Source: a virus. Taken from it: 57,489 nucleotides of DNA. Each line of letters begins with the position of its first letter. The first letter of the stretch is position 1. The DNA is taken from IMG/VR virus record IMGVR_UViG_3300031973_001259, positions 1 to 57,489 of that record; one strand, given 5' to 3'. Below, one piece after another: positions 1-57,489 of the stretch. A model generated the notes under the pieces. The model did no database searches. It saw nothing but the letters and a program-made list of their open reading frames with translations, and was not told the origin of the DNA. Both the position numbers and the translations under genes were made by a program.

Positions 1-642
1 GACACCAGCTGCCACAGCTATAGCACCTATCAAAAGATATGGGTTTGCCAATAACCCTAGGATCTTTGGAATGTTGAGCAGCATTGATGTAAGAACACCA
101 CTAATTGTTCCAGTAATTGCACCAATGCCACCATTCAGAGCAAGTGCAACACCACCAGCAATCGCCAATCCCTTAATAAGATCGTTCTTTATCTTTTCAA
201 AAGCATCATTATCACCCTCTGACCATGCTTCTAAGGCATCTAATCCTTTTATTCCTAACCACCCTAAGAACAATGCCTCAAGTGCTTTCATAAAGCGACC
301 AAAAGGTCCCATTGCCCGTTTCTTTAAAGCCTCAATTGGTTTAACTAACCCATTCTTAAGAGCAGATTCAATAAAGTTTTCTTTTGTACCTTTTTTAAGA
401 CTATCTGCGGATTCTCTCTTTTGCTTTATCTCTCTCTTATCTTCTTCTGCATCTTGAGCGTTTCTACCACTAATCAGATCTGCAATTGCAGTTAGATTTC
501 TTTGGATTGCAAAGATGTTTTTGTTTAACGAATTATATTGCTTGACAGTCAAGTTCCCCTCAGGAACTCCTGGGTTGTCAACATTACCCTCGGGAGTTCC
601 CTTCTGACCTGGTGGAAGTAGCTTTGTAGGGTCAATAACCAT
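1..642 (-). CDS. Large virion or tape-measure-like protein, N-terminal part
   Basis: This reading frame is open from an ATG at 642 to the window edge, so only about the first 214 residues are visible. The start overlaps the end of gp51 by 11 bp, which fits translational coupling. The protein begins MVIDPTKLLPPGQKG. A basic, charged helical stretch lies around residues 60-110, followed by Gly/Ala/Leu-rich hydrophobic segments from about residue 125. In T4-like cyanophages a long baseplate-hub or tape-measure structural protein usually follows gp26 and gp51, and this position and composition fit that. The exact role is inferred; a lysozyme-type hub protein is an alternative that the missing C-terminus would settle. 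Confidence 0.6.
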   Translation of the reverse strand, partial: MVIDPTKLLPPGQKGTPEGNVDNPGVPEGNLTVKQYNSLNKNIFAIQRNLTAIADLISGRNAQDAEEDKREIKQKRESADSLKKGTKENFIESALKNGLVKPIEALKKRAMGPFGRFMKALEALFLGWLGIKGLDALEAWSEGDNDAFEKIKNDLIKGLAIAGGVALALNGGIGAITGTISGVLTSMLLNIPKILGLLANPYLLIGAIAVAAGV

Positions 643-811
643 TAGATTGTTGTGCCTTTAAATTCTGCTCTTCAATAAATGTCTCTAATAAACTAAGATA
701 AATGTCCCTTTCCCAAGGGATCATATTTTCAATATCACTCAAGGAGTATTTATGATGCTGCATGAGGGCGAAATTAACTTTGTAGTAAGCTACAATATCC
801 TCATGTAACAT
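632..811 (-). CDS. gp51: gp51-like baseplate hub assembly protein
   Basis: A 59-residue protein beginning MLHEDIVAYYKVNFALMQHH and ending at a TGA at 632-634. It starts 2 bp after the gp26 stop and overlaps the next gene by 11 bp. In T4, gp51 is a catalyst of baseplate-hub assembly encoded next to gp26, and cyanophages carry a short protein of this kind here, with conserved HHKYSLSDIENM and PWERD stretches. The assignment rests on position, size and recall of those motifs. Biochemical function in cyanophages is assumed from T4. Confidence 0.65.
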   Translation of the reverse strand: MLHEDIVAYYKVNFALMQHHKYSLSDIENMIPWERDIYLSLLETFIEEQNLKAQQSNGY

Positions 812-813
812 CG

Positions 814-1527
814 CTAGCTGAAAAAAGATGCTAATCCCTCAAGTACGATCTCATTTTCTACATTAGTATTCGGGTTCTCAAATTTAACAGTATGAGAAAG
901 CTTAGGCATAGTATTAAAGAAGGATTCGATTTGTTTGAACTGAGAAGAATTCAAACCCTCAATAAATTCAATCCATTCCTTCTTAGGTGTATCCTTTGAC
1001 TCCCAAGTCTCATCATCCGAGTAAATCATATCAACACAGGATGCAATGACATCGAATGATGCATTGAGATCAAGACCGGCACCAAAATTTTGACTGATGA
1101 ACTCTCCAAGAGATGGATACTTCATCCTCAGAGTTAAAGTATCATCTAATTTGATATCTCGATTATGTTCAGGATAATCAATAACCTGAATTTCATCAAT
1201 ATAGACTGTCAAGGGAACTTTAGTTTCTCCATCATCCTGACAGGTAACAATAACATCAATAGATTCTCCAACTGACTTTCCACGAACATTCAAAAATAGA
1301 TATTCGATATCAAAAGTAGAGAGTTCATTTACTTTCACACCACGAGTGATGATACATGCGGTGAGAACATCTTTGATAGCTCTCGCAATCTGTTCAATGT
1401 CCTCGCTCTCCATAGCCAAAACAAGAACTTTTTCTTCTTTGACTAGGAATGGGCGATACTTAATTTTTTTCTTTGTGGACGGAATAACCAACTCAAATGT
1501 CGGAGTTGCAATCTTTGGTAAAGACAT
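814..1527 (-). CDS. gp26: Baseplate hub subunit gp26
   Basis: A 237-residue protein. Its N-terminus has the gp26-family signature of a short beta-rich lead-in (MSLPKIATPTFELVIPS) followed by KYRPFLVKEEKVLVLAMES at about residues 24-42. T4 gp26 is a component of the baseplate hub. The gene lies between gp54-like and gp51-like genes, matching T4 tail-gene clustering, and an ATAAATA late promoter sits about 20 bp upstream of its ATG. Length is close to the T4 protein (about 208 residues). Confidence in the family is high; placement in the hub comes from T4 knowledge. Confidence 0.85.
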   Translation of the reverse strand: MSLPKIATPTFELVIPSTKKKIKYRPFLVKEEKVLVLAMESEDIEQIARAIKDVLTACIITRGVKVNELSTFDIEYLFLNVRGKSVGESIDVIVTCQDDGETKVPLTVYIDEIQVIDYPEHNRDIKLDDTLTLRMKYPSLGEFISQNFGAGLDLNASFDVIASCVDMIYSDDETWESKDTPKKEWIEFIEGLNSSQFKQIESFFNTMPKLSHTVKFENPNTNVENEIVLEGLASFFS

Positions 1528-1546
1528 AATAATTGTTCAGTAATTT

Positions 1547-1553
1547 TATTTAT
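1547..1553 (-). promoter_or_regulatory. T4-type late promoter for gp26
   Basis: The minus strand reads ATAAATA in the short gap between the gp54 stop (1559) and the gp26 start (1527). Expected initiation a few bases downstream leaves a leader of roughly 10-15 nt. This matches the late promoter element recognised in T4-like phages by the gp55/gp33-modified host polymerase. Confidence 0.6.
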
Positions 1554-1558
1554 TAGGG

Positions 1559-2356
1559 TCAAAAAGGTATTACCTCAATAGGTTGAACCCTAGGAGGGTT
1601 ATTTTGATCAGTTTTTGGAGCTAGTCCACTATCTCCATTAGGATCGCTAGAGTATTCTCTCCCCGTCGTTTCCTTATATTCTTTCTTATCCTCCACAGAC
1701 CATTGAGTTGAAACCTCTCTCTGATCTGAACGGGTATCTAAACTACCAATACTTCCAAGAACATACCTATCATAACTGAAAGTCACAGTAATTTCTAGAA
1801 CTCGATTAGTTCCATAATCTACTGCAGATGGGACGATATTAACTGGGAACGCATTGATAAAGGTATAGTCTATCTTCTGGAAGTGGTCTTTGTCAAACTT
1901 ACTTACACCCATTTGACTACACTTATAGTTGTCGGGAAACAACATTCTACTGTAATAGGCTCTTTTATCTTGACTTACTTCTCCACCACTTGCAATAAAT
2001 TCTTGCCATAGTTGGAAGAACTTTAACACAAGATAGTTCTTATCAACAATAAAGGTGAATGAACTATCGGTAAAGACTCTTGTGTGGGCATACTTTTGGA
2101 CAATACCCATGTAATTGCCTTTTATTTGTGCGGTAGCAAAAGCAGCACCAGGAAGTTCTGCTCCCTTACACAACAAATTTAACTCCCTGGTAAGAAAATA
2201 CCGAGAAAGTAAAGGTTCCTTCGCTTGAACATAATTTAATAAACCGGTTGGGAAAGCCAGAAGTTGAAACTCGAAATGATTCGTTGTAGCTACATTCGTA
2301 AACAACGATTTTATTTCTGTTGTAGTTCTCTTCCTGGGGTAATTTCGTCGTGGCAC
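1559..2356 (-). CDS. gp54: Baseplate tail-tube initiator gp54-like
   Basis: A 265-residue protein with the shape of the T4 tail-tube family. After a basic N-terminus it has LLCKGAELPG at about residues 82-91, then IKGNYMGIVQKYAHTR, FTDSSFTFIVD and a late ITVTFSYDRY strand, as in tube-like proteins gp19, gp48 and gp54. With gp48 identified separately at 3184, gp54 is the best fit; it starts tube polymerisation on the baseplate. No ATG is available, so the start is GTG at 2356, with TAAGG about 8 nt upstream. It diverges from gp4 across a 29-bp gap. T4 gp54 is somewhat longer (about 320 residues). Confidence 0.7.
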   Translation of the reverse strand: MPRRNYPRKRTTTEIKSLFTNVATTNHFEFQLLAFPTGLLNYVQAKEPLLSRYFLTRELNLLCKGAELPGAAFATAQIKGNYMGIVQKYAHTRVFTDSSFTFIVDKNYLVLKFFQLWQEFIASGGEVSQDKRAYYSRMLFPDNYKCSQMGVSKFDKDHFQKIDYTFINAFPVNIVPSAVDYGTNRVLEITVTFSYDRYVLGSIGSLDTRSDQREVSTQWSVEDKKEYKETTGREYSSDPNGDSGLAPKTDQNNPPRVQPIEVIPF

Positions 2357-2364
2357 ACTAAATA
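2357..2364 (+). promoter_or_regulatory. Candidate late promoter upstream of gp4
   Basis: ACTAAATA lies in the 29-bp divergent gap upstream of gp4. It differs from the T4 late consensus only in its first bases. CTAAATA occurs upstream of several genes in this window, which supports it modestly. Confidence 0.4.
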
Positions 2365-2385
2365 CCTTAGGTTAAATATTTTATA

Positions 2386-2820
2386 ATGGCGTATAGAGGT
2401 AGATTTCAACCTAGCAATATTGAAAAATATCGAGGAGACCATCGCTCTATTATTTATCGCAGTTTATGGGAACGAAAGTTCATGGTTTACTGTGATAGAA
2501 ATGAAAACATTCTTGAATGGGGCAGTGAGGAGATTGTTATCCCATATCGTTCTCCTCTAGATGGAAGAATTCATAGATATTTTCCAGATTTCTATATCAA
2601 AGTTCGCGAAAACACGGGAGATATTAAAAGATATATTATAGAAGTGAAACCAAAAAAGCAGTGTATTGAACCAAAGGTACAAAAGCAACGAACTAAAACA
2701 TACATCCGTGAAGTTGCTGAGTATGCTAAAAATCAAGCGAAGTGGAAAGCTGCTACTGAATATTGTAAGGATAGATTATTTCAATTTAAAATCTTAACAG
2801 AGGACAATTTAGGTGTATGA
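2386..2820 (+). CDS. gp4: Head completion protein gp4
   Basis: A 144-residue protein matching the T4 gp4 (gp50/65) family of capsid completion proteins, which finish the DNA-filled head so tails can join. Visible features include YRGDHRSIIYRSLWERKFM near residue 15, EWGSEEIVIPYRSP, and YFPDFYIKV followed by IIEVKPKKQ. The D...EVK arrangement resembles the endonuclease-like fold noted for this family. Length is near the T4 protein (about 150 residues). It is the first of four plus-strand genes and overlaps the next by 4 bp (ATGA). Confidence 0.85.
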   Translation: MAYRGRFQPSNIEKYRGDHRSIIYRSLWERKFMVYCDRNENILEWGSEEIVIPYRSPLDGRIHRYFPDFYIKVRENTGDIKRYIIEVKPKKQCIEPKVQKQRTKTYIREVAEYAKNQAKWKAATEYCKDRLFQFKILTEDNLGV

Positions 2821-3164
2821 GTAGGTTACAACCCATAGTAGATGAACTTATCGGTTTAGAACAACCAGAAGATATTTTCACTAAGATTATGGAAGTTTTA
2901 GACAATCTAGAAATTATTCCAGAAGGAGGAAAATTCTATACTTTTATATACAAAGCAAAGACACCAAACATAAAATATGATGAGTTTCCACTAATTGCCT
3001 GCACTAGTGTAGATAAATGGGGATTCACTGGATTTAACTTTCATTGGAATCTAACAAGAAACTATACTTGGGAAGAATGCCAAAGTCAGTTATATGTTAT
3101 TGAGGCTAATGAACTTGAAGATGCCAGATCTTTATCATATGCAAAATTCAAAATGTCCACATAA
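2817..3164 (+). CDS. Conserved hypothetical protein between gp4 and gp48
   Basis: A 115-residue acidic, soluble protein coupled to gp4 by an ATGA overlap. No catalytic motif, signal peptide or membrane segment is visible. The middle is aromatic (WGFTGFNFHWN at about residues 68-78). Its place between a head-completion gene and two baseplate genes suggests a virion assembly or structural role, but this is inference. Its stop codon is part of the downstream late promoter. Confidence 0.6.
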   Translation: MSRLQPIVDELIGLEQPEDIFTKIMEVLDNLEIIPEGGKFYTFIYKAKTPNIKYDEFPLIACTSVDKWGFTGFNFHWNLTRNYTWEECQSQLYVIEANELEDARSLSYAKFKMST

Positions 3165-3167
3165 ATA
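3161..3167 (+). promoter_or_regulatory. T4-type late promoter for gp48-gp53
   Basis: ATAAATA on the plus strand overlaps the TAA stop of the preceding gene and lies about 17 bp upstream of the gp48 ATG. It would drive gp48 and gp53. Confidence 0.6.
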
Positions 3168-3183
3168 ACTAATAAAAAAACGG

Positions 3184-4107
3184 ATGGCTCATCCACAACT
3201 GCTTAGATATCCTCTCGATATTATAGACTCCACAACAGACTATATGTTTTTGGAGGTTATGGAATATGTGCCTTCAAAAGTACCTACTTTTGACCCAGGT
3301 AGTGGTAGAAGAAAACCGGGAACAGGAACTGATGTTTTTAAATCGGCAGGTACGAAAGCAAAACAAAGTATTATCTTACCAATACCAAATTCTATCGCAT
3401 CAGTAAACAGAACTGGTTGGGGAGAAAGTAGAATATCTGCACTTGCTGGTTCAGGACTCAAGGCAGCAGGATTGTTAGTTGATGCAGCTACGGGTAAACT
3501 TCCTGAGGGTAGCAGTTTAGGTGAAACAGCTGCTGATTTTGCCGCCAGCGAAGCTTCAGGGTTGGGTGGCGGTACCGGTACTGGATTTGATTTGTATAGA
3601 AAATATTTTAAAACACAAGCTCAGAGAGCGATTGTTAATGCAGTTGCAGGAACTTCGATTGGATTAAATGATGTTCTTGGTAGACAAGAGGGTCAGATTA
3701 TAAATCAAAATGTAGAACTACTGTTCAATAGTGTGTCTATTAGACCTTTTGGATTCAACTGGGATTTGACTCCTAGAAATATAAATGAGTCAAAATCAGT
3801 CCTACAAATCATAAAAACTCTTAAAAGGACATCTGCAGCAAAGTCAATAAAAGGTAAAAACGCATTCTTACAAGCACCGGATGTTTTTAGACTCAGCTAT
3901 AAGAAAGGAACTGCAGATCAAAAATATCTGAATAAATTTAAATTATGTGCCCTAACAAGTGTTGGAGTAGATTACACGGGTTCTGGTATTCACGCAACAT
4001 ATAATGATGGGACACCGATTCATTATAGGTTGAATTTATCATTTACTGAGCTTGAACCAGTATATGCCGAAGATTATGACGACAACTACAACGACGCAGG
4101 ATTCTAA
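3184..4107 (+). CDS. gp48: Baseplate tail-tube cap gp48
   Basis: A 307-residue protein resembling cyanophage gp48 proteins. The start MAHPQLLRYPLDIIDSTTDY is followed by FLEVMEYVP, a Gly/Ser/Ala-rich middle (about residues 90-130), and a C-terminal half typical of tube-related proteins, with SVSIRPFGFNWDLTPRN near residue 184 and LNLSFTELEPV near the end. In T4, gp48 binds the assembled baseplate and forms the platform for gp54 and the gp19 tube. The stop overlaps the gp53 start by one base. T4 gp48 is about 360 residues. Confidence 0.75.
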   Translation: MAHPQLLRYPLDIIDSTTDYMFLEVMEYVPSKVPTFDPGSGRRKPGTGTDVFKSAGTKAKQSIILPIPNSIASVNRTGWGESRISALAGSGLKAAGLLVDAATGKLPEGSSLGETAADFAASEASGLGGGTGTGFDLYRKYFKTQAQRAIVNAVAGTSIGLNDVLGRQEGQIINQNVELLFNSVSIRPFGFNWDLTPRNINESKSVLQIIKTLKRTSAAKSIKGKNAFLQAPDVFRLSYKKGTADQKYLNKFKLCALTSVGVDYTGSGIHATYNDGTPIHYRLNLSFTELEPVYAEDYDDNYNDAGF

Positions 4108-4748
4108 TGGCTAGTCACTCATACTTCAATCTTTTACCAAACTTCCAATACCTCAACCCCAATCAATCTGGTGGTAGAAAGAAGCAATATGTAGAGGTAA
4201 AGAATCTTTTTACGCGAATGAAGATCAGAGACTCTGTTTCTGAGTTTGCAACTAACCTGACAAAATACGATATTGATGAAAATCAACGACCTGATGATGT
4301 CGCTAATGAATTATATGGCGATCCAAATTATGATTGGGTAGTTTTATTGACTGCCAATATCATCAATGTCAGAGATGAATGGCCATTATCATCTAGACAA
4401 CTATATGATGTTATGTATGACAAGTATGAGGAAAATCTAAATTCTACTCGTCACTATGAGACAAAAGAAACAAAAGATTCTCAAGGAAGACTTTTAATTC
4501 CTGGCGGTCAGGTTGTTGATTCCACATTTAGAATCCCAAACCCAGACTCTCCTGGTCAAGATATTAACCCAACTGTTGGAGTTTCTAATTGGCTAGTGGA
4601 AGTAAGAAAAAACAATAAAAAACGAACGATAAGAGTACTCAGAAGTGAATACTTAACATCGTTCGTTAATGAATTTAGAGATTTTCTAGAATATCAAGAA
4701 TCTTCTCAGTTTGATCCTCAGACTGGAATTAAAATTGCTTCTGACTAA
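4107..4748 (+). CDS. gp53: Baseplate wedge subunit gp53
   Basis: A 213-residue protein of the T4 gp53 family, a baseplate wedge component. The signature lies in residues 1-110: SYFNLLPNFQYLN, then DDVANELYGDPNYDWVVLL and an INVRDEWPLS stretch, the LysM-like region of gp53. It is coupled to gp48 by a one-base overlap. Its stop overlaps the stop of the opposing minus-strand gene by 4 bp, so transcription converges here with no spacer terminator. Confidence 0.85.
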   Translation: MASHSYFNLLPNFQYLNPNQSGGRKKQYVEVKNLFTRMKIRDSVSEFATNLTKYDIDENQRPDDVANELYGDPNYDWVVLLTANIINVRDEWPLSSRQLYDVMYDKYEENLNSTRHYETKETKDSQGRLLIPGGQVVDSTFRIPNPDSPGQDINPTVGVSNWLVEVRKNNKKRTIRVLRSEYLTSFVNEFRDFLEYQESSQFDPQTGIKIASD

Positions 4749-5149
4749 AGAAGTGCTTCTAGTTGTGATGCCGTAGTTGCAGAATTAATATCAGAATAGG
4801 GTACAACAGGATTATCTTTCAGTACTGGAGATTCTCCCTTCATTTCTGCTAGTGCTGTAATCTCTTGATTCTCGGTTCTGATCTGCAGATACCGACTTTC
4901 CAGCTCTTTCTGGCACAGATTTTTTGCACTTACAAGATCCACATCCACAGCTGAATTTGAGTGGTTGTATTTCCATGCGTTTCTGAATACTGTAGAGGGC
5001 AATTCGGTATGAGAGATCATCGAGTACTCTGATGTAGGTACATCCTTAGAGATGATATCTATATCAGAGAGAATGCACTGATCTGACGGAATGACGACAT
5101 TACAAAACCCGTCAGGGCCATTATAAACAATTACTTGAGTGCGTGACAT
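4745..5149 (-). CDS. Conserved hypothetical protein
   Basis: A 134-residue protein beginning MSRTQVIVYNGPDGFCNVVIP. The N-terminus predicts as beta strands. A helical segment at about residues 75-105 contains a run of charged residues (KELESRYLQIRTENQEI). The overall style, including W-x-Y/D-rich wording near residue 58, recalls small phage tail-fibre or assembly proteins, but the family is not recognised with certainty. It sits two bases after a 52-residue ORF and probably shares a late transcript from the promoter at 5354. Confidence 0.55.
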   Translation of the reverse strand: MSRTQVIVYNGPDGFCNVVIPSDQCILSDIDIISKDVPTSEYSMISHTELPSTVFRNAWKYNHSNSAVDVDLVSAKNLCQKELESRYLQIRTENQEITALAEMKGESPVLKDNPVVPYSDINSATTASQLEALL

Positions 5150-5151
5150 TA

Positions 5152-5310
5152 TCAGGCAGAAACAACTACAATATTCTGAGCAGACGGGAAGAGTTGCGTT
5201 ACTCTTGTTTCTGCCATACTAGCAGATTCAGCAATTACTTCAAGTCTTTGAGTATTGGTATTGTCACCATCATCGTATGTGACAATATATCTATTACCGG
5301 AGAAAGACAT
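5152..5310 (-). CDS. Small hypothetical protein (52 aa)
   Basis: This frame runs from ATG at 5310 to TGA at 5152-5154, immediately before the 134-residue gene. The product, beginning MSFSGNRYIVTYDDGDN, predicts as a small strand-helix-strand domain ending in VVVSA. No known motif is visible. A late promoter and the gp32 terminator lie directly upstream, so it is probably the first gene of a two-gene late unit. Confidence 0.55.
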   Translation of the reverse strand: MSFSGNRYIVTYDDGDNTNTQRLEVIAESASMAETRVTQLFPSAQNIVVVSA

Positions 5311-5335
5311 TTTTAGCTAGAAAAAAACTACGAAA

Positions 5336-5351
5336 GGGAGGTCTCCCTCCC
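5336..5351 (-). terminator. gp32 terminator hairpin
   Basis: Inverted repeat GGGAGG / CCTCCC with a 4-nt loop; on the minus strand it is followed by TTTCG and further on a run of Ts. It lies 11 bp past the gp32 stop. The late promoter at 5354 is placed so that its transcript would begin inside this stem. Confidence 0.6.
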
Positions 5352-5353
5352 TA

Positions 5354-5361
5354 TATTTATA
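5354..5361 (-). promoter_or_regulatory. T4-type late promoter abutting the gp32 stop
   Basis: An exact TATAAATA on the minus strand lies directly after the gp32 stop codon (the join reads TGATATAAATA). Initiation would fall about 6 nt downstream, within the 5' arm of the gp32 terminator. The late transcript would therefore lack a complete hairpin, while gp32 read-through transcripts would contain it. Confidence 0.65.
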
Positions 5362-6243
5362 TCATTCCTCTGCAAGACGCTGGAAATAGGACAGAGCGTC
5401 ATCATCTTCTGTAGATCCACCCATATCAACCTTACCGGCGATTGGGTCATTTACTACAGGTTGTGCTTCTTCATCCATAACCTCAGGGTCAGGAGCTTTA
5501 GGAGTAGAAGATCCAAGAACATAGTTCAAACGAGTCTTCAGTTCATCATAGGATTTGAACTGAGAAGGATCAACTAACTCTGCAAGAGAATACTCTTTCT
5601 TCCAAATTGCTTCCATAGCATCATCATCATCCAGGAGAGGTGCTTGACGAGCAAACTCACTAGAATCATAATTCCAGTAACCTGCAACTTTTTTGATTTT
5701 GATCTTAAAGTCGGCACCCTGCCAGAAGTCGAATGGGTTGATTGGTTCTTCGTCTTCAAACTCAGGTTGCATGGCAGACATAACCTTATCAAAGATCTTC
5801 TTACCAAACTTATAAAGGAAGACCCTACCCTCGTTATCAGGGTTTGCAGGATCTTTTACAACATAGATGTTGGAGTAGTAAGAAAGCTTACGCTTCTGCT
5901 TACGAGCAGTCTCTTTGTCAGAATCAATGCCACTGTTCCAGAGACTAGAATTGAGTTCGGAAACAGGATCTTTGGCACCACTAGTGGTCAAAGAGTTTTC
6001 AATATACCAACCACCAGGACCTTGGAAGGCATGGGAGTACATCTTTGCCCATGGGAGATCTTCACCATCAGGGGCAGGAAGAAAACGGATAACAGCATAT
6101 CCATTGCCAGCTTTATCGACCTCTGGTTTCCAGAGACGCTCGTCAGCTGAGTTGCCACCCTTATTGGTTTTCTCTACTTCCTTAACCAGTTTAGCGGTTA
6201 GTGAACCAAGGGAGGACTGTTTTTTAAGTGATGCGAATGACAT
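5362..6243 (-). CDS. gp32: Single-stranded DNA-binding protein gp32
   Basis: A 293-residue gp32 homologue that coats ssDNA during replication, recombination and repair. The N-terminal cooperativity region (FASLKKQSSLGSLTAKL) is followed by the core OB-fold with WYIENSL, SYYSNIYVVKDPANPDNEG and FLYKFGKKIFDKV, close to T4 gp32, and an acidic C-terminal tail (about residues 245-293) that normally recruits replication partners. The protein contains no cysteine, so the T4 His/Cys3 zinc site is absent. A near-consensus sigma-70 promoter lies upstream and the leader carries an 8-bp direct repeat. Confidence 0.95.
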   Translation of the reverse strand: MSFASLKKQSSLGSLTAKLVKEVEKTNKGGNSADERLWKPEVDKAGNGYAVIRFLPAPDGEDLPWAKMYSHAFQGPGGWYIENSLTTSGAKDPVSELNSSLWNSGIDSDKETARKQKRKLSYYSNIYVVKDPANPDNEGRVFLYKFGKKIFDKVMSAMQPEFEDEEPINPFDFWQGADFKIKIKKVAGYWNYDSSEFARQAPLLDDDDAMEAIWKKEYSLAELVDPSQFKSYDELKTRLNYVLGSSTPKAPDPEVMDEEAQPVVNDPIAGKVDMGGSTEDDDALSYFQRLAEE

Positions 6244-6245
6244 TA

Positions 6246-6270
6246 GATTTGGCCTGTAATTGGATTTGGC
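6246..6270 (-). repeat. Direct repeat in gp32 leader
   Basis: GCCAAATC occurs twice (minus strand, 6270-6263 and 6253-6246) with starts 17 nt apart. The second copy lies immediately before the gp32 start codon, next to the only AGG that could serve as a ribosome-binding site. T4 gp32 represses its own translation through a leader operator, so this is a candidate operator, by analogy only. Confidence 0.4.
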
Positions 6271-6283
6271 TTGTTACTGGTCT

Positions 6284-6313
6284 ATTATAGGGCGACAGTG
6301 CTCCCATTGTCAA
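6284..6313 (-). promoter_or_regulatory. Sigma-70 (early) promoter for gp32
   Basis: On the minus strand TTGACA (6313-6308) and TATAAT (6289-6284) are separated by 18 bp, both full consensus hexamers. Initiation near 6277 gives a leader of about 35 nt. The -10 is followed by AGACC, the same extension found at the promoter at 10274. Confidence 0.8.
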
Positions 6314-6639
6314 GAGATCTGCTCTCTGACTTTTGTTAAGGTTTTCTGCATGTTGCCGAAAAGGACTGCACAATCAACATCTTTGGGGAACCCCATCATG
6401 ATAGCTGATTTGCGGACACTCTCACGCATTTCTTGTGCGCGAGGATCATCAGACAGTGACATTCTCGTATACAGAATTCTCTGTTTTTCTAATAGTAGAT
6501 CGAGTTTATCGATATGCTCAATTTTCTCTTCACGATCTAATTCGCCAAAAGAAAATACTTCAGTGTAGATTTCTTCCTGAAGTTCATTAATTTCCTGTAA
6601 CTCCTCTTGAACAAGTTCTGAGTCGAAAAAATCTGACAT
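6310..6639 (-). CDS. DUF1825 family protein
   Basis: A 109-residue protein beginning MSDFFDSELVQEELQEINEL. It fits the DUF1825 family, shared between cyanobacteria and their phages, whose members begin with a similar FFDSE-V-QE segment followed by long amphipathic helices. The middle (LLLEKQRILYTRMSLSDDP, about residues 48-66) is also family-like. The protein is probably all helical; function is unknown. It lies between gp32 and gp33 in the replication and late-transcription cluster. Its own stop lies within the gp32 promoter. Confidence 0.75.
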   Translation of the reverse strand: MSDFFDSELVQEELQEINELQEEIYTEVFSFGELDREEKIEHIDKLDLLLEKQRILYTRMSLSDDPRAQEMRESVRKSAIMMGFPKDVDCAVLFGNMQKTLTKVREQIS

Positions 6640-6659
6640 CTTTCTAATTTACCTTGGCT

Positions 6660-6666
6660 TATTTAG
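6660..6666 (-). promoter_or_regulatory. Candidate late promoter (CTAAATA)
   Basis: The minus strand reads CTAAATA across the TAA stop of gp33, about 20 bp upstream of the DUF1825 start. It is a one-base variant of ATAAATA and a weaker candidate than the exact elements. Confidence 0.35.
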
Positions 6667-6917
6667 AGAGGCAACTTTGCTCTAGTGGTCTTCTTCATAA
6701 AATTAAGATCTTGAGCATCACGCTTCAATTTCTCTTTCAATGGCTTTGAAATTAACTTACTAATTGAGTCTATTTCAATACCATTCTCCTCACAGAAAAG
6801 CACAATGGCTTCAATGTAATTCATTTTTTCTTTTAGTACAAGAGTCTCTATTTCTAAAGAGAACTTTGCAGCATTCATGAACTTTTTGCCCAATGCCTTT
6901 GTTAATTCATTTTCCAT
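6663..6917 (-). CDS. gp33: Late transcription accessory protein gp33
   Basis: An 84-residue protein matching cyanophage gp33. The C-terminal two thirds contain the signature EAIVLFCEENGIEIDSI, KLISKPLKEKLKRDA and LNFMKKTTRAKLPL. In T4, gp33 binds the RNA polymerase beta-flap and links it to the sliding clamp and gp55 for late transcription. The protein is shorter than T4 gp33 (112 residues), as is usual in cyanophages. Its start overlaps the nuclease gene by 11 bp. Confidence 0.8.
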   Translation of the reverse strand: MENELTKALGKKFMNAAKFSLEIETLVLKEKMNYIEAIVLFCEENGIEIDSISKLISKPLKEKLKRDAQDLNFMKKTTRAKLPL

Positions 6918-7566
6918 TTAAGTGATACTCCGCGAAGTTTCTGATGTATTTGGTAAGTAACTTCATGTACTTAAGTTTATCATATTCTTGATACACTTTG
7001 CAAGACCCATCTTCACATGCCATGATAATGACAAATTTTTTGACAGGTGTGCCAGTCAGTTCATAGTACATACAAGCATAAGCAGCACATTGAACAAGAT
7101 AACCTTCAATCCACTTATATGGTTTAGGTTTTGCCGATGTTTTAAAGTCAATAACTGCTAATTCACCATCATACTCAGCGATACAATCTACAGTTCCAGC
7201 AACTCCTAATTGCTCACTATACAAAGATCCTTCTAGAGTGTGAATGTTACTAATCCGATTTAGATCGGGTTTGGCAATTTTAAACAAAAATTCAGGAAGA
7301 GGCTTTACCTTGGGGAGATCATCATTCTTTAGATAATGCTCTGTAAGAGTGTGCATATCTGTACCACGACTCGTAGAGAGTTTAGTCTTTAGATTTGCTG
7401 CTTCTTCTCCAACTCTTTTCCGCCATTTGATGAAAATTTCTCTATTATAAAAACTGATAATAGAGGTAATGGATACCATCTTTGTGTCAGGTGTTTCATA
7501 ATATCGTACACCATCAATGGTGTTCCTCTCTAACCGAGGAAGTTCAATTTCAAGATGATTAAACAT
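6907..7566 (-). CDS. PD-(D/E)XK family nuclease
   Basis: A 219-residue protein with the PD-(D/E)XK core: a conserved Glu around residue 118, GTVD at 124-127, IDFK at 139-142, then a Gln/Tyr helix (LVQCAAYACMYYELTG). The spacing is that of RecB/Cas4-like exonucleases. A gene of this kind commonly lies between gp33 and phoH in T4-like cyanophages. Host DNA degradation or recombination would be plausible roles; neither can be told from sequence. The start overlaps the phoH stop by one base (TAATG). Confidence 0.75.
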   Translation of the reverse strand: MFNHLEIELPRLERNTIDGVRYYETPDTKMVSITSIISFYNREIFIKWRKRVGEEAANLKTKLSTSRGTDMHTLTEHYLKNDDLPKVKPLPEFLFKIAKPDLNRISNIHTLEGSLYSEQLGVAGTVDCIAEYDGELAVIDFKTSAKPKPYKWIEGYLVQCAAYACMYYELTGTPVKKFVIIMACEDGSCKVYQEYDKLKYMKLLTKYIRNFAEYHLNGK

Positions 7567-8318
7567 TACATACCGAGTGCCAATTTAGTAGCAAGATATT
7601 CTTTACAGAGACCAGAACGAACAATATCATCAACACCAAATTCAATTGATGCGAATGATGGCATTTGCTCTAGAATCTTCATAAAGTCTAGGATGCCATT
7701 TTTTTCGTAAGTCTTAGTCAAATCAGTCTGGGTAGCATCACCACAGAAATGAATTTTAGAATTCTCCCCAACTCTAGTGATTATACTATCAAGTTCATGA
7801 AAATTCAAGTTTTGGCATTCGTCTACAATGACAATTGCATCATCAAGAGTAGTTCCACGAATGAATGATGTTGACCAGAAAGAAATAGTCTCTTGCTGCT
7901 TTAGATTGCCATACAACATCTCAAAGTCAGAATCAGTAGGCATCTCAAACATATATTTTACCATATTCTTATAAGGAATTTGGTAAAGAGCTGACTTATC
8001 CTCATGATCTCCGGGAAGGAAACCAATTTCTCTAGTGGATACTAAAGAACGGACAATATAGATTTTTTGATAAGGAGAGTATTCGTCAAGAACATCTTTA
8101 ATAGCATTATACAGTACGATAAAGGTTTTGCCCGTACCAGCTGCTCCATAAGCAAAAATATTTTTCCCCTGAGAATAGTCCTTGAATAGGGTTTCTTGAT
8201 TATCTGTTAAGGGTTGAATATCAACCAGGAAGTCCGTATTAATAGGTTTCTTCCTTCTCATCTGCTTACTGGTCATTCCAGCACCGGCACTTGGATCGGA
8301 CTTTCTCTTCCTAGGCAT
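7566..8318 (-). CDS. phoH: PhoH-like ATPase
   Basis: A 250-residue P-loop ATPase of the PhoH family. Walker A is GAAGTGKT at residues 58-65 and Walker B AIVIVDECQN at 161-170, followed by an RVGENSKIHFCGDATQTD stretch typical of PhoH and superfamily 1 helicase-like domains. In bacteria phoH belongs to the phosphate-starvation response. In cyanophages it is a near-universal gene, but its induction by phosphate limitation is not established for all. A basic N-terminal tail (residues 1-26) precedes the domain. Confidence 0.9.
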   Translation of the reverse strand: MPRKRKSDPSAGAGMTSKQMRRKKPINTDFLVDIQPLTDNQETLFKDYSQGKNIFAYGAAGTGKTFIVLYNAIKDVLDEYSPYQKIYIVRSLVSTREIGFLPGDHEDKSALYQIPYKNMVKYMFEMPTDSDFEMLYGNLKQQETISFWSTSFIRGTTLDDAIVIVDECQNLNFHELDSIITRVGENSKIHFCGDATQTDLTKTYEKNGILDFMKILEQMPSFASIEFGVDDIVRSGLCKEYLATKLALGM

Positions 8319-8321
8319 AAT

Positions 8322-8576
8322 TTAGTCTAAAGTGAGTTTTTGGCAGTTTTTACCAGTTTTTTGTGCATTAGCTAATACTTCATTCCAACCGGGTTTAGAT
8401 TTAAGAAGTTTATCTTTCCATTCTCCAACTTCACCAACACCGGGCATGGTTGATGGATCAGAATAATCACGAGTCCAGTCAGGATTATCTTCACGCCAGG
8501 AGTCCCAAGCATGAACACTCATCACTACTTCTTTTTGTTCACCGGTTTCTTTGTGTACTACAGGATAAGTTGCCAT
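8322..8576 (-). CDS. Small conserved hypothetical protein
   Basis: An 84-residue protein beginning MATYPVVHKETGEQKEVVMS, with a KPGWNEVL segment near the C-terminus. The layout resembles small cyanophage proteins sometimes annotated as FmdB-like, which start with M-x-TY and a short beta hairpin, but it has only one cysteine and no zinc ribbon. It ends 4 bp before phoH. Function is not recognised. Confidence 0.6.
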   Translation of the reverse strand: MATYPVVHKETGEQKEVVMSVHAWDSWREDNPDWTRDYSDPSTMPGVGEVGEWKDKLLKSKPGWNEVLANAQKTGKNCQKLTLD

Positions 8577-8596
8577 ATCAAAATATTATGCGAAGT

Positions 8597-8603
8597 TATT
8601 TAT
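8597..8603 (-). promoter_or_regulatory. T4-type late promoter fused to thyX stop
   Basis: ATAAATA on the minus strand shares its first base with the last base of the thyX TGA (TGATAAATA). It lies about 20 bp upstream of the 84-residue gene and could drive that gene and phoH late. Confidence 0.6.
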
Positions 8604-9241
8604 CAAAACCAATTGAGTGCCTTGCCGACAGTAGGATATTGTTCGCAGAAAATACTCTTAGCCTGAACTGCGATATCCATATGTTCTTTCTGAGTACCAT
8701 GAGCACTTCTAAGATCTATATAATGCACCCACGAGCGACATGAGCCTGTCATATAGATTCTTGTGGGGGTTGCTAAGGGAAGCACCATTCTAGCGCACTC
8801 CTTGGCGATTCCAGCGTCTAGCATGGTCTGATATAGATCCATACCTTCAGTAAAGTATTTCTGTATAGCAATCTCAAAAGTTTGTCTTTTAAATGCATCA
8901 ACATTGTCAAGACTATTTTGGCGATTCTTGTAATCTTGGCCACGCAATTCAGGAATAGGAATACTACTAGCTAACATAGAACTGTCAGCATATCTTTGTG
9001 AAAATTCCTGGAATGTAAAAGAACGGTGACGAAGCACTTGAGCTGCGATTGCCCTAGAAGTTTCAATTTCTAAAGTCATGTATGCTTGCTCAAACACAGA
9101 CCAATGTCCATGATTAATACAATACTTTAAGAGACCTTCAAAGCTAGGATTATCCTGATTATTAGGATTTGAAACCCTTGCTATGTACGCCATCGTCTCC
9201 TCTGGATTCGGAGTCGATTGAACTAGTCTCACTTTTTCCAT
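8603..9241 (-). CDS. thyX: Flavin-dependent thymidylate synthase ThyX
   Basis: A 212-residue ThyX, which makes dTMP from dUMP using FAD, NADPH and methylene-tetrahydrofolate. The ThyX motif RHRSFTFQEFSQRY is at residues 71-84, and a second conserved region (RMVLPLATPTRIYMTGSCRSW) lies in the C-terminal half. Length is normal for the family. It supplies thymidine nucleotides during phage DNA replication. The first 80 bp overlap a second open frame (9162-9383). Confidence 0.95.
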   Translation of the reverse strand: MEKVRLVQSTPNPEETMAYIARVSNPNNQDNPSFEGLLKYCINHGHWSVFEQAYMTLEIETSRAIAAQVLRHRSFTFQEFSQRYADSSMLASSIPIPELRGQDYKNRQNSLDNVDAFKRQTFEIAIQKYFTEGMDLYQTMLDAGIAKECARMVLPLATPTRIYMTGSCRSWVHYIDLRSAHGTQKEHMDIAVQAKSIFCEQYPTVGKALNWF

Positions 9242-9383
9242 GATTTCCTTTCAGTTGTTTTAATTTTAATCCCTTTTTAGCAACTTTCCTTGCTTTCTTC
9301 ATATACAAAAGTTCTTCATCTGTATATAACCAAGGTTGTTTAAGTGCTTCCTTGGTTAACCGAATTGTATCCTTCATCCGCAT
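9162..9383 (-). CDS. Small basic hypothetical protein overlapping thyX start
   Basis: A 73-residue frame starting MRMKDTIRLTKEALKQPWLY. The first 50 residues are helical and lysine-rich. The last 27 are encoded in the 80 bp shared with thyX in another frame and look disordered (Ser/Gly/Asp-rich). The start overlaps the preceding gene by 44 bp. The N-terminal part resembles short cyanophage proteins with a KEAL-x-LYTDEEL-YM pattern, so it is probably real, but the extended C-terminus may not be conserved. Confidence 0.5.
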   Translation of the reverse strand: MRMKDTIRLTKEALKQPWLYTDEELLYMKKARKVAKKGLKLKQLKGNHGKSETSSIDSESRGDDGVHSKGFKS

Positions 9384-9597
9384 AGTAGACCTCGTAGTAT
9401 TTTAGTAGTCCGTGAGTTATCATATTTCCTTGGGATACCCAATCATGAGCACATTCATATATGCTCTGGTTTGAATATTTAGGAGATCCATCTGGATTCA
9501 ACTCACTACCAAAATTCTTCAAAAGGATTGATAGAGCAGAGTTTCTAACTTGCATTTTTTCTGGAGTATATCTCCAGTCAGTCTGCATATCCGTCAT
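9340..9597 (-). CDS. Hypothetical protein (85 aa)
   Basis: An 85-residue protein; ATG at 9597 is chosen over an in-frame TTG at 9612. It begins MTDMQTDWRYTPEKMQVRNSA and contains SNQSIYECAHDWVSQGN near residue 45. It is compact, acidic to neutral and likely helical. It overlaps both neighbours, as is typical for the small-gene runs of cyanophages. No family recognised. Confidence 0.55.
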   Translation of the reverse strand: MTDMQTDWRYTPEKMQVRNSALSILLKNFGSELNPDGSPKYSNQSIYECAHDWVSQGNMITHGLLKYYEVYYADEGYNSVNQGST

Positions 9598-9748
9598 CGT
9601 CTCCGTCTCCAAAGTATTCTACTGGATCATCATAGTTTTCGCGCTTATCTTGTTGATAAGCTTCTGCATCGGAGAACACTTCAGATTCTAGTTCTTGCAC
9701 CAATGCTTTCATGGTCAAGACCAAACCCTTTAAAACTTGTCTGTCCAT
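9578..9748 (-). CDS. Small acidic hypothetical protein (56 aa)
   Basis: ATG at 9748 to TGA at 9578-9580. The product begins MDRQVLKGLVLTMKALVQEL, a helix, and ends in a strongly acidic tail (DPVEYFGDGDDDGYAD). It is the first gene after a consensus-like sigma-70 promoter whose -35 lies in the upstream terminator. No family recognised. Confidence 0.55.
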   Translation of the reverse strand: MDRQVLKGLVLTMKALVQELESEVFSDAEAYQQDKRENYDDPVEYFGDGDDDGYAD

Positions 9749-9768
9749 AAAAGAATGAGGTTTTGATC

Positions 9769-9797
9769 ATTATACACAAAAAAAGAGGACTCGTCAA
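9769..9797 (-). promoter_or_regulatory. Sigma-70 promoter embedded in a terminator
   Basis: Minus strand TTGACG (9797-9792) and TATAAT (9774-9769) with a 17-bp spacer. The -35 occupies the loop and first stem base of the terminator hairpin at 9782-9808, and the spacer includes the hairpin's 3' arm and T-run. It would drive the 56-, 85- and 73-residue genes and thyX. Confidence 0.7.
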
Positions 9798-9808
9798 GAG
9801 TCCTCTTT
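9782..9808 (-). terminator. Rho-independent terminator
   Basis: An 11-bp perfect stem (AAAGAGGACTC / GAGTCCTCTTT) with a 5-nt loop; the minus strand continues with Ts. It ends the short transcription unit that starts at the promoter at 10274. Confidence 0.85.
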
Positions 9809-9827
9809 AATTCGTCCAATCTAGTAC

Positions 9828-9971
9828 TCAGCTTTTTGATGCGAACTTACGCTCAACTTTAATACCACGATACATTAATTCGTGATTTTGACGAGCAGTT
9901 TGCTCCTCAATTACTTTTGCTTTGTACTGGTCTGCGTCATACTTGACGCCACGGTATGTGATTGTAGACAT
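9828..9971 (-). CDS. DUF4278-like small protein (47 aa)
   Basis: ATG at 9971 to TGA at 9828-9830, with AGGAG seven bases upstream of the start. The product carries the YRG-type repeats of DUF4278 proteins: TYRGVKYD at residues 5-12 and MYRGIKVER at 33-41. Such proteins occur widely in cyanobacteria and their phages; function is unknown. It sits directly upstream of the terminator at 9782. Confidence 0.65.
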   Translation of the reverse strand: MSTITYRGVKYDADQYKAKVIEEQTARQNHELMYRGIKVERKFASKS

Positions 9972-10041
9972 CGGTTTACTCCTGAAGTTGGGTGAAAATT
10001 AACCTTCTCAGCTTTCGCTGGATCCGTTTTTTCCCGTTCCT

Positions 10042-10209
10042 TCAGTCGTGTGCGTCCCAATACCACCGACACTCTGGTGCTGAGTCCTTAAGGGTCTCAA
10101 CCAACTCAACCTTAACTTGATTGCTAAGGTTTTGATTATTCTCAATCTTCAGCATGATAGCATCAGTTTGAGTACAGGTGAGTGTTGTGTAGAATAATAC
10201 TTCTAACAT
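10042..10209 (-). CDS. Small conserved protein with N-terminal hydrophobic segment (55 aa)
   Basis: ATG at 10209 to TGA at 10042-10044. The product begins MLEVLFYTTLTCTQTDAIM and ends APECRWYWDAHD. The short hydrophobic start followed by two cysteines (12 and 47) suggests an exported or membrane-associated small protein with one disulfide, and similar short sequences occur in marine picocyanobacteria and phages. It is transcribed from the consensus promoter at 10274 through a leader with a hairpin and a direct repeat. Confidence 0.6.
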   Translation of the reverse strand: MLEVLFYTTLTCTQTDAIMLKIENNQNLSNQVKVELVETLKDSAPECRWYWDAHD

Positions 10210-10210
10210 G

Positions 10211-10267
10211 GGATGAACGACTCCGTTCCGCGACTTACTTGCGTCCAGATTGCTCTGGATGAACGAC
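10211..10267 (-). repeat. Direct repeat and hairpin in mRNA leader
   Basis: GTCGTTCATCC occurs twice (minus strand 10267-10257 and 10221-10211). A CCAGA-GCAA-TCTGG hairpin partly overlaps the first copy. The first copy starts at the predicted transcription start and the second ends one base before the ATG. The arrangement suggests an RNA-level control element; no known riboswitch is recognised. Confidence 0.45.
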
Positions 10268-10273
10268 AGGTCT

Positions 10274-10303
10274 ATTATAGACCACTATCATTATTTATGT
10301 CAA
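10274..10303 (-). promoter_or_regulatory. Consensus sigma-70 early promoter
   Basis: Minus strand TTGACA (10303-10298), 18-bp spacer, TATAAT (10279-10274), flanked by a TATAATAGACC extension identical to that of the gp32 promoter. An ATAAATA sequence begins inside the -35 and extends into the spacer (10298-10292), so late use is also possible. Confidence 0.85.
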
Positions 10304-10323
10304 CCCTATAGGGCAAAAAAAAC

Positions 10324-10342
10324 CCGGAGATTTTTTCCCCGG
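10324..10342 (-). terminator. Rho-independent terminator
   Basis: A 7-bp stem (CCGGGGA / TCTCCGG on the minus strand, one G-U pair) with an A5 loop, followed by GTTTTTTTT. It lies downstream of the 90-residue gene and 20 bp upstream of the next promoter's -35. Confidence 0.8.
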
Positions 10343-10364
10343 ATTCTTGAAAATAAAAGTCAAA

Positions 10365-10637
10365 TTACTTTTTAGACTCTTTATTTTTACTTTTATACCC
10401 ATACATCTTTGGGTTGACTTTCCCATCAGTCTGAGTCCAACCCTTTAATCCATGCTTATATTCGTCGTAATAATAATCAAAAAGATCTACTTGTTTGTAG
10501 GATGAGGCAATATCATACTTTTTATGTCCCTCAGAGTCATAGTATTCGATTAAAAAAGCCGAGTATGGCAAAGATTTATCTTTTGCCAACTCGGGATCGC
10601 AATCCTTATGTAGGATGGTTACTCTTTCGTTGTTCAA
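10365..10637 (-). CDS. Hypothetical protein (90 aa), TTG start
   Basis: A 90-residue protein whose only usable start is TTG at 10637, which overlaps the previous gene's TGA (TTGA), so it is probably translationally coupled. It begins with NNERVTILHKDCDPE and ends in a lysine-rich tail (YKSKNKESKK). The middle is Tyr/Asp-rich (VDLFDYYYDEYKHG). No family recognised. It is the last gene before the terminator at 10324. Confidence 0.55.
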   Translation of the reverse strand: MNNERVTILHKDCDPELAKDKSLPYSAFLIEYYDSEGHKKYDIASSYKQVDLFDYYYDEYKHGLKGWTQTDGKVNPKMYGYKSKNKESKK

Positions 10638-11083
10638 CTACGATTACCCCACTCAACATCAGGATATGCTTCCTTGACGACATTGTGAGTGATACGATAC
10701 TTCTTACCCAAATTCTTATCCTTAACCAAGCAGATAATTTCTGCTTCATCGGGATGAAGAGACTCTAAAAGTTCAATGAACAAAGATTCTCTACGAGTCC
10801 TCTTAAGACTATCATTACCCCCCTTTACATAGTTATAAAGAGTTCTATACTGACTAGCTAATTTACTCTGAGATTCTACAGTAGGAGAATCATTTGGAGT
10901 GAATGGAACATCTCCTTCAGGAATGGCACTTATGACACTATCATCAAAGTTCCACACAAATAAAGAGACTAAAGCAGGAGATCTATGCTCTTTGAGCAGA
11001 TTGATTTTTGCTGCTTTAGTTTTTGCACTCGACACAGCTTGCAAAATTTCAGATTGGAGTGGATGTGGTGGTAATTTACTCAT
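10634..11083 (-). CDS. DUF6433-like protein
   Basis: A 149-residue protein; ATG at 11083 is preferred to an in-frame TTG three codons earlier. It resembles a family widespread in T4-like cyanophages (DUF6433, from memory): a helical N-terminus with KINLLKEHRSPALVSLFVW, a central IPEGDVPFTPND (about residues 55-66) and a C-terminal ESLHPDEAEIICLVKDK followed by VVKEAYPDV. No catalytic motif is visible. Function is unknown. Confidence 0.65.
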   Translation of the reverse strand: MSKLPPHPLQSEILQAVSSAKTKAAKINLLKEHRSPALVSLFVWNFDDSVISAIPEGDVPFTPNDSPTVESQSKLASQYRTLYNYVKGGNDSLKRTRRESLFIELLESLHPDEAEIICLVKDKNLGKKYRITHNVVKEAYPDVEWGNRS

Positions 11084-11100
11084 GATTTTCAAATTAATAA

Positions 11101-11325
11101 TTAGTCTTCGTCATCGGCATCGTCTTCATTAAAACGAAAGGCGATTAATGAGTCAGGAAGAATATTTCCATTCTCATCATACATTTCAGGGTGGAGAACT
11201 TGTTGTTGATCTGAACGATCATGATGGTACATCATATATTCTCTAAGTACCCATCCTAGCATACATCCAACGATTAATGCACCTATGACCAAGAACGATC
11301 CTGCAACTAAACTTACAGCTAGCAT
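11101..11325 (-). CDS. Small single-pass membrane protein
   Basis: A 74-residue protein with one membrane segment (about residues 4-29, LVAGSFLVIGALIVGCMLGW) followed by LREYMMYHHDRS and an acidic tail with HPEMYDENGNILPDSLIAFRFNEDD. The membrane helix plus HPEMYDENG pattern recurs in small cyanophage proteins. Function is unknown; an inner-membrane or virion-associated role cannot be distinguished. Confidence 0.65.
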   Translation of the reverse strand: MLAVSLVAGSFLVIGALIVGCMLGWVLREYMMYHHDRSDQQQVLHPEMYDENGNILPDSLIAFRFNEDDADDED

Positions 11326-11329
11326 TGTT

Positions 11330-11524
11330 TTACTCCGAGGAATTATTTTTTCTGATATCCAAATAAAAATTCAGATGTAGAACAATATCTCTCCTGAAGA
11401 AAGATAACATGTTACCGAACTTTATTTGAAAAGTTTTTGGTTGTTCTTTCTTTTTTCCTCCGCTGAGAATGAACTCCACCCCCCGATTTCCGTGGGTATC
11501 TTTATTTAGTTCTGGTTCAGACAA
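11330..11524 (-). CDS. Hypothetical protein, start uncertain
   Basis: The open frame has no early ATG. TTG at 11524, preceded by AAAGAG, is chosen because it overlaps the glutaredoxin stop by only 8 bp; a TTG at 11572 would add 16 residues and a 56-bp overlap. The product of about 64 residues contains NKDTHGNRGVEFILSG and FRRDIVLHLNFYLD, which have the look of a conserved small domain. No family recognised. Confidence 0.5.
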   Translation of the reverse strand: MSEPELNKDTHGNRGVEFILSGGKKKEQPKTFQIKFGNMLSFFRRDIVLHLNFYLDIRKNNSSE

Positions 11525-11747
11525 GATTCTGCTCTTTAAAATACTGTACTGTTTCAGCAGCTCCTCCAACAACTTTATCGTTGTGAACTACCTGAGGAAA
11601 ATACTGCGTATTAAATTCATTTTGAAATTCTTCAATAGTAAAATCCTGATTTAATGTGTAGACTACATGCTTTTGCTCTGTAATCTCCATGAGCTGTTTT
11701 ACTTGACGACAGTGACCACACCCTGGCATTGAGTAGATTGTAAACAT
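11517..11747 (-). CDS. Glutaredoxin-like protein
   Basis: A 76-residue glutaredoxin with the redox pair Cys10-Gly-His-Cys13 (MPGCGHC) just after the first strand, a TQYFPQVVHNDKVVGG stretch containing the cis-Pro and the conserved GG turn, and a short final helix. It would reduce phage or host ribonucleotide reductase or other disulfides. It is at the short end of the family. T4-like cyanophages often carry one or more such genes. Confidence 0.85.
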   Translation of the reverse strand: MFTIYSMPGCGHCRQVKQLMEITEQKHVVYTLNQDFTIEEFQNEFNTQYFPQVVHNDKVVGGAAETVQYFKEQNLV

Positions 11748-11784
11748 AACTTACTGCTTTACCTACAAGTAGATTTATAAAAAA

Positions 11785-12339
11785 TTAAATTGCTCTATTA
11801 TATCCCCGGAGCTGTGGGGGCACATGATCAACATTTGCAGAAATAACTATTCTTCTTCCCTCATGATTATCAGGAACCCAATGCGGTAAGCTAGCGTCAA
11901 ACACTAAAACTAATCCATTTTCTACAGGTCTACATGAGTCTCCAAAACAAATAGGGGCAGAGTTTTCCTCCACATCAATATAAAAAATGAAAGACAATGC
12001 TGAGGGAAAGTGACTATGATATTTTGTCCCTTCATTTGGACCATAATCCATAGCCCATAGATTAGTTACCTCATATATGCCGTTACTATAAAAGTACTGC
12101 TTGCCAATAGAGTTGGCAAACTCCTCAAAGTAATTTGCAATTGAAGAAAATCTAGAATCAACCTCATGAAGATTCCAAGCAGATCTCCAACTCGCTTCGA
12201 CATTACTATCAGAGACACTATCAGGGTTTTCTTTTTTATGATCTAAAATATTCTGTTTGAATTCATCCAACCTTTCAGTCCATCTAGACTCAAAAATTGG
12301 CATTTGAACAGAGACTTTACTAATTCCGATATCGGTCAT
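11785..12339 (-). CDS. 2-oxoglutarate/Fe(II) oxygenase-like protein
   Basis: A 184-residue protein; ATG at 12339 lies two bases past the upstream stop (an in-frame TTG precedes it). It looks like the double-stranded beta-helix oxygenase family common in cyanophages: TKYHSHFPSALSFIFYID near residue 105 gives candidate metal ligands, then LVLVFDASLPHWVP supplies the distal His and GRRIVISAN the cofactor-binding Arg. The usual H-x-D reads H-S-H, so activity is not certain. It is a paralogue of the next gene upstream. Confidence 0.65.
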   Translation of the reverse strand: MTDIGISKVSVQMPIFESRWTERLDEFKQNILDHKKENPDSVSDSNVEASWRSAWNLHEVDSRFSSIANYFEEFANSIGKQYFYSNGIYEVTNLWAMDYGPNEGTKYHSHFPSALSFIFYIDVEENSAPICFGDSCRPVENGLVLVFDASLPHWVPDNHEGRRIVISANVDHVPPQLRGYNRAI

Positions 12340-12341
12340 AA

Positions 12342-12902
12342 TCAAGATTCATCAATAATACTAATGTTCATAGCAACAGCAATCCTTCTCCCCTTCGTAG
12401 GCGGAACATGATGTGTAATGAATCCAGGAAACAAAACTAACATCCCATTCTTTACATGGACTTCCTTATCTTCCAATAAGATAGGAGCAACATCTTCTTC
12501 GACATCAATATAGTAAACGCAAGACCATGCTGATGGAAAGTGATCATGAGGGGTAGCTTGATCACCCTCCTCCATGACTACTGCCCATAAAGAAGCGAGT
12601 TTATACTTTGCATGAGTATGGAATACCTGCTCCGTAATGTAGTCTAGCACATATATGACATAATTGCCAATGTCCAAAAACCTATCATCAGTTTGATGTG
12701 TATCCCACTTAGTTAACCATGCCTTGACAGAATGGCCTGCGGTCTCATCTGTATCCAGATATTCTGGATCTTGAGATCTTTTCTCCAGAATTATATCTTT
12801 AAATCTATTAAATTCTTCTGGACCATTTTCAATAATAAAGGTGGGCAACTTAGTGACCACCTTATCATATTGAATAACCCTAGATGTAGGTCCGTTCTCC
12901 AT
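12342..12902 (-). CDS. 2-oxoglutarate/Fe(II) oxygenase-like protein
   Basis: A 186-residue paralogue of the gene at 11785. ATG at 12902 is preferred to a TTG at 12914; it overlaps the end of the protease-fibre gene by 23 bp. Shared elements are TPHDHFPSAWSCVYYIDVEE (candidate ligand His residues), MLVLFPGFITHHVPP (distal His) and GRRIAVAMNIS (Arg). Substrate is unknown; hydroxylation of a virion protein such as the adjacent fibre is one possibility. Confidence 0.65.
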   Translation of the reverse strand: MENGPTSRVIQYDKVVTKLPTFIIENGPEEFNRFKDIILEKRSQDPEYLDTDETAGHSVKAWLTKWDTHQTDDRFLDIGNYVIYVLDYITEQVFHTHAKYKLASLWAVVMEEGDQATPHDHFPSAWSCVYYIDVEEDVAPILLEDKEVHVKNGMLVLFPGFITHHVPPTKGRRIAVAMNISIIDES

Positions 12903-15900
12903 CTTGTCCACCAAGCGTCATAATACTAAGTTCGCCCAAGTCTTCAAGGGCAGGAATTCCATTATACACCCTAACGGTATATCCGTTAACTGTTCTGTCA
13001 GAAATTCGTAAATTAACGATACCACCTGGGAAAGCATTTGTACCACTTGCGATACCAATGACAGCATAGTCAGTATCATTCATTGCATCAGCAAAGTTAA
13101 CATTGTAGATACCAGTACCGGTTTGAACGATAGAGCTTACATTATGTGAGCGATCTCCAGGGACATAATCACTGTTACCAACACCAAGGTTAGTGTTCAT
13201 GTACCAAGAAGTGGCGCGACCTTCATAGAATTGAGTGTAAGTAGCAGTCTTGAGACCTACAAGATTCTTAAACTCCCCAACTCTGCTGACCTTATGGAAA
13301 TCATTATTAAACACTTGGATGGAGTTACCCATGCTTCCAAATTGTGTTCCAATACCAGCACCATAATACAAGAGTTGAGGAGTGTTCTCATCAATGAGAA
13401 TTTCAGTATAAGTTCCAGTCTCAGTTACATTATCAGAGTACTGATTCGGAGTTGTTGTACCAAATCCTACTGCAGAACCATCTGCAGCATAGTAGAACCT
13501 GATCGGATAGTTTACCTGCTGTGATGCATTCTCAAAGCGATAGGTTTGACCTACTTCAAATCTCAGGTAAGGAGATTCATAACCCTGAACATTGATAGAA
13601 CGATCAGATCCGATGCCATAATATCTGTGATCTGTTGTCTTTGTACCAATAGTAGTAGGTAGAGGCTTGTATGTGCCCTCAAACTGCGTATAAAGGTTCT
13701 TAGCGGTGTCTGCAGCGCCCGTTAAGGTGGAGAAACTAGAACTATTAGCAAAGAGTGCATTGTTTGCCTGAGAGGCGAGTCCAGCGAGCGTAGCGTAGGT
13801 AGCAATGCCAGCGACAATAGCCTCAGATGCAATACCTGCAAGTGTAGCACGAGGTGCCTCGTTAATCGTTACTGTAACGATACCAGCAGAGACTGGACTT
13901 ACATCGAGACCAGCATTAAAGTTGACTGTTCCTGCTGTACCGACTGCGGATCCAGAGTCTTGAATGATGACACCGGAACCAGAAGCAACAATATTAGTTA
14001 ACTGAGATCCGTCACCAATAAATCTCGGTGCAGTGATGTCATTATTAGATGTGATTGTAGCATCAACATCCAATTGAGAAGCTGTTCCTGCAGTTGTTGC
14101 ACTGTCAGCAGTATTTGCCGAGGTCGCTGTGGTTGCTACCGTAGCCAATCCAGCAACAGTTGCAAAGTCTGCTTGAGTTGCTTTAGGAACAGAAACCCCA
14201 GCGGCAAGACTATTAGCAGTTTGTGCAACACCTACGGTATCTGCAGCAGTAATAGTGACAATACCAGCAGAGATTTGAGATACTGTCAGATTCTGACCGA
14301 AGTTAATAGTAGCAGCAGTACCAACAGTACTATCATCATCCTTAATGATGACACCTGCACCAACACCAGTTACACCAGTAATACCAGAACCATCTCCAAA
14401 GAATGCAGTAGCAGTAATGTTACCGCTGGTATTAACATTGATGTTTGTACCAATACCAGAGGGACCAGGGTCCTGAGGTACAGAGTGAGCAACAAAAGTC
14501 AGATTGGGTTTAGAACCACGAACAATCAAGCTCTGACCCTTAGCAAGAGCAAGGTTGTCGATCTGAACATCCTGCAGAGGAGCCAGTCTTAAACCAAATA
14601 CCAGGTAGTCAGACTCTTGGAACTGTGCGAGACCACCAGAGGACAGACCAACTGACATGCCAACAGTAGAGTCAGAGTTCTGGTTTGTAGCATGAACTGT
14701 GACTAGGCTATCTTCTTGTGCTGTAAAAAACTCAAGGTTAGTATTGATCTGGAAAGGAGGATTGAATCCAAGAGTACCAGATCTTCTTCTACCATGAACC
14801 AGAGCAGAGTCAGGACCCAACTTATCAAACTTTCTAGTAGCAAAGGCAAGGAAAGAGATGTTAGGGTCGAAAGAAGATACGAAGATCTTATCTCCAGGTT
14901 TGATACCAACTTTTTCAATCAGTCTCGTACCACCTCTATCAAGGGGAATACCATAGGTAATATAGTCACTCCTTTTGAATCCAGGAGTACTAGAAATACC
15001 AATAGAGAATGTAGAACGGAAGTCGTTCTGGTTTGCAACACTAATGCTAACCTCAAGGAGGTTATCTGCCTCATATAACTGAACCGGCTCAACAACACCG
15101 TTCGTTAGTGTTGTTTTAATAGAAGCAAGTCTACCAACCTCAGCAAGAGCAGCAGAAGGAGTGGTGAAAGAAATTACTGCTGAGAAAGGAGATGTATGTT
15201 CAACACCAGATGTACCATCAGCGTTAGAAAGATGACGACATCTTACATAGAAGGTATGATTAGAGTTAAGTCCTTCAGGAATTATCTGAGATAAAGAAGT
15301 ATTATTGTTACCAACACTAGTAAATACTATAGTAGTAAATCCAATATCTTCAGCAACTTCAAACTCAACTGCTTTTAAAGTACCAGATACTGCTTCACTA
15401 TCAATAGAAACAAATGCACTGGATACAAGAGCAATACCAAATCTCTGATTTAGAGTAGTTCCACTGATAGGACTAATAATCGTAGGTGCCTGAACACCAG
15501 GAGCATTACCTAAGGTAGCGAATGAAACAATACCTGTAGAGTAATTAGAGGTATATGAAGTAAATGATGTGCCATCATCGTTAGACAGATGTCTTGTACG
15601 AGCATAGTGGGTCGTGAAACCTGCTAACTGAACATCAACTGTTTGGATTAGACTAGTATTATTATCTCCAGTAGATTCCCAGACAATAGAACTAAAGTCA
15701 GATGCAGTAGAGAGTTGCATCTCAACTGCTTTTAAAGTACCAGATACGGTAGTATCTCCAATAGCAACATAGCTACTAGATCTTATCTGTAAGCTTTCAG
15801 TACTAACACCAACATCATTATTGATTGGAGATTCAATAGTCGGTTCTGTAATACCAGCAGATTCTGTCAGAATACCAGAAGCAGTGTCAAGATAAACAAT

Positions 15901-17820
15901 CGCTACACTGCCACCAGATCCATCAGGACTTCTTTGGTTGAACTGACCAGTCCACCACTGAAAATTAGAATCACCATAGTCAGAAGTTGGAAACTGATCA
16001 AAGAGTAAATCGGAACCAGTCTGTGTACTACCAGCAGCAACAGTGGAAGAGTCCGTTGCACCAACACCAACACCCCGACCATAATCATTCAGCAACCACT
16101 GTCTCAGTTCCTGAGATGTAGCGTCAGGTTTTCTCTGCAAGTATAAAGCTACAAGACCAGTAACTACAGGAGCAGCAGCAGATGTACCGTTGAAGTTAGC
16201 GTCGAAATGAGTAGGATTATCATATCTCTGGAAGTCTGCATAAGGTCCACTAGGAAGACCAGCAGCTAGAGTGTCTTCAGCAGGTGCATAAATGTCAACA
16301 CCAGGACCACTATTAGAATATTCAGCTTTTCTTTCTTTGTAGCTAGATTCCACAAAGTCATCAAGAGCACCAACATTGATAACAGGATGATATCCAGTGG
16401 TCTCATCGACACCAATACCCTGAGGATTCATCCAATCCCTATGGGATGTTGGTGTCCTCTGTCCACCAAACTCAGCCCTTGGATCATTAGAACCAAAGTA
16501 TTGGTCGGCAACACCATTAAGTCTATGAGGATCTGTTCGTCCAATACCAATATACTGGTTGTTATTACCAGCAGCGGCAATCATAATTACACCGGCTTCG
16601 ATCATCTCAGCGCCAGCAGCATCAGTGGCGCTAGATCTAGATGAAGAAGACCATGATTTATAAGCACCTGATACTTGATTATTGAAACCAATAATCATAT
16701 CTTCAACACCAGCTGGAGCTCCAGCTGCGACACTGCTCATGTCAATGGTACTAGTAATACCAGTAAATTTGTATCTTACAGTTCCCGATGGGAGGACAGC
16801 AGCCTGATAACCCCAAGAACCATTAACAACCGTAGGATTTCTTACCCCAGTTTGAGTGTTTACTGGTTTATATTGATGGAAGAACTTAATGAGATCATAA
16901 GATGTCTCAATATCCATACCAACATTATCAGACACACAAGGCATTGCCCAGATGTTTGATTTAAATGCAAGACCAAAGTTCTTACCAGCAGCAAGAGATG
17001 CAGCTGCAGTACCGTGACCACTACCTAAGTTATTAGAACCTGCCGTGCCAATACCGATAGCACCATTTCTATTGTAACCAGGAGGAATAACTACTTCAGG
17101 AAGAAGAACGAACTCAGCAGATCTAGCATTGTTATCTTCCCACCATGCTTCAGCTCTAGCAGTATCAACACCTACTGATCCGTCTTCTAAGGTATAAACA
17201 AATCCACCACTATTAAAGTAACCAGGGTCAAGATAATATGGGAAGTCAAGAACAAGGTCAAGCACCCTACTTTTCCCACTATCATCCAAGAATTCTGGGT
17301 GTGATTGTAGAGTACCAGAGTCTTGAATAACAATATCTACATTTCTACCATCATATAAGAAGTTAAAGTTACCCTGCTTGGGTGCAATATCACCGACTAC
17401 ACCAGACCAAAAATCTCCGTTGGTTGCGATACCAGAAAGTCTAGGAAGTGCCCAGTTTGTTCTATTTAATTCTGCAGAAGTTGGATTTGAAGCTGGTGGA
17501 CCATTACTATCTAAATCTCTATAGATTTTAACATCACTATCAAACCTTAACGGCATTACCAGAGATGGATCTGGAAAGCTTTCTCTATTGTCCTTTAGTG
17601 AAAGTTCAATCCACTTAACATGAGGATGACGAGCAATCTCTTGAGCCTCGTCATCTGTTAACTCATAAGTACCACGAACTGCACTAATTGAGTGCTCATC
17701 GGTACAAGTAATTTTTCTGTCTGGAATTCCGTCCTGATTAGAGTCGATAGTGAGAGACCCATGGATCTCATTCCAATGATCAGCACTAGTAACTGCCAGG
17801 GTATATCTTTTAAGAGTCAT
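12880..17820 (-). CDS. Subtilisin-like protease fused to tail-fibre-like protein
   Basis: A 1646-residue protein. Residues about 45-75 resemble a subtilase I9-type propeptide (ELTDDEAQEIARHPHVKWIEL). Residues about 155-575 form a peptidase S8 domain with the full triad: Asp167 (VDIVIQDSG), His269 (GSGHGTAAA) and Ser547 (NGTSAAAP), plus the oxyanion Asn419 (AAAGNN). Two similar Fn3-like repeats follow (about 660-885, each with SGTLKAVE). The C-terminal half is phage-fibre-like, with two copies of an F-x-GDGS motif and Ala-rich repeats. No signal peptide is seen. It is probably a virion protein; the protease could process the fibre itself or attack host surface proteins. Confidence 0.85.
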   Translation of the reverse strand: MTLKRYTLAVTSADHWNEIHGSLTIDSNQDGIPDRKITCTDEHSISAVRGTYELTDDEAQEIARHPHVKWIELSLKDNRESFPDPSLVMPLRFDSDVKIYRDLDSNGPPASNPTSAELNRTNWALPRLSGIATNGDFWSGVVGDIAPKQGNFNFLYDGRNVDIVIQDSGTLQSHPEFLDDSGKSRVLDLVLDFPYYLDPGYFNSGGFVYTLEDGSVGVDTARAEAWWEDNNARSAEFVLLPEVVIPPGYNRNGAIGIGTAGSNNLGSGHGTAAASLAAGKNFGLAFKSNIWAMPCVSDNVGMDIETSYDLIKFFHQYKPVNTQTGVRNPTVVNGSWGYQAAVLPSGTVRYKFTGITSTIDMSSVAAGAPAGVEDMIIGFNNQVSGAYKSWSSSSRSSATDAAGAEMIEAGVIMIAAAGNNNQYIGIGRTDPHRLNGVADQYFGSNDPRAEFGGQRTPTSHRDWMNPQGIGVDETTGYHPVINVGALDDFVESSYKERKAEYSNSGPGVDIYAPAEDTLAAGLPSGPYADFQRYDNPTHFDANFNGTSAAAPVVTGLVALYLQRKPDATSQELRQWLLNDYGRGVGVGATDSSTVAAGSTQTGSDLLFDQFPTSDYGDSNFQWWTGQFNQRSPDGSGGSVAIVYLDTASGILTESAGITEPTIESPINNDVGVSTESLQIRSSSYVAIGDTTVSGTLKAVEMQLSTASDFSSIVWESTGDNNTSLIQTVDVQLAGFTTHYARTRHLSNDDGTSFTSYTSNYSTGIVSFATLGNAPGVQAPTIISPISGTTLNQRFGIALVSSAFVSIDSEAVSGTLKAVEFEVAEDIGFTTIVFTSVGNNNTSLSQIIPEGLNSNHTFYVRCRHLSNADGTSGVEHTSPFSAVISFTTPSAALAEVGRLASIKTTLTNGVVEPVQLYEADNLLEVSISVANQNDFRSTFSIGISSTPGFKRSDYITYGIPLDRGGTRLIEKVGIKPGDKIFVSSFDPNISFLAFATRKFDKLGPDSALVHGRRRSGTLGFNPPFQINTNLEFFTAQEDSLVTVHATNQNSDSTVGMSVGLSSGGLAQFQESDYLVFGLRLAPLQDVQIDNLALAKGQSLIVRGSKPNLTFVAHSVPQDPGPSGIGTNINVNTSGNITATAFFGDGSGITGVTGVGAGVIIKDDDSTVGTAATINFGQNLTVSQISAGIVTITAADTVGVAQTANSLAAGVSVPKATQADFATVAGLATVATTATSANTADSATTAGTASQLDVDATITSNNDITAPRFIGDGSQLTNIVASGSGVIIQDSGSAVGTAGTVNFNAGLDVSPVSAGIVTVTINEAPRATLAGIASEAIVAGIATYATLAGLASQANNALFANSSSFSTLTGAADTAKNLYTQFEGTYKPLPTTIGTKTTDHRYYGIGSDRSINVQGYESPYLRFEVGQTYRFENASQQVNYPIRFYYAADGSAVGFGTTTPNQYSDNVTETGTYTEILIDENTPQLLYYGAGIGTQFGSMGNSIQVFNNDFHKVSRVGEFKNLVGLKTATYTQFYEGRATSWYMNTNLGVGNSDYVPGDRSHNVSSIVQTGTGIYNVNFADAMNDTDYAVIGIASGTNAFPGGIVNLRISDRTVNGYTVRVYNGIPALEDLGELSIMTLGGQDGERTYI

Positions 17821-17852
17821 GCCTCAAAATCTATAGGTGAGCACCTTTTTTA

Positions 17853-17859
17853 TATTTAG
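17853..17859 (-). promoter_or_regulatory. Candidate late promoter for the protease-fibre gene
   Basis: CTAAATA on the minus strand lies about 33 bp upstream of the protease-fibre ATG, in the divergent gap with hldD. A TATAAT also occurs further upstream on the same strand but without a recognisable -35. One is expected because the gene begins a new minus-strand unit. Confidence 0.4.
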
Positions 17860-17893
17860 GTATGGTAGAATATATATTATAAAGAGCCTTACT

Positions 17894-18691
17894 ATGAATA
17901 TTGTTACTGGAGCGAAGGGATTCATTGGTGGACACTTTGCCAAAAACATGGATAGTGTGCTTGAAATTGATATTGATAACTGCTTTGACCTGTTGAATAA
18001 ATTTAATCGTTGGGAAGAGGTAAACACAATCATCCACATGGGTGCTCGCTCATTCACAACAGATAAAAATGTAGATTTAATTTACAAGTATAATATTGAT
18101 TATAGCATCAAGCTATTTGAAAAGGCAATTGAGTATGGTATTCCCGTCAAGTATGCCTCCTCTGCTTCCACTTATGGTCGTTGCATGTCAACTGATGGTA
18201 TTATTAATCCTCTAAACCACTACGCATTATCAAAAGCAACGGTTGATTACTGGGTGCAAGACAATATGCATAGATTCTCACACATCCAAGGATTTAAGTT
18301 CTTTAATGTATATGGTAGCGGTGAGGTCCACAAAGGAGAGCAGGCAAGCCTTGTAAGTAAGTTCAAGTGGCAATCTGCTACAGGCAAAGTTCATCCCTTT
18401 GAAGGATCAAATAAGGTACATAGAGATTATATCTGGGTAGGAGACATTGTAAATGTTGTGCTCACTAATAGTGCAGGTAGTGGTATCTATGACCTAGGAA
18501 CTGGTGCTGCAATTACTATTCAAGAAGTGGCAGATTTAGTTGCACAAAAAACCGAGGCTATGGTAGAGGAAATTCCTTTCCCACCAAACCTCGTTGGTAA
18601 GTATCAATACAATACTCAAGCAGATATGAATTGGTTAAACTATAAGTTCAAAACCGTTGCTGATTATATCAATTACCACGATGAATTCTGA
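17894..18691 (+). CDS. hldD: ADP-heptose 6-epimerase-like NAD-dependent epimerase
   Basis: A 265-residue short-chain epimerase. ATG at 17894 is chosen because the Rossmann motif TGAKGFIGGHF begins at residue 5; an upstream in-frame extension is unsupported. The catalytic Y110-x-x-x-K114 (HYALSKAT) and the HldD-type FFNVYG, then HKGEQAS stretch are present. HldD converts ADP-D-glycero- to ADP-L-glycero-D-manno-heptose. Length is below bacterial HldD (about 310). It is the only plus-strand gene among minus-strand neighbours and overlaps the cupin gene end-to-end by 23 bp. Confidence 0.8.
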   Translation: MNIVTGAKGFIGGHFAKNMDSVLEIDIDNCFDLLNKFNRWEEVNTIIHMGARSFTTDKNVDLIYKYNIDYSIKLFEKAIEYGIPVKYASSASTYGRCMSTDGIINPLNHYALSKATVDYWVQDNMHRFSHIQGFKFFNVYGSGEVHKGEQASLVSKFKWQSATGKVHPFEGSNKVHRDYIWVGDIVNVVLTNSAGSGIYDLGTGAAITIQEVADLVAQKTEAMVEEIPFPPNLVGKYQYNTQADMNWLNYKFKTVADYINYHDEF

Positions 18692-19028
18692 TTGAGTCTG
18701 AATCAAAGTGTTGCGTTGAGAATTCAAACAGTTCTGAGTCTTCCAACGCAATCATCTGATGCTTTAGCCCAGTAGGAACATAAAACTTATCTCCAGGTTC
18801 TAAGACTTTAAGTTCTGCTTTACTGAGATCTTCATCCCACCCAAAATACAATGAGATGAGACCACTCTGTAGGTAGAAGGTCTCATCTTTTATTTTATGG
18901 TAGTGCCACGAGCACCTTTTGTTCTTTTCCAGGAACAAAAGTTTACCACAGTACATTTCATTATTTACAATCCACTTTTCATAACCCCATCCTTTGGGGA
19001 CTACCTTAATTGAAGAAGTCTTTGTCAT
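18669..19028 (-). CDS. Cupin-fold protein, sugar-phosphate isomerase-like
   Basis: A 119-residue single-domain cupin; ATG at 19028 is used rather than an upstream TTG. Metal-binding motif 1 is SWHYHKIKDETFYLQSG (two His and a Glu) and motif 2 LEPGDKFYVPTGLKHQM. The opening KGWGYEKWIVNN resembles the type II mannose-6-phosphate isomerase cupin. In this cassette an isomerase or epimerase step on a sugar phosphate is plausible, but the substrate is not visible. It overlaps the HAD gene by 23 bp. Confidence 0.7.
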   Translation of the reverse strand: MTKTSSIKVVPKGWGYEKWIVNNEMYCGKLLFLEKNKRCSWHYHKIKDETFYLQSGLISLYFGWDEDLSKAELKVLEPGDKFYVPTGLKHQMIALEDSELFEFSTQHFDSDSIRIHRGN

Positions 19029-19329
19029 TAATTCCCTTGTCGTCAATGTAATAATCTGATGATGGTTTACCTAGATATAAATTATGAAACTTACACCCCC
19101 ACGACTCTAATTGATTCTTAGTAAATTCGTAGAACTCTTTCTCAGCTAACTCACGATTATTATCGTACCTACCCATGCCTCTGGCGGTAAGATAATTTAT
19201 AGTATGACCTTCATCATAAAGCTTATTTATTTTCTGTATACGATCCCATCTAGGGGTTGCGAGAGTATACCTAGATTCTCCCTTCCCAGCATAGCAAATT
19301 GTTTCATCGATATCAACAGTATATCTCAT
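19006..19329 (-). CDS. HAD-superfamily phosphatase-like protein
   Basis: A 107-residue HAD-like protein. Motif I is VDIDETIC (residues 5-12), motif II is in NYLTARGMGR (Thr/Arg), and the C-terminal motif is YYIDDKGIND. Small HAD proteins of this kind sit in capsule and nucleotide-sugar clusters. In ADP-heptose synthesis a GmhB-type phosphatase removes the 7-phosphate from heptose 1,7-bisphosphate; this gene is the only candidate here for that step. It is shorter than GmhB (about 190), so the match is tentative. It overlaps the kinase gene by 4 bp. Confidence 0.65.
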   Translation of the reverse strand: MRYTVDIDETICYAGKGESRYTLATPRWDRIQKINKLYDEGHTINYLTARGMGRYDNNRELAEKEFYEFTKNQLESWGCKFHNLYLGKPSSDYYIDDKGINDKDFFN

Positions 19330-20120
19330 ATATTTAAAATCCTATCAACATTATTCATAGTGAGAATATATGTACCAGGATTCTGTACTGCAATAGCAGC
19401 TGCCTTATTAGCAAAACAAATTGCTTCATCCATTGACGGAAGTTGAATGTAATAGAAAACTAAAGATGCAAGGAAAGTATCTCCAGCTCCAGTCACATCA
19501 AATGTCCGAACAAGATCTGCACATGGAAACTTTTTCTTATTCCATGCAGCACCCTCAGACCCCATGGTAACAATCATATTCGTAGAGTTTGGAATATGAT
19601 CTGGATCTAAACTCTCAAATTCTTTCTTGTTAATTTTATAGATGACATTACTGTGCTCCGTAGGAAGTATAGTTTTTTTCGTATCCACAAATATCTTAGT
19701 ATTAGGATACCTACCAGCAATGTCACTGATTGTTTTTGCGTCGGGAATATAACCTTTGTTATAGTCCGAAATGACAATAGCATCATATGTTTCATGCAAT
19801 AAAGCCATCTGCAGTTCAGATGGATGCAAGGGTTTTACATCAGGTTCATTATCTACTCGGACAATCTGTTGGTTAGATCTAATATCAATATATCTCGTCT
19901 TAGTGAGAGGTTCCTTATTAGTAAGAAAAGTTACATTAATACCAAGAGACTCTAGATTTGCATGAACATTAGCAGCCATGCCAGGTGCCTGTTCTTTTTG
20001 ACTTTGAATCAATATAGGAACTGGTGCCTCTGGGCTTAGTCTATTGCATGGACCATAGACCCATTCATCAGTACAACTATCCCCGATCAATAATACTTTG
20101 TATGGTCTTGCTAGTTGCAT
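19326..20120 (-). CDS. hldE: PfkB-family heptose kinase (HldE N-domain-like)
   Basis: A 264-residue ribokinase-fold kinase equivalent to the N-terminal domain of HldE, which phosphorylates D-glycero-D-manno-heptose 7-phosphate at O1. CNRLSPEAPVPIL (residues 25-37) is close to the HldE motif, and DVTGAGDTF with catalytic Asp214 is the PfkB signature. Bacterial HldE kinase domains are about 310 residues, so this one is compact. It overlaps the adenylyltransferase gene by 44 bp, as if a bifunctional HldE had been split in two in reversed order. Confidence 0.8.
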   Translation of the reverse strand: MQLARPYKVLLIGDSCTDEWVYGPCNRLSPEAPVPILIQSQKEQAPGMAANVHANLESLGINVTFLTNKEPLTKTRYIDIRSNQQIVRVDNEPDVKPLHPSELQMALLHETYDAIVISDYNKGYIPDAKTISDIAGRYPNTKIFVDTKKTILPTEHSNVIYKINKKEFESLDPDHIPNSTNMIVTMGSEGAAWNKKKFPCADLVRTFDVTGAGDTFLASLVFYYIQLPSMDEAICFANKAAAIAVQNPGTYILTMNNVDRILNI

Positions 20121-20481
20121 AATCTTCTAACCTAGGGAAAAAATGTAATTCAGTAGCGTACATAGATCCAATGACTGACTTTCCTTCCCAGTCAGATCCT
20201 ACTACCATTATATCAGGTGCAGTAACAGCTATGCACTTTTCTAGTTCTTCATCAGAACCAAATAGAACTACATGATCTACAGTCTTAAGACTTTGTAGCA
20301 TGTATGCTCTATCTTCGGCGTTATTTATTGGGCGAGAAGGACCTTTCTTTTCCCTTACCCGCTCATCACTATCAATACCAACAACTACTACATCACCCAT
20401 AGACTTTGCATACTCTAAGAGTTGCAAATGTCCAGAATGAAGAATATCAAAGGTTCCGTTTACAAAAACTTTTTTAGTCAT
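20077..20481 (-). CDS. Nucleotidyltransferase (HldE C-domain / TagD-like)
   Basis: A 134-residue cytidylyltransferase-like protein with the HxGH motif in FVNGTFDILHSGHLQLL (His15, His18) and a later ISTSS-like position reading YATSKTIQSII. In context it would be the heptose-1-phosphate adenylyltransferase half of HldE; a glycerol-3-phosphate cytidylyltransferase is the alternative. It overlaps the carbamoyltransferase by 8 bp and the kinase by 44 bp. Confidence 0.8.
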   Translation of the reverse strand: MTKKVFVNGTFDILHSGHLQLLEYAKSMGDVVVVGIDSDERVREKKGPSRPINNAEDRAYMLQSLKTVDHVVLFGSDEELEKCIAVTAPDIMVVGSDWEGKSVIGSMYATELHFFPRLEDYATSKTIQSIIDRG

Positions 20482-22267
20482 TAGATACCTGGATTATTTT
20501 ACCATATTCAGGAAGATAAAGATACTCGATATCAGAGTTAGCAAGAGTACGGCAAGCGTCGTCCAAGGTCTCCACCAGAGGTTCACCACCAAGATTAAAA
20601 GAGGTATTGAACAAAATCGGACAACCCGTAGCATCATAGAAGGTTTTGATGAGGTCATAGTAATTCTTGTTCTGTTCTTCAGTAACAGTTTGAATACGAC
20701 ATGTTCCGTCAACATGAATAATAGCTGGGATCTTTTCTTCAATACCAGGTTGACACTTAACAGCATACATCATGAAGGGAGTATCTTCCATCCCACGCAA
20801 ATCAAACCATTCGTCAGCATATTCAGCAAGAATAGATCCAGCAAAGGGACGGAAGTATTCACGATGCTTCACATTATTAACAAAATCTTTACCCTCAGGA
20901 TCACGGGGATCATAAAGAATAGAACGATTGCCGAGAGCACGAGGACCAGCTTCTGATTTTCCTTGGAAAAGTGCGACGATATTCTCATTAGAGATCAAAT
21001 TAATTACATCGTCATTGTTAGCATCACTTACAATACCACTATACTTGTCAGCAATATCAATAATCTGCTCAATAGTATAGTTATAGTCAGGACCATAGTA
21101 CAAATCAGTAATTCTAGAGGGAACTGTTGTTTGTTTCTTACCATTCAATTGATAATGTACATATAAGGCAGCTCCAATAGCAGTTCCACCATCATTACTG
21201 ACAGGTTCAACAAAGAGATTGATACCATCTTCTTTCAACTTATCAAGATACCAATAGTTTGCTACACAATTCAATCCATATCCACCAGAAAGAACAATAT
21301 TCTTTTTACCAGTGAGTTCAACTGCTTTATAGATTAGCTTCAAAACTGCTTCTTGCGTTTCAGTTTGCACTGCATAAGCAAAGTCTCTACGATTCTTAAG
21401 TTTGGTCAAATCGTCAGAATCATGATTATTTAAAAAAGGATATTCTTGAACATTAACATGCCCAGCATTAGGATAAGTAGGAACAATAACATTCCTATCT
21501 ACTGTTCCAACCTCTTTAAATAGAGTGGGGACTTCTTCGTTAGGTTCTCCATATGGAAATAATCCCATAGTTTTACCAGCCTCGATAGCATGCCAACCAC
21601 AGTATTGTGTAGCAGCTTCATATGCTTTTACGATACCTGCAGTTTCATCGAGAGTATAAGAGAAGAAACCAGTTTCACCAGGATAAGCCATTGCTGCTTC
21701 CATTTCAGGAACATAATTTGTGCAGCAGGGACCACGAGTTCCGAGATGTTTATATACAGTATTAATGTCGTTTGGGAACTTACAATTAAAAATAGTTTCA
21801 GTTTCCCATACAGTTTCAGTATGCCCCATTACATCAAACTGAATGAAGGTTCCGGCTCCATCAACTACAAGTGCAGCTGCTTCTTCAAATCCAGACCGAT
21901 AAAAAGCAGCAGCAGCATGAAGTTTATGGTGAACATTACCAACATCAACAACTTGAGGATGCATCTTGCTTGGATCTGGTTCTACATCTTTAATCAAACC
22001 AAGTTTTCTTGCCATCCCAACATAGATTGCCTCATTGCTATACTCAAGACTACCACAATCCCTCTCCATTAATTGAGTGTGACCAACAACAAGATAATCA
22101 AGTTTATCAGTGTACTTCTGTATCTCTAATAGTGAGGCAATAGGTCCGCCATCATATTTACGACGAGATAATCTCTCTTCCTCAACAGCAAAAATAAGCT
22201 CACCATCTTTCAGAAGACATACTCCAGCGTTGTGTCCGCGAGTGATACCAGCAATCCACTGTGTCAT
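20474..22267 (-). CDS. NodU/CmcH-type carbamoyltransferase
   Basis: A 597-residue O-carbamoyltransferase. The Kae1-like N-domain has GITRGHNAGVCLLKDGELIF and EEERLSRRKYDG, a metal-binding HHKLHAAAAFYRSGF (about residues 113-127), VVDGAGT, and the VLSGGYGLNCVANYW stretch (about 320). The YrdC-like C-domain contains EAGPRALGNRSIL and FNTSFNLGGEPLVET. Length is typical. These enzymes move carbamoyl from carbamoyl phosphate via carbamoyl-AMP to a sugar hydroxyl. Beside heptose genes the acceptor could be a heptose, as known for the Pseudomonas LPS core. Confidence 0.9.
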   Translation of the reverse strand: MTQWIAGITRGHNAGVCLLKDGELIFAVEEERLSRRKYDGGPIASLLEIQKYTDKLDYLVVGHTQLMERDCGSLEYSNEAIYVGMARKLGLIKDVEPDPSKMHPQVVDVGNVHHKLHAAAAFYRSGFEEAAALVVDGAGTFIQFDVMGHTETVWETETIFNCKFPNDINTVYKHLGTRGPCCTNYVPEMEAAMAYPGETGFFSYTLDETAGIVKAYEAATQYCGWHAIEAGKTMGLFPYGEPNEEVPTLFKEVGTVDRNVIVPTYPNAGHVNVQEYPFLNNHDSDDLTKLKNRRDFAYAVQTETQEAVLKLIYKAVELTGKKNIVLSGGYGLNCVANYWYLDKLKEDGINLFVEPVSNDGGTAIGAALYVHYQLNGKKQTTVPSRITDLYYGPDYNYTIEQIIDIADKYSGIVSDANNDDVINLISNENIVALFQGKSEAGPRALGNRSILYDPRDPEGKDFVNNVKHREYFRPFAGSILAEYADEWFDLRGMEDTPFMMYAVKCQPGIEEKIPAIIHVDGTCRIQTVTEEQNKNYYDLIKTFYDATGCPILFNTSFNLGGEPLVETLDDACRTLANSDIEYLYLPEYGKIIQVSND

Positions 22268-23244
22268 TTACCAAATCCTTTTGTAGGGGTTTCTGTTGTC
22301 TCTTTTTTCTTTACCGGTTTTCCAAGTCTATCTCTACAAGACTTTAACACACTTTCAATATCATCTTCTGTCATTGCCATACATTCATCATTCTGCATGT
22401 CAGCATAGTCTTCCATTGTCAATCTAATGGGAGAGAATGTTCTCTTATCCTCTCCCAAATCAATTATATCAAATTGATCGTCATTTGGATAGCTAATATT
22501 GATAGGATATGTTGATCCAATCACTGCTGTTACACTAGTATCAGTTGCAGCTGCAATGTGTTGACCAACAGAATCGCAACCCAAGAAATGATCTGCCCTA
22601 TTAATAATAGATGTCCAAATACGGACATCAGGAATTTGAGGTAGAATAAACGGATACTTAGAATCTCCATCCTCTGTCTGAAATGGGAACTCAGACATTA
22701 CAATCACACAGTAATCTTTTTTGAGATCATTAACAATCTTACTAATATCTCCAAGACTAAAACTTCTAGATGTTGGGTCAAAAATATACCCACCCTCATC
22801 CATTACACCTCTACCAAAAGGTTGAATTACAATAACCTTTTCTTTACCAGTAGCTTTAATTGCGTTATCGACTAGTTGAAGACCCTGAATACCCTCATGC
22901 TTTGCTAGTTTAATCGTAGGTTTGGGAAGTTCCCTAGGCTCTTCTGTGCCATTGATTTCCATATCAAATGCTTGAGCAATACTACATTTTTGATTGTAGT
23001 AATGCCAACGACGATATGGTTCAGGTGTGACACAATCTCTGTCTTTGATCTTATCTTCAAAAAGATCTTTATGCCAGTTATCGTATGCGTATTTGTGAAG
23101 GACTGGATGGGACTTGTAGAAGTTCATCCCACCCTCACACACAATGATAAAATCATCATGTGTTTCTGCATATTTTTCAAAGGCAGGGATGGAGGTGATA
23201 ACTCTACCAGCTCCTCCATTAATGAAGAATGCTTTTGATCTCAT
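22264..23244 (-). CDS. GT9-like (heptosyltransferase-like) glycosyltransferase
   Basis: A 326-residue GT-B-like protein. The N-terminal AFFINGGAGRVITSIPAFEKY corresponds to the GT9 GxGDVI-type opening. The C-terminal FLGCDSVGQHIAAA and AVIGSTYP match the donor-binding motif of ADP-heptose:LPS heptosyltransferases. An unusual Lys/Thr-rich tail (about residues 305-326) ends the protein. It is coupled to the carbamoyltransferase by an ATGA overlap. The acceptor is unknown; other GT9-like sugars cannot be excluded. Confidence 0.65.
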   Translation of the reverse strand: MRSKAFFINGGAGRVITSIPAFEKYAETHDDFIIVCEGGMNFYKSHPVLHKYAYDNWHKDLFEDKIKDRDCVTPEPYRRWHYYNQKCSIAQAFDMEINGTEEPRELPKPTIKLAKHEGIQGLQLVDNAIKATGKEKVIVIQPFGRGVMDEGGYIFDPTSRSFSLGDISKIVNDLKKDYCVIVMSEFPFQTEDGDSKYPFILPQIPDVRIWTSIINRADHFLGCDSVGQHIAAATDTSVTAVIGSTYPINISYPNDDQFDIIDLGEDKRTFSPIRLTMEDYADMQNDECMAMTEDDIESVLKSCRDRLGKPVKKKETTETPTKGFGK

Positions 23245-23270
23245 ACTAATTTGGTCAACAAAGTATATAG

Positions 23271-24008
23271 TTATAAAAAGAAAACCTGATTCACTCGATC
23301 ATGTTCGGTGAACATCCCATGATCAATGTTCTGCGAGTGCATCACATCAGATTCATAAAAGATACATCTATTATACACCATTTCAGCCTCATATTCAACT
23401 CTCCACTCCCTATCACCATACAACCACTTTCTGATGTATGGAAAACATTGTTCGGGTCTTGTAACCTCATCATCAAATCCCTCGGGTTTGTCAATATATT
23501 CCGTTACCTTATATGGAAGAGACATCTGCCCCTTGTACGAATATAAATTTGTACCACCTTGACATTCTTCTGGAGTATTCAAATAAATCACTGCGCCAAA
23601 CTGATTGGATTCTGTAGTAAGCTCTTGCAGATATGAATCTTGATGAGGAATATTGAACCATGGTGCATGAAATGCACTATCATAATTCATAACATTACAC
23701 ATGAATCCAACAGTATCCCACTGGAATTCATATGATTGTTTATCAATATTCTTAGACCATAGAGAATTGTCTAAACAATACTCATCAAAAAAGGGTTTAA
23801 GATTCTTCTTTACTTCTGAAGTCTCTTTGAATATTCTTTGACCAGGAAGATCGCCTATTAAACTCTCATTTGTTTTTCTCTCTAAGCTTAAAGAGAGATT
23901 TCTTATTTCGTCTGGATTTTTATAAAAATTATCGGCAATTATAATCGTTCTATTTTGCGGTCCTACTCTCTTAACACTAACATCAAGATTTTCATTAAGT
24001 TCAAACAT
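23271..24008 (-). CDS. DUF6445-like 2-oxoglutarate/Fe(II) oxygenase
   Basis: A 245-residue protein resembling DUF6445 oxygenase-fold proteins. It shows IIIADNFYKNPDEIRNLSL near residue 23, the H-x-D in NIPHQDSYL, FGAVIYLNTPEECQGGTNLY, the distal His in FYESDVMHSQ and the final Arg in DRVNQVFFL. Prolyl- or other hydroxylation is the general chemistry; the substrate is unknown. It is 26 bp upstream of the GT9-like gene and just past the adhesin terminator. Confidence 0.7.
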   Translation of the reverse strand: MFELNENLDVSVKRVGPQNRTIIIADNFYKNPDEIRNLSLSLERKTNESLIGDLPGQRIFKETSEVKKNLKPFFDEYCLDNSLWSKNIDKQSYEFQWDTVGFMCNVMNYDSAFHAPWFNIPHQDSYLQELTTESNQFGAVIYLNTPEECQGGTNLYSYKGQMSLPYKVTEYIDKPEGFDDEVTRPEQCFPYIRKWLYGDREWRVEYEAEMVYNRCIFYESDVMHSQNIDHGMFTEHDRVNQVFFL

Positions 24009-24036
24009 TTTATAAAATCCTAAAAATCAAAAAAAA

Positions 24037-24059
24037 TTCCGGGGAAAATTTCCCCGAAA
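24037..24059 (-). terminator. Rho-independent terminator of the adhesin unit
   Basis: CGGGGAAA / TTTCCCCG stem flanked by AAT/ATT, followed on the minus strand by a run of eight Ts. It closes the unit ending with the cysteine-rich gene at 24087. Confidence 0.8.
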
Positions 24060-24086
24060 TTATGGAATTAAAAAGTCAATTTCGTT

Positions 24087-24968
24087 TCAGGACCAAGTTG
24101 TAACAACAACCAGTCCACCACCACCCCAGTCACCCCAGCATTGACTGCCTTGGGTAGATCCAGAGAATCCACCGCCACCAGGGAACAACGAAGGTGAAGA
24201 ACAACATCCTCTACTGTTACCATAGGAGCAGCGAGTTACACCAAAGTTTCTATCTGTGGACCAAGGACCAACTGGAGAAGATGCAACTGCAAAGTCGTCC
24301 GAGTGACAACTATACGATTTAAATTCACCACCGGACAAACCACAAATGTAGAATTCGTTTTCTGGGTTTGCTGTATCAGGCTTAGATTGTCCATCAGGCC
24401 AAGAAGCAGAGCAAGCGTTATAACAATTGTTTCTTTGTGCTTGCTTTGCACAGGCATAACAAGAAGCAACTGTACACTTTTGGTTAGAGTAAGATCCGCC
24501 CTGCATACAGAAGGTTCCTAATCCACCACCTAAGACGAAAGAAGGGCACCCATAGAATCCACAACCGGTTCTACCGTGACAACAACCACAGCAGGAACAC
24601 CTACTAGTAGATCCCGAACAAATTGTAAACTGAGTAGATCCAGCGACAAAATGACCACAGTTAGCGTACTGCATCTTGGTGGCATAACCACCACCACCGC
24701 CACCCATACCAGCACCGTTGCCGCAGCAACGACCACCTGCACCTGATCCACCACCAGATACAATTTCAAATTGAATAGTGGTTACTTTTTCTGGTACGGT
24801 CCAGAGGTAACAACATCCACCATTACATGGGACATTATGACAACAGTTATAATAGAAGCTTCGACAAACATTACCCGTAGATACGCCCGTTACTTTAGTT
24901 GGACCTACAGTTCCGTTAATAAATGCATCATCAGCATCAATTTTTTTATAGGTCTGATAATCCGCCAT
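24087..24968 (-). CDS. Cysteine-rich glycine-rich tail adhesin, copy 1
   Basis: A 293-residue protein with 29 cysteines, including CC, CxCC and CGCCHGRTGCGFYGC clusters. Residues about 57-80 (WTVPEKVTTIQFEIVSGGGSG) match the glycine-rich fold of phage fibre-tip proteins, and GGGGG loops and FPGGGGFSG recur to the C-terminal VVTTWS. It is a paralogue of the gene at 25748, with every cysteine conserved. A virion tip adhesin stabilised by disulfides or metal is the best guess. It lacks a signal peptide, so oxidation would have to occur after lysis or with help. Confidence 0.75.
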   Translation of the reverse strand: MADYQTYKKIDADDAFINGTVGPTKVTGVSTGNVCRSFYYNCCHNVPCNGGCCYLWTVPEKVTTIQFEIVSGGGSGAGGRCCGNGAGMGGGGGGYATKMQYANCGHFVAGSTQFTICSGSTSRCSCCGCCHGRTGCGFYGCPSFVLGGGLGTFCMQGGSYSNQKCTVASCYACAKQAQRNNCYNACSASWPDGQSKPDTANPENEFYICGLSGGEFKSYSCHSDDFAVASSPVGPWSTDRNFGVTRCSYGNSRGCCSSPSLFPGGGGFSGSTQGSQCWGDWGGGGLVVVTTWS

Positions 24969-24973
24969 AATAA

Positions 24974-25717
24974 TTAGGCTCCTACAGTGCTAGTATCAGT
25001 AGAATCCAATCCAGTCTCAGGAGAATCTCCAGTAAATGCGTCACGATCACCAGGCTCTCTAGGCCATACGATCAGATAAGTATTGTTACCAACACTACTC
25101 CAAGTATCTGGCAAGTCTCTCAACTTTTGACGATATGTTGTCCACTCACTAACAAAACCTGCTGGAGCGTCTGCAGGAATTTTATCATCAGATTGTGCAA
25201 GTAAGATATCTCTTGTTCTTCTTACTTCTTCCCATCCAAAGGAATGACTAGCAGATTCATCTTCTAGATCAATTTCTGTGTGGGGACCAGAGAATCTACC
25301 TGTATTCCAAAGACTAGTCTCAAAATTATAACCGAATGAGCACATATCATATACTTCATTGAAGTAAAGATAGTTAGGAATGATTGGGTTAGGCTCCGAA
25401 TCAGGACCAGCAGGAGTTTCAATCAGTTCTGGAGGAAGAATACCTCCATACATTGCAACTGCATTCATAGGATGAGTATCAGCATTAAGCTCAACAACTC
25501 TTGCCCCAGCTGGAGGATCTCTGTCTTCACCAGGATCAGATGGGAAAGAATGCTCTACTTCCCACTTAGGATCAGCATCTGTTCCATTATTCATATACCA
25601 GAAAGTAATCCTATCTGGTCCAGTATATGTACAGATACCACTTCTATTTGTGTCCTGAGTATCGCCATACCACTCGGTAGGTACAGGATAAACAATTGTT
25701 TTAGTAATTTGCGCCAT
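24974..25717 (-). CDS. Tail assembly chaperone-like protein
   Basis: A 247-residue protein. The C-terminal part (about residues 161-206), GWEEVRRTRDILLAQSDDKI...WTTYRQKLRDLP, matches the phage tail-fibre assembly chaperone domain (Phage_tail_APC-like). The N-terminal 150 residues are Pro/Asp/Gly-rich beta structure and may be structural. It is placed between the two cysteine-rich paralogues and is transcribed with copy 1 from the late promoter at 25742. It probably assists their folding or attachment. Confidence 0.65.
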   Translation of the reverse strand: MAQITKTIVYPVPTEWYGDTQDTNRSGICTYTGPDRITFWYMNNGTDADPKWEVEHSFPSDPGEDRDPPAGARVVELNADTHPMNAVAMYGGILPPELIETPAGPDSEPNPIIPNYLYFNEVYDMCSFGYNFETSLWNTGRFSGPHTEIDLEDESASHSFGWEEVRRTRDILLAQSDDKIPADAPAGFVSEWTTYRQKLRDLPDTWSSVGNNTYLIVWPREPGDRDAFTGDSPETGLDSTDTSTVGA

Positions 25718-25741
25718 TGCTAAAATGTACTCCGTTGTAAG

Positions 25742-25748
25742 TATTTAT
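25742..25748 (-). promoter_or_regulatory. T4-type late promoter fused to adhesin copy 2 stop
   Basis: The minus strand reads TGATAAATA, where TGA ends adhesin copy 2 and ATAAATA is the promoter element, about 25 bp upstream of the chaperone-like gene. Confidence 0.6.
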
Positions 25749-26626
25749 CAGGACCAAGTTGTAACAACTACGAGACCGCCGCCGCCCCAGTCACCCCAGC
25801 ATTGACCACCTTGACTCGCACCACTAAATCCACCACCACCAGGGAACAACGAAGGTGAAGAACAACATCCTCTAGTGTCACCAGTGGAGCAACGACCTAC
25901 TCCAAAGTTTCTTCCACTTGTCCAAGGACCAACTGGAGAAGATGCAACTGAAAATGATCTTGAGTGACAGTTAACATGCTTCAGTTCACCACCGGACAAA
26001 CCACAAATATAGAATTCGTTTTCTGGGTTTGCTGAATCAGGCTTAGATTGTCCATCAGGCCAAGAAGCAGAGCAAGCAGTAAGACAGTTGGTTCTTTGTG
26101 CTACTTTCAGGCAAGCGTAGCAACTATTAGTGCATCTCTGCGATGCGAAAGATCCACCTTGCATACAGAAGGTTCCTAATCCACCACCTAAGACGAAAGA
26201 AGGGCACCCATAGAATCCACAACCGGTTCTGCCATGGCAACATCCACAACAAGAACATCTGCTACTGGAACCAGCACAAACAGTAAACTGAGTAGATCCA
26301 GCGACAAAATGACCACAGTTAGCGTACTGCATTTTAGTAGCGTAACCGCCGCCGCCTCCACCCATGCCAGGTCCATTACCACAGCAACGACCACCTGCAC
26401 CTGATCCGCCACCAGATATAATTTCAAATTGAATCGTAGTTACTTTTTCTGGTACGGTCCAAAGGTAGCAGCAACCGCCATTACATGGGACATTATGGCA
26501 ACAGTTAAAATAAAAGCTTCTACAAACATTACCTGTAGATACGCCCGTTACCTTACCGGGTCCAATGGTTCCATCAATAACTGCATCAGAGGCATCGATT
26601 TTTTTATAGGTTTGATAGTCAGCCAT
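25748..26626 (-). CDS. Cysteine-rich glycine-rich tail adhesin, copy 2
   Basis: A 292-residue paralogue of the gene at 24087. The N-terminal 150 residues and the last 60 are nearly identical between the copies. Divergence is concentrated in two stretches, about residues 154-175 (SFASQRCTNSCYACLK here) and 212-255. All 29 cysteines are at equivalent places. The pattern suggests a recent duplication with selection on variable, probably receptor-facing, loops. It has its own late promoter at 26660. Confidence 0.75.
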   Translation of the reverse strand: MADYQTYKKIDASDAVIDGTIGPGKVTGVSTGNVCRSFYFNCCHNVPCNGGCCYLWTVPEKVTTIQFEIISGGGSGAGGRCCGNGPGMGGGGGGYATKMQYANCGHFVAGSTQFTVCAGSSSRCSCCGCCHGRTGCGFYGCPSFVLGGGLGTFCMQGGSFASQRCTNSCYACLKVAQRTNCLTACSASWPDGQSKPDSANPENEFYICGLSGGELKHVNCHSRSFSVASSPVGPWTSGRNFGVGRCSTGDTRGCCSSPSLFPGGGGFSGASQGGQCWGDWGGGGLVVVTTWS

Positions 26627-26659
26627 TGTTTATATTCTTAATGGTGAAATTCGTAATAG

Positions 26660-26666
26660 TATTTAT
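26660..26666 (-). promoter_or_regulatory. T4-type late promoter for adhesin copy 2
   Basis: ATAAATA on the minus strand, about 34 bp upstream of the adhesin ATG and directly downstream of the terminator of the 1222-residue fibre gene. Confidence 0.6.
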
Positions 26667-26683
26667 GAAAACATAATAAAAAG

Positions 26684-26703
26684 AAGGGAGATTGCTCTCC
26701 CTT
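26684..26703 (-). terminator. Rho-independent terminator of the fibre gene
   Basis: An 8-bp stem (AAGGGAGA / TCTCCCTT) with a 4-nt loop, followed on the minus strand by CTTTTTATT, 10 bp past the fibre-gene stop. Confidence 0.8.
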
Positions 26704-26713
26704 GTGATATGAA

Positions 26714-29700
26714 TCAGATGGTGATGATTCTCCATCCTTGTGATCCATCATAGTATACCAATTCAAATGCCGCGCCTTCAGTAGATACAACCAAGTCAGC
26801 AGCGTCACCCATGATTGGTTCACCATTTCTACCAATTGTAAGGTTGTTAGTATCAAATGTCTTGGCGATATCAAAGATTCTAATGGAGTCACCCTTAACA
26901 GGAGATAAAGGTAAAGTGACAGTGAATGAACCACCACTAGTATTACACCAAGCTTGCTGTCTATTTGCCAATGTAGTTCCATCAGCACTGACATCTACAT
27001 TAGCGTAAGCACCTAGAGGCAACCAACTAGATCCGTTATAGAATTCAAATCCATCAGCATCAGTATCGTAACGAAGACCACCTTCGATCAGATCAACACC
27101 AGTTGGACGAGAGGCTTGAGCACCACGAGGAGGAACCAGGATACCAGAAGTGGAATCCATCTTACCGCGAGTGAGGAAGCCACGAACTGCTTTCTCAGTA
27201 GGACATGCACTGTTAGAGTCGCCAGACAGGAATTCGTCCGAGGAGAATTCGTTGACTGCTTCACCAATCTGACCACCAATGGCACCCAGTCTCAGTTCAG
27301 AAAGACCTGACAGGTTGAATGCGGAAGCATCCAGGGTAGCAGCACCAGTCAACTGGTTAACAGAGAAGTATTCACCAACTCTGAAGTTACCGCCTTGGTC
27401 AGTAGATACGAAGAAGATCTTACCAGTATTCAGTACAGTTGTCTCGTTACCCTGAGAAGCTGTGTTCTCATCAACAGTTGGATAATTAGTTTGTGAGGTG
27501 TTACCTGTACCAATTAGCAGGAAGTCATGACCTGTGAGACGAACCTTGGAGAACTTAGATCTCATCAAGAACTCTTGATCATCAAACGAAGCAGGAGCAG
27601 ATCCTTTAACTGGTGCAATGTTGATCGTTGCACGACCAGATGCAAAGTCATATGCAGAAACTGTTCTAATAATGTAACTAATTGAATCGGAGAATCCCAA
27701 TCCAACTGTAGTGAATCCAATCGCATCACCAACAAGTGGTGTTGTACTCAGTCCGACTACTTCAAATAGTCCATCTTTCTGTCCGCCAACGGCGTTAGAT
27801 GCAGATGCAATCTTAACATATCCTGTAGCACCAGCACCAACACTGTCAAATTCAATGAACTCACCAGGTGTGAAGACAGTAGTACCAACACCAACAGCAC
27901 CGTTAGCACCATCGGGGTTACCAAATCCAGCATTGTACTTAAAGTACAGTTGATCACCAGCGATCTGATTGTTTGTAACAACAGCACGAGCTCCTGATAC
28001 AGTACCACGCATCGTAGCACCAACAGAGATAGTACCAGCAGAAGTACCAACTTGGGTAGACATCTTGTCACCATAGAGGCGACCAGGACGAGCAGATTCT
28101 AGTGTGGAGAATCCAACAGCCAATGCACCGTAGTTACCATAGGAGTTGTTACCTGAGAGAGATCTGATTTCAGATCCATCATCAGAAACATAACCGAAAG
28201 CACAGTAGTAAGTGAAGGAAGAAACAATTTCAGCAAGAGCATCGTCTTCAAGCCAGAAACCTACGCCACCGGAGTGAATGTTGGTAAAGGCATCGAATAC
28301 CATCGATTTACCACCTCTACCCTCTCGTGCTTGCCTGGCTTCGTGAACACCACCCTCAATAAAGACACCAATAGCACCTTGATGTCCAGTGCCGTCAATA
28401 CACAGGTTAGAGAAGGCAGTACAGTCTTTGATGTAGGGTGAACGCTCAAGGATAGGAGTATCAGGATTAAGTCTGAAGTAAACACCGCAAGATGTAGTAC
28501 CTACACCAACCTTGGGTTGCCACTTATCAGTATTGAAAGCATCATTAGTGTCATAATTAAATCCTTGCAGACCACGCATCGTGATTGCCTGAACCGTAGT
28601 AGAGTCAGACACGAAGAACATCGTCTGACGGCTATTAGGAACAAGACCGTCAGTGGAAACACCAGGTGCTGGTTCAACAGTCGTTCCTCTCAGGACATCA
28701 CCGGCAATGGAGAAGTTCTTAGGTAGAGTAATAGGAAGCTGTTCACTGAATACACCAGCAGACAACTTAAGAATGATAGGAGATACATCAGTAACCTCAC
28801 CACCACTCACATAAGTATGAGCAATAGTAGAGATGCCAACATTAGTTACGAAACTGTTGGAATCATTAACGGCGTCAACTCTAAAGAAGAATCCTTGTGT
28901 ACCATCAGGGAAGATAGTAGTTGTAACACCAGCATGTGCCTGAGCACAAGTGAATGCAATACCCTGAAGTTTAACCTGACCCTGAGGGAACAAACCATGG
29001 GCAGCAGCAGTAACTGTTGCAATACCACTGGTTTCATCATAAACAAAGTTTGTGATATCCCTTCTGGTTTGACCAGCAGTAGAAGCATAAGCAATTGAAC
29101 CCCAAGCATTGTCTGGGGTAAGACCTGTGTTATTATTACTACCCTGCTGTGCATCAACATAGTATACCTTGGTGCGAAGACCAGGATACTGCCACTCAAT
29201 CTCATCGCCAGAAGAGACTCTTAGATATGTGCCTTGCGTACCAATACCCTGTCTCGTAGGTCCAGTACCATCTCTGGTAAGCAAGTCACCTTTGGTTGTC
29301 AGCAGTGCTGCGCTGTCACCGATAGCGAACGCTGCCCACATGCTAACAGCAGTACCAGGTTGAACATTAATGTTCGATGAAGCTACCGAGATGTAAGCAG
29401 AGGATGAATACTCGGCAACATCACCGATCTCATATACACTAGAACCACTCCAGGTACTTCTCCAGTTAAATCCTCTAGCTAACAGAGACCAACCATTAGT
29501 ACCAGTATCAATGGTAGTAATAGCAGTACCGACAGGTCGGTTGTCTCCAAGAATCTTAACTTGGTCAGCAATATAAGTATTACCACCAAGGGTTACAATC
29601 TCACCACGAGCATAGATCTCATTAGGATCGTAGGTAGTACCTGCTCCAGTACCAATACCACCAACAAGAACTGACCACTGATCAGCGTTTTCGTTAGGTT

Positions 29701-30382
29701 GAGCACCTTTAGGGTTAGTACCGATAGCAACATAAGATGCACCGATGTACTCTACAATATCCCCCCTTTCATAGCGGGTATTTGCATTGTAAAGACCTTC
29801 ATTAGTGAAGGCTTTATTAAAGTCTGTAAAATTAGATGCTGGAGGATAGAAACCATCCGAACCTACTCCAGTAGGATCATGGAAACTAGTAGAAACCCCC
29901 TGCATTGTAAAGTCGCTAGCGACTTGGAAGGGAACAATTGTACGATACTCTTGTCCACCATACTTAACAACATCATTGATGCCATAATAAGTGGCAGTTG
30001 TAAAAGCACCTCGGAAGTTCAGTCCCTCAGCATAGAGATCCCAGTATGCTGGGAAATCAGAACTGTACCAGTTGCTTTGTACACCAACTGACACATGTTG
30101 TGCCGTACAGATATATTGATTACCGCCTTCCTTGACGATATCGTTTACAACATATCCGGTGCTAACTGTCCACTCGCCAGCATAGTTCTGACCCTCTGTA
30201 TGGAGGTCCCAGTTGGCACTATCGTTTGGAAATCCAGTAGAACTGGCATCTGAAGTATGATTTGTTGTACAAACATAACTGCTGGCACCGTATCTAACGA
30301 TGTCATCAATAATGAATGCGGTAGAAGCTGTCCAGGCACCACGCCAGTTAAATTTCAGTCTACCAAGTCTAAATTCTGCCAT
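26714..30382 (-). CDS. Large tail-fibre or virion structural protein
   Basis: A 1222-residue protein. The N-terminal third (to about residue 350) has at least five repeats of a W-x-Y-x-x-xDIV-x-YG-x-xY pattern (for example DIVRYGASSYVC, DIVKEGGNQYIC, DVVKYGGQEYRT), resembling small carbohydrate-binding modules. The middle (about 400-850) looks like a beta-solenoid fibre. The C-terminal part has FFVSTDQGGNFRVGEYFSVNQ and a GGLRYDTDADGFEFYNGSSW collar-like region. It is a late structural gene of a type common in cyanophages and probably binds the host envelope. Confidence 0.75.
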   Translation of the reverse strand: MAEFRLGRLKFNWRGAWTASTAFIIDDIVRYGASSYVCTTNHTSDASSTGFPNDSANWDLHTEGQNYAGEWTVSTGYVVNDIVKEGGNQYICTAQHVSVGVQSNWYSSDFPAYWDLYAEGLNFRGAFTTATYYGINDVVKYGGQEYRTIVPFQVASDFTMQGVSTSFHDPTGVGSDGFYPPASNFTDFNKAFTNEGLYNANTRYERGDIVEYIGASYVAIGTNPKGAQPNENADQWSVLVGGIGTGAGTTYDPNEIYARGEIVTLGGNTYIADQVKILGDNRPVGTAITTIDTGTNGWSLLARGFNWRSTWSGSSVYEIGDVAEYSSSAYISVASSNINVQPGTAVSMWAAFAIGDSAALLTTKGDLLTRDGTGPTRQGIGTQGTYLRVSSGDEIEWQYPGLRTKVYYVDAQQGSNNNTGLTPDNAWGSIAYASTAGQTRRDITNFVYDETSGIATVTAAAHGLFPQGQVKLQGIAFTCAQAHAGVTTTIFPDGTQGFFFRVDAVNDSNSFVTNVGISTIAHTYVSGGEVTDVSPIILKLSAGVFSEQLPITLPKNFSIAGDVLRGTTVEPAPGVSTDGLVPNSRQTMFFVSDSTTVQAITMRGLQGFNYDTNDAFNTDKWQPKVGVGTTSCGVYFRLNPDTPILERSPYIKDCTAFSNLCIDGTGHQGAIGVFIEGGVHEARQAREGRGGKSMVFDAFTNIHSGGVGFWLEDDALAEIVSSFTYYCAFGYVSDDGSEIRSLSGNNSYGNYGALAVGFSTLESARPGRLYGDKMSTQVGTSAGTISVGATMRGTVSGARAVVTNNQIAGDQLYFKYNAGFGNPDGANGAVGVGTTVFTPGEFIEFDSVGAGATGYVKIASASNAVGGQKDGLFEVVGLSTTPLVGDAIGFTTVGLGFSDSISYIIRTVSAYDFASGRATINIAPVKGSAPASFDDQEFLMRSKFSKVRLTGHDFLLIGTGNTSQTNYPTVDENTASQGNETTVLNTGKIFFVSTDQGGNFRVGEYFSVNQLTGAATLDASAFNLSGLSELRLGAIGGQIGEAVNEFSSDEFLSGDSNSACPTEKAVRGFLTRGKMDSTSGILVPPRGAQASRPTGVDLIEGGLRYDTDADGFEFYNGSSWLPLGAYANVDVSADGTTLANRQQAWCNTSGGSFTVTLPLSPVKGDSIRIFDIAKTFDTNNLTIGRNGEPIMGDAADLVVSTEGAAFELVYYDGSQGWRIITI

Positions 30383-30394
30383 TGTAGGTTCTCG

Positions 30395-30745
30395 TTAAAC
30401 AGGTTCAGAGTATGAATGGGTTCCGTTGACCTGAAGGACTAGATATCCATCAGTGTCTAGGTAATAAAAAAGGTTGCGCCTATCAAAGCGTATCTGTTGA
30501 TATTTATCTTGTGGGTTATTGGCAAGTGATTTTTGTTCAGTGGTTTCTTCAACATAATCGTTGTAGTCCCCGAACTCTTCAACCTGCGTTCCATCTAAAC
30601 GATGAGGATCAAGAGTTTCACTGGTAGATGCCGTGCTTACTTTACTAAAGAACAGCATGTCATTTGCATCTCTCCTCAACGCATAAACATAATAACCCGT
30701 AGAATCTTTAGGCTGAAAATGTGCGTTACTTAAAGTTAATGCCAT
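30395..30745 (-). CDS. Virion-associated hypothetical protein
   Basis: A 116-residue protein beginning MALTLSNAHFQPKDSTGYYVYALRRDAND, with a beta-rich N-terminal half and QIRFDRRNLFYYLDTDGYLVLQVNG near the end. It lies 12 bp upstream of the large fibre gene and overlaps the next gene by one base, inside a tail-fibre transcription unit. A minor structural or connector role is inferred from context only. Confidence 0.6.
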   Translation of the reverse strand: MALTLSNAHFQPKDSTGYYVYALRRDANDMLFFSKVSTASTSETLDPHRLDGTQVEEFGDYNDYVEETTEQKSLANNPQDKYQQIRFDRRNLFYYLDTDGYLVLQVNGTHSYSEPV

Positions 30746-31215
30746 TAGCTAATGATTCTCCAATAAGTACCTGTCCACAAGAACATAACAGTCACTCCCG
30801 AAACATCTAAGTTAACGGGACCATTATCAATGTTGCCAATCGCATCTTTGAATTGATGCGCGGATGAGGTCAATATAACATTATTTATATTCCAGTTTTG
30901 TCCGCCATCAGCGATCTCAATACTGTCTCCAATAGAGAGATTGACCACGGGCATTGTAGCGTTAATGGCACCAGCACTAGTATTCGCAAGATATCTCTTG
31001 TTAACAACTAACTGGGTAGTAATAGGACCAGTAAGGTCAGTATAGACAGGAGTGGCACCAGTTGCTGCTTGAGCAACTGTTTCTACATTGTTCCCAGATC
31101 TGATATAGATTTTCTGGTCAACTATATTAATAGCCATCTCTCCATCTTCCAGGTCTACTAAACCAGGAATCTGACCCTGCGTGGTACTTCTTTTTGGTTT
31201 AATGCGTGTAGGCAT
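30745..31215 (-). CDS. Tail-fibre-like protein with phage receptor-type N-terminus
   Basis: A 156-residue protein. Its start (RIKPKRSTTQGQIPGLVDLEDGEMAINIVDQKIYI, residues 4-38) is the fibre attachment motif seen in many phage tail proteins, where an R-x-KR-x-P-x-L-x-GE-x-AIN element precedes a KIYI strand. The rest is beta-rich and ends in FLWTGTYWRIIS, like collar domains of short fibres. It is the first gene of the fibre unit, preceded by a late promoter. Confidence 0.7.
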   Translation of the reverse strand: MPTRIKPKRSTTQGQIPGLVDLEDGEMAINIVDQKIYIRSGNNVETVAQAATGATPVYTDLTGPITTQLVVNKRYLANTSAGAINATMPVVNLSIGDSIEIADGGQNWNINNVILTSSAHQFKDAIGNIDNGPVNLDVSGVTVMFLWTGTYWRIIS

Positions 31216-31243
31216 TACGACAAAATGAATATGTGACTCATAG

Positions 31244-31250
31244 TATTTAT
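31244..31250 (-). promoter_or_regulatory. T4-type late promoter for the tail-fibre unit
   Basis: The minus strand reads TGATAAATA: the upstream oxygenase stop codon runs into ATAAATA, about 29 bp before the fibre-unit ATG. Confidence 0.65.
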
Positions 31251-31735
31251 CAGAAGTAACTTACCGATAATACAATTCTAGCTTTTTGATCAGTACAGGT
31301 GGTGCTATGGTGTGGTTCAGATCCATCAAAAAGAACAACTCTATTCTCAACACTCTCTACTTTTGTTCCATCTTTGAATCCAGTATATCCATTACAAGTA
31401 TTCAAATATAAAACTGCAGTCTTATGATTGTAATGATAATCCTCATGAAAATCATGTTCAATAAATTTACCACTATTGGGATACAAATTAAATCTTACTC
31501 TTATAAGAGCTTTTACATTTAAATAATTTACTAACAAATGATCCAGTTCTTTTATGAAAGAACTCTGTGGTTCAAACCGATCAAATACCCTATGAGTAAA
31601 AAAGAAATGGTTATCGTTCATTTCACCTAAGTTAGCAACCTCTTGACAAAATACCCAAGGAAACTGTGTACTGAATACACTATTCTTTAGATGATCAAAA
31701 TAGTCTTGCTCCAAATAATTATCAAGTATCTTCAT
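31250..31735 (-). CDS. 2-oxoglutarate/Fe(II) oxygenase-like protein
   Basis: A 161-residue protein; ATG at 31735 (MKILDNYLEQ) is used, which overlaps the upstream gene by 14 bp. The core shows HEDYHYNHKTAVLYLNTCNG (candidate ligands), VVLFDGSEPHHST with the distal His, and ARIVLSVSYF with the conserved Arg. This is the compact oxygenase type seen next to cyanophage fibre genes. Substrate unknown. Confidence 0.65.
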   Translation of the reverse strand: MKILDNYLEQDYFDHLKNSVFSTQFPWVFCQEVANLGEMNDNHFFFTHRVFDRFEPQSSFIKELDHLLVNYLNVKALIRVRFNLYPNSGKFIEHDFHEDYHYNHKTAVLYLNTCNGYTGFKDGTKVESVENRVVLFDGSEPHHSTTCTDQKARIVLSVSYF

Positions 31736-32315
31736 GGTAATATTCATAGAGATTAAACGCGATTGACATCCGAGGTTCTTTACCATCACTCAAATTTCTA
31801 TCTACATTATGAGCTAATGATGCAGGAAAAAGAATCATCAATCCATCATCAGGTTCGACAGAAAAACATGTTTGCTGAGTTAATGATAAATTATGTTCAT
31901 CTAAATGATGAAAAGTAATACCCCCAGAGTTATCTGGTACATTTATGTATAGTACTCCAGCTATAGATGACCCAGGATGAGTGTGTCTTACATTATAACA
32001 CTCAACATAATTAATATTAAACCACATGTTGGCAAGACGAGGTTGAAAATTAACCTCTACGAGTTCATTCTTATAGTACACTTCCAACAAACTCAGGATT
32101 CTATCACTTAAATAATTTAGAAAAGGGGTAAAGCTTTTCTCTAGATAAAAATCATCAGGACTTTGATATCCATCAACATTACTTCTATGGTTTGGTTGAT
32201 AAACTTTAGCATAATTTTCCATCCAATCCATGAAATGATCTTGAATATCATCAAAGTCATCATCAAAAGATCTTGCCACAACATATGGCAGAATGGAAAA
32301 AGAATCTTCAGTCAA
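31722..32315 (-). CDS. 2-oxoglutarate/Fe(II) oxygenase-like protein (TTG start)
   Basis: A 197-residue protein with the 2OG-FeII_Oxy_5-like pattern: VRHTHPGSSIAGVLYINVP (residues about 109-127), FSVEPDDGLMILFPASLAHNV and the Arg of PRMSIAFNLYEY. The start is TTG at 32315, overlapping the upstream stop by 8 bp; a good AGGAG about 10 nt upstream of the TTG supports it, and the next ATG would remove 28 residues. Confidence 0.7.
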   Translation of the reverse strand: MTEDSFSILPYVVARSFDDDFDDIQDHFMDWMENYAKVYQPNHRSNVDGYQSPDDFYLEKSFTPFLNYLSDRILSLLEVYYKNELVEVNFQPRLANMWFNINYVECYNVRHTHPGSSIAGVLYINVPDNSGGITFHHLDEHNLSLTQQTCFSVEPDDGLMILFPASLAHNVDRNLSDGKEPRMSIAFNLYEYYHEDT

Positions 32316-32970
32316 TGTAATTATTCTCCTCTAACCATTCGCGAGTCATTGGGGTTGGTTCGTAAACTTCCCACATAGAACCAGTAGCACATGCATCTAG
32401 TGCTGCCATAGTCATACCTTCTGTCTTACCTGCCCAGGTTGCTTCTGCTTCCCAAGGTACAGCAGACTTAGGATAGGTACGCTCTACCATCTCTCTCCAG
32501 AGCATAGGAACTTCATCTTCAGGTTTAATAATAGCAATCATACTATTATTAATTGTTCCTGCCATACAATCTTGTGCAGCATGCCATCCCTCATGTCTCA
32601 TGACTGCCATAAGAACTCCAGGATCATTCATATAATTTTCATTCAGGAAGAAGTTATTACTTACAGTATGATAGACACCACGATGACCTACTGGGAAATA
32701 CTTATCGTCAGCAAGATATACTTTCACACCAACCTGATTAAGGGAGGAAAGCATATGATTAAACTCGTTCGCAACTACAGTAAAACGAGAGTAGTTTTTA
32801 TATTCGGATGAGACATCCAATAAGGAGTGTACTTCTTTCACACCATCAGTACATTCACCTAATAGCATACATCCCATGGAATCCATAGTCTTATATCCTT
32901 TAGTGATTTTATCTTCGTTAGCGAAGACTGGAGATGCTGCTAGAAGCAGAGCTAAAAGAAGTTTTTTCAT
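32308..32970 (-). CDS. Exported HEGWH zinc metalloprotease-like protein
   Basis: A 220-residue protein with a signal peptide (MKKLLLALLLAASPVFA, cleavage near residue 17) and a zinc-protease motif HEGWH at residues 126-130. Acidic residues that could give the third ligand follow (EAEATWAGKTEG near 172-183). Five or more cysteines suggest an oxidised, periplasmic protein. Such a protein could act on cell-wall or envelope proteins during lysis or exclusion. The family is found in cyanophages, but to my knowledge it is uncharacterised. Confidence 0.65.
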   Translation of the reverse strand: MKKLLLALLLAASPVFANEDKITKGYKTMDSMGCMLLGECTDGVKEVHSLLDVSSEYKNYSRFTVVANEFNHMLSSLNQVGVKVYLADDKYFPVGHRGVYHTVSNNFFLNENYMNDPGVLMAVMRHEGWHAAQDCMAGTINNSMIAIIKPEDEVPMLWREMVERTYPKSAVPWEAEATWAGKTEGMTMAALDACATGSMWEVYEPTPMTREWLEENNYID

Positions 32971-32972
32971 AA

Positions 32973-33257
32973 TTAAACTCTAAAGTGAATTGGTTGTGAA
33001 TCTGATTGAGGTAAAGACTGCTGAATTTCAAGTTCTTGACCCTCAACTACAATCTTTGCAGGAGGAAGTCCATGTTGCCCAGGCAACTCTTTATCTGTAG
33101 TAGCCGTAATATCAATAACTTGATCGGTAATAAATTTATTTTTTCTATATGTTCTACCAGGAACCATGGAACATAAGTTTATTGCATCTTTTTCCCATCC
33201 ACAGTCAGCATACTTTTTACCAAGAGAATCATATACTGAGTAATATTCATTTCCCAT
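32973..33257 (-). CDS. Hypothetical protein (94 aa)
   Basis: ATG at 33257 is chosen over an upstream TTG because a TATAAT promoter at 33282 would start transcription close to the TTG. The product, beginning MGNEYYSVYDSLGKKYADCGWEKDA, has a two-cysteine N-terminal half and ends in an Ile/Gln-rich strand region. The bases before the ATG (CCTCCTCTT) contain no Shine-Dalgarno sequence. It is first in the unit with the metalloprotease. Confidence 0.55.
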   Translation of the reverse strand: MGNEYYSVYDSLGKKYADCGWEKDAINLCSMVPGRTYRKNKFITDQVIDITATTDKELPGQHGLPPAKIVVEGQELEIQQSLPQSDSQPIHFRV

Positions 33258-33281
33258 AAGAGGAGGTGCTATTCCCAACTA

Positions 33282-33297
33282 ATTATAGCATATTTAT
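33282..33297 (-). promoter_or_regulatory. Combined late and extended -10 promoter
   Basis: On the minus strand ATAAATA (33297-33291) overlaps the purM TAA stop, followed by TGCTATAAT with TATAAT at 33287-33282. The -35 for the latter (TTGGAC, 17 bp upstream) is poor, so it would rely on the TGn extension. Both would serve the 33257 gene and metalloprotease. Confidence 0.55.
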
Positions 33298-34232
33298 TTT
33301 ACTTGTCCAATGACCCATGATCTCATGCCAAATGGTGTATCAGCAATCAAGCTCTGAGTTAATGTTGCCACCTCTGGCGGCACTACCAGACAGAATCCAA
33401 TACCACAGTTGAACACATTACGCATCTCCTCTTCGGCAATCTCTCCTGCCTCCTGAATCTTGTTAAAGAGTTCTGGTCTCTCCCAAGCATCATAGTCAAC
33501 ATCAACTGTAAGACCTGATGGAAGACACCTAGGAAGATTCTCAGGGATACCTCCACCAGTGATGTGTGCCATGCCTAAGATAGGAACCTCATCCAACAGG
33601 TACTGGATCAGACGGGCATAGATGGTGGTCGGTATCAGAAGCTCTGGCATCTCCTTATAGTAAATGTAATTTCTATTAAGCAAATAGTTAACAAGAGTAT
33701 ATCCATTACTATGAAGTCCACTACTCTCAATACCAATGACTACATCACCAGGTTGAATGTTAGTACCATCAACAATTTCATTCTTCTCTACAACACCAGT
33801 ACAGAAACCAGCAAGGTCATAATCAGTTTGTCTGAAATGTTCTGCCGTTTCTCCACCTAGTAGTTCCATACCAGCCATCACACAACCAGTATTAATTCCA
33901 TATACAATGTCACTCACATTACCGTCAAGGGATTTGGTAGAGATATAGTCTAGAAAATATAATGGTTTAGCACCACTACAGATTACATCATTAACACACA
34001 TAGCAACCAAATCTATACCGATAGTAAGGTACATATCGGCAATCCTACAGATATTCATCTTAGTTCCGACACCATCAGCACCAGATACTAATACAGGTTT
34101 CTCATATCCTGATGGGATTTCCATCATTCCATTGAACCCACCATCAATCTTAGGTGCCAGTGCTTTGATATATTCTACAAAGGATCTACCCTTGATAATG
34201 TCAACACCAGAAGTTTTGTAGTCCATTTTCAT
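33294..34232 (-). CDS. purM: Phosphoribosylaminoimidazole synthetase PurM
   Basis: A 312-residue AIR synthetase, the fifth step of purine synthesis (FGAM plus ATP to AIR). Family signatures include SGADGVGTKMNI, MCVNDVICSGAKPLYFLDY, GGETAEH, IGIESSGLHSNGYTLV and AHITGGGIPENLPR. Length is near the bacterial enzyme (about 345) but slightly shorter. It overlaps purC by an ATGA. Cyanophages carry such genes to boost purine supply for DNA replication. Confidence 0.95.
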   Translation of the reverse strand: MKMDYKTSGVDIIKGRSFVEYIKALAPKIDGGFNGMMEIPSGYEKPVLVSGADGVGTKMNICRIADMYLTIGIDLVAMCVNDVICSGAKPLYFLDYISTKSLDGNVSDIVYGINTGCVMAGMELLGGETAEHFRQTDYDLAGFCTGVVEKNEIVDGTNIQPGDVVIGIESSGLHSNGYTLVNYLLNRNYIYYKEMPELLIPTTIYARLIQYLLDEVPILGMAHITGGGIPENLPRCLPSGLTVDVDYDAWERPELFNKIQEAGEIAEEEMRNVFNCGIGFCLVVPPEVATLTQSLIADTPFGMRSWVIGQVK

Positions 34233-34927
34233 TGAATAGCAAGGGGTTGTAGTTGGTCAAGAATATAACGATAGGCAGGTACAATATCTCCTTCATCCTT
34301 CCTGAATAGATCTTTATCAAATCTTTCATCACTACCAATCTTCCAGAGCCTCATACTATCAGGACTGATCTCATCAGCCAGTATCAGTTCTCCATGAGCA
34401 GTATAACCATATTCAATCTTGAAGTCAACCAAATCAATACCCATGATGTAGAACATCTGACGAAGGAAATCATTGATACGGAGTGTCATCTCAATGAAAG
34501 GTTCTGGATCATATCCCATGAGACGCACACGATCCTTTGTGAGCAGAGGATCATGCTTACTATCATCCTTCAGAAAGAACTCAACAATTGGATTTGGTAG
34601 TGGATAACCCTCCTTGAGAGTTGTCTCACGAACAATAGATCCAGCAGCACGATTCCTACAAATAACTTCTAGAGGAACGATGTCTACATTCTTACAGATC
34701 ATCTTGTTAGCACCAACCATATTAATATAATGAGTTGGGATAAGCTCTTTGGCAAGTTTTTCAAAAATGATAGATGAAATACTACAGCAAAGAGATCCCT
34801 TTCCTAAAGGATGATCTTCCTTCTCTCCATTTCCTGCAGTCACCTTATCATGATACTCAATAATGACTTGCTCTGCATCATCACCTTGGTATACAGTTTT
34901 TACCTTTCCTTCTGTAATTACTTCCAT
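34229..34927 (-). CDS. purC: SAICAR synthetase PurC
   Basis: A 232-residue SAICAR synthetase of purine synthesis, of normal length. Signatures are EGKVKTVYQGDD, VPLEVICRNRAAGSI, PIVEFFLKDDSKHDP and LADEISPDSMRLW. It is first of a purC-purM unit. Its ATG follows directly after the T-run of the upstream gene's terminator, with no Shine-Dalgarno sequence in the predicted short leader. Confidence 0.95.
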   Translation of the reverse strand: MEVITEGKVKTVYQGDDAEQVIIEYHDKVTAGNGEKEDHPLGKGSLCCSISSIIFEKLAKELIPTHYINMVGANKMICKNVDIVPLEVICRNRAAGSIVRETTLKEGYPLPNPIVEFFLKDDSKHDPLLTKDRVRLMGYDPEPFIEMTLRINDFLRQMFYIMGIDLVDFKIEYGYTAHGELILADEISPDSMRLWKIGSDERFDKDLFRKDEGDIVPAYRYILDQLQPLAIQ

Positions 34928-34931
34928 AAAA

Positions 34932-34952
34932 AAGAGGGTGTTTAACCCTCTT
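34932..34952 (-). terminator. Terminator directly abutting purC start
   Basis: An 8-bp stem (AAGAGGGT / ACCCTCTT) with a 5-nt loop and a minus-strand T6 that runs straight into the purC ATG. It ends the psbD-downstream unit. Confidence 0.85.
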
Positions 34953-34981
34953 AGTATACCATCATTCAGTTTGCTTGTAAA
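34953..34981 (-). promoter_or_regulatory. Sigma-70 promoter for purC-purM
   Basis: Minus strand TTTACA (34981-34976), 17-bp spacer, TATACT (34958-34953). The -10 touches the first base of the terminator stem, so transcription would start in the hairpin and the purC message would lack a full terminator. The -35 lies inside the coding end of the upstream gene. Confidence 0.7.
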
Positions 34982-35177
34982 TGTTTTCTAGTTTCTCTCT
35001 ACTGAGATCAACATACATCAACTCTTCACCTGCCTGTGGTGCCTCAGGATGCTTTGGTTTGGGAGGATTCCTCATCTCTATATTAATAGATTGAATGTTA
35101 GACCACATCATAGCGAAGGCACCACCAGCAATGAGAGCGAAGCATATAAAGTATAGCGTGAACTCGAAACTATTCAT
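34962..35177 (-). CDS. Small single-pass membrane protein
   Basis: A 71-residue protein with one membrane segment (about residues 5-26, FTLYFICFALIAGGAFAMMW), then a Pro-rich linker (PPKPKHPEAPQAG) and a short helix. It lies downstream of psbD and upstream of a terminator. Small membrane proteins in the photosynthesis cluster are common in cyanophages; function is unknown. Confidence 0.65.
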   Translation of the reverse strand: MNSFEFTLYFICFALIAGGAFAMMWSNIQSINIEMRNPPKPKHPEAPQAGEELMYVDLSREKLENIYKQTE

Positions 35178-35206
35178 GATGCCTTATTTAAGTTTAGGAT
35201 TGAAAT

Positions 35207-35230
35207 TTTAATAAGAAAATACTTATTAAA
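35207..35230 (-). terminator. Weak AT-rich hairpin at psbD end
   Basis: A 9-bp inverted repeat TTTAATAAG / CTTATTAAA with a 6-nt loop, overlapping the psbD stop. It contains few G-C pairs and is followed by ATTTC, so it may protect the 3' end rather than terminate. Confidence 0.35.
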
Positions 35231-36281
35231 GGGCATTACCACGAGGTAATACTTCCTCGGGGAATACGAATGACTCATGTGGTTGATCAACTGGTGCCAA
35301 CCATGCTCTCAAGCCTTCATTCAATAGGATGTTCTTGGTGTAGAAGGTCTCAAACTCTGGGTCTTCTGCTGCACGAATCTCCTGACTCACAAAATCATAA
35401 GCACGAAGATTAAGAGCAAGCCCAATGATGCCAATAGAAGATGTCCAAAGACCCATGACAGGAACAAACAGCATAAAGAAGTGCAACCAACGCTTATTAC
35501 TAAAAGCAATCCCGAAGATTTGCGACCAGAAACGGTTCGCTGTAACCATCGAGTAAGTCTCCTCTTCTTGAGTGGAATCAAATGCCTTGAATGTGTTTGC
35601 TTGTTCTCCATCTTCATACAATGTATTTTCTACAGTGACACCATGGATAGCACTGAGCAGTGCTCCTCCCAGGATACCTGCCACTCCCATCATATGGAAG
35701 GGATTGAGCGTCCAATTATGAAAGCCCTGGAGGAAGAGAAGGAAGCGGAAAATCGCCGCGACACCGAAACTCGGCGCAAAGAACCAAGATGACTGTCCCA
35801 AAGGATAGATGAGGAATACAGACACGAATACAGCAATAGGACCAGAAAAAGCAATCGCATTGTAGGGACGAATTCCAATTAACCTAGCCAACTCGAATTG
35901 ACGAAGCATGAAACCAATGAGGGCAAAGGCTCCATGGAGTGCCACAAAATTCCAGAGTCCCCCAAGTTGGCACCACCGCTGGAAATTCCCCTGAGACTCA
36001 GGACCCCAAAGTAGAAGAAGAGAATGACCCATAGCATCAGCAGGCGTCGAGACAGCTGCCGTGAGAAAGTTAGCACCCTCAAGATAGGAACTAGCAAGAC
36101 CGTGGGTGTACCAGCTCGTAACAAAAGCTGTCCCAGTAAGCCAACCGCCAATGGCCAGATAAGCAGTGGGAAGAAGTAGTAGTCCAGACCAGCCCACAAA
36201 TACAAAGCGGTCGCGTTTAAGCCAGTCATCCAGGACATCAAACCACCCCCTTGTCGGTGCTGTTAGTGTACTTGTCGTCAT
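35226..36281 (-). CDS. psbD: Photosystem II D2 protein
   Basis: A 351-residue D2 protein, full length, with the expected five membrane helices. Recognisable parts are [46 protein letters not shown] with the chlorophyll and iron ligand histidines, [19 protein letters not shown] and a conserved C-terminus ([14 protein letters not shown]). It pairs with D1 in the reaction centre, and phage copies help maintain photosynthesis during infection. No intron is present. A 46-residue ORF overlaps its first 44 bp. Confidence 0.97.
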
Positions 36282-36378
36282 TTTTACTTACCGTTTTAAT
36301 ACCTTTTAAGTGAAATAATTGTGGCCAAGTATCACGAATGATCTCGGCAAGTTTGATAGGTGTATCAGAACTAATCAT
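36238..36378 (-). CDS. Possible small ORF upstream of psbD (46 aa)
   Basis: ATG at 36378 to TGA at 36238-36240, overlapping the psbD start in another frame by 44 bp. The product begins [20 protein letters not shown]; the first 30 residues look protein-like (an amphipathic helix), while the last 14, encoded in the overlap, look like shadow sequence. No clear Shine-Dalgarno. It could be real or only leader sequence. Confidence 0.35.
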
Positions 36379-36379
36379 A

Positions 36380-36409
36380 ATAGTAACACACAAAGTATGG
36401 GGACTACAA
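36380..36409 (-). promoter_or_regulatory. Possible sigma-70 promoter for psbD
   Basis: Minus strand TTGTAG (36409-36404), 18-bp spacer, TACTAT (36385-36380) preceded by TGT, an extended -10 form. Both hexamers depart from consensus. It would separate psbD from psbA transcription. Confidence 0.35.
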
Positions 36410-36431
36410 GAGTTAGAATACCTATAAAAAA

Positions 36432-36453
36432 CCCCCCCACATATGTGAGGGGG
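36432..36453 (-). terminator. psbA terminator
   Basis: A strong G/C-rich inverted repeat (11-bp arms with one mismatch, centre ATAT) followed on the minus strand by TTTTTT, 21 bp past the psbA stop. Confidence 0.85.
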
Positions 36454-36474
36454 TGTAGACTACCGTCAGGCATA

Positions 36475-37551
36475 TTAGCCTACGGCAGGTGCGGTAAGTG
36501 CCACAGGTGTGGACTCAGCAGCAGCAAGATCCAAGGGGAAGTTGTGGGCGTTACGCTCATGCATAACTTCCATTCCAAGACCAGCACGGTTCAGTACATC
36601 TGCCCAGGTGTTCAACACACGACCCTGACCATCAAGGATGGACTGGTTGAAGTTGAAACCGTTCAGGTTGAATGCCATCGTGGAGACGCCAAGGGCGGTG
36701 AACCAGATGCCAACAACAGGCCATGCAGCAAGGAAGAAGTGCAAGGAACGGGAGTTGTTGAATGAAGCGTATTGGAAGATCAAACGACCGAAGTAGCCAT
36801 GTGCTGCGACGATGTTATAGGTCTCTTCTTCTTGACCGAACTTGTAACCGTAGTTCTGTGACTCTGTTTCAGTTGTTTCACGAACAAGTGAGGAAGTAAC
36901 GAGACTTCCGTGCATAGCAGAGAACAAAGATCCACCGAATACCCCAGCAACACCGAGCATGTGGAACGGGTGCATAAGGATATTGTGTTCTGCTTGGAAT
37001 ACAAGCATGTAGTTAAAAGTACCAGAGATACCAAGAGGCATAGCATCGGAGAAAGAACCTTGACCGAAAGGATAGACGAGGAATACTGCACTCGCAGCAG
37101 CGACTGGTGCCGAGTAGGCAACACAGATCCATGGACGCATACCTAGACGGTAAGAGAGTTCCCACTCACGACCCATGTATGCATAGATACCGATGAGGAA
37201 GTGGAATACTACCAATTGGAAAGGACCGCCATTGTAAAGCCATTCATCCAAAGATGCAGCTTCCCAGATGGGGTAGAAGTGAAGACCGATTGCGTTTGAA
37301 GAAGGAACAACTGCACCAGAGATGATGTTGTTACCATACATGAGTGAACCAGCTACAGGTTCACGGATACCGTCAATATCGACGGGAGGTGCTGCGATGA
37401 ATGCAACAATGAAGCAGACAGTTGCTGCAAGCAGTGTTGGGATCATCAGTACACCGAACCAACCAACATACAAACGATTATTGGTTGAGGTTACCCACTC
37501 ACAGAAATTCTGCCATGGGGTTGATTGTTGTCTTGAAAGAGTTGTAGCCAT
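36475..37551 (-). CDS. psbA: Photosystem II D1 protein
   Basis: A 358-residue D1 protein. ATG at 37551 ([10 protein letters not shown]) is used; four extra in-frame codons upstream are not part of the family. All key features are present: the [20 protein letters not shown] ligand region, [23 protein letters not shown], and [13 protein letters not shown] before the processed C-terminal extension. The residue equivalent to position 130 is Glu (GREWELS), the form associated with high-light D1 isoforms. It is monocistronic, between a dual promoter and a strong terminator, and contains no intron. Confidence 0.98.
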
Positions 37552-37572
37552 TGTTTTGAACAAAAAAGTAAG

Positions 37573-37693
37573 ACCATCAGGGAATGGTGGAGTTACTATT
37601 TTCCTACCACCCTCAGGTAGGAATATTAAAGACGCTTTTATACACCCTAGAGGTCTTGGTTTGCGGGGTGTTGTTGACCGTTACATTTCGTAA
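37573..37693 (-). promoter_or_regulatory. Structured psbA 5' leader
   Basis: The roughly 150-nt leader holds three inverted repeats: GTTAC/GTAAC (37679-37693), a perfect 8-bp TTCCTACC/GGTAGGAA with a 7-nt loop (37601-37623), and ACCAT/ATGGT (37573-37588). No Shine-Dalgarno sequence precedes the ATG. This suggests control of message stability or translation; none matches a riboswitch known to me. Confidence 0.5.
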
Positions 37694-37702
37694 CTGTGTC
37701 TT

Positions 37703-37736
37703 TATTTATATTAGCACTTCCTCACATATCTGTCAA
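37703..37736 (-). promoter_or_regulatory. Dual early and late promoter for psbA
   Basis: Minus strand TTGACA (37736-37731), 17-bp spacer, TAATAT (37713-37708), overlapped by an exact T4 late element TATAAATA (37710-37703). Host sigma-70 and the phage late machinery could both start psbA from almost the same place. The -35 lies inside the halogenase gene's 3' end. Confidence 0.8.
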
Positions 37737-38834
37737 GAGGTGCGTGTTGTCAATCCAGCTTTTAAAGCTGGTCCCATACCAATGCCCGTAAGAATCGTCA
37801 TGGTTATAGACAAGTTCATGTCTACTATTGGATTTGGCAGAACGAATGAAGTCAAAGAAGTACTCATCATAAGAATGATTCTTTGCCATCTGCTCTGCTT
37901 CTGACCAGAACATTGTAGCATACTTTGACCCGTTTGCGTAGTGCCAGAGAATGAAGTTCTGTATCTCTTCCACATGTGTCACAAGGTCCTGTAGAACTGA
38001 TCTCTTAGACTCGTTACCCAAAATCCAATCAAGAGCTAAACTAGTCCAACGATAATAGGTTTCAACTGAACTTGCTTCTAAAGGCTCAATGAACATTAAC
38101 CTATTACCATTCAGAATAACCTTATCATTCTGAATAGGTCTCCTAGCTAAGTAATTTTTAAATTGAAGATGTTCTGTGCCTTGAATACCGTATAGATTTG
38201 CTAGGTTTTCTTCTGCCTCAGTCTTTGATGTATAATTTTGATTGTATAGGTATCCATAATTAGTCTGATCTTTATCAGGTATAGAGAACATCCAACCATC
38301 TGGTGTAGCAATACACCTTGTCCAATGCTGATGAACATCTACATCATTACTCTTCCCAAGAAGAACACTGTTCAATGGATTTTTCAGGATGTTGTAATAA
38401 GAAAAATCTTTTGGGGTTCCCCTACAGTCAAAGACATAATCACAGTCAAGATCATTACAGTCCTCAACATTCTGCTCAATGAACTTACATACTTTTTTAT
38501 CTTTCATATACTCTCTCAATTTACTAGGAGAGTAATGAATAGCTGTGTAGTTCATAGGGAAAGGATGGAAGAATTTATCCTTCTTCTTCCCCCAGTCTTC
38601 ATATAGGATTCCAGTTTTAAATGTTGCATCAATTGGATTATTATACCAATCAATACCAAACACATCTGAAAGAAGAACCACAAAATTTATTAGTGACCCT
38701 TGCCCCACCTTTTCGATAGGAACTTCTGGATCATAGTAAAGCTCAATCTCCACATCTTGACCGTATGTTTCTGCAAATACGACCATGGCAACAGTCAGTC
38801 CAGCGTTACCACCACCAACAACACCAATTTTCAT
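37722..38834 (-). CDS. prnA: Flavin-dependent (tryptophan) halogenase-like protein
   Basis: A 370-residue FAD-dependent protein of the PrnA type. The FAD site GVVGGGNAG is at residues 4-12. The catalytic Lys equivalent is Lys73 (DATFKTG). MFIEPLEASSVETY (about 247-260) is the family's FAD-strap motif, and the second signature reads GWMFSIP instead of GWxWxIP. It is shorter than bacterial tryptophan halogenases (about 520-540). Homologues are known in T4-like cyanophages with no established product. The stop overlaps the psbA promoter. Confidence 0.8.
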   Translation of the reverse strand: MKIGVVGGGNAGLTVAMVVFAETYGQDVEIELYYDPEVPIEKVGQGSLINFVVLLSDVFGIDWYNNPIDATFKTGILYEDWGKKKDKFFHPFPMNYTAIHYSPSKLREYMKDKKVCKFIEQNVEDCNDLDCDYVFDCRGTPKDFSYYNILKNPLNSVLLGKSNDVDVHQHWTRCIATPDGWMFSIPDKDQTNYGYLYNQNYTSKTEAEENLANLYGIQGTEHLQFKNYLARRPIQNDKVILNGNRLMFIEPLEASSVETYYRWTSLALDWILGNESKRSVLQDLVTHVEEIQNFILWHYANGSKYATMFWSEAEQMAKNHSYDEYFFDFIRSAKSNSRHELVYNHDDSYGHWYGTSFKSWIDNTHLLTDM

Positions 38835-38995
38835 TGAATATATTCTTGAAGGAGATTAAGTATTTTATTTAACGAATCGTGAGCACCATCGTGCCAATCA
38901 CTATTCTTATCGTCTTTTTGACCATCGTAGAGTTCAGTTTTTATTTTATAAACTCTAGCCAAAATATCATTTTTAGTCACGAATCCATGAGGCAT
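38831..38995 (-). CDS. Small conserved hypothetical protein (54 aa)
   Basis: ATG at 38995 to TGA at 38831-38833, coupled to the halogenase by an ATGA overlap. The product begins MPHGFVTKNDILARVYKIKT and contains WHDGAHDSLNKILNLLQEY, a compact two-helix protein. Similar short sequences occur in related cyanophages. Function unknown. Confidence 0.6.
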   Translation of the reverse strand: MPHGFVTKNDILARVYKIKTELYDGQKDDKNSDWHDGAHDSLNKILNLLQEYIQ

Positions 38996-38998
38996 AAT

Positions 38999-39271
38999 TT
39001 ACATTCCAGGAATGGGAAGTCCAGTACTTTTAGGAAAAGTTGATTGGGCAGGAGGAACAACACCTCCAGTAACACTAGGAAGTTCGGGCATAGCAGCATC
39101 CATCATGCCAGGTAATGCTCCAGTAATTGCTTCTGTTGCAGCTGCTGTAACTTGGGATTTAATATTCTCAACAATAGAATCTTTGTTGAGATAAACATAA
39201 GCACCACCGCCGATGATGCTTGCAGTTCCAATAAAGGATAGAACTGAAAGTACATTAATTAGTTTTTGCAT
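38999..39271 (-). CDS. Small membrane-anchored protein
   Basis: A 90-residue protein with an N-terminal hydrophobic segment (about residues 5-27, INVLSVLSFIGTASIIGGGAYVYL) followed by an Ala/Thr/Pro-rich region ending in STGLPIPGM. It is either a signal anchor or an uncleaved signal. Cyanophages carry comparable small proteins near the photosynthesis genes. Function unknown. Confidence 0.6.
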   Translation of the reverse strand: MQKLINVLSVLSFIGTASIIGGGAYVYLNKDSIVENIKSQVTAAATEAITGALPGMMDAAMPELPSVTGGVVPPAQSTFPKSTGLPIPGM

Positions 39272-39289
39272 GGTTACCCATCTGCAAAA

Positions 39290-39314
39290 AAGGACACCTT
39301 ATATAGGTGTCCTT
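39290..39314 (-). terminator. Terminator after the hli-peroxiredoxin unit
   Basis: A 10-bp perfect stem (AAGGACACCT / AGGTGTCCTT) with a 5-nt loop, followed on the minus strand by Ts. It lies 6 bp past the peroxiredoxin stop. Confidence 0.85.
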
Positions 39315-39319
39315 AGTTA

Positions 39320-39853
39320 CTATGACAACAACTTTTTTAGTTGTTCATACATGTATTCTGGACTGGAAATATCATACTCATCTAATGCTAGATTATTTTC
39401 CATACCATTTTCTGGTAGCATGAGTTTAATTTCACCATCATCAACATAAGCAGAGTACCTCCAAGAACGAAGACCAAATCCCATGTGTTCCATTTTGACA
39501 CACATACCCATTGCTTTTGCAAAGGAAGCGTTACCGTCAGGAATCATCTCTACATTTTTAATCTTCAAGGACTTTGCCCAGGCTTCCATAACATAGTCAT
39601 CGTTGACACTAGTACAATAGATTGCATCAATGCCAAATTCTTTTTTGAATTTATCAAAAAGAATATCATATGTTGGAAGCATCTCATTTGTACATGTGGG
39701 AGTAAAGGCTCCTGGCAGTCCAAATAAAATAGCTTTCTTATCGCAGAAGTATCCGTAGGAAGTACTTATAGTTTTTCCTTCTAGACTTTCGTCAATAGGA
39801 TCGGGTACTGGAGATCCGTGAAGAATAAATTCTTGATAGGGAATGCGATTCAT
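39320..39853 (-). CDS. Peroxiredoxin (Prx5-like)
   Basis: A 177-residue thioredoxin-fold peroxidase with the peroxidatic Cys54 in GLPGAFTPTCTNEMLP, close to the type-V peroxiredoxin motif. SVNDDYVMEAWAK and FGLRSWRYSAYVDDG also fit that family. It would reduce peroxides formed when photosynthesis runs in an infected cell. It is co-transcribed with two hli genes and ends at a strong terminator. Confidence 0.85.
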   Translation of the reverse strand: MNRIPYQEFILHGSPVPDPIDESLEGKTISTSYGYFCDKKAILFGLPGAFTPTCTNEMLPTYDILFDKFKKEFGIDAIYCTSVNDDYVMEAWAKSLKIKNVEMIPDGNASFAKAMGMCVKMEHMGFGLRSWRYSAYVDDGEIKLMLPENGMENNLALDEYDISSPEYMYEQLKKLLS

Positions 39854-39856
39854 ATC

Positions 39857-39973
39857 TCAAATAGGTTGCATTAGTCCTCCCTGAGGACCATTATCATCAT
39901 CGTCAGCATCTGTTTCGCTTAATACTGCTCCCATAATAAAAGCTGCAAGCAAAGTAGTTGCTAACAATAACAT
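39857..39973 (-). CDS. Small membrane protein (38 aa)
   Basis: ATG at 39973 overlaps the last base of the hli stop (TAATG). The product begins MLLLATTLLAAFIMGAVLSE, one hydrophobic helix, followed by TDADDDDNGPQGG. It lies between hli and peroxiredoxin genes and is similar in style to short cyanophage proteins with an acidic, Gly-rich tail. Function unknown. Confidence 0.6.
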   Translation of the reverse strand: MLLLATTLLAAFIMGAVLSETDADDDDNGPQGGLMQPI

Positions 39974-40092
39974 TATAGTACTCCAGGAATGATTTGTCCA
40001 GTGGTCAGGTAAGTGCCTACAGCAATGACAAAACCAAGCATTGCCAAACGAGCGTTGAGGATCTCTGCCTCAGGGGTGAATCCGAATTTCAT
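39973..40092 (-). CDS. hli: High-light-inducible protein (short)
   Basis: A 39-residue Hli protein. The single helix carries the chlorophyll-binding motif EAEILNARLAMLGFVIAVG (residues 8-26) with the Glu, Asn and Arg of the family, then TYLTTGQIIPGVL. Hli proteins bind chlorophyll and dissipate excess light energy. The short form is typical of phage and picocyanobacterial copies. Confidence 0.9.
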   Translation of the reverse strand: MKFGFTPEAEILNARLAMLGFVIAVGTYLTTGQIIPGVL

Positions 40093-40136
40093 GATTGTTT
40101 TCCTAGTGTAAGATAAAATTTAGTTTGATTTACTGG

Positions 40137-40346
40137 TTAAAGCACACCAAAAAAGAAGTTGCCGGTGATAGCATATGAAATGAATCCTGCGACAATACCC
40201 ATCATAGCATAACGACCGTTAAGCTTTTCAGATCTCTCGGCATATGTCTCAAGACCATGACGCTCTGCGTCAGTCTTTGAGATATACATCTGGGGTTCTT
40301 TAGCGAACAGATTCTGTTGTCCGCGATCATTGGTTGTTACAGTCAT
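40137..40346 (-). CDS. hli: High-light-inducible protein
   Basis: A 69-residue Hli protein with a hydrophilic N-terminus and the motif EKLNGRYAMMG (residues 40-50) starting its single membrane helix, which ends SYAITGNFFFGVL. It protects photosystems under light stress. It is first in the hli-hli-peroxiredoxin unit, driven by the consensus promoter at 40374. Confidence 0.95.
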   Translation of the reverse strand: MTVTTNDRGQQNLFAKEPQMYISKTDAERHGLETYAERSEKLNGRYAMMGIVAGFISYAITGNFFFGVL

Positions 40347-40373
40347 GATACATTCCGTTATAAATCTTTACAT

Positions 40374-40402
40374 ATTATATAGTAGATCTAAAGACTTGTC
40401 AA
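40374..40402 (-). promoter_or_regulatory. Consensus sigma-70 promoter for the hli unit
   Basis: Minus strand TTGACA (40402-40397), 17-bp spacer, TATAAT (40379-40374), a full consensus match. The -35 overlaps the end of the upstream 69-residue gene. Confidence 0.85.
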
Positions 40403-40608
40403 TAGTCTGAGTCAGTACCATATCTGATACAGGTCTTTTTGTTTTCTGCTGATGATCTACACCACTGTCTCACATAACCATCTGCATCCTTATCCATTGT
40501 GAAGTGAGCATGGTTATGTAGTGCCCCTATCAATACTAGCATTCCAATAGTAATAATATTAAGATGAACTATTGGACTACTAACTATTTTTAGAAAATAA
40601 TCTTTCAT
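40399..40608 (-). CDS. Small single-pass membrane protein (69 aa)
   Basis: A 69-residue protein with a hydrophobic segment (about residues 12-30, SPIVHLNIITIGMLVLIGAL), a His-rich patch (HNHAHF) and two cysteines near the C-terminus (WCRSSAENKKTC). It starts directly after the T-run of the porin-like gene's terminator, with its promoter overlapping that terminator. Function unknown. Confidence 0.6.
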   Translation of the reverse strand: MKDYFLKIVSSPIVHLNIITIGMLVLIGALHNHAHFTMDKDADGYVRQWCRSSAENKKTCIRYGTDSDY

Positions 40609-40615
40609 AAAAAAA

Positions 40616-40635
40616 GGGGATGCCGTCGCACCCCC
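40616..40635 (-). terminator. Terminator directly abutting the next start codon
   Basis: Minus strand GGGGGTGC / GCATCCCC stem (one G-U pair) with a 4-nt loop, then T7 running into the ATG at 40608. It ends the porin-like gene. Confidence 0.8.
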
Positions 40636-40664
40636 AGTATAACATCTAGATGTTTATGTGTCTA
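40636..40664 (-). promoter_or_regulatory. Sigma-70 promoter overlapping a terminator
   Basis: Minus strand TAGACA (40664-40659), 17-bp spacer, TATACT (40641-40636), with the -10 touching the first base of the terminator stem. The geometry is the same as at purC. Confidence 0.65.
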
Positions 40665-40673
40665 TATGAAGGA

Positions 40674-41045
40674 TCAGAAGCTGTACTTAACGCCCAACTT
40701 AGCACCGTAACCACGGTCGAGATCTTCGTCACCAGAACCAACGAAGGAGACTTCACCATATGCACCCAGTGCATCGGTCAGTGCAAGACCCAGACCCGCC
40801 TTACCAGAAGGAACGCTTTCAGCGTCACCACCATCAGGAGTCAGCACAGTGGCACCACCCTGGACATAGTACGAAGCAGACTCACCGAGTTCGCCTTCAA
40901 ATCCTACATGCAGGTCTGTTCCAGCACCATTATACTCGGAGCCAGTCCAACCAGCATTGGTTTCGACATTAACATATGGACCTGCAAGGGCAGCGCCAGC
41001 AGAAGCGAAAAGAGCAGCGGAAGCTGCGAATACAGATTTAAACAT
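40674..41045 (-). CDS. Small outer-membrane porin-like protein
   Basis: A 123-residue protein with a signal peptide (MFKSVFAASAALFASAGAALA, cleavage before GPYVNVETNAGW) and alternating beta strands ending in a C-terminal Phe (GAKLGVKYSF), as in small outer-membrane barrels. Gly/Ser/Asp-rich turns separate the strands. It could insert in the host outer membrane or be a virion protein. It has its own late promoter, a 5'-terminal palindrome in its leader and a terminator. Confidence 0.7.
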   Translation of the reverse strand: MFKSVFAASAALFASAGAALAGPYVNVETNAGWTGSEYNGAGTDLHVGFEGELGESASYYVQGGATVLTPDGGDAESVPSGKAGLGLALTDALGAYGEVSFVGSGDEDLDRGYGAKLGVKYSF

Positions 41046-41123
41046 TTGAAAATTCCTTTAAGTATATCTCGTGGAGTGTCCCACGGATGATAGAGAGATC
41101 GACATTCTCTCGTTTTAGATACG

Positions 41124-41143
41124 AACTGTCACATGTGACAGTT
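41124..41143. repeat. Perfect 20-bp palindrome at the porin transcript start
   Basis: AACTGTCACA followed by TGTGACAGTT, a perfect inverted repeat with no spacer, starting at the predicted late transcription start. In RNA it would make a hairpin at or near the 5' end of the leader; in DNA it could be a dimeric operator. Confidence 0.7.
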
Positions 41144-41147
41144 GTAA

Positions 41148-41155
41148 TATTTATA
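41148..41155 (-). promoter_or_regulatory. T4-type late promoter for the porin-like gene
   Basis: Exact TATAAATA on the minus strand, about 100 bp upstream of the ATG, overlapping nothing but the 3' flank of the glycan operon. Confidence 0.65.
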
Positions 41156-41159
41156 CATG

Positions 41160-41948
41160 TTACTTCCCTTCAAAACCAGGAGGAAGTCTGCCAAGGTAAG
41201 GATTGAGATCAAAGAATTGATTCCAATCCTCAACCATATTAGCATCATTCCTCCAAAAGTTCCAGAGGGCATCATGACATTGACGATGATATACATCAAC
41301 ATGAATGTTATGAATATCTGACCCAAGAGCAATCTTATACATGAGTATAGGCATTGCGTAGGTCATCCCGCTATTGTAGATGAGATCATCTGCAACTGCA
41401 CGGGGTTTAATTCTACCATCTAACTTGTACTTACCTTTACGAGTGTAAAGAGAAAGTAGCTTTTCAGCATACCTACGATTGATAACATAGGCAGCCGTTG
41501 AGAAGTCGTTAATGAACCTGTAGTGCATTTGCATCACAGGGACGGCAGGATTGATAATTGCGATTTGGAGACAGTCCCATGCAGCAGGTGCATTACGGAA
41601 GAAGTCTTTCCAAGAGAATGGCCAATGCTTGACCACCTCAAGATCGCAGTCATCTTCCATCATTATAGCATACTCTTCGTCGGAATTGTCCAACCAATAT
41701 TGAATAGCTTTAAGATGGGATGTAACACATCCGATTTCACCAGAGGACATGTTGTCAGGGTACTTACCTGCAATGATGTCGCTAAGATCATCATTGCGTC
41801 CATCGTAAGCAGAGATTCTGGTGTTCTCCACTTCCCAATATGCAAACTGGTTCTCCATCCATTGGCGGCGATCTTCTTTGCCGTCAAGGTTCAACCAATA
41901 TACATGGGGGAGATCTTTGAGTTTTTGTGCAGACTTATTTTTGTCCAT
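41160..41948 (-). CDS. GT25-family glycosyltransferase
   Basis: A 262-residue GT25 enzyme, a family known for adding sugars in LPS outer cores. Signatures are VYWLNLDGKEDRRQWM near residue 16, SGEIGCVTSHLKAIQYWL, the acidic MMEDDCDLEV (about 95-104) and STAAYVINRRYAEKLL. It is the last gene of the operon, overlapping its upstream neighbour by 14 bp. Sugar and acceptor cannot be told. Confidence 0.85.
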   Translation of the reverse strand: MDKNKSAQKLKDLPHVYWLNLDGKEDRRQWMENQFAYWEVENTRISAYDGRNDDLSDIIAGKYPDNMSSGEIGCVTSHLKAIQYWLDNSDEEYAIMMEDDCDLEVVKHWPFSWKDFFRNAPAAWDCLQIAIINPAVPVMQMHYRFINDFSTAAYVINRRYAEKLLSLYTRKGKYKLDGRIKPRAVADDLIYNSGMTYAMPILMYKIALGSDIHNIHVDVYHRQCHDALWNFWRNDANMVEDWNQFFDLNPYLGRLPPGFEGK

Positions 41949-42888
41949 GCTTTGCGATCACTTCTTGTACATTAGGCAGGTAGTGGTTTTGTAAGACTGT
42001 TGACCAATCAAACTCTTTTGCATACTCAAGGATCTCATCACGATGAGTGATGGAGTATTCCCTATTCTTAATTATAGCATACTCTACGAATTCTACATCA
42101 TCAATCTTAGATTCTGGGATGACTGTGATGAATTCCCTATCAGTATCAAGGTTTGCTTGAGCAAACTCACTAACCACTACACCAAGACCAGAAGCAAAAG
42201 CTTCCATAATTACAAGAGAGTGTGCCTCACCATCAGATAGAAGGACAAGGTTGCCATAATCAGTTAGATAATCATGAAGATACTCCTTCTTCCATTCACC
42301 AAGATAGTTCTTGTTAGGATTAAATTTTTTATCTGCAATGTTACCAGCAAAGAACAAGCTATCGATAGACTGAAACTTATGCTGACGCTTACGATAGTCA
42401 ACCTTAGCAAGGTAGATGCTACGATCAGGAAACTCTGGAGTATCAGTAGTGCGGAACAGATCTAGATTGACACCATTAGGTACGATGAACAATCTATCAT
42501 CAGGAATATCACCAAGAATATGATATGCTTTCCTAATACCTTCTGACAGACAGAACACATTTGGTTTAGTCTGTTGAAACTGACCAAAGATTTGGCCATA
42601 CCCATTCATCTTGTGGGACTGCTCAAGGTATGCGAAGTGGGTGGTACACGCACAAGGATATTGAATATAAGGATAGAGAACAACCCAGTCATCGTAATGA
42701 ATATGCACGAAATCGGGACTATACGCATTGACTCTTTTTATAATTTCTCTAGGATCTGAGATATTAATGATGTCAACTTCATGACCGAGTTTCTCTAGGG
42801 TAAGTTTATAGTCCCAGATAAGGCTCTCTACTGCCCCCCATCCTACTGGGGGAATAGCAGTCGCGGGACCAATAATACTAAATCTCAT
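41935..42888 (-). CDS. GT4-like glycosyltransferase
   Basis: A 317-residue GT-B glycosyltransferase. The N-domain opens FSIIGPATAIPPVGWGAVESL, a form common in GT4 enzymes with a GWGAVE loop. The middle has VPNGVNLDLFR, and the C-domain LSDGEAHSLVIMEAFASG, the GT4 donor-binding E-x7-E region. It is a paralogue of the next gene and coupled to it by ATGA. Confidence 0.85.
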   Translation of the reverse strand: MRFSIIGPATAIPPVGWGAVESLIWDYKLTLEKLGHEVDIINISDPREIIKRVNAYSPDFVHIHYDDWVVLYPYIQYPCACTTHFAYLEQSHKMNGYGQIFGQFQQTKPNVFCLSEGIRKAYHILGDIPDDRLFIVPNGVNLDLFRTTDTPEFPDRSIYLAKVDYRKRQHKFQSIDSLFFAGNIADKKFNPNKNYLGEWKKEYLHDYLTDYGNLVLLSDGEAHSLVIMEAFASGLGVVVSEFAQANLDTDREFITVIPESKIDDVEFVEYAIIKNREYSITHRDEILEYAKEFDWSTVLQNHYLPNVQEVIAKHGQK

Positions 42889-43847
42889 AGCAAAGATTGC
42901 AACTTCGGAATGTATTCATAAGCAAGAATATTTTCAAGACCGAATTCGTTGATACCGTATTCTCTAATCTCTTTTCTATACTGCTTCGATACTTTTTTAT
43001 TATTGTCAATCACATTGAGAATGTGATCGATGTTATTTATTTGACTCTCAGGAATCACATCAATCCATGGTTTGGATGTATCCAACTCGGGAGTAATTGC
43101 TTCTGAGCAAACAATACCCAATCCACAAATCAATCCTTCTTTAATAACCAAAGGAGTAGTGTTCTCTACTTCACTCAACAAAACCATGTTTGAATAACAT
43201 GTAATGTATTCATTAAGCTTTTCTCGAATAACCTCTCCCTTGTAATTTGAATTCTTTCTATCAAACTTACCACCAAACTCCATGCGACCCATGAAATCAA
43301 CGGTATCAATACCTTCTAAAAGATACTGACGCTTACGATCTACAATTTGAGAGAAGCATAATGTTCTATCCCAACTGGCAAACTCATCGAACTTATATGG
43401 ATAAGGACGGACACCAAGTTTGCTCAACCAAACACGATTAGGATTAGCACCAAATTCCACCCAAGTGTTAAAGTCTTTCTGAGATGAGCAGAAGATATGA
43501 AAGTTTCTGTTAGCAGCATACTTCTGTACCACAGGTCCATAGTTATCTTTACCCCACATGTGAGGAGTATTAACATATGGGTAGTGACTAGACACTACTA
43601 GTTTCTTACATAGAGGAACCAAGTCATCGATGATATCATGAAAGACATCATAATGTAGATGCACTACATCATACTTACCATGTTCCACCTCAAACTTAAT
43701 CAGTTCTCTGTCTGGAGTATTGATAATTTCTACTCGATGACCAAGCTCCCTAAGAATCAGAGTGTAATCCCAGATGAGCATCTCAACAGCACCCCACCCC
43801 TCAGGTGGAATGTTCATAATACCAGGACCAATTAAAGCAATCTTCAT
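42885..43847 (-). CDS. GT4-like glycosyltransferase
   Basis: A 320-residue GT-B enzyme, paralogous to the gene at 41935: ALIGPGIMNIPPEGWGAVEML at the start, then LSEVENTTPLVIKEGLICG in the donor-binding region. ATG at 43847 is used because it forms an ATGA with the upstream stop; the in-frame codons before it are not needed. Probably formed by tandem duplication with later divergence. Confidence 0.85.
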   Translation of the reverse strand: MKIALIGPGIMNIPPEGWGAVEMLIWDYTLILRELGHRVEIINTPDRELIKFEVEHGKYDVVHLHYDVFHDIIDDLVPLCKKLVVSSHYPYVNTPHMWGKDNYGPVVQKYAANRNFHIFCSSQKDFNTWVEFGANPNRVWLSKLGVRPYPYKFDEFASWDRTLCFSQIVDRKRQYLLEGIDTVDFMGRMEFGGKFDRKNSNYKGEVIREKLNEYITCYSNMVLLSEVENTTPLVIKEGLICGLGIVCSEAITPELDTSKPWIDVIPESQINNIDHILNVIDNNKKVSKQYRKEIREYGINEFGLENILAYEYIPKLQSLL

Positions 43848-44701
43848 TGATAATCCTCCCAATACATAGTTTTCTTAATCTGATCAATAAATCCAGGACT
43901 ATGATACTTAAGTGAATCTACATTCTCACATGCACTATGGAATGCAAAGATCTTTTTATACTCATCTTCCTGAGGATTCTTCCCATAAAATGTATCATCT
44001 TGCATCTTCAAATCTTGCTGATCAGCTGCAGCACAATGATTAAAAGATCCGTTAGTAAATTTGTATCCACCAACTTCATTGAGGGCAAGACAAAGAACTA
44101 ACTCATCAGTCACTCCAGTATGGGCACCAGGACGACTAAAGATATCTTCAAAAATTTCATTATACCTTTCAAATAATTTATCATGCTTTTCTTTTTGGAA
44201 CATGAATGCCCCAGAAGCTCCATAGACATACTCAGAATGATCATCAGGGAGATACTTAGATAGTCCTGTCCTATCTACAATCACATTCCTAAAATAATCA
44301 TCCAGTGTAGGAACCCACCAGTGCTGAGTAAGTAAAAAATCTTCTCCTGCCTCTTCAATCAGCTCATCAATACGATCATTAACAATAACACAATCAGTAT
44401 CAAGGTAAATACAATGATCAGTCTCTACATGCTTGTAGAGATTATAACGCTCTGCCCAGGCATGAGGTTGGAACCAATTACGATCATCATCACCGTTCTT
44501 AAGATACCTCTGTTTTAGTTTGTCTTCATCAGTGAAAACAATCTTAACTTTTGGATCTTCAATATCCAAACGATTGTCCATATCAATGATAAGAATCTCA
44601 TGGTCCTGCTTAACCCGTTCAAGGGACTCACAAGCTCTCATGAGATTCGTATAATACTTATCGTCACCGCCGACGATAAAACCAAAGGTTAGTTTACTCA
44701 T
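43844..44701 (-). CDS. GT-A-fold glycosyltransferase (GT8-like)
   Basis: A 285-residue protein with a GT-A core: FGFIVGGDDKYYTNLM at the start and a D-x-D in CIYLDTDCVIV (about residues 97-107), then GASGAFMFQKEKHD and DELVLCLAL downstream. Such enzymes use nucleotide sugars with a metal. Substrate unknown. ATGA-coupled on both sides. Confidence 0.75.
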   Translation of the reverse strand: MSKLTFGFIVGGDDKYYTNLMRACESLERVKQDHEILIIDMDNRLDIEDPKVKIVFTDEDKLKQRYLKNGDDDRNWFQPHAWAERYNLYKHVETDHCIYLDTDCVIVNDRIDELIEEAGEDFLLTQHWWVPTLDDYFRNVIVDRTGLSKYLPDDHSEYVYGASGAFMFQKEKHDKLFERYNEIFEDIFSRPGAHTGVTDELVLCLALNEVGGYKFTNGSFNHCAAADQQDLKMQDDTFYGKNPQEDEYKKIFAFHSACENVDSLKYHSPGFIDQIKKTMYWEDYQ

Positions 44702-45630
44702 AGCAATTTAAGGAGTCCGTTAATACGATTAACATATGTATGATGCTCTTTTGTATAGCGCATCTGTCTGAGAATTAATTCTTTATCTTCTCTATACTTT
44801 AATCCTGCTTCAAAAAGATCACTAATGTTTTCTTCACAGATAACTTCAGGTCCAGCAAATTTAGCAAGCTTGGGTGAGTTGGTAATACCTAAATGCCCGT
44901 AACTCATAGACTTAAAAACTCTACAAGTTTTGGTGCCCCACCTCTTATGAGTATCATTTCTAAGATCTGGATTCATAAAAGATCTTTGCATAAGATCTCT
45001 CATGACTGATCCATCTAAGGGATTAACCCACGGATTAGACCAACCAGTTCTCACATCAATTTTAGCACACAATGTTCCAAACTCTTGAATTAGATGGGCA
45101 TTTTTAAACCTACCTTCATGAGAAATGCTTCCGATAAAATAGAAAGTATTCTCTCTTGGAATGTTTACCCACTCTTCATCAAACTCTTCTGGCATTAGAT
45201 CAGTAGCCCATGCAAGATATACAATATCGTACCCCTTCTCTTGTGAAGAGATACGATCAATGCAAACTCCAGTATCTAATTCTTCAAAGTCATTTAAATC
45301 ATGATGGAACTCATAGTTATCTTTGTCCATACTATCCTGGTGATAGCGAACATCAACTAGTTTCTTACAGTTGCCAAGATACTTCTCAGGGTTTACGCAT
45401 ACATGAACATAGTAAACGCAACTAGCAAGGACCGGGATATTTTTATCTGCGTATCCTTCAGTAAAAAACACACAGTCTTCATAATCAAAGTCCGAGTGTT
45501 CAGGATATTCATCATCATGGAACCAATGAACTTGATGTCCTGCTCTTTCTAGGGCCTTTTTAAATCCCTCATGAACATAAGAGTATGTGTCAGAGTGTAA
45601 GGGATACCCCCATAGTACACACTTCATCAT
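44698..45630 (-). CDS. GT-B glycosyltransferase (CgeB-like)
   Basis: A 310-residue protein with MKCVLWGYPLHSDTYSYVHEGFKKAL at the start and a C-terminal TCRVFKSMSYGHLGITN, where the FK/E-x-x-x-G-x-L loop resembles CgeB-type glycosyltransferases, which have a conserved E in this region. A low-copy, poorly studied family; the assignment is moderate. It fits among the glycosyltransferases of the operon. Confidence 0.65.
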   Translation of the reverse strand: MMKCVLWGYPLHSDTYSYVHEGFKKALERAGHQVHWFHDDEYPEHSDFDYEDCVFFTEGYADKNIPVLASCVYYVHVCVNPEKYLGNCKKLVDVRYHQDSMDKDNYEFHHDLNDFEELDTGVCIDRISSQEKGYDIVYLAWATDLMPEEFDEEWVNIPRENTFYFIGSISHEGRFKNAHLIQEFGTLCAKIDVRTGWSNPWVNPLDGSVMRDLMQRSFMNPDLRNDTHKRWGTKTCRVFKSMSYGHLGITNSPKLAKFAGPEVICEENISDLFEAGLKYREDKELILRQMRYTKEHHTYVNRINGLLKLL

Positions 45631-46328
45631 ACCCTCCCTAGCATATAATCTTCTGCTTTTTTAGTTTCTCCATCTACACACTTCATTGTATCAATAGTAT
45701 GGGATGGTACAAGATCAGGATGAGCCCACCAATCTTCAAAGGGATGCTCATCATCTACAGAAATATTATCAGCGATCAAGATGTAGCCATATGACGAAAG
45801 ATACTCACGAGAAGCATCTCTAACATCAGTACCGTCATTATACGCATCATGTTCAAATGTGATTGTAGCAAATTTATATTTGTCAAGATCAATCTTTTTC
45901 AATGCTTCAAATGTGACCGCAGCTGGTTCACAATCTACTTGTAAGTAATCAAAGTTAGGACCAATACCAACTTCTTCAAACAATGCATCAAAGTCTGCAG
46001 TGGTAGCATCCCCTACAGCGACCTTTGCACGACGATGTTGATTATATAAATCAGCTTCATGATCTTTGATCTCAAGACCAATACCATTCCACTCGAAGCG
46101 AGATTCAAGGAGAGCAGTATTGTTAGAAATTACTGGATGTCCAGATCCGATCTCAACAAAAGTTCCTTTTGGACGACCATCAGTCATACTCAAAACAAAC
46201 ATATCCTGGTAACACTGCGAGAAGTTCTGGTGACTTACCAGTTCAAGTCCAGGGAATTTATATCTGAGTTCATCTGCTTTGTCCGCAGTGAAGAAGGTTG
46301 GCATTTGCCATGCATTTGGATCGCTCAT
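45627..46328 (-). CDS. FkbM-family methyltransferase
   Basis: A 233-residue SAM-dependent methyltransferase of the FkbM type. Key parts are SQCYQDMFVLSM, GTFVEIGSGHPVISNNTALL (SAM-binding, about residues 75-94), WNGIGLEIK and FDYLQVDCEP. FkbM enzymes O-methylate sugars or polyketides. In this operon the likely target is a sugar of the glycan. Confidence 0.85.
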   Translation of the reverse strand: MSDPNAWQMPTFFTADKADELRYKFPGLELVSHQNFSQCYQDMFVLSMTDGRPKGTFVEIGSGHPVISNNTALLESRFEWNGIGLEIKDHEADLYNQHRRAKVAVGDATTADFDALFEEVGIGPNFDYLQVDCEPAAVTFEALKKIDLDKYKFATITFEHDAYNDGTDVRDASREYLSSYGYILIADNISVDDEHPFEDWWAHPDLVPSHTIDTMKCVDGETKKAEDYMLGRV

Positions 46329-47020
46329 ACTTGATAAGATGAATTATCTTTGGATAGGTGTACAATTTTTCTTTGGTAGGGATAGTTAGGATAGCATTCT
46401 GGGAATGCATAGTCCGGTGCAACAGCAAACACCCTATCGTTGTTTTCAATAAAGAATCTATTGAGATGACTTTCATCATGCCATAGAGCAATTATATCAT
46501 TACTATAATCTTTGTCAACTCTGTCTTTTAAGAGTTTCATCATAGGAATGACTGCTTCAATTTTACCTCCCCAGAGGCATCCTTGATAGTATTGAAGAGG
46601 TTCTCCCTTCACATAAGCTTCGGATTCAGGATTAGTTTCAAAGGTTCCCGTACCAGTCAAGTAATGACATGGATGGTGAACAGCAACAAAGTCTTTATCA
46701 TCATCGAGAAGTTCTTCAGAGAAGACTACAGAGTCAACTCTCATATCAGCATCTAGAAAGAGCAACCATTCATGCTCTTTCAGAAGTTCTTCTGCTGTTA
46801 AGATAGTGTGAAATCTTTCTAGTGTGATTGCAGGCCAGTCTTTATGCTCAATAGGAACAACCGTCATGTTATCAGGTACATCACCACCAAGTTCCCCATC
46901 AGTAAAAACATAATATTGTTTTTTCAGATCAGGAAAAAGAAGTTTTTCGCAAGTCTCATAATATTTCGGAAGGAAATCTAGATACTTGTTTGTCCCAATG
47001 AATATAATAGCTACACTCAT
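46325..47020 (-). CDS. GT6-family glycosyltransferase (ABO/alpha-1,3-GalT-like)
   Basis: A 231-residue protein; ATG at 47020 is used because it forms ATGA with the fucosyltransferase stop. It aligns by eye with human ABO transferase along its core: YYVFTD, the D-x-D of WLLFLDADMRV, HHPCHYLTGTGTFETNPESE (ABO has H-x-GFYG...ERRPQSQAY), YYQGCLWGGK (ABO YYMGGFFGG), and WHDESHLN, identical to ABO. GT6 enzymes add Gal or GalNAc alpha-1,3 to a Gal, which in ABO must carry alpha-1,2-fucose. A GT6 in cyanophage P-SSM2 has been described. The donor is unknown. Confidence 0.85.
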   Translation of the reverse strand: MSVAIIFIGTNKYLDFLPKYYETCEKLLFPDLKKQYYVFTDGELGGDVPDNMTVVPIEHKDWPAITLERFHTILTAEELLKEHEWLLFLDADMRVDSVVFSEELLDDDKDFVAVHHPCHYLTGTGTFETNPESEAYVKGEPLQYYQGCLWGGKIEAVIPMMKLLKDRVDKDYSNDIIALWHDESHLNRFFIENNDRVFAVAPDYAFPECYPNYPYQRKIVHLSKDNSSYQV

Positions 47021-47826
47021 ATCACTTTCCATCCTTCACAGTACAAATCTTTTGTATCATTTGTTTTATCTAGAGGAGGTCCGAACCAGGTTTTAGGAGC
47101 GATGACTTTCTTATTCTTATTAGTAGAGAGCCACGCTCCCCACCAACTAAAAGAACTATTTGCAATAATAAAATCACTGCAGAGAGACATCATACAAAGA
47201 TCAAGATACTGATCATTTGTTTGAGAAACTAAGAATCTATCGTTATCGAAAGTTGATTCATCCAAACACCATTCGGGATCATCCGAGAAGATAATCACTT
47301 CCCGTTCAGGACCGAAGTATGTTAACGCTTCCTTATAGTAATTTATATCACAAATAGGATGGTGCGAATAATTAGCATAATCACTACGGCGAATATGAAG
47401 AGCGATAGGATTTGTTACATCCATCAACATCTTCTTACAAGGCTCTAGATAATCCTCAGTAAAAGTAAAGTCCTTCAGAATATCTTCCCTGATATGTTTG
47501 AAATATTTTTCAGACTGAAAGAATCCAAAGAGACTAACAAAGTCTGGACAATTATTAAACAGATTCTCATCAAAGTGATAAAACTCTTCTCTAACAATAG
47601 GGCGATCAGAATCAATGTACTGAACTTGAAGAGGATTTAAGTCAGTCAATTCAAAAGGAACAAACAACTGGTGCTCATTCCATTCATCATCATTACTCTT
47701 AAATTTTGAAGGAGGGACACAATAATTAAATCCCCTGTTAGCAGCAATGCCTTTTACTGCAGCATACTGAAACATTTGATTGGCAAGACGCTCTTTCATC
47801 TTGCCGACATAATTAATACCAATCAT
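47017..47826 (-). CDS. GT11 alpha-1,2-fucosyltransferase
   Basis: A 269-residue GT11 enzyme, which transfers fucose from GDP-L-fucose, usually in alpha-1,2 linkage. Motif I is HIRRSDY at residues 144-150. The N-terminal ERLANQMFQYAA (the usual G-x-L-x-NQMFQYA) and C-terminal ANSSFSWWGAWL (222-233) are family hallmarks. It is coupled by ATGA to fcl and GT6, and its donor can be made by gmd and fcl in the same operon. Confidence 0.9.
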   Translation of the reverse strand: MIGINYVGKMKERLANQMFQYAAVKGIAANRGFNYCVPPSKFKSNDDEWNEHQLFVPFELTDLNPLQVQYIDSDRPIVREEFYHFDENLFNNCPDFVSLFGFFQSEKYFKHIREDILKDFTFTEDYLEPCKKMLMDVTNPIALHIRRSDYANYSHHPICDINYYKEALTYFGPEREVIIFSDDPEWCLDESTFDNDRFLVSQTNDQYLDLCMMSLCSDFIIANSSFSWWGAWLSTNKNKKVIAPKTWFGPPLDKTNDTKDLYCEGWKVI

Positions 47827-48776
47827 CTTGTTTGAATATCAGTGTTTGCAGTATACCATTCATAGGTCTTACGAAGACCATCTAGTAATTTATAGTTCGG
47901 CTTCCAACCTTTTTCCAAGAGTTTTGTATAGTCTAAGGGACGCTTTGGAGTTCCATCTGGTTTAGATACATCCCAACAGATGTCTCCAGGGTAACCAGTA
48001 ACTTTAGCAATCATCTCTGCTAGCTCTTTAATAGAAACATCTTCACCTGACCCCACATTCAGCAACTCTGCCTGACTATAGTTATCCATGGCGAAGAGAC
48101 ATGCATCAGCAAGATCATCTACATGGAGAAACTCCCTACGAGGGTCTCCTGTGCCCCAGCAGGTGACCGGATCGTTACCTTGAGTCCAGTTATTAAACTT
48201 CTGCATCATCGCCGGAATGACATGCCCATTCATGGGGTGGAAGTTATCATTAGGACCATATAGGTTAGCAGGCATAAGAGAAACACTCTTGAATCCATAC
48301 TGCTTGTAGTAGGACTTGAGCATGTAGATACCATGAATCTTAGCTAGAGCATATGCATCATTAGTAGGCTCAAGTTCTCCAGACATCAACGACTCTTCTT
48401 GTACAGGAGTCTCTGCAAACTTAGGATAGATGCATACACTTCCCAAAAACAAAAACTTTTTAACACCGCTTTTCCAAGCATTGTGAATTAGATTGTTTTG
48501 AATCTGAGTGTTCTGATAGATGAACTCTGCCGAATATGTATCATTGGCGTGGATGCCACCGACACGAGCAGCAGCATCAAATACATAATCAATTTGTTCA
48601 TAATCAAAGAAACTTTCTACAGCATCTTGATCCATAAGATCAAGTTCTTGCCTAGTCCTAGTAACAATGTTTTCATACCCTTCATGTTCTAAACGACGAA
48701 CAATAGAAGATCCAACTAAACCACGATGACCAGCGACATAAATCTTTGAATCTTTTTTCATTGTTCTAAGTTTCAT
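47823..48776 (-). CDS. fcl: GDP-L-fucose synthase
   Basis: A 317-residue epimerase-reductase that turns GDP-4-keto-6-deoxy-mannose into GDP-L-fucose. The start is VAGHRGLVGSSIVRRLE (Rossmann GxxGxxG). A fucose-synthase signature AARVGGIHAND, a SVCIYPKFAETPVQEE and a Y-x-x-x-K (AYALAKIHG) are present. Length is normal. It overlaps the C-methyltransferase by ATGA. Confidence 0.93.
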   Translation of the reverse strand: MKLRTMKKDSKIYVAGHRGLVGSSIVRRLEHEGYENIVTRTRQELDLMDQDAVESFFDYEQIDYVFDAAARVGGIHANDTYSAEFIYQNTQIQNNLIHNAWKSGVKKFLFLGSVCIYPKFAETPVQEESLMSGELEPTNDAYALAKIHGIYMLKSYYKQYGFKSVSLMPANLYGPNDNFHPMNGHVIPAMMQKFNNWTQGNDPVTCWGTGDPRREFLHVDDLADACLFAMDNYSQAELLNVGSGEDVSIKELAEMIAKVTGYPGDICWDVSKPDGTPKRPLDYTKLLEKGWKPNYKLLDGLRKTYEWYTANTDIQTR

Positions 48777-50023
48777 GGGGCGATTACAACTTCAGGTTCT
48801 GGAAGAGGGAACAAGAAACGCTTTCCTTTAAACTTAGGATTCTTAAGGAAGAAATTTCTAAAGTGCCAAGGTAGAACAATATGAAGATCATATTCATTCA
48901 TCATAATGTCTTCTTCATCCTTAATAGGAATCCATGTACCAGGTGTAAATGATCCATCCTTATCAGGATTAACATCACCAATAGCCTCTACATCATCAGG
49001 ACCAATCTCCCATGTTTGAAGAGTCACATTACCTTTAGTACTAGCACCTAGACAACAGATCTTTGCATTATTTGATTTGTAGAAGTCCATGATCTTCCAG
49101 AACTGGTCTTTACAATCATTAATTCTCTGAGCAAATTCTTCCCAAGGCTCAATAGTATCTAACTTCTTTTCAAGTTCTAGAGCGATGATACCAGTGAGTT
49201 TAGTTGTACACTCTTTACGCTCACTATTAGTAGCGTGAGTAACAACAACAGAGATGCTGCCACCATTGACATCATTGAAATCAAAATCAACAATCTTGAA
49301 TCCCGCTTTGTCCATGATGTATTTAAGTTGTCTCATACCATAGTAAGACAGATGCTCATGACACACAGTATCAAAAGAATTCTGCTTCAGCATCTCAGGC
49401 ATGTAGCTCTGCTCAAGAACCCAGATACCCTGAGGATCAAGGACTTCATGGACCTGACGAGCAAACTCACAAGGATCCTCTAGGTCATAGAACATAGAGA
49501 ATGATGTAATGACCTTTGCCTTTTGCTTACCAAACCGCTCACGGAAGGCATCAGCAGAGAAGAAGTCTGCAATGTAACTCACATGGTCAGGGATAAAATC
49601 TCTAAACTTTTTAGAGGTAGGATCAATACTCATGAGCTGAAGATCATGAGGGAAACAACTTAGGAAGGTGCCATCATTACCAGCAATATCAACAACAATA
49701 TCACCCGACTCTAGTTTAGTATCCGCCTTGATTTTTTCTGCTTTCTCACGCAAGTGACGGATCATAGAACCATTCAAACCAGAACGGTATCCATATTCTT
49801 CACCATACATGGTAGGAAGATCAAAGGTATGTTCTAGTTGAACATGCCCACATCCACCCTTCTTCTCATCGCATTTGACAAGAGCTAAAGGACCCCTATA
49901 CATTCCAAAGTCAATCGTTTTTGGAAAAATACCAGAGAGATACTGATCACCAAGATCGAGTACCGTAACTAGATGTTCGTTACCACAAACTCTACATTTT
50001 TCAATTTTGTAAAATTTATTCAT
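48773..50023 (-). CDS. NDP-sugar C-methyltransferase-like protein
   Basis: A 416-residue protein; ATG at 50023 gives an ATGA with gmd. Three parts fit the sugar C-methyltransferase family (TylC3/NovU-like): an N-terminal zinc-binding region CRVCGN ... CGH (about residues 9-57), the SAM-binding [16 protein letters not shown] and a C-terminal domain starting near residue 290 with [13 protein letters not shown]. These enzymes branch 4-keto-deoxysugars. Gmd's 4-keto product is a possible substrate, so this would be a second branch from the same intermediate. Confidence 0.8.
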
Positions 50024-51012
50024 TGTCCGTAAATACACATGTCTTGTACAAGTTCCGAAAAACTAATATCTGGTTCCCATCCGAGGACAGTTTTAGCCTT
50101 GGTATAATCACCCAGTAGTTGTTCAACTTCTGTTGGGCGGTAATATTTAGGGTTGATGCGAATGATGTCTCTGTTCATACATTTACAGAAACCAACCTCA
50201 TCCAATCCCTCTCCACGCCACTCAATACTGAATCCATAATACTGAGAAGCTTCTTCAACAAACTCCCTAACACTACGCATCTTACCAGTGGCAAGAACAA
50301 AATCGTCAGGAGTATCATGCTGAGAGATCATCCACATACCACGAACAAAATCTTTAGCATGCCCCCAATCACGCTGAGCATCCAGATTACCAAGCTCTAA
50401 AATATCTTGCAGACCTGCAGAGATCTTTGACAATCCCATCGTGATCTTACGGGTAACGAAGGTTTCACCTCTCCTAGGGGATTCATGGTTGAATAGGATA
50501 CCATTACTAGCATGGATACCATACGCTTCACGATAGTTTCTGACCATCCAGTAAGAGTATAGTTTTGCCACCCCATAGGGGGATCTTGGATAGAAGGGAG
50601 TTGTTTCTTTCTGAGGAACTTCTTGTACGAGTCCATACAATTCACTAGTAGATGCCTGATAGAACTTACAGGGATGATCTAATAGACGAATAGCTTCCAG
50701 AAGACGCAGTGTTCCTAGAGCATCAACTTGACCCACATACTCAGGCATCTCGAAAGACACCTTAACATGGCTCATTGCACCAAGGTTATAAACCTCAGTT
50801 GGTTTGATCTTTTGAATAATACTGATAAGATTACCAGCATCAGTCAGGTCTCCATAATGGAGATGAATACGATCATAGATATGATCAATTCTATGAGTAT
50901 TAATAAGAGAAGAACGGCGTACAATGCCATGAACTTCATATCCTTTTTCAAGGAGAAGTTCTGCAAGGTACGATCCATCCTGTCCTGTAATACCAGTTAT
51001 TAATGCAATCAT
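50020..51012 (-). CDS. gmd: GDP-mannose 4,6-dehydratase
   Basis: A 330-residue Gmd, making GDP-4-keto-6-deoxymannose from GDP-mannose. [20 protein letters not shown] opens the protein, with [27 protein letters not shown] and the active-site [12 protein letters not shown] (Y-x-x-x-K). [17 protein letters not shown] is diagnostic. It is the first gene of the eleven-gene glycan operon. No promoter is visible close upstream, so the operon may be fed by transcription from the small ORFs before it. Confidence 0.95.
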
Positions 51013-51015
51013 TTT

Positions 51016-51333
51016 TTAATTAAATGTAATAATATCCTGTCCTCCAAGACTACTAATAGCTACAGTATCAGCAGCTACAACAGTAGCAGTAGGATTGCCA
51101 GTGAAACTAATGCCATCCTGACCCCAATCAAAAGGGCTAGCGGAGGAAGAATTGAAAGTAATATTGTCTTCGGAGGACATTGCTTGATCAGCACATGCTT
51201 GATCTGCGATAGCACGAAGTCCCAAGTAATGCCGCCAAATTTCTGACAGCGTTCTAGTATCCTCGTCGTTATTTAGTGCAGAAATAAGTGCATTTTTTAC
51301 AGAGTCAGCAGCAGTTTGGTAGGAGTTGTACAT
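51016..51333 (-). CDS. Hypothetical protein (105 aa)
   Basis: ATG at 51333 (MYNSYQTAADSVKNALISALNN) gives a 105-residue protein; an earlier in-frame start would overlap the next gene. A helical N-terminal half (with ADQACADQAMSSED) is followed by an unusual C-terminal part in which GQDGISF and GGQDIITFN resemble each other, as in small virion proteins with a repeat strand. It ends 3 bp before gmd. Function unknown. Confidence 0.5.
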   Translation of the reverse strand: MYNSYQTAADSVKNALISALNNDEDTRTLSEIWRHYLGLRAIADQACADQAMSSEDNITFNSSSASPFDWGQDGISFTGNPTATVVAADTVAISSLGGQDIITFN

Positions 51334-51335
51334 AA

Positions 51336-51617
51336 TTAATAATTGGATGATACGGTATCTTTGGTATAACATGGTACACCATGAGGATCTAGCCACTTAG
51401 TATACTCAAAATCTTCTATAGCTAGAAAACACTGGTCGGCATTATCAAAAAGATAGATGTCAGAGTATTTTTTACTATACTCATCTGCCTTTTGAAGACG
51501 CAAGTCAGGCTTATCATTGAGTTGAATGTAACCCTTTTGCACATAGCGATAAGGATAACGCTCATGAATAACAAGCGTCTTAGTCGATGCAACAGACTTT
51601 GGATCTAGATCATTCAT
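51336..51617 (-). CDS. Hypothetical protein (93 aa)
   Basis: A 93-residue protein, beginning MNDLDPKSVASTKTLVIHER, with a basic YRYVQKGYIQLN region and a charged middle. It overlaps the 73-residue gene by 8 bp and ends 2 bp before the next start. No motif recognised. Confidence 0.5.
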   Translation of the reverse strand: MNDLDPKSVASTKTLVIHERYPYRYVQKGYIQLNDKPDLRLQKADEYSKKYSDIYLFDNADQCFLAIEDFEYTKWLDPHGVPCYTKDTVSSNY

Positions 51618-51831
51618 TGATAATACCTTCAGTTACAAGATCATTGTACAGACAGTCTAGCAGAATTTCGTAGTCATCACAAGGATCGTTCTTAAATTGA
51701 ATTCCCTTTTCCCTGTAATACTTAGTGACCTTACGAAAAACTTTTGGATACTGGTGATCTAGATCAACTTGACCTTCAACAGTACTACGAAGAATGTTGA
51801 TGTGTTTCCTGAACTTAGTAGTGACAGACAT
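51610..51831 (-). CDS. Hypothetical protein (73 aa)
   Basis: A 73-residue protein beginning MSVTTKFRKHINILRSTVEG, basic at the N-terminus and acidic at the C-terminus (DPCDDYEILLDCLYNDL). It follows a TATAAT box (51854). No family recognised. Confidence 0.5.
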   Translation of the reverse strand: MSVTTKFRKHINILRSTVEGQVDLDHQYPKVFRKVTKYYREKGIQFKNDPCDDYEILLDCLYNDLVTEGIINE

Positions 51832-51853
51832 TGCTCTGTTTGATTACCTTGTT

Positions 51854-51859
51854 ATTATA
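51854..51859 (-). promoter_or_regulatory. Possible -10 box for the small-ORF and glycan unit
   Basis: Minus strand TATAAT, about 22 bp upstream of the 73-residue gene. No good -35 lies at 16-18 bp. If active it could feed through to gmd and the glycan operon. Confidence 0.35.
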
Positions 51860-51899
51860 CCCCATATTTACTGGTTTGAGTAGGACCTATGGACAGTTC

Positions 51900-52091
51900 C
51901 TACTTTGGTTTGATCACAAAGGGTGGGTGCCGATCAAACTTATCAATTTGATATCCCTCTACCATTGCCTGACGAATGATGTTGTCGTAACTGTGGGAGT
52001 GAAGAGGAATGTGACGATGCAATAGAAAATCCTCACAGTCCTCTGCAAGGCATTCTTTCTGCTCATGAGTCAGGTTATTCAGGTCAATCAT
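51900..52091 (-). CDS. Hypothetical protein (63 aa)
   Basis: A 63-residue protein beginning MIDLNNLTHEQKECLAEDCE, with a HRHIPLHSHS region and an ending of DRHPPFVIKPK. The 68 bp after it hold only the -10 box. It overlaps the zinc-ribbon gene by 4 bp. No family recognised. Confidence 0.55.
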   Translation of the reverse strand: MIDLNNLTHEQKECLAEDCEDFLLHRHIPLHSHSYDNIIRQAMVEGYQIDKFDRHPPFVIKPK

Positions 52092-52336
52092 CGTACTTCA
52101 AAGTTTAGTTTACGAACTTTGCGTTTGCGTCGGTTCTCTTGGTACTCTAAGTCATTTCTACTAAGAACATGACTATCCTTAGAATTGTTTTCATTTTTTA
52201 ACAAAACGACTTCACTAAGATCCATAGCTGTAATTTTGTCATCCAATAATGTCATCATATTTGGGCAACCGCAACTCTGACTCTTGGTTGAGCTGGTCAA
52301 TTCTACATTGCAAATTTTGCATTTGACAGATAGCAT
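52088..52336 (-). CDS. Zinc-ribbon-like small protein (82 aa)
   Basis: An 82-residue protein with four cysteines in C-x2-C ... C-x-C spacing (VKCKICNVELTSST...SCGCPN, residues 5-25), then a basic C-terminal end (ENRRKRKVRKLNFEVR). Short proteins with this pattern recur in cyanophages. DNA or RNA binding is plausible from zinc site plus basic tail. AAGGAG lies 9 bp upstream of the ATG, inside the overlapping coiled-coil ORF. Confidence 0.65.
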   Translation of the reverse strand: MLSVKCKICNVELTSSTKSQSCGCPNMMTLLDDKITAMDLSEVVLLKNENNSKDSHVLSRNDLEYQENRRKRKVRKLNFEVR

Positions 52337-52391
52337 GTCTTAATAACTCCTTTATTTCAGATAATTCTTCTTTAATTTTTTTCTTCTTCAT
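52239..52391 (-). CDS. Coiled-coil ORF overlapping the zinc-ribbon gene (50 aa)
   Basis: ATG at 52391 forms ATGA with the upstream oxygenase stop, and the frame ends at TGA 52239-52241. The product begins MKKKKIKEELSEIKELLRHA and continues QMQNLQCRIDQLN, an amphipathic heptad-like helix. It shares 98 bp with the zinc-ribbon gene in a different frame. The coupling supports translation; the overlap could also be chance. Confidence 0.45.
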   Translation of the reverse strand: MKKKKIKEELSEIKELLRHAICQMQNLQCRIDQLNQESELRLPKYDDIIG

Positions 52392-53041
52392 AAAAAAGTA
52401 ACCTCAGTAAATCTAGTTGTTTGTTTAAAGAAGTCGTCTACAATTGTTTGACCATGAAACCATTTTCCAGGAAACACGACCCCACAATTAAATCGATCTA
52501 AGATACACAAATCTTCCTTGAACTGTTTATTGGTTTTCCAAGGACTTGTATGTTCGGTGTCCCTTTTACTAGAATAGCTCTTTGCTTTTGTATTGCAAGG
52601 AGTATACAATGAAGTGCCAGATTTCATATGATGAGTTGGATTCAAAAAGATAATAAAATTTAATTGACCATCAGTGTGAGGATGCCAGTGTCTCTCTTTT
52701 GGAACATCATTAATCAATCTAAACTGATTGATCGTATGGGGTGCAGTTTGTGGATCTACTTCTAGATTATAATTATTTGCTATCGATTCTAACAAATATT
52801 TTCTGTGCAAATCCCACCTATTATCCAATAGCATTTGACCATCCATAAAGTCAATGCCATTGAGAGATCCCTTACAAGATTTATGAGTTACAATACTATT
52901 AACAGAGTTAAGGTATTGATAAATTTTTTCAGGGTACTTATATATATCGTCAATGAATAAAATCTCAGAATCTTTCCAAGGAACATTCACAATATTCCAG
53001 GATTCATTAAGTTGAAAATCTTTATTACTGAAAAAATTCAT
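52388..53041 (-). CDS. 2-oxoglutarate/Fe(II) oxygenase-like protein
   Basis: A 217-residue DUF6445-like oxygenase: ILFIDDIYKYPEKIYQYLNS at residues 27-46, the H-x-D in ERHWHPHTDGQLNFIIFLNP, GTSLYTPCN, VVFPGKWFHGQ with the distal His, and RFTEVTFL with the Arg. Its ATG begins at the discriminator base of the upstream tRNA-Val, so no leader separates the two. Substrate unknown. Confidence 0.7.
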   Translation of the reverse strand: MNFFSNKDFQLNESWNIVNVPWKDSEILFIDDIYKYPEKIYQYLNSVNSIVTHKSCKGSLNGIDFMDGQMLLDNRWDLHRKYLLESIANNYNLEVDPQTAPHTINQFRLINDVPKERHWHPHTDGQLNFIIFLNPTHHMKSGTSLYTPCNTKAKSYSSKRDTEHTSPWKTNKQFKEDLCILDRFNCGVVFPGKWFHGQTIVDDFFKQTTRFTEVTFL

Positions 53042-53112
53042 GGGAGATACAAGGATCGAACTTGTGACAATCTCGGTGTAAACGAGGTGCTCTACCTCTG
53101 AGCTAATCTCCC
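53041..53112 (-). tRNA. tRNA-Val (anticodon UAC)
   Basis: A complete cloverleaf on the minus strand: 7-bp acceptor GGGAGAT/ATCTCCC, D arm GCTC-AGAGGTA-GAGC, anticodon loop TTTACAC with anticodon TAC, and the T arm with GTTCGATCC. No CCA is encoded. The 3'-terminal discriminator A is the A of the next gene's ATG. Confidence 0.9.
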
Positions 53113-53116
53113 AAAC

Positions 53117-53188
53117 GACTCAGGTTGGGGTCGAACCAACGACCGACTGCTTAGAAGGCAGTTGCTCTGTCCACTGAGCTACTGAGTC
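53117..53188 (-). tRNA. tRNA-Arg (anticodon UCU)
   Basis: Minus-strand cloverleaf: acceptor GACTCAG/CTGAGTC, D arm GCTC-AGTGGACA-GAGC, anticodon stem ACTGC/GCAGT around CTTCTAA (anticodon TCT) and T arm with GGTTCGACCCC. It reads AGA codons, which are common in this low-GC genome. Its first bases encode the end of the upstream oxygenase gene. No CCA encoded. Confidence 0.9.
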
Positions 53189-53784
53189 TTAAACATGAAG
53201 GTGTAATTAACTCTTCTGTGATTGGAACCTGGTTTCATCGAAACTCTATTTGTTTCGTGAAAGTACTTGGAGTTGAATATGAGAAGACGATTATACGCAT
53301 ATGGTATAATCGTCTTCTCTGATCTAGTATACTCCAGATATTTCCGAATCAACTTGACATCCGTATTATACTCACGCCATGTCCATGTCGGAGGCGGTTT
53401 GATATCGTAAAGAATCAAACCATTTTTCTCTGGATCTTCTACAGAAGAATCTGGAGTGACCCAGAGATTCACATTATAACATGCTGGGTCAGCATGTGGA
53501 GTCACACCTTCGGCATTATTGTCGTAAACAAATGCCCATCCTCTATCAAAATGACCAAGGAATGGGAACCTTGTTTCCAACCCTGTTATTATAGCAGAAA
53601 GAATGGGAAGGCGCAACCTCTCTTTAGAAAAATTAAGAGAGTAGTAGTCTTCATAGATATCATCCGGGTCTTCTGCATTGAGAGCGTACTCCCTAAGCTC
53701 ATCGATGACTTCGGGGAGGAATAGTCCATCCTCCACATGATATCTATGTTCCTGAATAATCTTCTTTAGAATATTTGAGTGCAT
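53179..53784 (-). CDS. 2-oxoglutarate/Fe(II) oxygenase-like protein
   Basis: A 201-residue oxygenase-fold protein: GWAFVYDNNAEGVTPHADPA gives H-x-D, YNVNLWVTPDSS and NRLLIFNSKYFHETNRV provide the distal His, and RRVNYTFMFK the Arg. The final codons and TAG stop lie inside the tRNA-Arg 5' end. Start overlaps the upstream gene by 41 bp. Substrate unknown. Confidence 0.7.
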   Translation of the reverse strand: MHSNILKKIIQEHRYHVEDGLFLPEVIDELREYALNAEDPDDIYEDYYSLNFSKERLRLPILSAIITGLETRFPFLGHFDRGWAFVYDNNAEGVTPHADPACYNVNLWVTPDSSVEDPEKNGLILYDIKPPPTWTWREYNTDVKLIRKYLEYTRSEKTIIPYAYNRLLIFNSKYFHETNRVSMKPGSNHRRVNYTFMFKTQ

Positions 53785-54274
53785 AGGTAAAACGATGATC
53801 CGAATTCAAAGGAGTTGCTCTATGCAAAATCCAAGAAGTAAATTTTAATAAAGTATTAGGGACGGGAGGGACACCAATAATTTTATTGTCCAAGAAGAAC
53901 TCCGTACATCCCCCCTCATCTACTCCAGTATAATTTTTGTTGGCATAGAAAATGAAAGTAACTTCATCTTGATCAATATCACAGTCTTTATGAAAGTTTG
54001 CGATCTCTCTAGGAGCAAAGCAATTAATGTATGCTCGGTATAATTTATACTCCTGAATCTCTGGATATCTAGCATAGATTATGGTTTCTAAGATGCCTAC
54101 AATGGCATCATCTTCTTCATTTTCTGGATCTAATTCACAAATCAATCCTGTTGGTTTGTGGGAATCATCGTCTCGCTCACCATATGCATACTCAGCGTCA
54201 TATGCATACTCACTTACTTCTCTAAAGTCTTCTGAAGATAGAGCTTTGTCAAGGGAAAGAATGTTTGGTTTCAT
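53744..54274 (-). CDS. 2-oxoglutarate/Fe(II) oxygenase-like protein
   Basis: A 176-residue protein; ATG at 54274 gives an ATGA with the upstream stop, though an earlier in-frame ATG exists at 54304. The H-x-D is in IANFHKDCDIDQDEVTFIFY, followed by CTEFFLDNKIIGV and the distal His/Arg pair in TSWILHRATPLNSDHRFTYAL. This is close to the classical prolyl-4-hydroxylase type. Substrate unknown. Confidence 0.7.
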   Translation of the reverse strand: MKPNILSLDKALSSEDFREVSEYAYDAEYAYGERDDDSHKPTGLICELDPENEEDDAIVGILETIIYARYPEIQEYKLYRAYINCFAPREIANFHKDCDIDQDEVTFIFYANKNYTGVDEGGCTEFFLDNKIIGVPPVPNTLLKFTSWILHRATPLNSDHRFTYALKYSKEDYSGT

Positions 54275-54837
54275 AATGCGTCGTTGAGCTCCTGTACTCT
54301 CCATACCACAGTGTATCTATACACATGAGGATGCCGTGGTCCTAGTCCTCTATGTTTAATCTCCGATGGGAAAATTAGTACCCTACCAGGTACATATTCA
54401 TGCTCTTCTATAACATTATCTTCATCATCAAGTAGTTGAAACTGACCACCCCATTCTAAAGTATCCCATTCCAAATTCGGCATGTACATAATTGTATAGG
54501 AACCTTCTTCTCCATCTATATGACTAGTCCCATCACAAAAAGAATGCTGTAAGTTAAAATCAATTCTATTAAGATAAAATCTTTTATCAAGAAGCTCTTC
54601 TAATTCCTCCAACATATCAAAGAAAATCTCACTGTCATCCATGAGATTTACTACTTTGTTTATTGACTCCCTTTCAAATATGTTTTCCCCCATCAATCTA
54701 TGAGTTCCATTCTCTCCATAAGGAACTGAAGTACCGTTCGCAATGTTAGTAGCAGTTACTGGTAGGTTTTTGATTTGCGTCTCAACCTTAACCATATACG
54801 AAAGCTCAAATTGCTTATCAATTACTGTTGCAATCAT
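54271..54837 (-). CDS. 2-oxoglutarate/Fe(II) oxygenase-like protein
   Basis: A 188-residue protein with the full set of active-site residues of the family: H-x-D in SHIDGEEGSYTIMYMPNLEW, WGGQFQLLDDEDN, the distal His in GRVLIFPSEIKHRG and Arg in VYRYTVVWRV. AGGA seven bases upstream supports the ATG at 54837. ATGA-linked to the next gene. Substrate unknown. Confidence 0.7.
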   Translation of the reverse strand: MIATVIDKQFELSYMVKVETQIKNLPVTATNIANGTSVPYGENGTHRLMGENIFERESINKVVNLMDDSEIFFDMLEELEELLDKRFYLNRIDFNLQHSFCDGTSHIDGEEGSYTIMYMPNLEWDTLEWGGQFQLLDDEDNVIEEHEYVPGRVLIFPSEIKHRGLGPRHPHVYRYTVVWRVQELNDAL

Positions 54838-54973
54838 CTAAAGTCCTATTATAAATCACAACTCGACCATTCTCATGCGTAAAAACTAACTCATCATCTG
54901 GATGCCACATTAGTTCTTCAAAAAGAGCATTGAGCTTGTCCATATCCTCATAAAGTTGATTAGGATTTGTCAT
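54818..54973 (-). CDS. Small hypothetical protein (51 aa)
   Basis: ATG at 54973 (MTNPNQLYEDMDKLNALFEEL) gives a 51-residue acidic protein with a helix and a DDELVFTHENGRVVIYNRT beta pair. It overlaps both neighbours by 14-20 bp. No family recognised. Confidence 0.55.
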   Translation of the reverse strand: MTNPNQLYEDMDKLNALFEELMWHPDDELVFTHENGRVVIYNRTLDDCNSN

Positions 54974-55169
54974 TGTTTTCCTCCTTTGTTTTGTGGTTGA
55001 ATTCAATTACAATTTTTTCGTGAGTTGTTGTTCTATCAGAACAATAATAATGCATTAATTCACCGTTCAATATTTTACAAACATTATCTAGTTGTAATTG
55101 GGTGACAAACTCTTTAAACCCATCATCCATCCAAGATTTATTCGATCCTGGTGTGTTAAAATCATCCAT
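54960..55169 (-). CDS. Small hypothetical protein (69 aa)
   Basis: ATG at 55169 is preferred (MDDFNTPGSNKSWMDDGFKEF). The product is 69 residues, with TQLQLDNVCKILNGELMHYYC and a Lys/Glu-rich tail. No family recognised. Confidence 0.5.
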   Translation of the reverse strand: MDDFNTPGSNKSWMDDGFKEFVTQLQLDNVCKILNGELMHYYCSDRTTTHEKIVIEFNHKTKEENNDKS

Positions 55170-55174
55170 TATTA

Positions 55175-55381
55175 TTACCAAAAATTATGTTTGAAAGAGT
55201 TCTTTTCGAGATCTTCATAATATTTTATCAATCTCTCTACTTGTTTTTTATCAGTACCACAGGGAGCATTCTTTAAACAAATAAGAATACATTTTTCATC
55301 ACCGATAGGAGGTTTAATAGAAAACCCCCACTTATCTACTTTACCCCTCGGTGCTTCGCATGGATCAAATTCATGTGGCAT
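55175..55381 (-). CDS. Small hypothetical protein (68 aa)
   Basis: ATG at 55381 overlaps the upstream stop by one base (TAATG), giving 68 residues beginning MPHEFDPCEAPRGKVDKWGF. Three cysteines follow, and the C-terminal half is a helix (QVERLIKYYEDLEKN). No family recognised. Confidence 0.5.
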   Translation of the reverse strand: MPHEFDPCEAPRGKVDKWGFSIKPPIGDEKCILICLKNAPCGTDKKQVERLIKYYEDLEKNSFKHNFW

Positions 55382-55695
55382 TAGTCTCGCTGTCTCCAAT
55401 CATCAGGTTTGTCTTGGTGAAACCAACTCTTGATATCGTCAGCATCAGTAAATCCCTTCTTGTGATTGGATGGATCGGGATCTCCTAAACCCATCCTATT
55501 CAGAAAATCGTCTGTGCTACCTTCTTCGATATTTTGAGATGCTTGGCGTCTTGCCATCTTTAACATCTCATTAGCAGATGTATTTGCCTTAGCAAGTTTC
55601 TGTGCCCAAACCATATCATCTAATTTAACTTTTTCTCCATTAGCAATACATTTACAAATAAACTCCAGCTTTAGTCGGTACTGTGTGGAAAGCAT
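55381..55695 (-). CDS. Conserved T4-like cyanophage hypothetical protein
   Basis: A 104-residue protein with a helical N-terminal region (VKLDDMVWAQKLAKANTSAN, about residues 23-42) and a conserved end, MGLGDPDPSNHKKGFTDADD, finishing with DDWRQRD. This pattern recurs in many marine T4-like cyanophages, from memory. It is highly charged; function unknown. Confidence 0.7.
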   Translation of the reverse strand: MLSTQYRLKLEFICKCIANGEKVKLDDMVWAQKLAKANTSANEMLKMARRQASQNIEEGSTDDFLNRMGLGDPDPSNHKKGFTDADDIKSWFHQDKPDDWRQRD

Positions 55696-55714
55696 TCGGA
55701 ACCCCTAGCAAACT

Positions 55715-55721
55715 TATTTAG
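55715..55721 (-). promoter_or_regulatory. Candidate late promoter (CTAAATA)
   Basis: CTAAATA on the minus strand, about 20 bp upstream of the 104-residue gene and just after the neighbouring oxygenase stop. Confidence 0.4.
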
Positions 55722-55722
55722 T

Positions 55723-56388
55723 CTATACTTGGACCCAGTGATGTGGTGAAGTGACGACATTTTCGTAGTTGTGGTCTACATTTACAGTAGAGGTCACGAA
55801 GATATCATAAACGATTGAAGCTCTAAAGTCAACTCCATTAAACTCTGTTACCCTATGCAAAATATTAGATGGAAAAATAATTAGATCACCATCTTCTGGA
55901 TCTAAACTGTAAATACCATAATCATCATTAACATTCAATGGAAGATTATCCATATAACCTTCAGAGGCAAGAGTCAATGTTCCACCATTCCCCTGAGTTC
56001 TTAAGTAGTAGATACCACTAAAGTGAGATCCCTTATGCAAATGATCTGGATTGCCACCCTCGTCTGGTCTACACACATTGGGCCAGGACTTTTGAAAGAA
56101 GATGTCATGATCATAATCCTTGTCATCTTCAGTTTGTCTACACATACCAGATAGATACTGCCTCGTAGCATGTGCCATCTGAGCATTCAACCAATAAAAT
56201 TCTTTAGTTTTATGTAAGAGAAAAAACTTTGGTATGTCTTGGTCACCAGTAAAGTTACCATTATCTTCAATCTCTTCTAAGTTTTTATAGTAAAACTCTT
56301 TACATAGATCCATCATTCCTTTCCACTCTTTTTGTGGACAGGGAACATTTGATCTGTAAATTGCTGTTGGAAAGATATGTTCTATCAT
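55723..56388 (-). CDS. 2-oxoglutarate/Fe(II) oxygenase-like protein (2OG-FeII_Oxy_5 type)
   Basis: A 221-residue protein typical of the cyanophage oxygenase group: FPTAIYRSN at the start, then H-x-H in PDHLHKGSHFSGIYYLRTQG, GGTLTLASEG, the distal His in LIIFPSNILHRVTEF and Arg in DFRASIVYDIF. It is the first oxygenase of the right-hand group. Substrate unknown. Confidence 0.75.
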   Translation of the reverse strand: MIEHIFPTAIYRSNVPCPQKEWKGMMDLCKEFYYKNLEEIEDNGNFTGDQDIPKFFLLHKTKEFYWLNAQMAHATRQYLSGMCRQTEDDKDYDHDIFFQKSWPNVCRPDEGGNPDHLHKGSHFSGIYYLRTQGNGGTLTLASEGYMDNLPLNVNDDYGIYSLDPEDGDLIIFPSNILHRVTEFNGVDFRASIVYDIFVTSTVNVDHNYENVVTSPHHWVQV

Positions 56389-56395
56389 AAGCCAA

Positions 56396-57034
56396 TTACA
56401 GGTTTTGAGCCAGAGATATCACGGGAAGATGTAACCAATTATTTTTACAGTAATTGCAATTATCAGGGACTTCTACATCATATGGGGATATTTTAATACC
56501 AAACTGAACCCCTTCGGGCAAATCCATTAAGGTGCGATATACATTTTTCCCCCAGTCCTCAATATCATTTCCTTGACTAGAACAATAAAAAGAATACCGG
56601 GATCGTTTTTTTGCCAGATGTTTAAAACATTTTAATATAAAGAAAGTGACTGCACAATTATTAATACAAATATTAGAGGTATCCCCCTCTAAGTATGGGT
56701 CAAAGAAAAAACAATCAAACTTTCCCAATCCACTTATATCAGGCCATGCTTGTTTGATAACTGTAGTATTAGGATATTGTTTAGACCACTCCAAAGCTTT
56801 TTCATAGACTACAGGATCTGGTTCCAGTACAGTATATGATTTAGGTTTCCACTTCATAATTTGATCAGCAGAATATCCCATACCAAATCCAATCTCTAGA
56901 ACATCACCATAAGGTTCTAAGAAATCTATACAATCTATCATATACTTATGTTCCCATTCCATCATGTACTGATGGTCTCTGGAGGAACCGTAAAGTATAT
57001 CGTTATCGTTTATGTCTCTTCGATATTCGGCCAT
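56396..57034 (-). CDS. SAM-dependent methyltransferase-like protein
   Basis: A 212-residue Rossmann methyltransferase. The SAM motif I is DVLEIGFGMGYSADQI (about residues 44-59), the acidic post-I residue is in YTVLEPDPVVYEKA, and FDCFFFDPY marks motif IV. The GFGMG wording is similar to small-molecule methyltransferases of the guanidinoacetate type. Target is unknown. It overlaps the nuclease-like gene by 25 bp. Confidence 0.75.
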   Translation of the reverse strand: MAEYRRDINDNDILYGSSRDHQYMMEWEHKYMIDCIDFLEPYGDVLEIGFGMGYSADQIMKWKPKSYTVLEPDPVVYEKALEWSKQYPNTTVIKQAWPDISGLGKFDCFFFDPYLEGDTSNICINNCAVTFFILKCFKHLAKKRSRYSFYCSSQGNDIEDWGKNVYRTLMDLPEGVQFGIKISPYDVEVPDNCNYCKNNWLHLPVISLAQNL

Positions 57035-57456
57035 GAATAATAATCTTTTTTATAATAACGACCCAAGATATTACTATTGTAATACTTGGGGTCACCGTTT
57101 TCAAGAGATTCTGTTAGGACAGAATGGACAAATAATTGTTTGGTTTCTTCGTAGTTAACTTTACCCTTTGTTAATTGTAACGAAAGTATTTCTCGTTTGA
57201 AGGAACTATTTCCAAGTCCACGGCGGTCCCGATTAAGTTCGTCAGAGCTTCCGTAGTATCTTTTCCAGTCGCTCTCACTCTTAACTCGCCTACCTCCACC
57301 TCTAGGCTTTCGTAGTTGGTGAAAGTACTTCCTACCGATGTATTGCCTACCTGATTCGAGATTAGTAATCCGGTAGACAAAACCGACAAACTCACCAATG
57401 TTCTCAGATAAAAAAGGTTGTCCTTCAAAAATCCAGGGGTTTTCATAATCAACCAT
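57010..57456 (-). CDS. GIY-YIG-like endonuclease
   Basis: A 148-residue protein with a GIY-YIG-like core: GFVYRITNLESGRQYIGRKYF (residues about 25-45; the family GIY reads GFV-Y and YIG is intact), followed by a conserved Arg and a KRYYGSS segment near residue 66. The Arg/Gly-rich part resembles T4 Seg-type or free-standing homing nucleases. It may be a homing endonuclease or a repair nuclease; no self-splicing element is seen nearby. Confidence 0.65.
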   Translation of the reverse strand: MVDYENPWIFEGQPFLSENIGEFVGFVYRITNLESGRQYIGRKYFHQLRKPRGGGRRVKSESDWKRYYGSSDELNRDRRGLGNSSFKREILSLQLTKGKVNYEETKQLFVHSVLTESLENGDPKYYNSNILGRYYKKDYYSWPNIEET

Positions 57457-57472
57457 GATGTATTTAAACTAC

Positions 57473-57478
57473 ATTATA
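57473..57478 (-). promoter_or_regulatory. Possible -10 box upstream of the nuclease gene
   Basis: Minus strand TATAAT, about 17 bp upstream of the GIY-YIG-like ATG. A -35, if any, is off the window edge. Confidence 0.35.
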
Positions 57479-57489
57479 TAGTCTCAGTT

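Follow-up and report, generated by a model that had tools for sequence, protein, structure and literature searches.

Enzymes carried on the adsorption apparatus of phages are familiar from the tail-spike polysaccharide depolymerases, and most of the enzymes known to be borne by phage virions have sugars or peptidoglycan as their target. To our knowledge, little has been established about which receptors and surface barriers marine Synechococcus and Prochlorococcus present. Peptidases of the S8 (subtilisin-like) family have been annotated in cyanophages since P-SSM2, whose record carries a PF00082 note, and an S8 peptidase in P-HM1 and P-HM2 was mentioned by Sullivan et al. 2010 (PMC3037559); in the literature that we searched, we found neither a functional study of this cyanophage family nor a described phage fibre protease. 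Within that literature, the protease-fibre fusion, the gene-coupling statistics and the C-terminal tail motif reported here appear to be new.

The window analysed, the whole 57,489-nucleotide stretch of IMG/VR record IMGVR_UViG_3300031973_001259, comes from a T4-like cyanophage fragment, judged by its gene content (tail tube, baseplate wedge, ssDNA-binding protein, PhoH, thymidylate synthase and photosystem II D1). At 12880..17820, on the minus strand (as are all parts of this gene given below), it carries an open reading frame with an ATG start, which encodes an S8 protease joined to a tail fibre, 1646 residues in all. We think it rather probable that this is a virion-borne subtilase: a late-expressed tail fibre with an N-terminal, proteinase-K-like S8 arm that would cut a protein of the host surface. 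The same full-length S8-fibre ORF recurs, complete, in more than 12 IMG/VR contigs, and we therefore rejected the idea that the fusion is an assembly error.

Two overlapping 2OG-Fe(II) oxygenase genes (11785-12914, minus strand) lie directly downstream and have a 35-base overlap with the S8-fibre gene; genes like these also occur near the fibre clusters of several relatives. Sugar genes are found around the fibre (17837-22267 and 41935-42888), encoding a nucleotide-sugar epimerase, a phosphoheptose isomerase, a Nol-like carbamoyltransferase and a glycosyltransferase, the last of which begins a long same-strand gene series. Elsewhere in the window are two phrog_4205 paralogues with no assigned function (24087-24968 and 25748-26626, minus strand), flanking a tail-fibre-assembly-like gene; a second large tail-fibre protein of 1222 residues (26714-30382, minus strand; phrog_9851); two neighbouring photosystem II D1-family genes (35226-36281 and 36475-37563, minus strand), probably psbA and psbD; and a tryptophan-halogenase-family gene (37722-38834, minus strand), one of which is annotated in S-SCSM1 too.

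The S8A (proteinase-K-like) catalytic domain spans residues 87-643 (15892..17562), as defined by PF00082 and a structural match, and Pfam Peptidase_S8 scores 71 bits here, its cut-off being 21.8. An earlier note, made from the letters of the window, had read an S8 domain here, and we confirmed both the domain and its catalytic Asp167 (codon 17320..17322), His269 (17014..17016) and Ser547 (16180..16182, in a GTSA motif), together with the oxyanion-hole Asn419 (16564..16566). These four residues are invariant in 154/154 of the family members that cover them all, a set which includes near-copies; the remaining rows are truncated, apart from that of a very distant Agrobacterium phage, which has an alignment gap at the Asn position. 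The residues are kept in relatives down to about 25% identity, and where a second, tandem S8 copy occurs it retains every catalytic residue that it covers. With zero losses, tandem copies included, a dead protease was rejected; such invariance is strong evidence, at the level of sequence, that catalysis is used, and the S8 enzyme of the window is predicted to be apparently active. In PHROGs, residues 3-583 match phrog_9158, whose function is not assigned, at 8e-77, and a phage protease family is also matched. A subtilase match in PADLOC was set aside as generic S8 similarity, as was an NCBIfam mycosin match (42.8 bits, where the cut-off is 278.75). In one scan of bacterial and archaeal genomes, the best cellular match among the matches listed was 28%, a figure that speaks neither for nor against a recent acquisition of the gene from a host.

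An AlphaFold2 model of residues 1-650 has a mean pLDDT of 89.8, and its S8 part aligns (VIA-align) with a Z of 32.7 to the Meiothermus keratinase 5wsl and of 32.4 to aqualysin I. The S8 model matches PCSK9 as well, and subtilase folds can act as binders, so that the domain might be conceived as a receptor binder like PCSK9 for which no catalysis is needed. We consider this very improbable, because Asp, His, Asn and Ser are never lost, either in the 154 relatives or in the tandem copies.

Ahead of the enzyme, residues 1-86 (17563..17820; boundary by model and alignment) form an I9-like prodomain. Its modelled elements (E4-10, H13-24, E39-41, E49-54, H56-63, E68-73) follow the order beta-alpha-beta-beta-alpha-beta, as in I9, and mature PDB chains of the proteinase K/aqualysin type begin aligning at model residue 87-91. 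The Pfam I9 profile matches 8 of 59 family members, with a best E of 0.013, and gives 13.5 bits for the window protein against a cut-off of 21.2; a prodomain profile run against the PDB reached a subtilase prodomain chain at E 1.9, ranked after unrelated chains. Thus, of the I9-like propeptide proposed in the earlier note, fold order and placement hold, the I9 sequence match is sub-threshold, and ‘I9-like’ rather than ‘I9’ is the appropriate name. The pLDDT falls to 65 at residues 81-90, where the model leads us to expect the self-cleavage site, and the enzyme probably removes its prodomain by cutting itself. Within the prodomain (residues 46-58, 17647-17685), Ser46, Arg49 and Glu58 are invariant across 59 diverse relatives; prodomains normally vary in sequence, and such invariance is unusual. 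At the other end of the enzyme, the predicted structure of the junction has only a short linker, of about 10 residues, between the S8 domain and the Fn3-like domain that follows it; a link so short would favour a tether that lasts.

Beyond this linker lie two tandem Fn3-like domains (residues 654-891, 15148..15861), recognised by their 43% identity to one another and by structural matches at Z 9-12 (VIA-align), in a part of the model where pLDDT is mostly 65-90. The region is without a Pfam Fn3 match; as two tandem beta sandwiches, the Fn3-like repeats that had been read from the sequence are upheld. Two duplicated beta domains follow (residues 898-1117, 14470..15129), with 28% mutual identity (E 4e-8) and a weak match to a P-SSM2 tail fibre; the model is weak past the Fn3 part, and the fold of residues 898-1135 is of low confidence. 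Matches to three tail-fibre families of PHROGs then run through the C-terminal half: the fibre stalk (residues 1126-1365, 13726..14445; phrog_6942, tail fibre), which has a counterpart in the fibre genes adjoining standalone S8 genes; a tail-fibre domain (residues 1374-1527, 13240..13701; phrog_30742, tail fiber protein), which by eye may be cupredoxin-like; and a conserved fibre C-terminus (residues 1528-1646, 12883..13239), where phrog_11355, tail fiber protein, matches residues 1556-1599. Of the phage-fibre GDGS repeats claimed before, the motifs themselves are present in the stalk, and there are only two, at residues 1142 and 1269.

The motif CTAAATA, known as the core of cyanophage late promoters, stands at 17853..17859 on the minus strand, 32 nt before the ATG. 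Each of the 26 fused relatives has it upstream, including some that share only about 48% protein identity, and the bases flanking it vary among them. CTAAATA is not over-represented in the window as a whole, and so the weight of this candidate late promoter, which the earlier note had already recorded, rests on the conservation of the motif and not on its presence. A sigma-70 and terminator scan of the window gave results near chance. No signal peptide is visible, as had been noted, and the in-frame stop immediately preceding the ATG rules out an N-terminal extension or a hidden upstream signal peptide. A late-promoter motif would also suit a protease that is released at lysis to degrade host envelope or debris, competing phages or defence proteins, the fibre being only a stalk or oligomerisation domain. 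The physical fusion to full fibre modules and the signal peptide not being seen both speak against lysis release, as do relatives that adjoin gp9-like connectors and the virion mark on the S-SCSM1 relative (both described below), and we judge it quite improbable.

Our tblastn search of phage records matched 42 of them, in about 32 of which the match included the S8 part, and IMG/VR searches gave 75 and then 80 loci, on contigs that are partly shared. Only a minority of relatives are fused to a fibre: separate S8 proteins of 561-760 residues account for 104 of the 151 complete ORFs. In 106/110 distinct loci with separate or shorter S8 genes, a same-strand upstream gene ends no more than 70 nt away (mostly no more than 13 nt), and tail fibre and the gp9-like baseplate wedge-tail fibre connector are the commonest PHROG families among these upstream neighbours. 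The gp9-like connector leads the downstream neighbours too (21/55), and GDGS-type repeats are present in 42/106 upstream neighbours versus 7/809 other ORFs of the same loci. Tail association of the S8 family is, in our view, well supported. In a subgroup of seven contigs, two S8 genes are adjacent or a few genes apart, and both are catalytically intact where covered.

A short C-terminal tail, of the pattern Gly-hydrophobic-x-hydrophobic, closes most of the S8 proteins that are separate or fused to a lectin. This pattern is seen in 78/110 S8 proteins versus 105/1560 other ORFs, counts which are descriptive and not a test, the pattern having been defined after viewing the sequences and the rows being related. 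In standalone S8 proteins the tail takes the form GhxhxGhxhxx, and two proteins with a lectin insertion have kept it. It may be a docking or assembly tail, which the fibre would replace in the window protein.

The tight coupling of S8 with fibre genes, like the late-promoter motif, could also be explained by an assembly or maturation protease that cuts the fibre, or a neighbouring baseplate or fibre protein, inside the infected cell; both proteases of phage assembly and fibre chaperones that cleave themselves are known, for example RaK2 gp530 (PMC10253068). Known fibre self-cleavage, however, relies on C-terminal chaperones, the prodomain here is of the extracellular type, S8 evolves faster than its would-be fibre substrate, and it behaves as an accessory gene whose partners change (lectin, Ig, esterase-like, fibre). 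An assembly role thus seems to us unlikely. Processing of the fibre by its own protease, which the earlier note had offered as one option, is disfavoured since most relatives are separate polypeptides.

Our S8 tree was a quick IQ-TREE run, with SH-aLRT as its sole support measure. In it, 16 rows, the long fibre fusions, group as a single clade (support 99) nested among separate S8 genes; the sole shorter row within this clade ends at a contig end. The sequences suggest that the window-type protease-fibre fusion arose once, from within the standalone S8 genes. Independent fusions are seen in S-SCSM1 gp144 (S8 with a Laminin_G_3 lectin), in S-TIM54 (S8 joined to both an esterase-like region and Ig domains, in a protein of 2140 residues at 8995-15414 of its record), in ACG-2014h (S8 with a weak plastocyanin-like, that is cupredoxin-like, match) and in Agrobacterium phage Atu_ph07 (S8 with Ig-like repeats). 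The common theme of these partners is surface-binding or surface-attacking modules. We compared only nine pairs of close fused relatives, some with dS near saturation. Their dN/dS values mostly lie at 0.14-0.28 in S8 and at 0.03-0.47 in Fn3, and taken together these two parts are mostly at 0.14-0.4; the beta domains (0.01-0.08) and the fibre end (residues 1501-1646, 0.01-0.13) are mostly under 0.1. The faster change of S8 and Fn3 would fit an S8 arm that faces the host, and such figures would also follow from weaker constraint.

For S-SCSM1, 45 virion proteins were reported by mass spectrometry (PMC9602691), and its gp144 bears the depositors' ‘(virion protein)’ mark in its record. The mark stands on 47 S-SCSM1 features, versus the 45 of the paper, and these include the three non-structural proteins named there; the mark is thus no proof for any single protein, and gp144 is likely, not certain, to be in the S-SCSM1 virion. 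Our reading of a protease on the tail, which the earlier note had also put forward, draws on this virion-marked relative together with the fibre and gp9-like linkage, the invariant catalytic residues and the repeated module fusions.

The earlier note had also suggested the S-layer, or giant surface proteins such as SwmB, as a possible target. The phages that carry relatives were isolated on Synechococcus WH7803, WH8102, WH8109, CB0101 and MW02, and also on Prochlorococcus NATL1A/NATL2A. SwmA and SwmB were described for WH8102 in an eight-strain exoproteome study (PMC4949707). With hosts so varied, SwmB is unlikely to be the common substrate, and an S-layer/SwmB target is unsupported as a general one; it is a possible substrate for phages of WH8102-like hosts.

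We propose that the prodomain would fold and cap the enzyme inside the infected cell, that the enzyme would then cut off its own prodomain between about residues 80 and 90, and that the mature enzyme would be carried on the tail. On contact, the S8 arm might cut a protein at the host surface or in its extracellular layer, or else trim the phage's receptor, easing access or release; we infer both the substrate and the early timing in infection of this step. Such host-surface proteolysis would parallel the action of polysaccharide depolymerases on sugars. In most relatives the separate enzyme would probably be docked to the fibre or baseplate via its conserved C-terminal tail, and in the window protein covalent fusion would take the place of docking. 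That S8 genes stand beside tail-fibre genes in many ocean viruses suggests that host-surface proteins may be cut, as other phages cut sugars. More tentatively, and with our confidence a little short of even, cyanophage tails might bear an entire class of enzymes that act in adsorption by cutting proteins, with an S8 cassette either docked or repeatedly fused, whose action would be a regular infection step in many T4-like cyanophages. If true, a protease built into a fibre would suggest that surface proteins serve as a barrier or a receptor, and would give a function to a gene family that has been annotated without one since P-SSM2; the idea would be directly testable in the cultured phages S-T4, Sf-CH8, S-SCSM1, S-SSM7 and P-SSM2.

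Considering known systems, the family phrog_9158/T4-GC 292 (P-SSM2 gp297 and S-SSM7 gp232) has the same S8 and prodomain, is annotated with PF00082 and adjoins tail-fibre genes; its members are separate proteins, mostly of 561-760 residues and mostly with the short C-terminal tail, and lack Fn3 and fibre modules. The closest cultured relatives, the standalone S8 proteins of S-T4 and Sf-CH8, are 50-54% identical and are encoded directly after a GDGS-type fibre gene, but are not fused to it. S-SCSM1 gp144 (YP_010669921.1) shares the N-terminal S8, the further C-terminal modules and a virion mark; it has a Laminin_G_3/ConA-like lectin in place of Fn3 and fibre, an S8 that is about 28% identical, and a separate place of fusion on the tree. 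In S-TIM54, UYE97265.1 likewise has S8 within a large polypeptide, labelled a virion structural protein, but with the esterase-like region before S8 and the Ig domains after it. Aqualysin I, proteinase K and ProteinT share the fold, the Asp-His-Ser order and a prodomain ahead of the catalytic domain, whereas they are secreted by signal peptide, have a core of about 280 residues versus about 550 here, and carry no fibre. Tail-spike polysaccharide depolymerases, which cut sugars, often have beta-helix folds and have no homology to S8, are alike by their working only, as enzymes borne on the adsorption apparatus.

Follow-up and report, generated by a model that had tools for sequence, protein, structure and literature searches.

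A cyanophage gene cassette that probably encodes a heptose pathway with a cupin in the place of GmhA

Introduction

The closest described systems are the bacterial ADP-heptose pathway of the E. coli type (GmhA, HldE, GmhB and HldD) and the GDP-heptose pathway (GmhA, HddA and HddC). Genes orthologous to those analysed here occur in the cyanophage ‘LPS’ clusters of P-SSM2, S-SM2 and S-SSM7, described in 2010 (PMC3037559). In that study, T4-GC 304, 305, 307 and 308 were listed as co-occurring, and 303 was the carbamoyltransferase. The authors assigned neither a pathway nor a function to these co-occurring cassette genes, and left undecided whether they were functional or ‘stuffer’ DNA (PMC3037559). 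A commentary on recent work described the phosphatase as absent in viruses (PMC11461863).

Here we analysed a viral DNA stretch of 57,489 nucleotides (IMG/VR record IMGVR_UViG_3300031973_001259; the window), which contains a seven-gene block at positions 17894–23244. The block resembles the E. coli-type pathway in its kinase, nucleotidyltransferase and epimerase families, in the proposed order of the chemistry and in the presence of a HAD phosphatase. Unlike that pathway, the phage encodes the kinase and the nucleotidyltransferase on separate genes, has a cupin in the slot of the missing SIS-type GmhA, and carries an EcbF/BcbF-type HAD protein without a match to the GmhB phosphatase family in family-model and PDB profile searches. 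The GDP-heptose pathway is mirrored in phage Bellamy, where HddA-like, cupin, HddC-like and HAD genes are grouped; however, Bellamy has no SIS-type GmhA, and the window kinase is of the HldE type, not HddA. Taken as a whole, the cassette probably represents a phage-encoded NDP-heptose pathway that is independent of GmhA and ends in transfer and carbamoylation of the sugar.

Results

A seven-gene block recurs in cyanophages

The original prediction named six gene types in this block, and all six were confirmed as intact open reading frames. It overlooked the cupin gene, the seventh of the block, which lies between the epimerase and HAD genes. The block and two neighbouring tail genes are listed below with their predicted functions and best evidence (E-values).

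17894–18691, (+), opposite strand to the other block genes: HldD-like NDP-heptose 6-epimerase, short form (TIGR02197, 1.2e-52)
18669–19028, (-): cupin, candidate sedoheptulose-7-phosphate isomerase (eight D-lyxose isomerase contacts; Foldseek ranks 1–5; 43/43 loci)
19006–19329, (-): HAD phosphatase, EcbF/BcbF-like, putative heptose-1,7-bisphosphate 7-phosphatase (TIGR01689, 1.9e-07)
19326–20120, (-): predicted PfkB-family heptose-7-phosphate kinase, HldE domain I-like (TIGR02198, 5.3e-41)
20077–20481, (-): predicted heptose-1-phosphate nucleotidyltransferase, HldE domain II-like (TIGR02199, 2.1e-33)
20474–22267, (-): NodU-type O-carbamoyltransferase (PF16861, 1.7e-60; PF02543, 1.8e-26)
22264–23244, (-): GT9-like glycosyltransferase, probable ADP-heptose heptosyltransferase (PF01075, 0.0052, weak; AlphaFold/Foldseek)
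24974–25717, (-): tail fibre assembly-like protein, adjacent to cassettes that include GT9 (phrog_4912, 5.6e-10)
26714–30382, (-): tail fibre protein, candidate acceptor or mere neighbour (phrog_9851, 1.5e-248)

Because megablast returned no close DNA relatives of the window among isolated phages, proteins were compared instead. The cassette recurs in the isolated cyanophages P-SSM2, S-CAM1, S-CAM3, S-SSM7 and Sf-FS3, and dozens of IMG/VR contigs carry the same gene set. The gene arrangement is therefore beyond chance, and the cassette itself, already known from isolated cyanophages, is not new. The late-promoter motif ATAAATA was discarded as a signal, since its total count equalled the chance expectation.

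The enzymes match heptose biosynthesis families

The epimerase is best matched by the ADP-glyceromanno-heptose 6-epimerase family, and its top PDB match by profile is HldD (1eq2, 2.5e-58), with the catalytic positions Y140, K144 and K178 preserved in the alignment. For the kinase, the best family is rfaE_dom_I (next non-HldE model, 1.2e-13) and the top PDB match by profile is HldA (4e84, 2e-28); for the nucleotidyltransferase it is rfaE_dom_II (next non-HldE model, 1.4e-20). All of these NCBIfam (TIGR) matches, and that of the HAD gene to EcbF-BcbF, score under the curated cut-offs. In PDB profile searches the HAD protein matched 9iqw (3.2e-16) and also 1xpj; the HAD catalytic motifs are present, and residues D6, D8, T48, K88, D96 and D97 are invariant. 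The NodU protein matches Carbam_trans_C and Carbam_trans_N, both above the gathering cut-off. Comparison thus establishes the enzyme families and the conservation of catalytic residues, and supports an ADP-heptose-type pathway, several of the families independently matching heptose enzymes best. That part of the original prediction held, as did the carbamoyltransferase; its gmhA slot, however, is better filled by the cupin, and its 7-O-carbamoyl detail gained no support.

A cupin resembling D-lyxose isomerases

At all eight substrate and metal contacts of D-lyxose isomerase, the cupin carries the corresponding residues (K29, H42, H44, K47, E49, H90, E102 and D109). In the isomerase TsLI these are K62, H75, H77, K86, E88, H143, E156 and D163 (PMC8378251). 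Seven of the eight are kept in 59/59 cupin homologues, and the eighth is D or E. Foldseek placed D-lyxose isomerases, some of them holding fructose or mannose, at ranks 1–5. The phage protein thus has the cupin fold and the contacts of TsLI (7nzo) and its B. subtilis counterpart (2y0o), but it is shorter than known D-lyxose isomerases, matches them weakly in overall sequence (E about 5e-4 to 1e-3) and probably has a phosphorylated substrate. Pfam Lyx_isomer was matched by 26 of the 59 homologues (best 4.8e-4), and the window cupin had no match at E<=0.01. We also considered type-II phosphomannose isomerase as the nearest family and found it weaker than D-lyxose isomerase by sequence, Pfam and Foldseek. 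Although cupins are a diverse superfamily, active-site comparison and predicted structure suggest that this protein is likely an isomerase standing in GmhA's place. Its assignment as a heptose-phosphate isomerase appears to be new.

Related phages have the cupin annotated as ‘cysteine dioxygenase’ (a PHROG name) and the HAD gene as ‘phosphoheptose isomerase’, the name of GmhA. Both names look wrong. None of the 59 cupin members matched the cysteine dioxygenase family in Pfam; they matched Cupin_2, Cupin_1, Lyx_isomer and others instead. The cupin retains the Glu ligand, which the cysteine dioxygenase family is not known to have.

Proposed pathway

Sedoheptulose-7-phosphate is an intermediate of the Calvin cycle and the pentose-phosphate pathway. 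The cupin would convert it into D-glycero-D-manno-heptose-7-phosphate, a change from ketose to manno-aldose as in fructose to mannose. The PfkB kinase would then produce the 1,7-bisphosphate, the HAD enzyme would strip the 7-phosphate, and the nucleotidyltransferase would generate NDP-heptose, most likely ADP-heptose, for C6 epimerisation by the HldD-like enzyme. Finally, the GT9-like transferase would pass the heptose to an acceptor and the NodU enzyme would carbamoylate the sugar. We infer each reaction, the identity of the nucleotide, the order of the last two steps and the acceptor. Transaldolase occurs in 12/12 phage genomes examined, all of them cassette-bearing, and was for that reason set aside as evidence for sedoheptulose supply.

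An identical reaction order is feasible on a hexose, leading from fructose-6-P to mannose-6-P (cupin), mannose-1,6-bisphosphate (kinase), mannose-1-P (HAD) and NDP-mannose, and phosphomannose isomerases are among the wider cupin relatives. We regard this route as improbable: the kinase, nucleotidyltransferase and epimerase all match heptose enzymes best by a wide margin, an HldD-type C6 epimerase would be useless on a hexose, and the GT9-like fold matches heptosyltransferases. Moreover, the cupin is also paired with an HddA-like heptose kinase. This pairing is found in Bellamy, which lacks a SIS protein and in which the cupin is flanked by HddA-like (7.2e-83) and HddC-like (4.2e-17) genes; the placement bears on the role of the cupin because the HldE and HddA routes share the heptose-7-phosphate supply upstream.

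Conservation of the core genes

The cupin, kinase, HAD and nucleotidyltransferase genes form a core of four that was present in 13/13 phage records of the first comparison. Across the 43 kinase-anchored viral loci with enough flank, the cupin and the nucleotidyltransferase were each found in 43, HAD in 42 and GmhA in 0. When kinases were clustered at 80% identity, the cupin accompanied 30 of 30 clusters. Two partial contigs (L174 and L161) hold a cupin without an HldE-type kinase. GT9 and NodU are missing from about a third of cassettes, so the end product varies among phages. A 2010 study raised the possibility that such genes lack a function and serve as ‘stuffer’ DNA in headful packaging (PMC3037559); we consider it very improbable, since the open reading frames are intact and the catalytic residues invariant across dozens of loci that have diverged and occupy two genomic contexts.

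GmhA is missing from ten isolated phages and from most picocyanobacterial genomes

The original prediction's statement that GmhA is missing from the window was borne out, as neither PF13580 nor TIGR00441 had a match there. The search that it suggested, covering the remaining phage genome and the host, gave no GmhA match in the ten whole isolated phages carrying the cassette or a variant, nor in WH7803, the host of S-CAM1 and S-T4. A 179.8-kb contig whose cupin and kinase are identical likewise contained no SIS/GmhA. Among 201 picocyanobacterial genomes, a GmhA-like gene was detected in 44 and none in 157. The SIS_2 matches of most Synechococcus are weak, lie in frames of about 320–340 residues and are more like another SIS protein. 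Supply of GmhA from elsewhere in phage or host is thus mostly rejected.

Heptose might nevertheless be made from heptose-7-phosphate supplied by host GmhA or another isomerase, with the cupin acting otherwise, for instance in later sugar modification. The 44 positive genomes fit this reading, and sugar-cluster cupins can be epimerases or have no known role. It is unlikely, however, because S-CAM1 and S-T4 infect a host without a GmhA-model match, the cupin is in every kinase locus with enough flank, and its ketol-isomerase active site is retained.

A SIS protein and the cupin occur together in two viral genomes, L150 and SynMITS9220M01, where the SIS gene is grouped with its own HddA-like kinase and with a nucleotidyltransferase fused to a HAD-homologous domain. 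The cupin was found in 0/24 GmhA-anchored loci having an HldE-like kinase; as the GmhA and cupin groups are different lineages, this count is weaker evidence of exclusivity than the 43/43 above.

The GT9-like transferase and its acceptor

The window's match to PF01075 lies under the gathering score, but this was the only family matched in 16 of 40 GT9-like homologues (best 3.1e-5). A PDB sequence-profile search with the family gave no match. The AlphaFold model, built like all our structure predictions from IMG/VR sequences, had a pLDDT of 88, and its top 30 Foldseek matches were all GT9 family members or heptosyltransferases, led by TibC (4rap/4rb4), 3tov, WaaF and WaaC, albeit at about 10–12% identity and TM-scores of about 0.43–0.63. 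Structure comparison thereby supports a heptosyltransferase-like fold for the GT9-like transferase of the original prediction, and the protein is a probable ADP-heptose heptosyltransferase. The iron finger of TibC, a protein heptosyltransferase of the BAHT type, is formed by a paired CxxC motif. Two or more CxxC motifs were found in 0/40 GT9-like sequences, and a TibC-type identity was rejected despite the fitting fold.

Tail fibre homologues lie beside 10/19 GT9-positive clusters but 0/12 GT9-negative clusters (p=0.002), and tail fibre assembly-like homologues show the same counts (10/19 versus 0/12), an association explicable by synteny without function. The heptose would be transferred, possibly onto tail fibres, and carbamoylated. 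The pathway product could instead end up on the LPS or capsule of the infected host cell, where it might for instance prevent superinfection, a reading that competes with the acceptor step only. Cyanophage sugar clusters were earlier interpreted as LPS genes (PMC3037559), and context-B cassettes lie among other glycosyltransferases, distant from structural genes. Against this stands the adjacency of GT9-bearing cassettes to tail genes, with the same caveat of synteny; we hold a host-surface product to be a tentative, less probable option and favour a tail fibre or other virion protein as acceptor. The lack of heptose in marine Synechococcus LPS, mentioned in the original prediction, has been reported for two strains (PMC4515613).

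Discussion

On balance, we lean towards the view that the cupin founds a GmhA-independent, non-SIS family of heptose-7-phosphate isomerases, which works with HldE- and HddA-type kinases in marine phages and thereby installs heptose, in some cases carbamoylated, in hosts unable to make it. If true, this would give a function to the cyanophage gene set left undecided in 2010 and expose a double misannotation across phage records, with the HAD protein named as an isomerase and the isomerase as a cysteine dioxygenase. The HAD protein would be a candidate for the phosphatase reported absent in viruses (PMC11461863). The opening step of heptose synthesis would then have two unrelated enzyme families, SIS-type GmhA and the cupin, and the latter would explain how a heptose pathway can operate in hosts without GmhA.

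A seven-gene cassette in a cyanophage fragment

The 57,489-base IMG/VR virus record carries psbA, psbD, purM and purC together with T4-type tail and replication genes, which identifies it as a cyanophage fragment; its gp32-like protein is 72–73% identical to the counterparts in S-T4, S-SCSM1 and P-SSM2/P-SSM5. ATAAATA motifs are no more numerous than expected by chance, and 17 of 18 lie on the minus strand, the strand of most genes. Elsewhere on this strand are a tryptophan halogenase-like gene (37722–38834; PF04820, 5.4e-33), a paralogous pair (24087–24968 and 25748–26626; phrog_4205), each with 29 Cys and more than 50 Gly, and a second sugar cassette (41160–51012) encoding GDP-mannose dehydratase, epimerase, GT11, GT6, GT25, other glycosyltransferases and a C-methyltransferase, which looks like a GDP-fucose-type glycan set.

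Positions 17894–23244 hold seven intact genes:

plus strand, epimerase
18669–19028, minus strand, cupin
minus strand, the other five genes

The minus-strand genes, each overlapping the next, are transcribed in the order GT9-like transferase, NodU carbamoyltransferase, nucleotidyltransferase, PfkB kinase, HAD phosphatase, cupin. The original prediction had listed six of the seven, all present and backed by family searches, and had overlooked the cupin; its reading of the pathway, ADP-heptose synthesis with a carbamoyltransferase and a GT9-like transferase, was largely right, and the carbamoyl-heptose glycan that it named is a possible end product. Heptose enzymes were the top NCBIfam matches of the epimerase, kinase and nucleotidyltransferase by a wide margin, yet below the curated cut-offs. 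The NodU match was clear and the GT9 match weak.

In the epimerase, Y140, K144 and K178 of HldD are conserved. In our reading of the alignment, the nucleotidyltransferase has Tyr at the Arg position of the (F/L)xxGRSTT motif, whose Arg form marks promiscuous enzymes (PMC11461863, PMC11573728). This substitution tentatively favours ADP-heptose as the nucleotide sugar.

The cassette recurs in cyanophages

A search of the phage collection with the kinase gave relatives in 31 records, from cyanophages or marine viruses. The cassette has two settings. In S-CAM1, S-CAM3, S-SSM7, Sf-FS3, P-SSM2 and the window it includes NodU and the GT9-like gene, and its neighbours are tail fibre and neck/tail genes (in P-SSM2, tail fibre genes); in S-T4, Sf-CH8, P-TIM68 and S-SM2 it lies among other sugar genes. 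In P-TIM68 and S-SM2, a transketolase-like gene, possibly a source of sedoheptulose phosphate, lies upstream of the kinase, either adjacent to it or one gene away. Cupin, kinase, HAD and nucleotidyltransferase were present in all 13 records compared, the cupin being among the best conserved proteins (56–70% identity to that of the window). A comparison of 16 cyanophages in 2010 found that P-SSM2, S-SM2 and S-SSM7 share a group of co-occurring T4-GCs, among them 304, 305, 307 and 308, and left undecided whether they are functional or stuffer (PMC3037559); record notes give these four as nucleotidyltransferase, kinase, cupin and epimerase. Given this recurrence and the co-occurrence noted in 2010, the cassette is already known.

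No GmhA match in ten isolated phages

Asking whether gmhA lies elsewhere in the phage or host, as the original prediction had proposed, we found no SIS_2 or GmhA match in P-SSM2, Sf-FS3, S-CAM3, S-SSM7, S-CAM1, S-T4, Sf-CH8, P-TIM68, S-SM2 or Bellamy. Six large IMG/VR contigs, including one of 179.8 kb with an identical cupin and kinase, likewise gave none. Synechococcus WH7803, the host named in the records of S-CAM1 and S-T4, had no match to the GmhA model; of 201 genomes in its family, 44 gave a match and 27 have an HldE-type kinase. Public records label the HAD gene 'phosphoheptose isomerase'. That name looks wrong: by family and by structure the protein matches HAD phosphatases, and its HAD motifs are invariant.

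A proposed cupin isomerase in the place of GmhA

A better answer than the gene sought is the cupin, which is likely the isomerase in GmhA's slot, as judged from three agreeing comparisons. A profile of 59 viral cupins searched against the PDB placed D-lyxose and L-ribose isomerases among its top matches, with weak scores; Pfam Lyx_isomer matched 26 of the 59; and with the AlphaFold model (pLDDT 93), Foldseek ranks 1–5 were all D-lyxose isomerases, other cupins following closely. Conversion of sedoheptulose-7-phosphate to D-glycero-D-manno-heptose-7-phosphate is that of fructose to mannose, one carbon longer.

The strongest point for a predicted isomerase is the residue-by-residue match of contacts. 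The sugar and metal contacts of Thermofilum D-lyxose isomerase are K62, H75, H77, K86, E88, H143, E156 and D163; mutating the equivalents of K86, E156 and D163 in a related enzyme abolishes activity (PMC8378251). All eight positions are common to the phage cupin, aligning with K29, H42, H44, K47, E49, H90, E102 and D109; seven are invariant across 59 homologues, and the remaining one is D in 53 and E in 6. The nearest cellular relatives, short host cupins with E about 1e-19 (L254, L255 and L256), resemble phosphomannose isomerase. In a literature mostly without subscription papers, we found none that names a cupin as well as phosphoheptose isomerase, or cupin, heptose, isomerase and sedoheptulose at once.

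Genomic association points the same way. Among 43 viral loci anchored on the kinase, with at least 4 kb of flank on each side, cupin and nucleotidyltransferase were each present in 43, HAD in 42, epimerase in 35, the GT9-like gene in 29, NodU in 28 and GmhA in none; the cupin was in all 30 kinase clusters formed at 80% identity. Conversely, 24 of 80 GmhA-anchored viral loci had an HldE-like kinase, none of these with the cupin. In Bellamy, genes for an HddA-like kinase (7.2e-83) and an HddC-like guanylyltransferase (4.2e-17) flank the cupin, a set of GDP-heptose type that has a HAD gene close by; no SIS protein was found in its genome. HldE-type and HddA-type kinases are unrelated, and both use heptose-7-phosphate. 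Since unrelated kinases with one substrate have the cupin as common partner, the cupin is best read as the source of heptose-7-phosphate.

Two viral genomes, L150 and SynMITS9220M01, have both cupin and SIS protein. In each, the SIS gene is grouped with a separate HddA-like kinase and with a gene fusing HAD to a nucleotidyltransferase; this fusion also favours HAD working alongside the nucleotidyltransferase. The cupin further occurs on two partial contigs that lack an HldE-type kinase; on one of them, L174 (63.7 kb), two methyltransferase-like genes flank a phage-type cupin. Contig 3 (L372) of a 1.4-Mb picocyanobacterial genome, probably a phage contig within the assembly, has a phage-type cupin about 12 kb from a phage-type kinase.

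Acceptor of the sugar

For the AlphaFold model of the GT9-like protein (pLDDT 88), the first 30 Foldseek matches were all of the GT9 family or heptosyltransferases: TibC, 3tov, WaaF and WaaC. The LPS of marine Synechococcus WH8102 and CC9311 is reported to lack heptose (PMC4515613). At 12880–17820, minus strand, the window encodes a protein of 1646 residues in which a subtilase (PF00082, 1.4e-19) is fused to tail-fibre-like regions, and homologues of it adjoin some cassettes.

Tail fibre and tail-fibre-assembly homologues adjoin the cassette in 10 of 19 clusters with the GT9-like gene, compared with 0 of 12 without it (p = 0.002). This adjacency suggests that the acceptor of the GT9-like transferase may be on the virion.

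Follow-up and report, generated by a model that had tools for sequence, protein, structure and literature searches.

A cysteine-rich family of probable tail-fibre tip adhesins, encoded in one to three copies by T4-like cyanophages

The window analysed here, a stretch of 57,489 nucleotides (positions 1 to 57,489 of IMG/VR record IMGVR_UViG_3300031973_001259), belongs to a T4-like cyanophage, as identified by its psbA, psbD, purM, purC, tryptophan halogenase and heptose genes. Its photosynthesis and purine block was found to be nearest to that of S-CAM8, with 86% nucleotide identity. The locus of interest contains two cysteine-rich paralogs, copies A and B, in the following arrangement:

23271..24008, minus strand: DUF6445 protein, downstream neighbour of copy A (245 aa; PHROG label 'minor coat protein')
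24087..24968, minus strand: copy A, Cys-rich, Gly-rich probable tail-tip protein (293 aa, 29 Cys, 54 Gly)
24974..25717, minus strand: tail fibre assembly chaperone-like protein, between copies A and B (247 aa, 2 Cys)
25748..26626, minus strand: copy B, Cys-rich, Gly-rich probable tail-tip protein (292 aa, 29 Cys, 58 Gly)
26714..30382, minus strand: long tail fibre protein, immediately upstream of copy B (1222 aa)

The protein encoded between the copies matched Phage_tail_APC (PF16778) at 39.1 bits, above the cut-off of 26.6, as well as the tail fiber assembly families phrog_9740 and phrog_4912. The initial annotation had described the paralogs as adjacent; they are neighbours, but this chaperone-like gene intervenes. 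The 1222-aa protein matched the tail fiber protein family phrog_9851 (E=1.5e-248), with the fibres of Sf-FS3 and S-SSM7 as its best relatives (44–45% identity), and is the likely carrier of the tip. In Sf-FS3, the place of the DUF6445 gene is taken by one whose annotation is prolyl-4-hydroxylase-like 2OG-Fe(II) dioxygenase. Downstream of the DUF6445 gene lie one gene without a Pfam match and then carbamoyltransferase and heptose genes. In most of the isolates examined, a carbamoyltransferase gene and heptose-type sugar genes (20474–22267 in the window) follow directly downstream of the tip cassette, and perhaps provide a surface-sugar modification tied to tip type. A cupin gene (18669–19046, minus strand), labelled cysteine dioxygenase in PHROGs, accompanies heptose genes in many cyanophages. 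Its product was considered as a dedicated thiol enzyme and rejected, as it also occurs with heptose genes in S-SM2, P-TIM68 and Bellamy, and a link to the Cys-rich tips is therefore not evident. The window also encodes a 1646-aa protein (12880–17820, minus strand) whose N-terminal third contains a subtilase domain (PF00082) and whose C-terminal part has tail-fibre-like matches.

Copies A and B are identical at 253 of 293 alignment columns (87%), and all 29 cysteines of one copy pair with those of the other, as had been counted at the outset. Divergence had also been described as restricted to two stretches. The differences are concentrated there, with 25 of 40 falling in columns 160–184 and 216–252, but they are not confined to them (five lie close to the N-terminus and ten are scattered). 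The codons of the shared cysteines differ between TGT and TGC at nine of 29 positions, which indicates that the pair is not a fresh copy. Recent gene conversion between A and B was ruled out, since about a third of four-fold sites differ (89 of 131 identical); this divergence, together with the codon switches, indicates that selection preserves the protein identity. In the protein tree, the copies of some genomes cluster with each other, though their synonymous sites are near 50% identical. At locus L016 (5001–5879 and 6666–7544) the copies share 93% protein identity and only 50% identity at four-fold sites, and the proteins are nearer each other than to copies elsewhere.

The cysteine content of both proteins is exceptional. 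The other ORFs of the window have a mean of 1.28% Cys, and the probability of finding at least 29 in 292 residues is 4e-17. Such a density had been called very unusual for a T4-like virion protein, and this holds when it is set against the T4 mean of 0.9% Cys (PMC10811340).

Both copies matched the full-length profile of PHROG 4205 ('unknown function') over residues 2–290 (E=5.6e-21 for copy A and 8.9e-20 for copy B), as did all 60 family members tested. A profile search over 201 loci yielded 376 unique full-length members, all with 7–12% Cys against a background median of 1.4%, although the queries were Cys-rich, so Cys-poor relatives would be under-represented in this set. Members in S-SSM7, P-SSM2, S-CAM1, S-CAM3 and Sf-FS3 are annotated as hypothetical proteins, and each of these five phages has a gene order of the same type, in which the Cys-rich genes number two or three. 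Cassettes were surveyed with an HMM of the chaperone-like partner, in loci that overlap in part. With C for a Cys-rich gene and h for the chaperone-like gene, the orders found were CCCh (140 loci), ChC (20 loci; the order of the window, P-SSM2 type), Ch (20 loci) and ChCCh (four loci), and nearly all loci combine their Cys-rich genes with one of the chaperone family. The 140 loci with three tandem Cys-rich paralogs in fixed order include L001 and L122. When the copies of 114 unique triples were compared between phages, the closest counterpart had the same order index in 338 of 342 comparisons, which indicates that three paralog lineages are stably maintained. Their persistence suggests that the roles are non-redundant, with the copies acting as several adhesins or as parts of a heteromeric tip, and a heterotrimeric tip is possible in the three-copy phages. 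The proposal that the pair provides paired receptor specificities draws slight support from the position of the variable stretches in long excursions between model strands, but phages with one, two and three copies all exist and A and B are very alike.

The fold was approached with AlphaFold2 models of copy B (pLDDT 68, pTM 0.71) and of a relative from L122 (pLDDT 85, pTM 0.81). In separate Foldseek searches, the top PDB match of both was the Pam3 fibre protein gp24 (E=6.4e-6 for B and 9.1e-7 for the L122 relative), followed by Bxb1 tail-tip proteins and then ALK/LTK glycine-rich domains. The TM-scores to Pam3 (0.40–0.54) show the same kind of fold rather than close homology. Sequence searches of the PDB found no relative, and a weak single-sequence match to actinohivin was dropped. 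Gly_rich_2 (PF21722) matched copy A at 21.8 bits (E=2.2e-4), below the curated cut-off of 24.3, and did not match copy B. It matched 28 of 60 family members (best E=1.5e-8), with members from S-SSM7, S-CAM1, S-CAM3 and Sf-FS3 above the cut-off. The gp24 fold match and the dedicated chaperone gene (PF16778, between the copies) are both features of a Pam3-type tip. The earlier suggestion of a fibre-tip fold is thus borne out by the two models, the Gly_rich_2 members and the flanking long-fibre and chaperone-like genes, and copies A and B are very probably tail-tip adhesins. Synteny and fold together suggest that they are virion components, and we infer that they bind receptors. Virion proteomes are available for S-SM1, Syn9 and S-PM2 (PMC3037559); none of these phages has a match to the Cys-rich profile, and their proteomes therefore cannot settle virion membership.

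Cys-poor counterparts are encoded by related phages. Mosig has a Gly_rich_2 protein directly after a related tail fibre (4 Cys in 516 aa), and Gly_rich_2 proteins by tail fibre genes were found in S-SM1 (no Cys in 350 aa), Syn9 (2 in 266 aa) and S-CAM8 (1 in 393 aa). Several core cysteines of the Cys-rich family align with Ser, Ala, Val or Thr in these proteins. The Cys-rich family is absent from S-CAM8, which is near the window in the photosynthesis block. On the basis of these counterparts and this absence, the Cys-rich tip appears to be a module that can be exchanged between phages, and a variant of a general Gly-rich tail-tip adhesin design. Syn9 gp39 (NC_008296, 31149–32327; L213, 6150–7328) has a duplicated Gly-rich stretch with an interruption resembling out-of-frame translation; it may contain a second tip gene that has decayed or undergone a frameshift.

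The initial annotation would have been contradicted by cysteines that are not conserved in homologs. In the clade of the window (26 unique close-relative proteins), 28 of 29 cysteines are fixed compared with 123 of 263 other residues (Fisher p=4.5e-8); cysteine is the most conserved residue class there, while 53% of other positions vary. Across the whole family conservation is partial. Twelve cysteines of copy B (C48, 53, 82, 117, 124, 141, 154, 169, 181, 220, 254 and 276) are kept in at least 85% of 316 sequences, and the others relocate by clade, often by one or two residues within one loop, with 21–36 cysteines per member. In copy B, only seven of the 29 cysteines lie within predicted strands, and most would be in loops or at the loop base. 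Even and odd cysteine counts are equally frequent (24:24, family clustered at 60%), and a single gain or loss occurred on 134 of 220 branches with cysteine changes. Both observations argue against simple, complete intrachain disulfide pairing, whereas the initial annotation's broader suggestion of metal binding or oxidation after release is plausible. A search for paired gain and loss of cysteine columns, as a means of disulfide mapping, gave no convincing pairs; the strongest consisted of neighbouring columns, where alignment slippage is likely. Homeostasis of cysteine number was also considered and dropped, as a variance test gave no support to a branch analysis that had looked compensatory. 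A CxxCH-like heme motif at C127–H131 was rejected because the His is not conserved.

The explanation that we favour is that A and B are the distal tips of the cyanophage tail fibre, on which a cysteine overlay has been placed. Each tip would be a beta-sandwich of the TNF-like type, and its long glycine-rich loops would build the distal lattice that contacts the host, as in Pam3 gp24. It would fold with the help of the chaperone-like product encoded between A and B, and be mounted on the long fibre encoded upstream. The approximately 29 cysteines, mostly within the glycine-rich loops and at the loop base, would stay reduced during assembly in the cell. Once virions are in oxic seawater, intrachain and probably also interchain disulfides would form in the tip and make its floppy glycine loops stiffer; interchain bonds or free thiols may account for odd cysteine counts. 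The oxidation state, its timing and the oligomer of the tip are our suppositions. Oxidation after release as the lock on the loops is the favoured chemistry, at even chances or slightly below, and the whole reading, adhesin and cross-linking combined, stands about equal chances of being right or wrong.

The main rival retains the adhesin but assigns its cysteines to metal coordination (Zn, Cu or Fe clusters) rather than to disulfides, with the metal holding the loops or taking part in docking on a metal-uptake receptor. Adjacent and near-adjacent cysteines are over-represented (CC 1.37x, CxC 1.26x), a His follows the near-invariant C220 in 238 of 316 sequences, and metal binding expects no parity or pairing constraint, as was observed. 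However, CxxC is only mildly enriched, many cysteines are displaced by one or two residues from one clade to another, which would perturb a specific metal site, and A, B and their relatives have no sequence match to a metalloprotein family. We consider metal binding a possible reading, though a rather doubtful one. Unlikely, by a shade more, is a redox- or metal-gated adhesin, which would be floppy when assembled in its reduced form and become binding-competent only after oxidation or metal uptake outside the cell, with cross-linking of different tip paralogs; the three-copy phages, with three lineages in fixed order and possibly a heterotrimer, would fit such a tip.

It could also be that the thiols of the same adhesin remain free and exchange disulfides with thiol-bearing host surface proteins, resulting in covalent attachment. 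With an odd number of cysteines, one thiol or more must be free or bonded between chains, and the cysteines are largely in predicted loops; yet these loop cysteines are the most conserved in the close clade, whereas receptor-contact residues of tips usually vary, which makes this reading improbable. A role outside the virion, with cytosolic or secreted proteins (e.g., metal-buffering or host-modifying) encoded in the tail region by chance, could be read from the position of the genes between the tail fibre and metabolic or sugar genes. It is very improbable given the fold, the Gly_rich_2 membership, the conserved place after the tail fibre and the constant chaperone-like partner. Compositional drift, with incidental cysteines replacing Gly, Ser or Ala in a low-complexity loop, is the least probable: some core columns are Ser, Ala or Thr in Cys-poor relatives and cysteine number is no more constant than the numbers of other residues, but the near-complete fixation in a clade where half of the other positions vary, the TGT/TGC switches at fixed cysteines and the lack of any family member below 7% Cys stand against it.

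The range of Prochlorococcus and Synechococcus cells that a phage can infect is set by its receptor-binding tips, and the tips of these phages have so far been annotated only as hypothetical proteins. A widespread family of unknown function is here placed, with high probability, at the fibre tip, together with a testable chemistry. If true, a protein of ~10% Cys that passes from a reducing cytosol into oxic seawater would clearly exemplify post-release virion maturation. The three-copy cassette and its order-conserved lineages make hetero-oligomeric tips directly testable in cultured S-SSM7, S-CAM1 and S-CAM3. The fold class and the adhesin role are already known; in the part of the literature covered, the cysteine overlay appears to be undescribed.

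Among known systems, the closest likeness is to gp24 of Pam3, a phage which also has a cyanobacterial host. This fibre tip has a TNF-like plus glycine-rich distal domain, as predicted for A and B, and requires the chaperone gp25 (PDB 7YFW, 7YPX; PMC9608196). Structural alignment with the models gave 14–18% identity. Pam3 gp24 has its own docking helices, whereas the family in the window consists of one to three separate tip genes, and its description mentions no cysteines or disulfides (PMC9608196). The Gly_rich_2 tips of Kyanoviridae (Syn9 gp38, S-SM1_049, Mosig_00062 and that of S-CAM8) are of the same Pfam family and have a comparable place near tail fibre genes, but possess 0–4 Cys compared with 21–36. 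S16 gp38 (PDB 6F45) likewise presents glycine-rich motifs with variable loops between them at a T4-like fibre tip. Its polyglycine sandwich has another core fold (beta-helix), the accessible portion of its description reports no Cys-rich feature, and 6F45 was absent among the Foldseek matches listed for both models. The glycine-rich extracellular domain of ALK/LTK has the same TNF-like plus glycine-rich architecture, with weaker Foldseek matches, but in a eukaryotic receptor. A precedent for disulfides in a phage virion is Agrobacterium phage Milano, which has an extensive disulfide network that extends to receptor-binding proteins, and 2.1% Cys in its structural proteins (PMC10811340). Its proteins are unrelated to A and B and its bonds are mostly in the sheath and baseplate, but the network indicates that virions assembled in a reducing cytosol can nonetheless contain disulfides.
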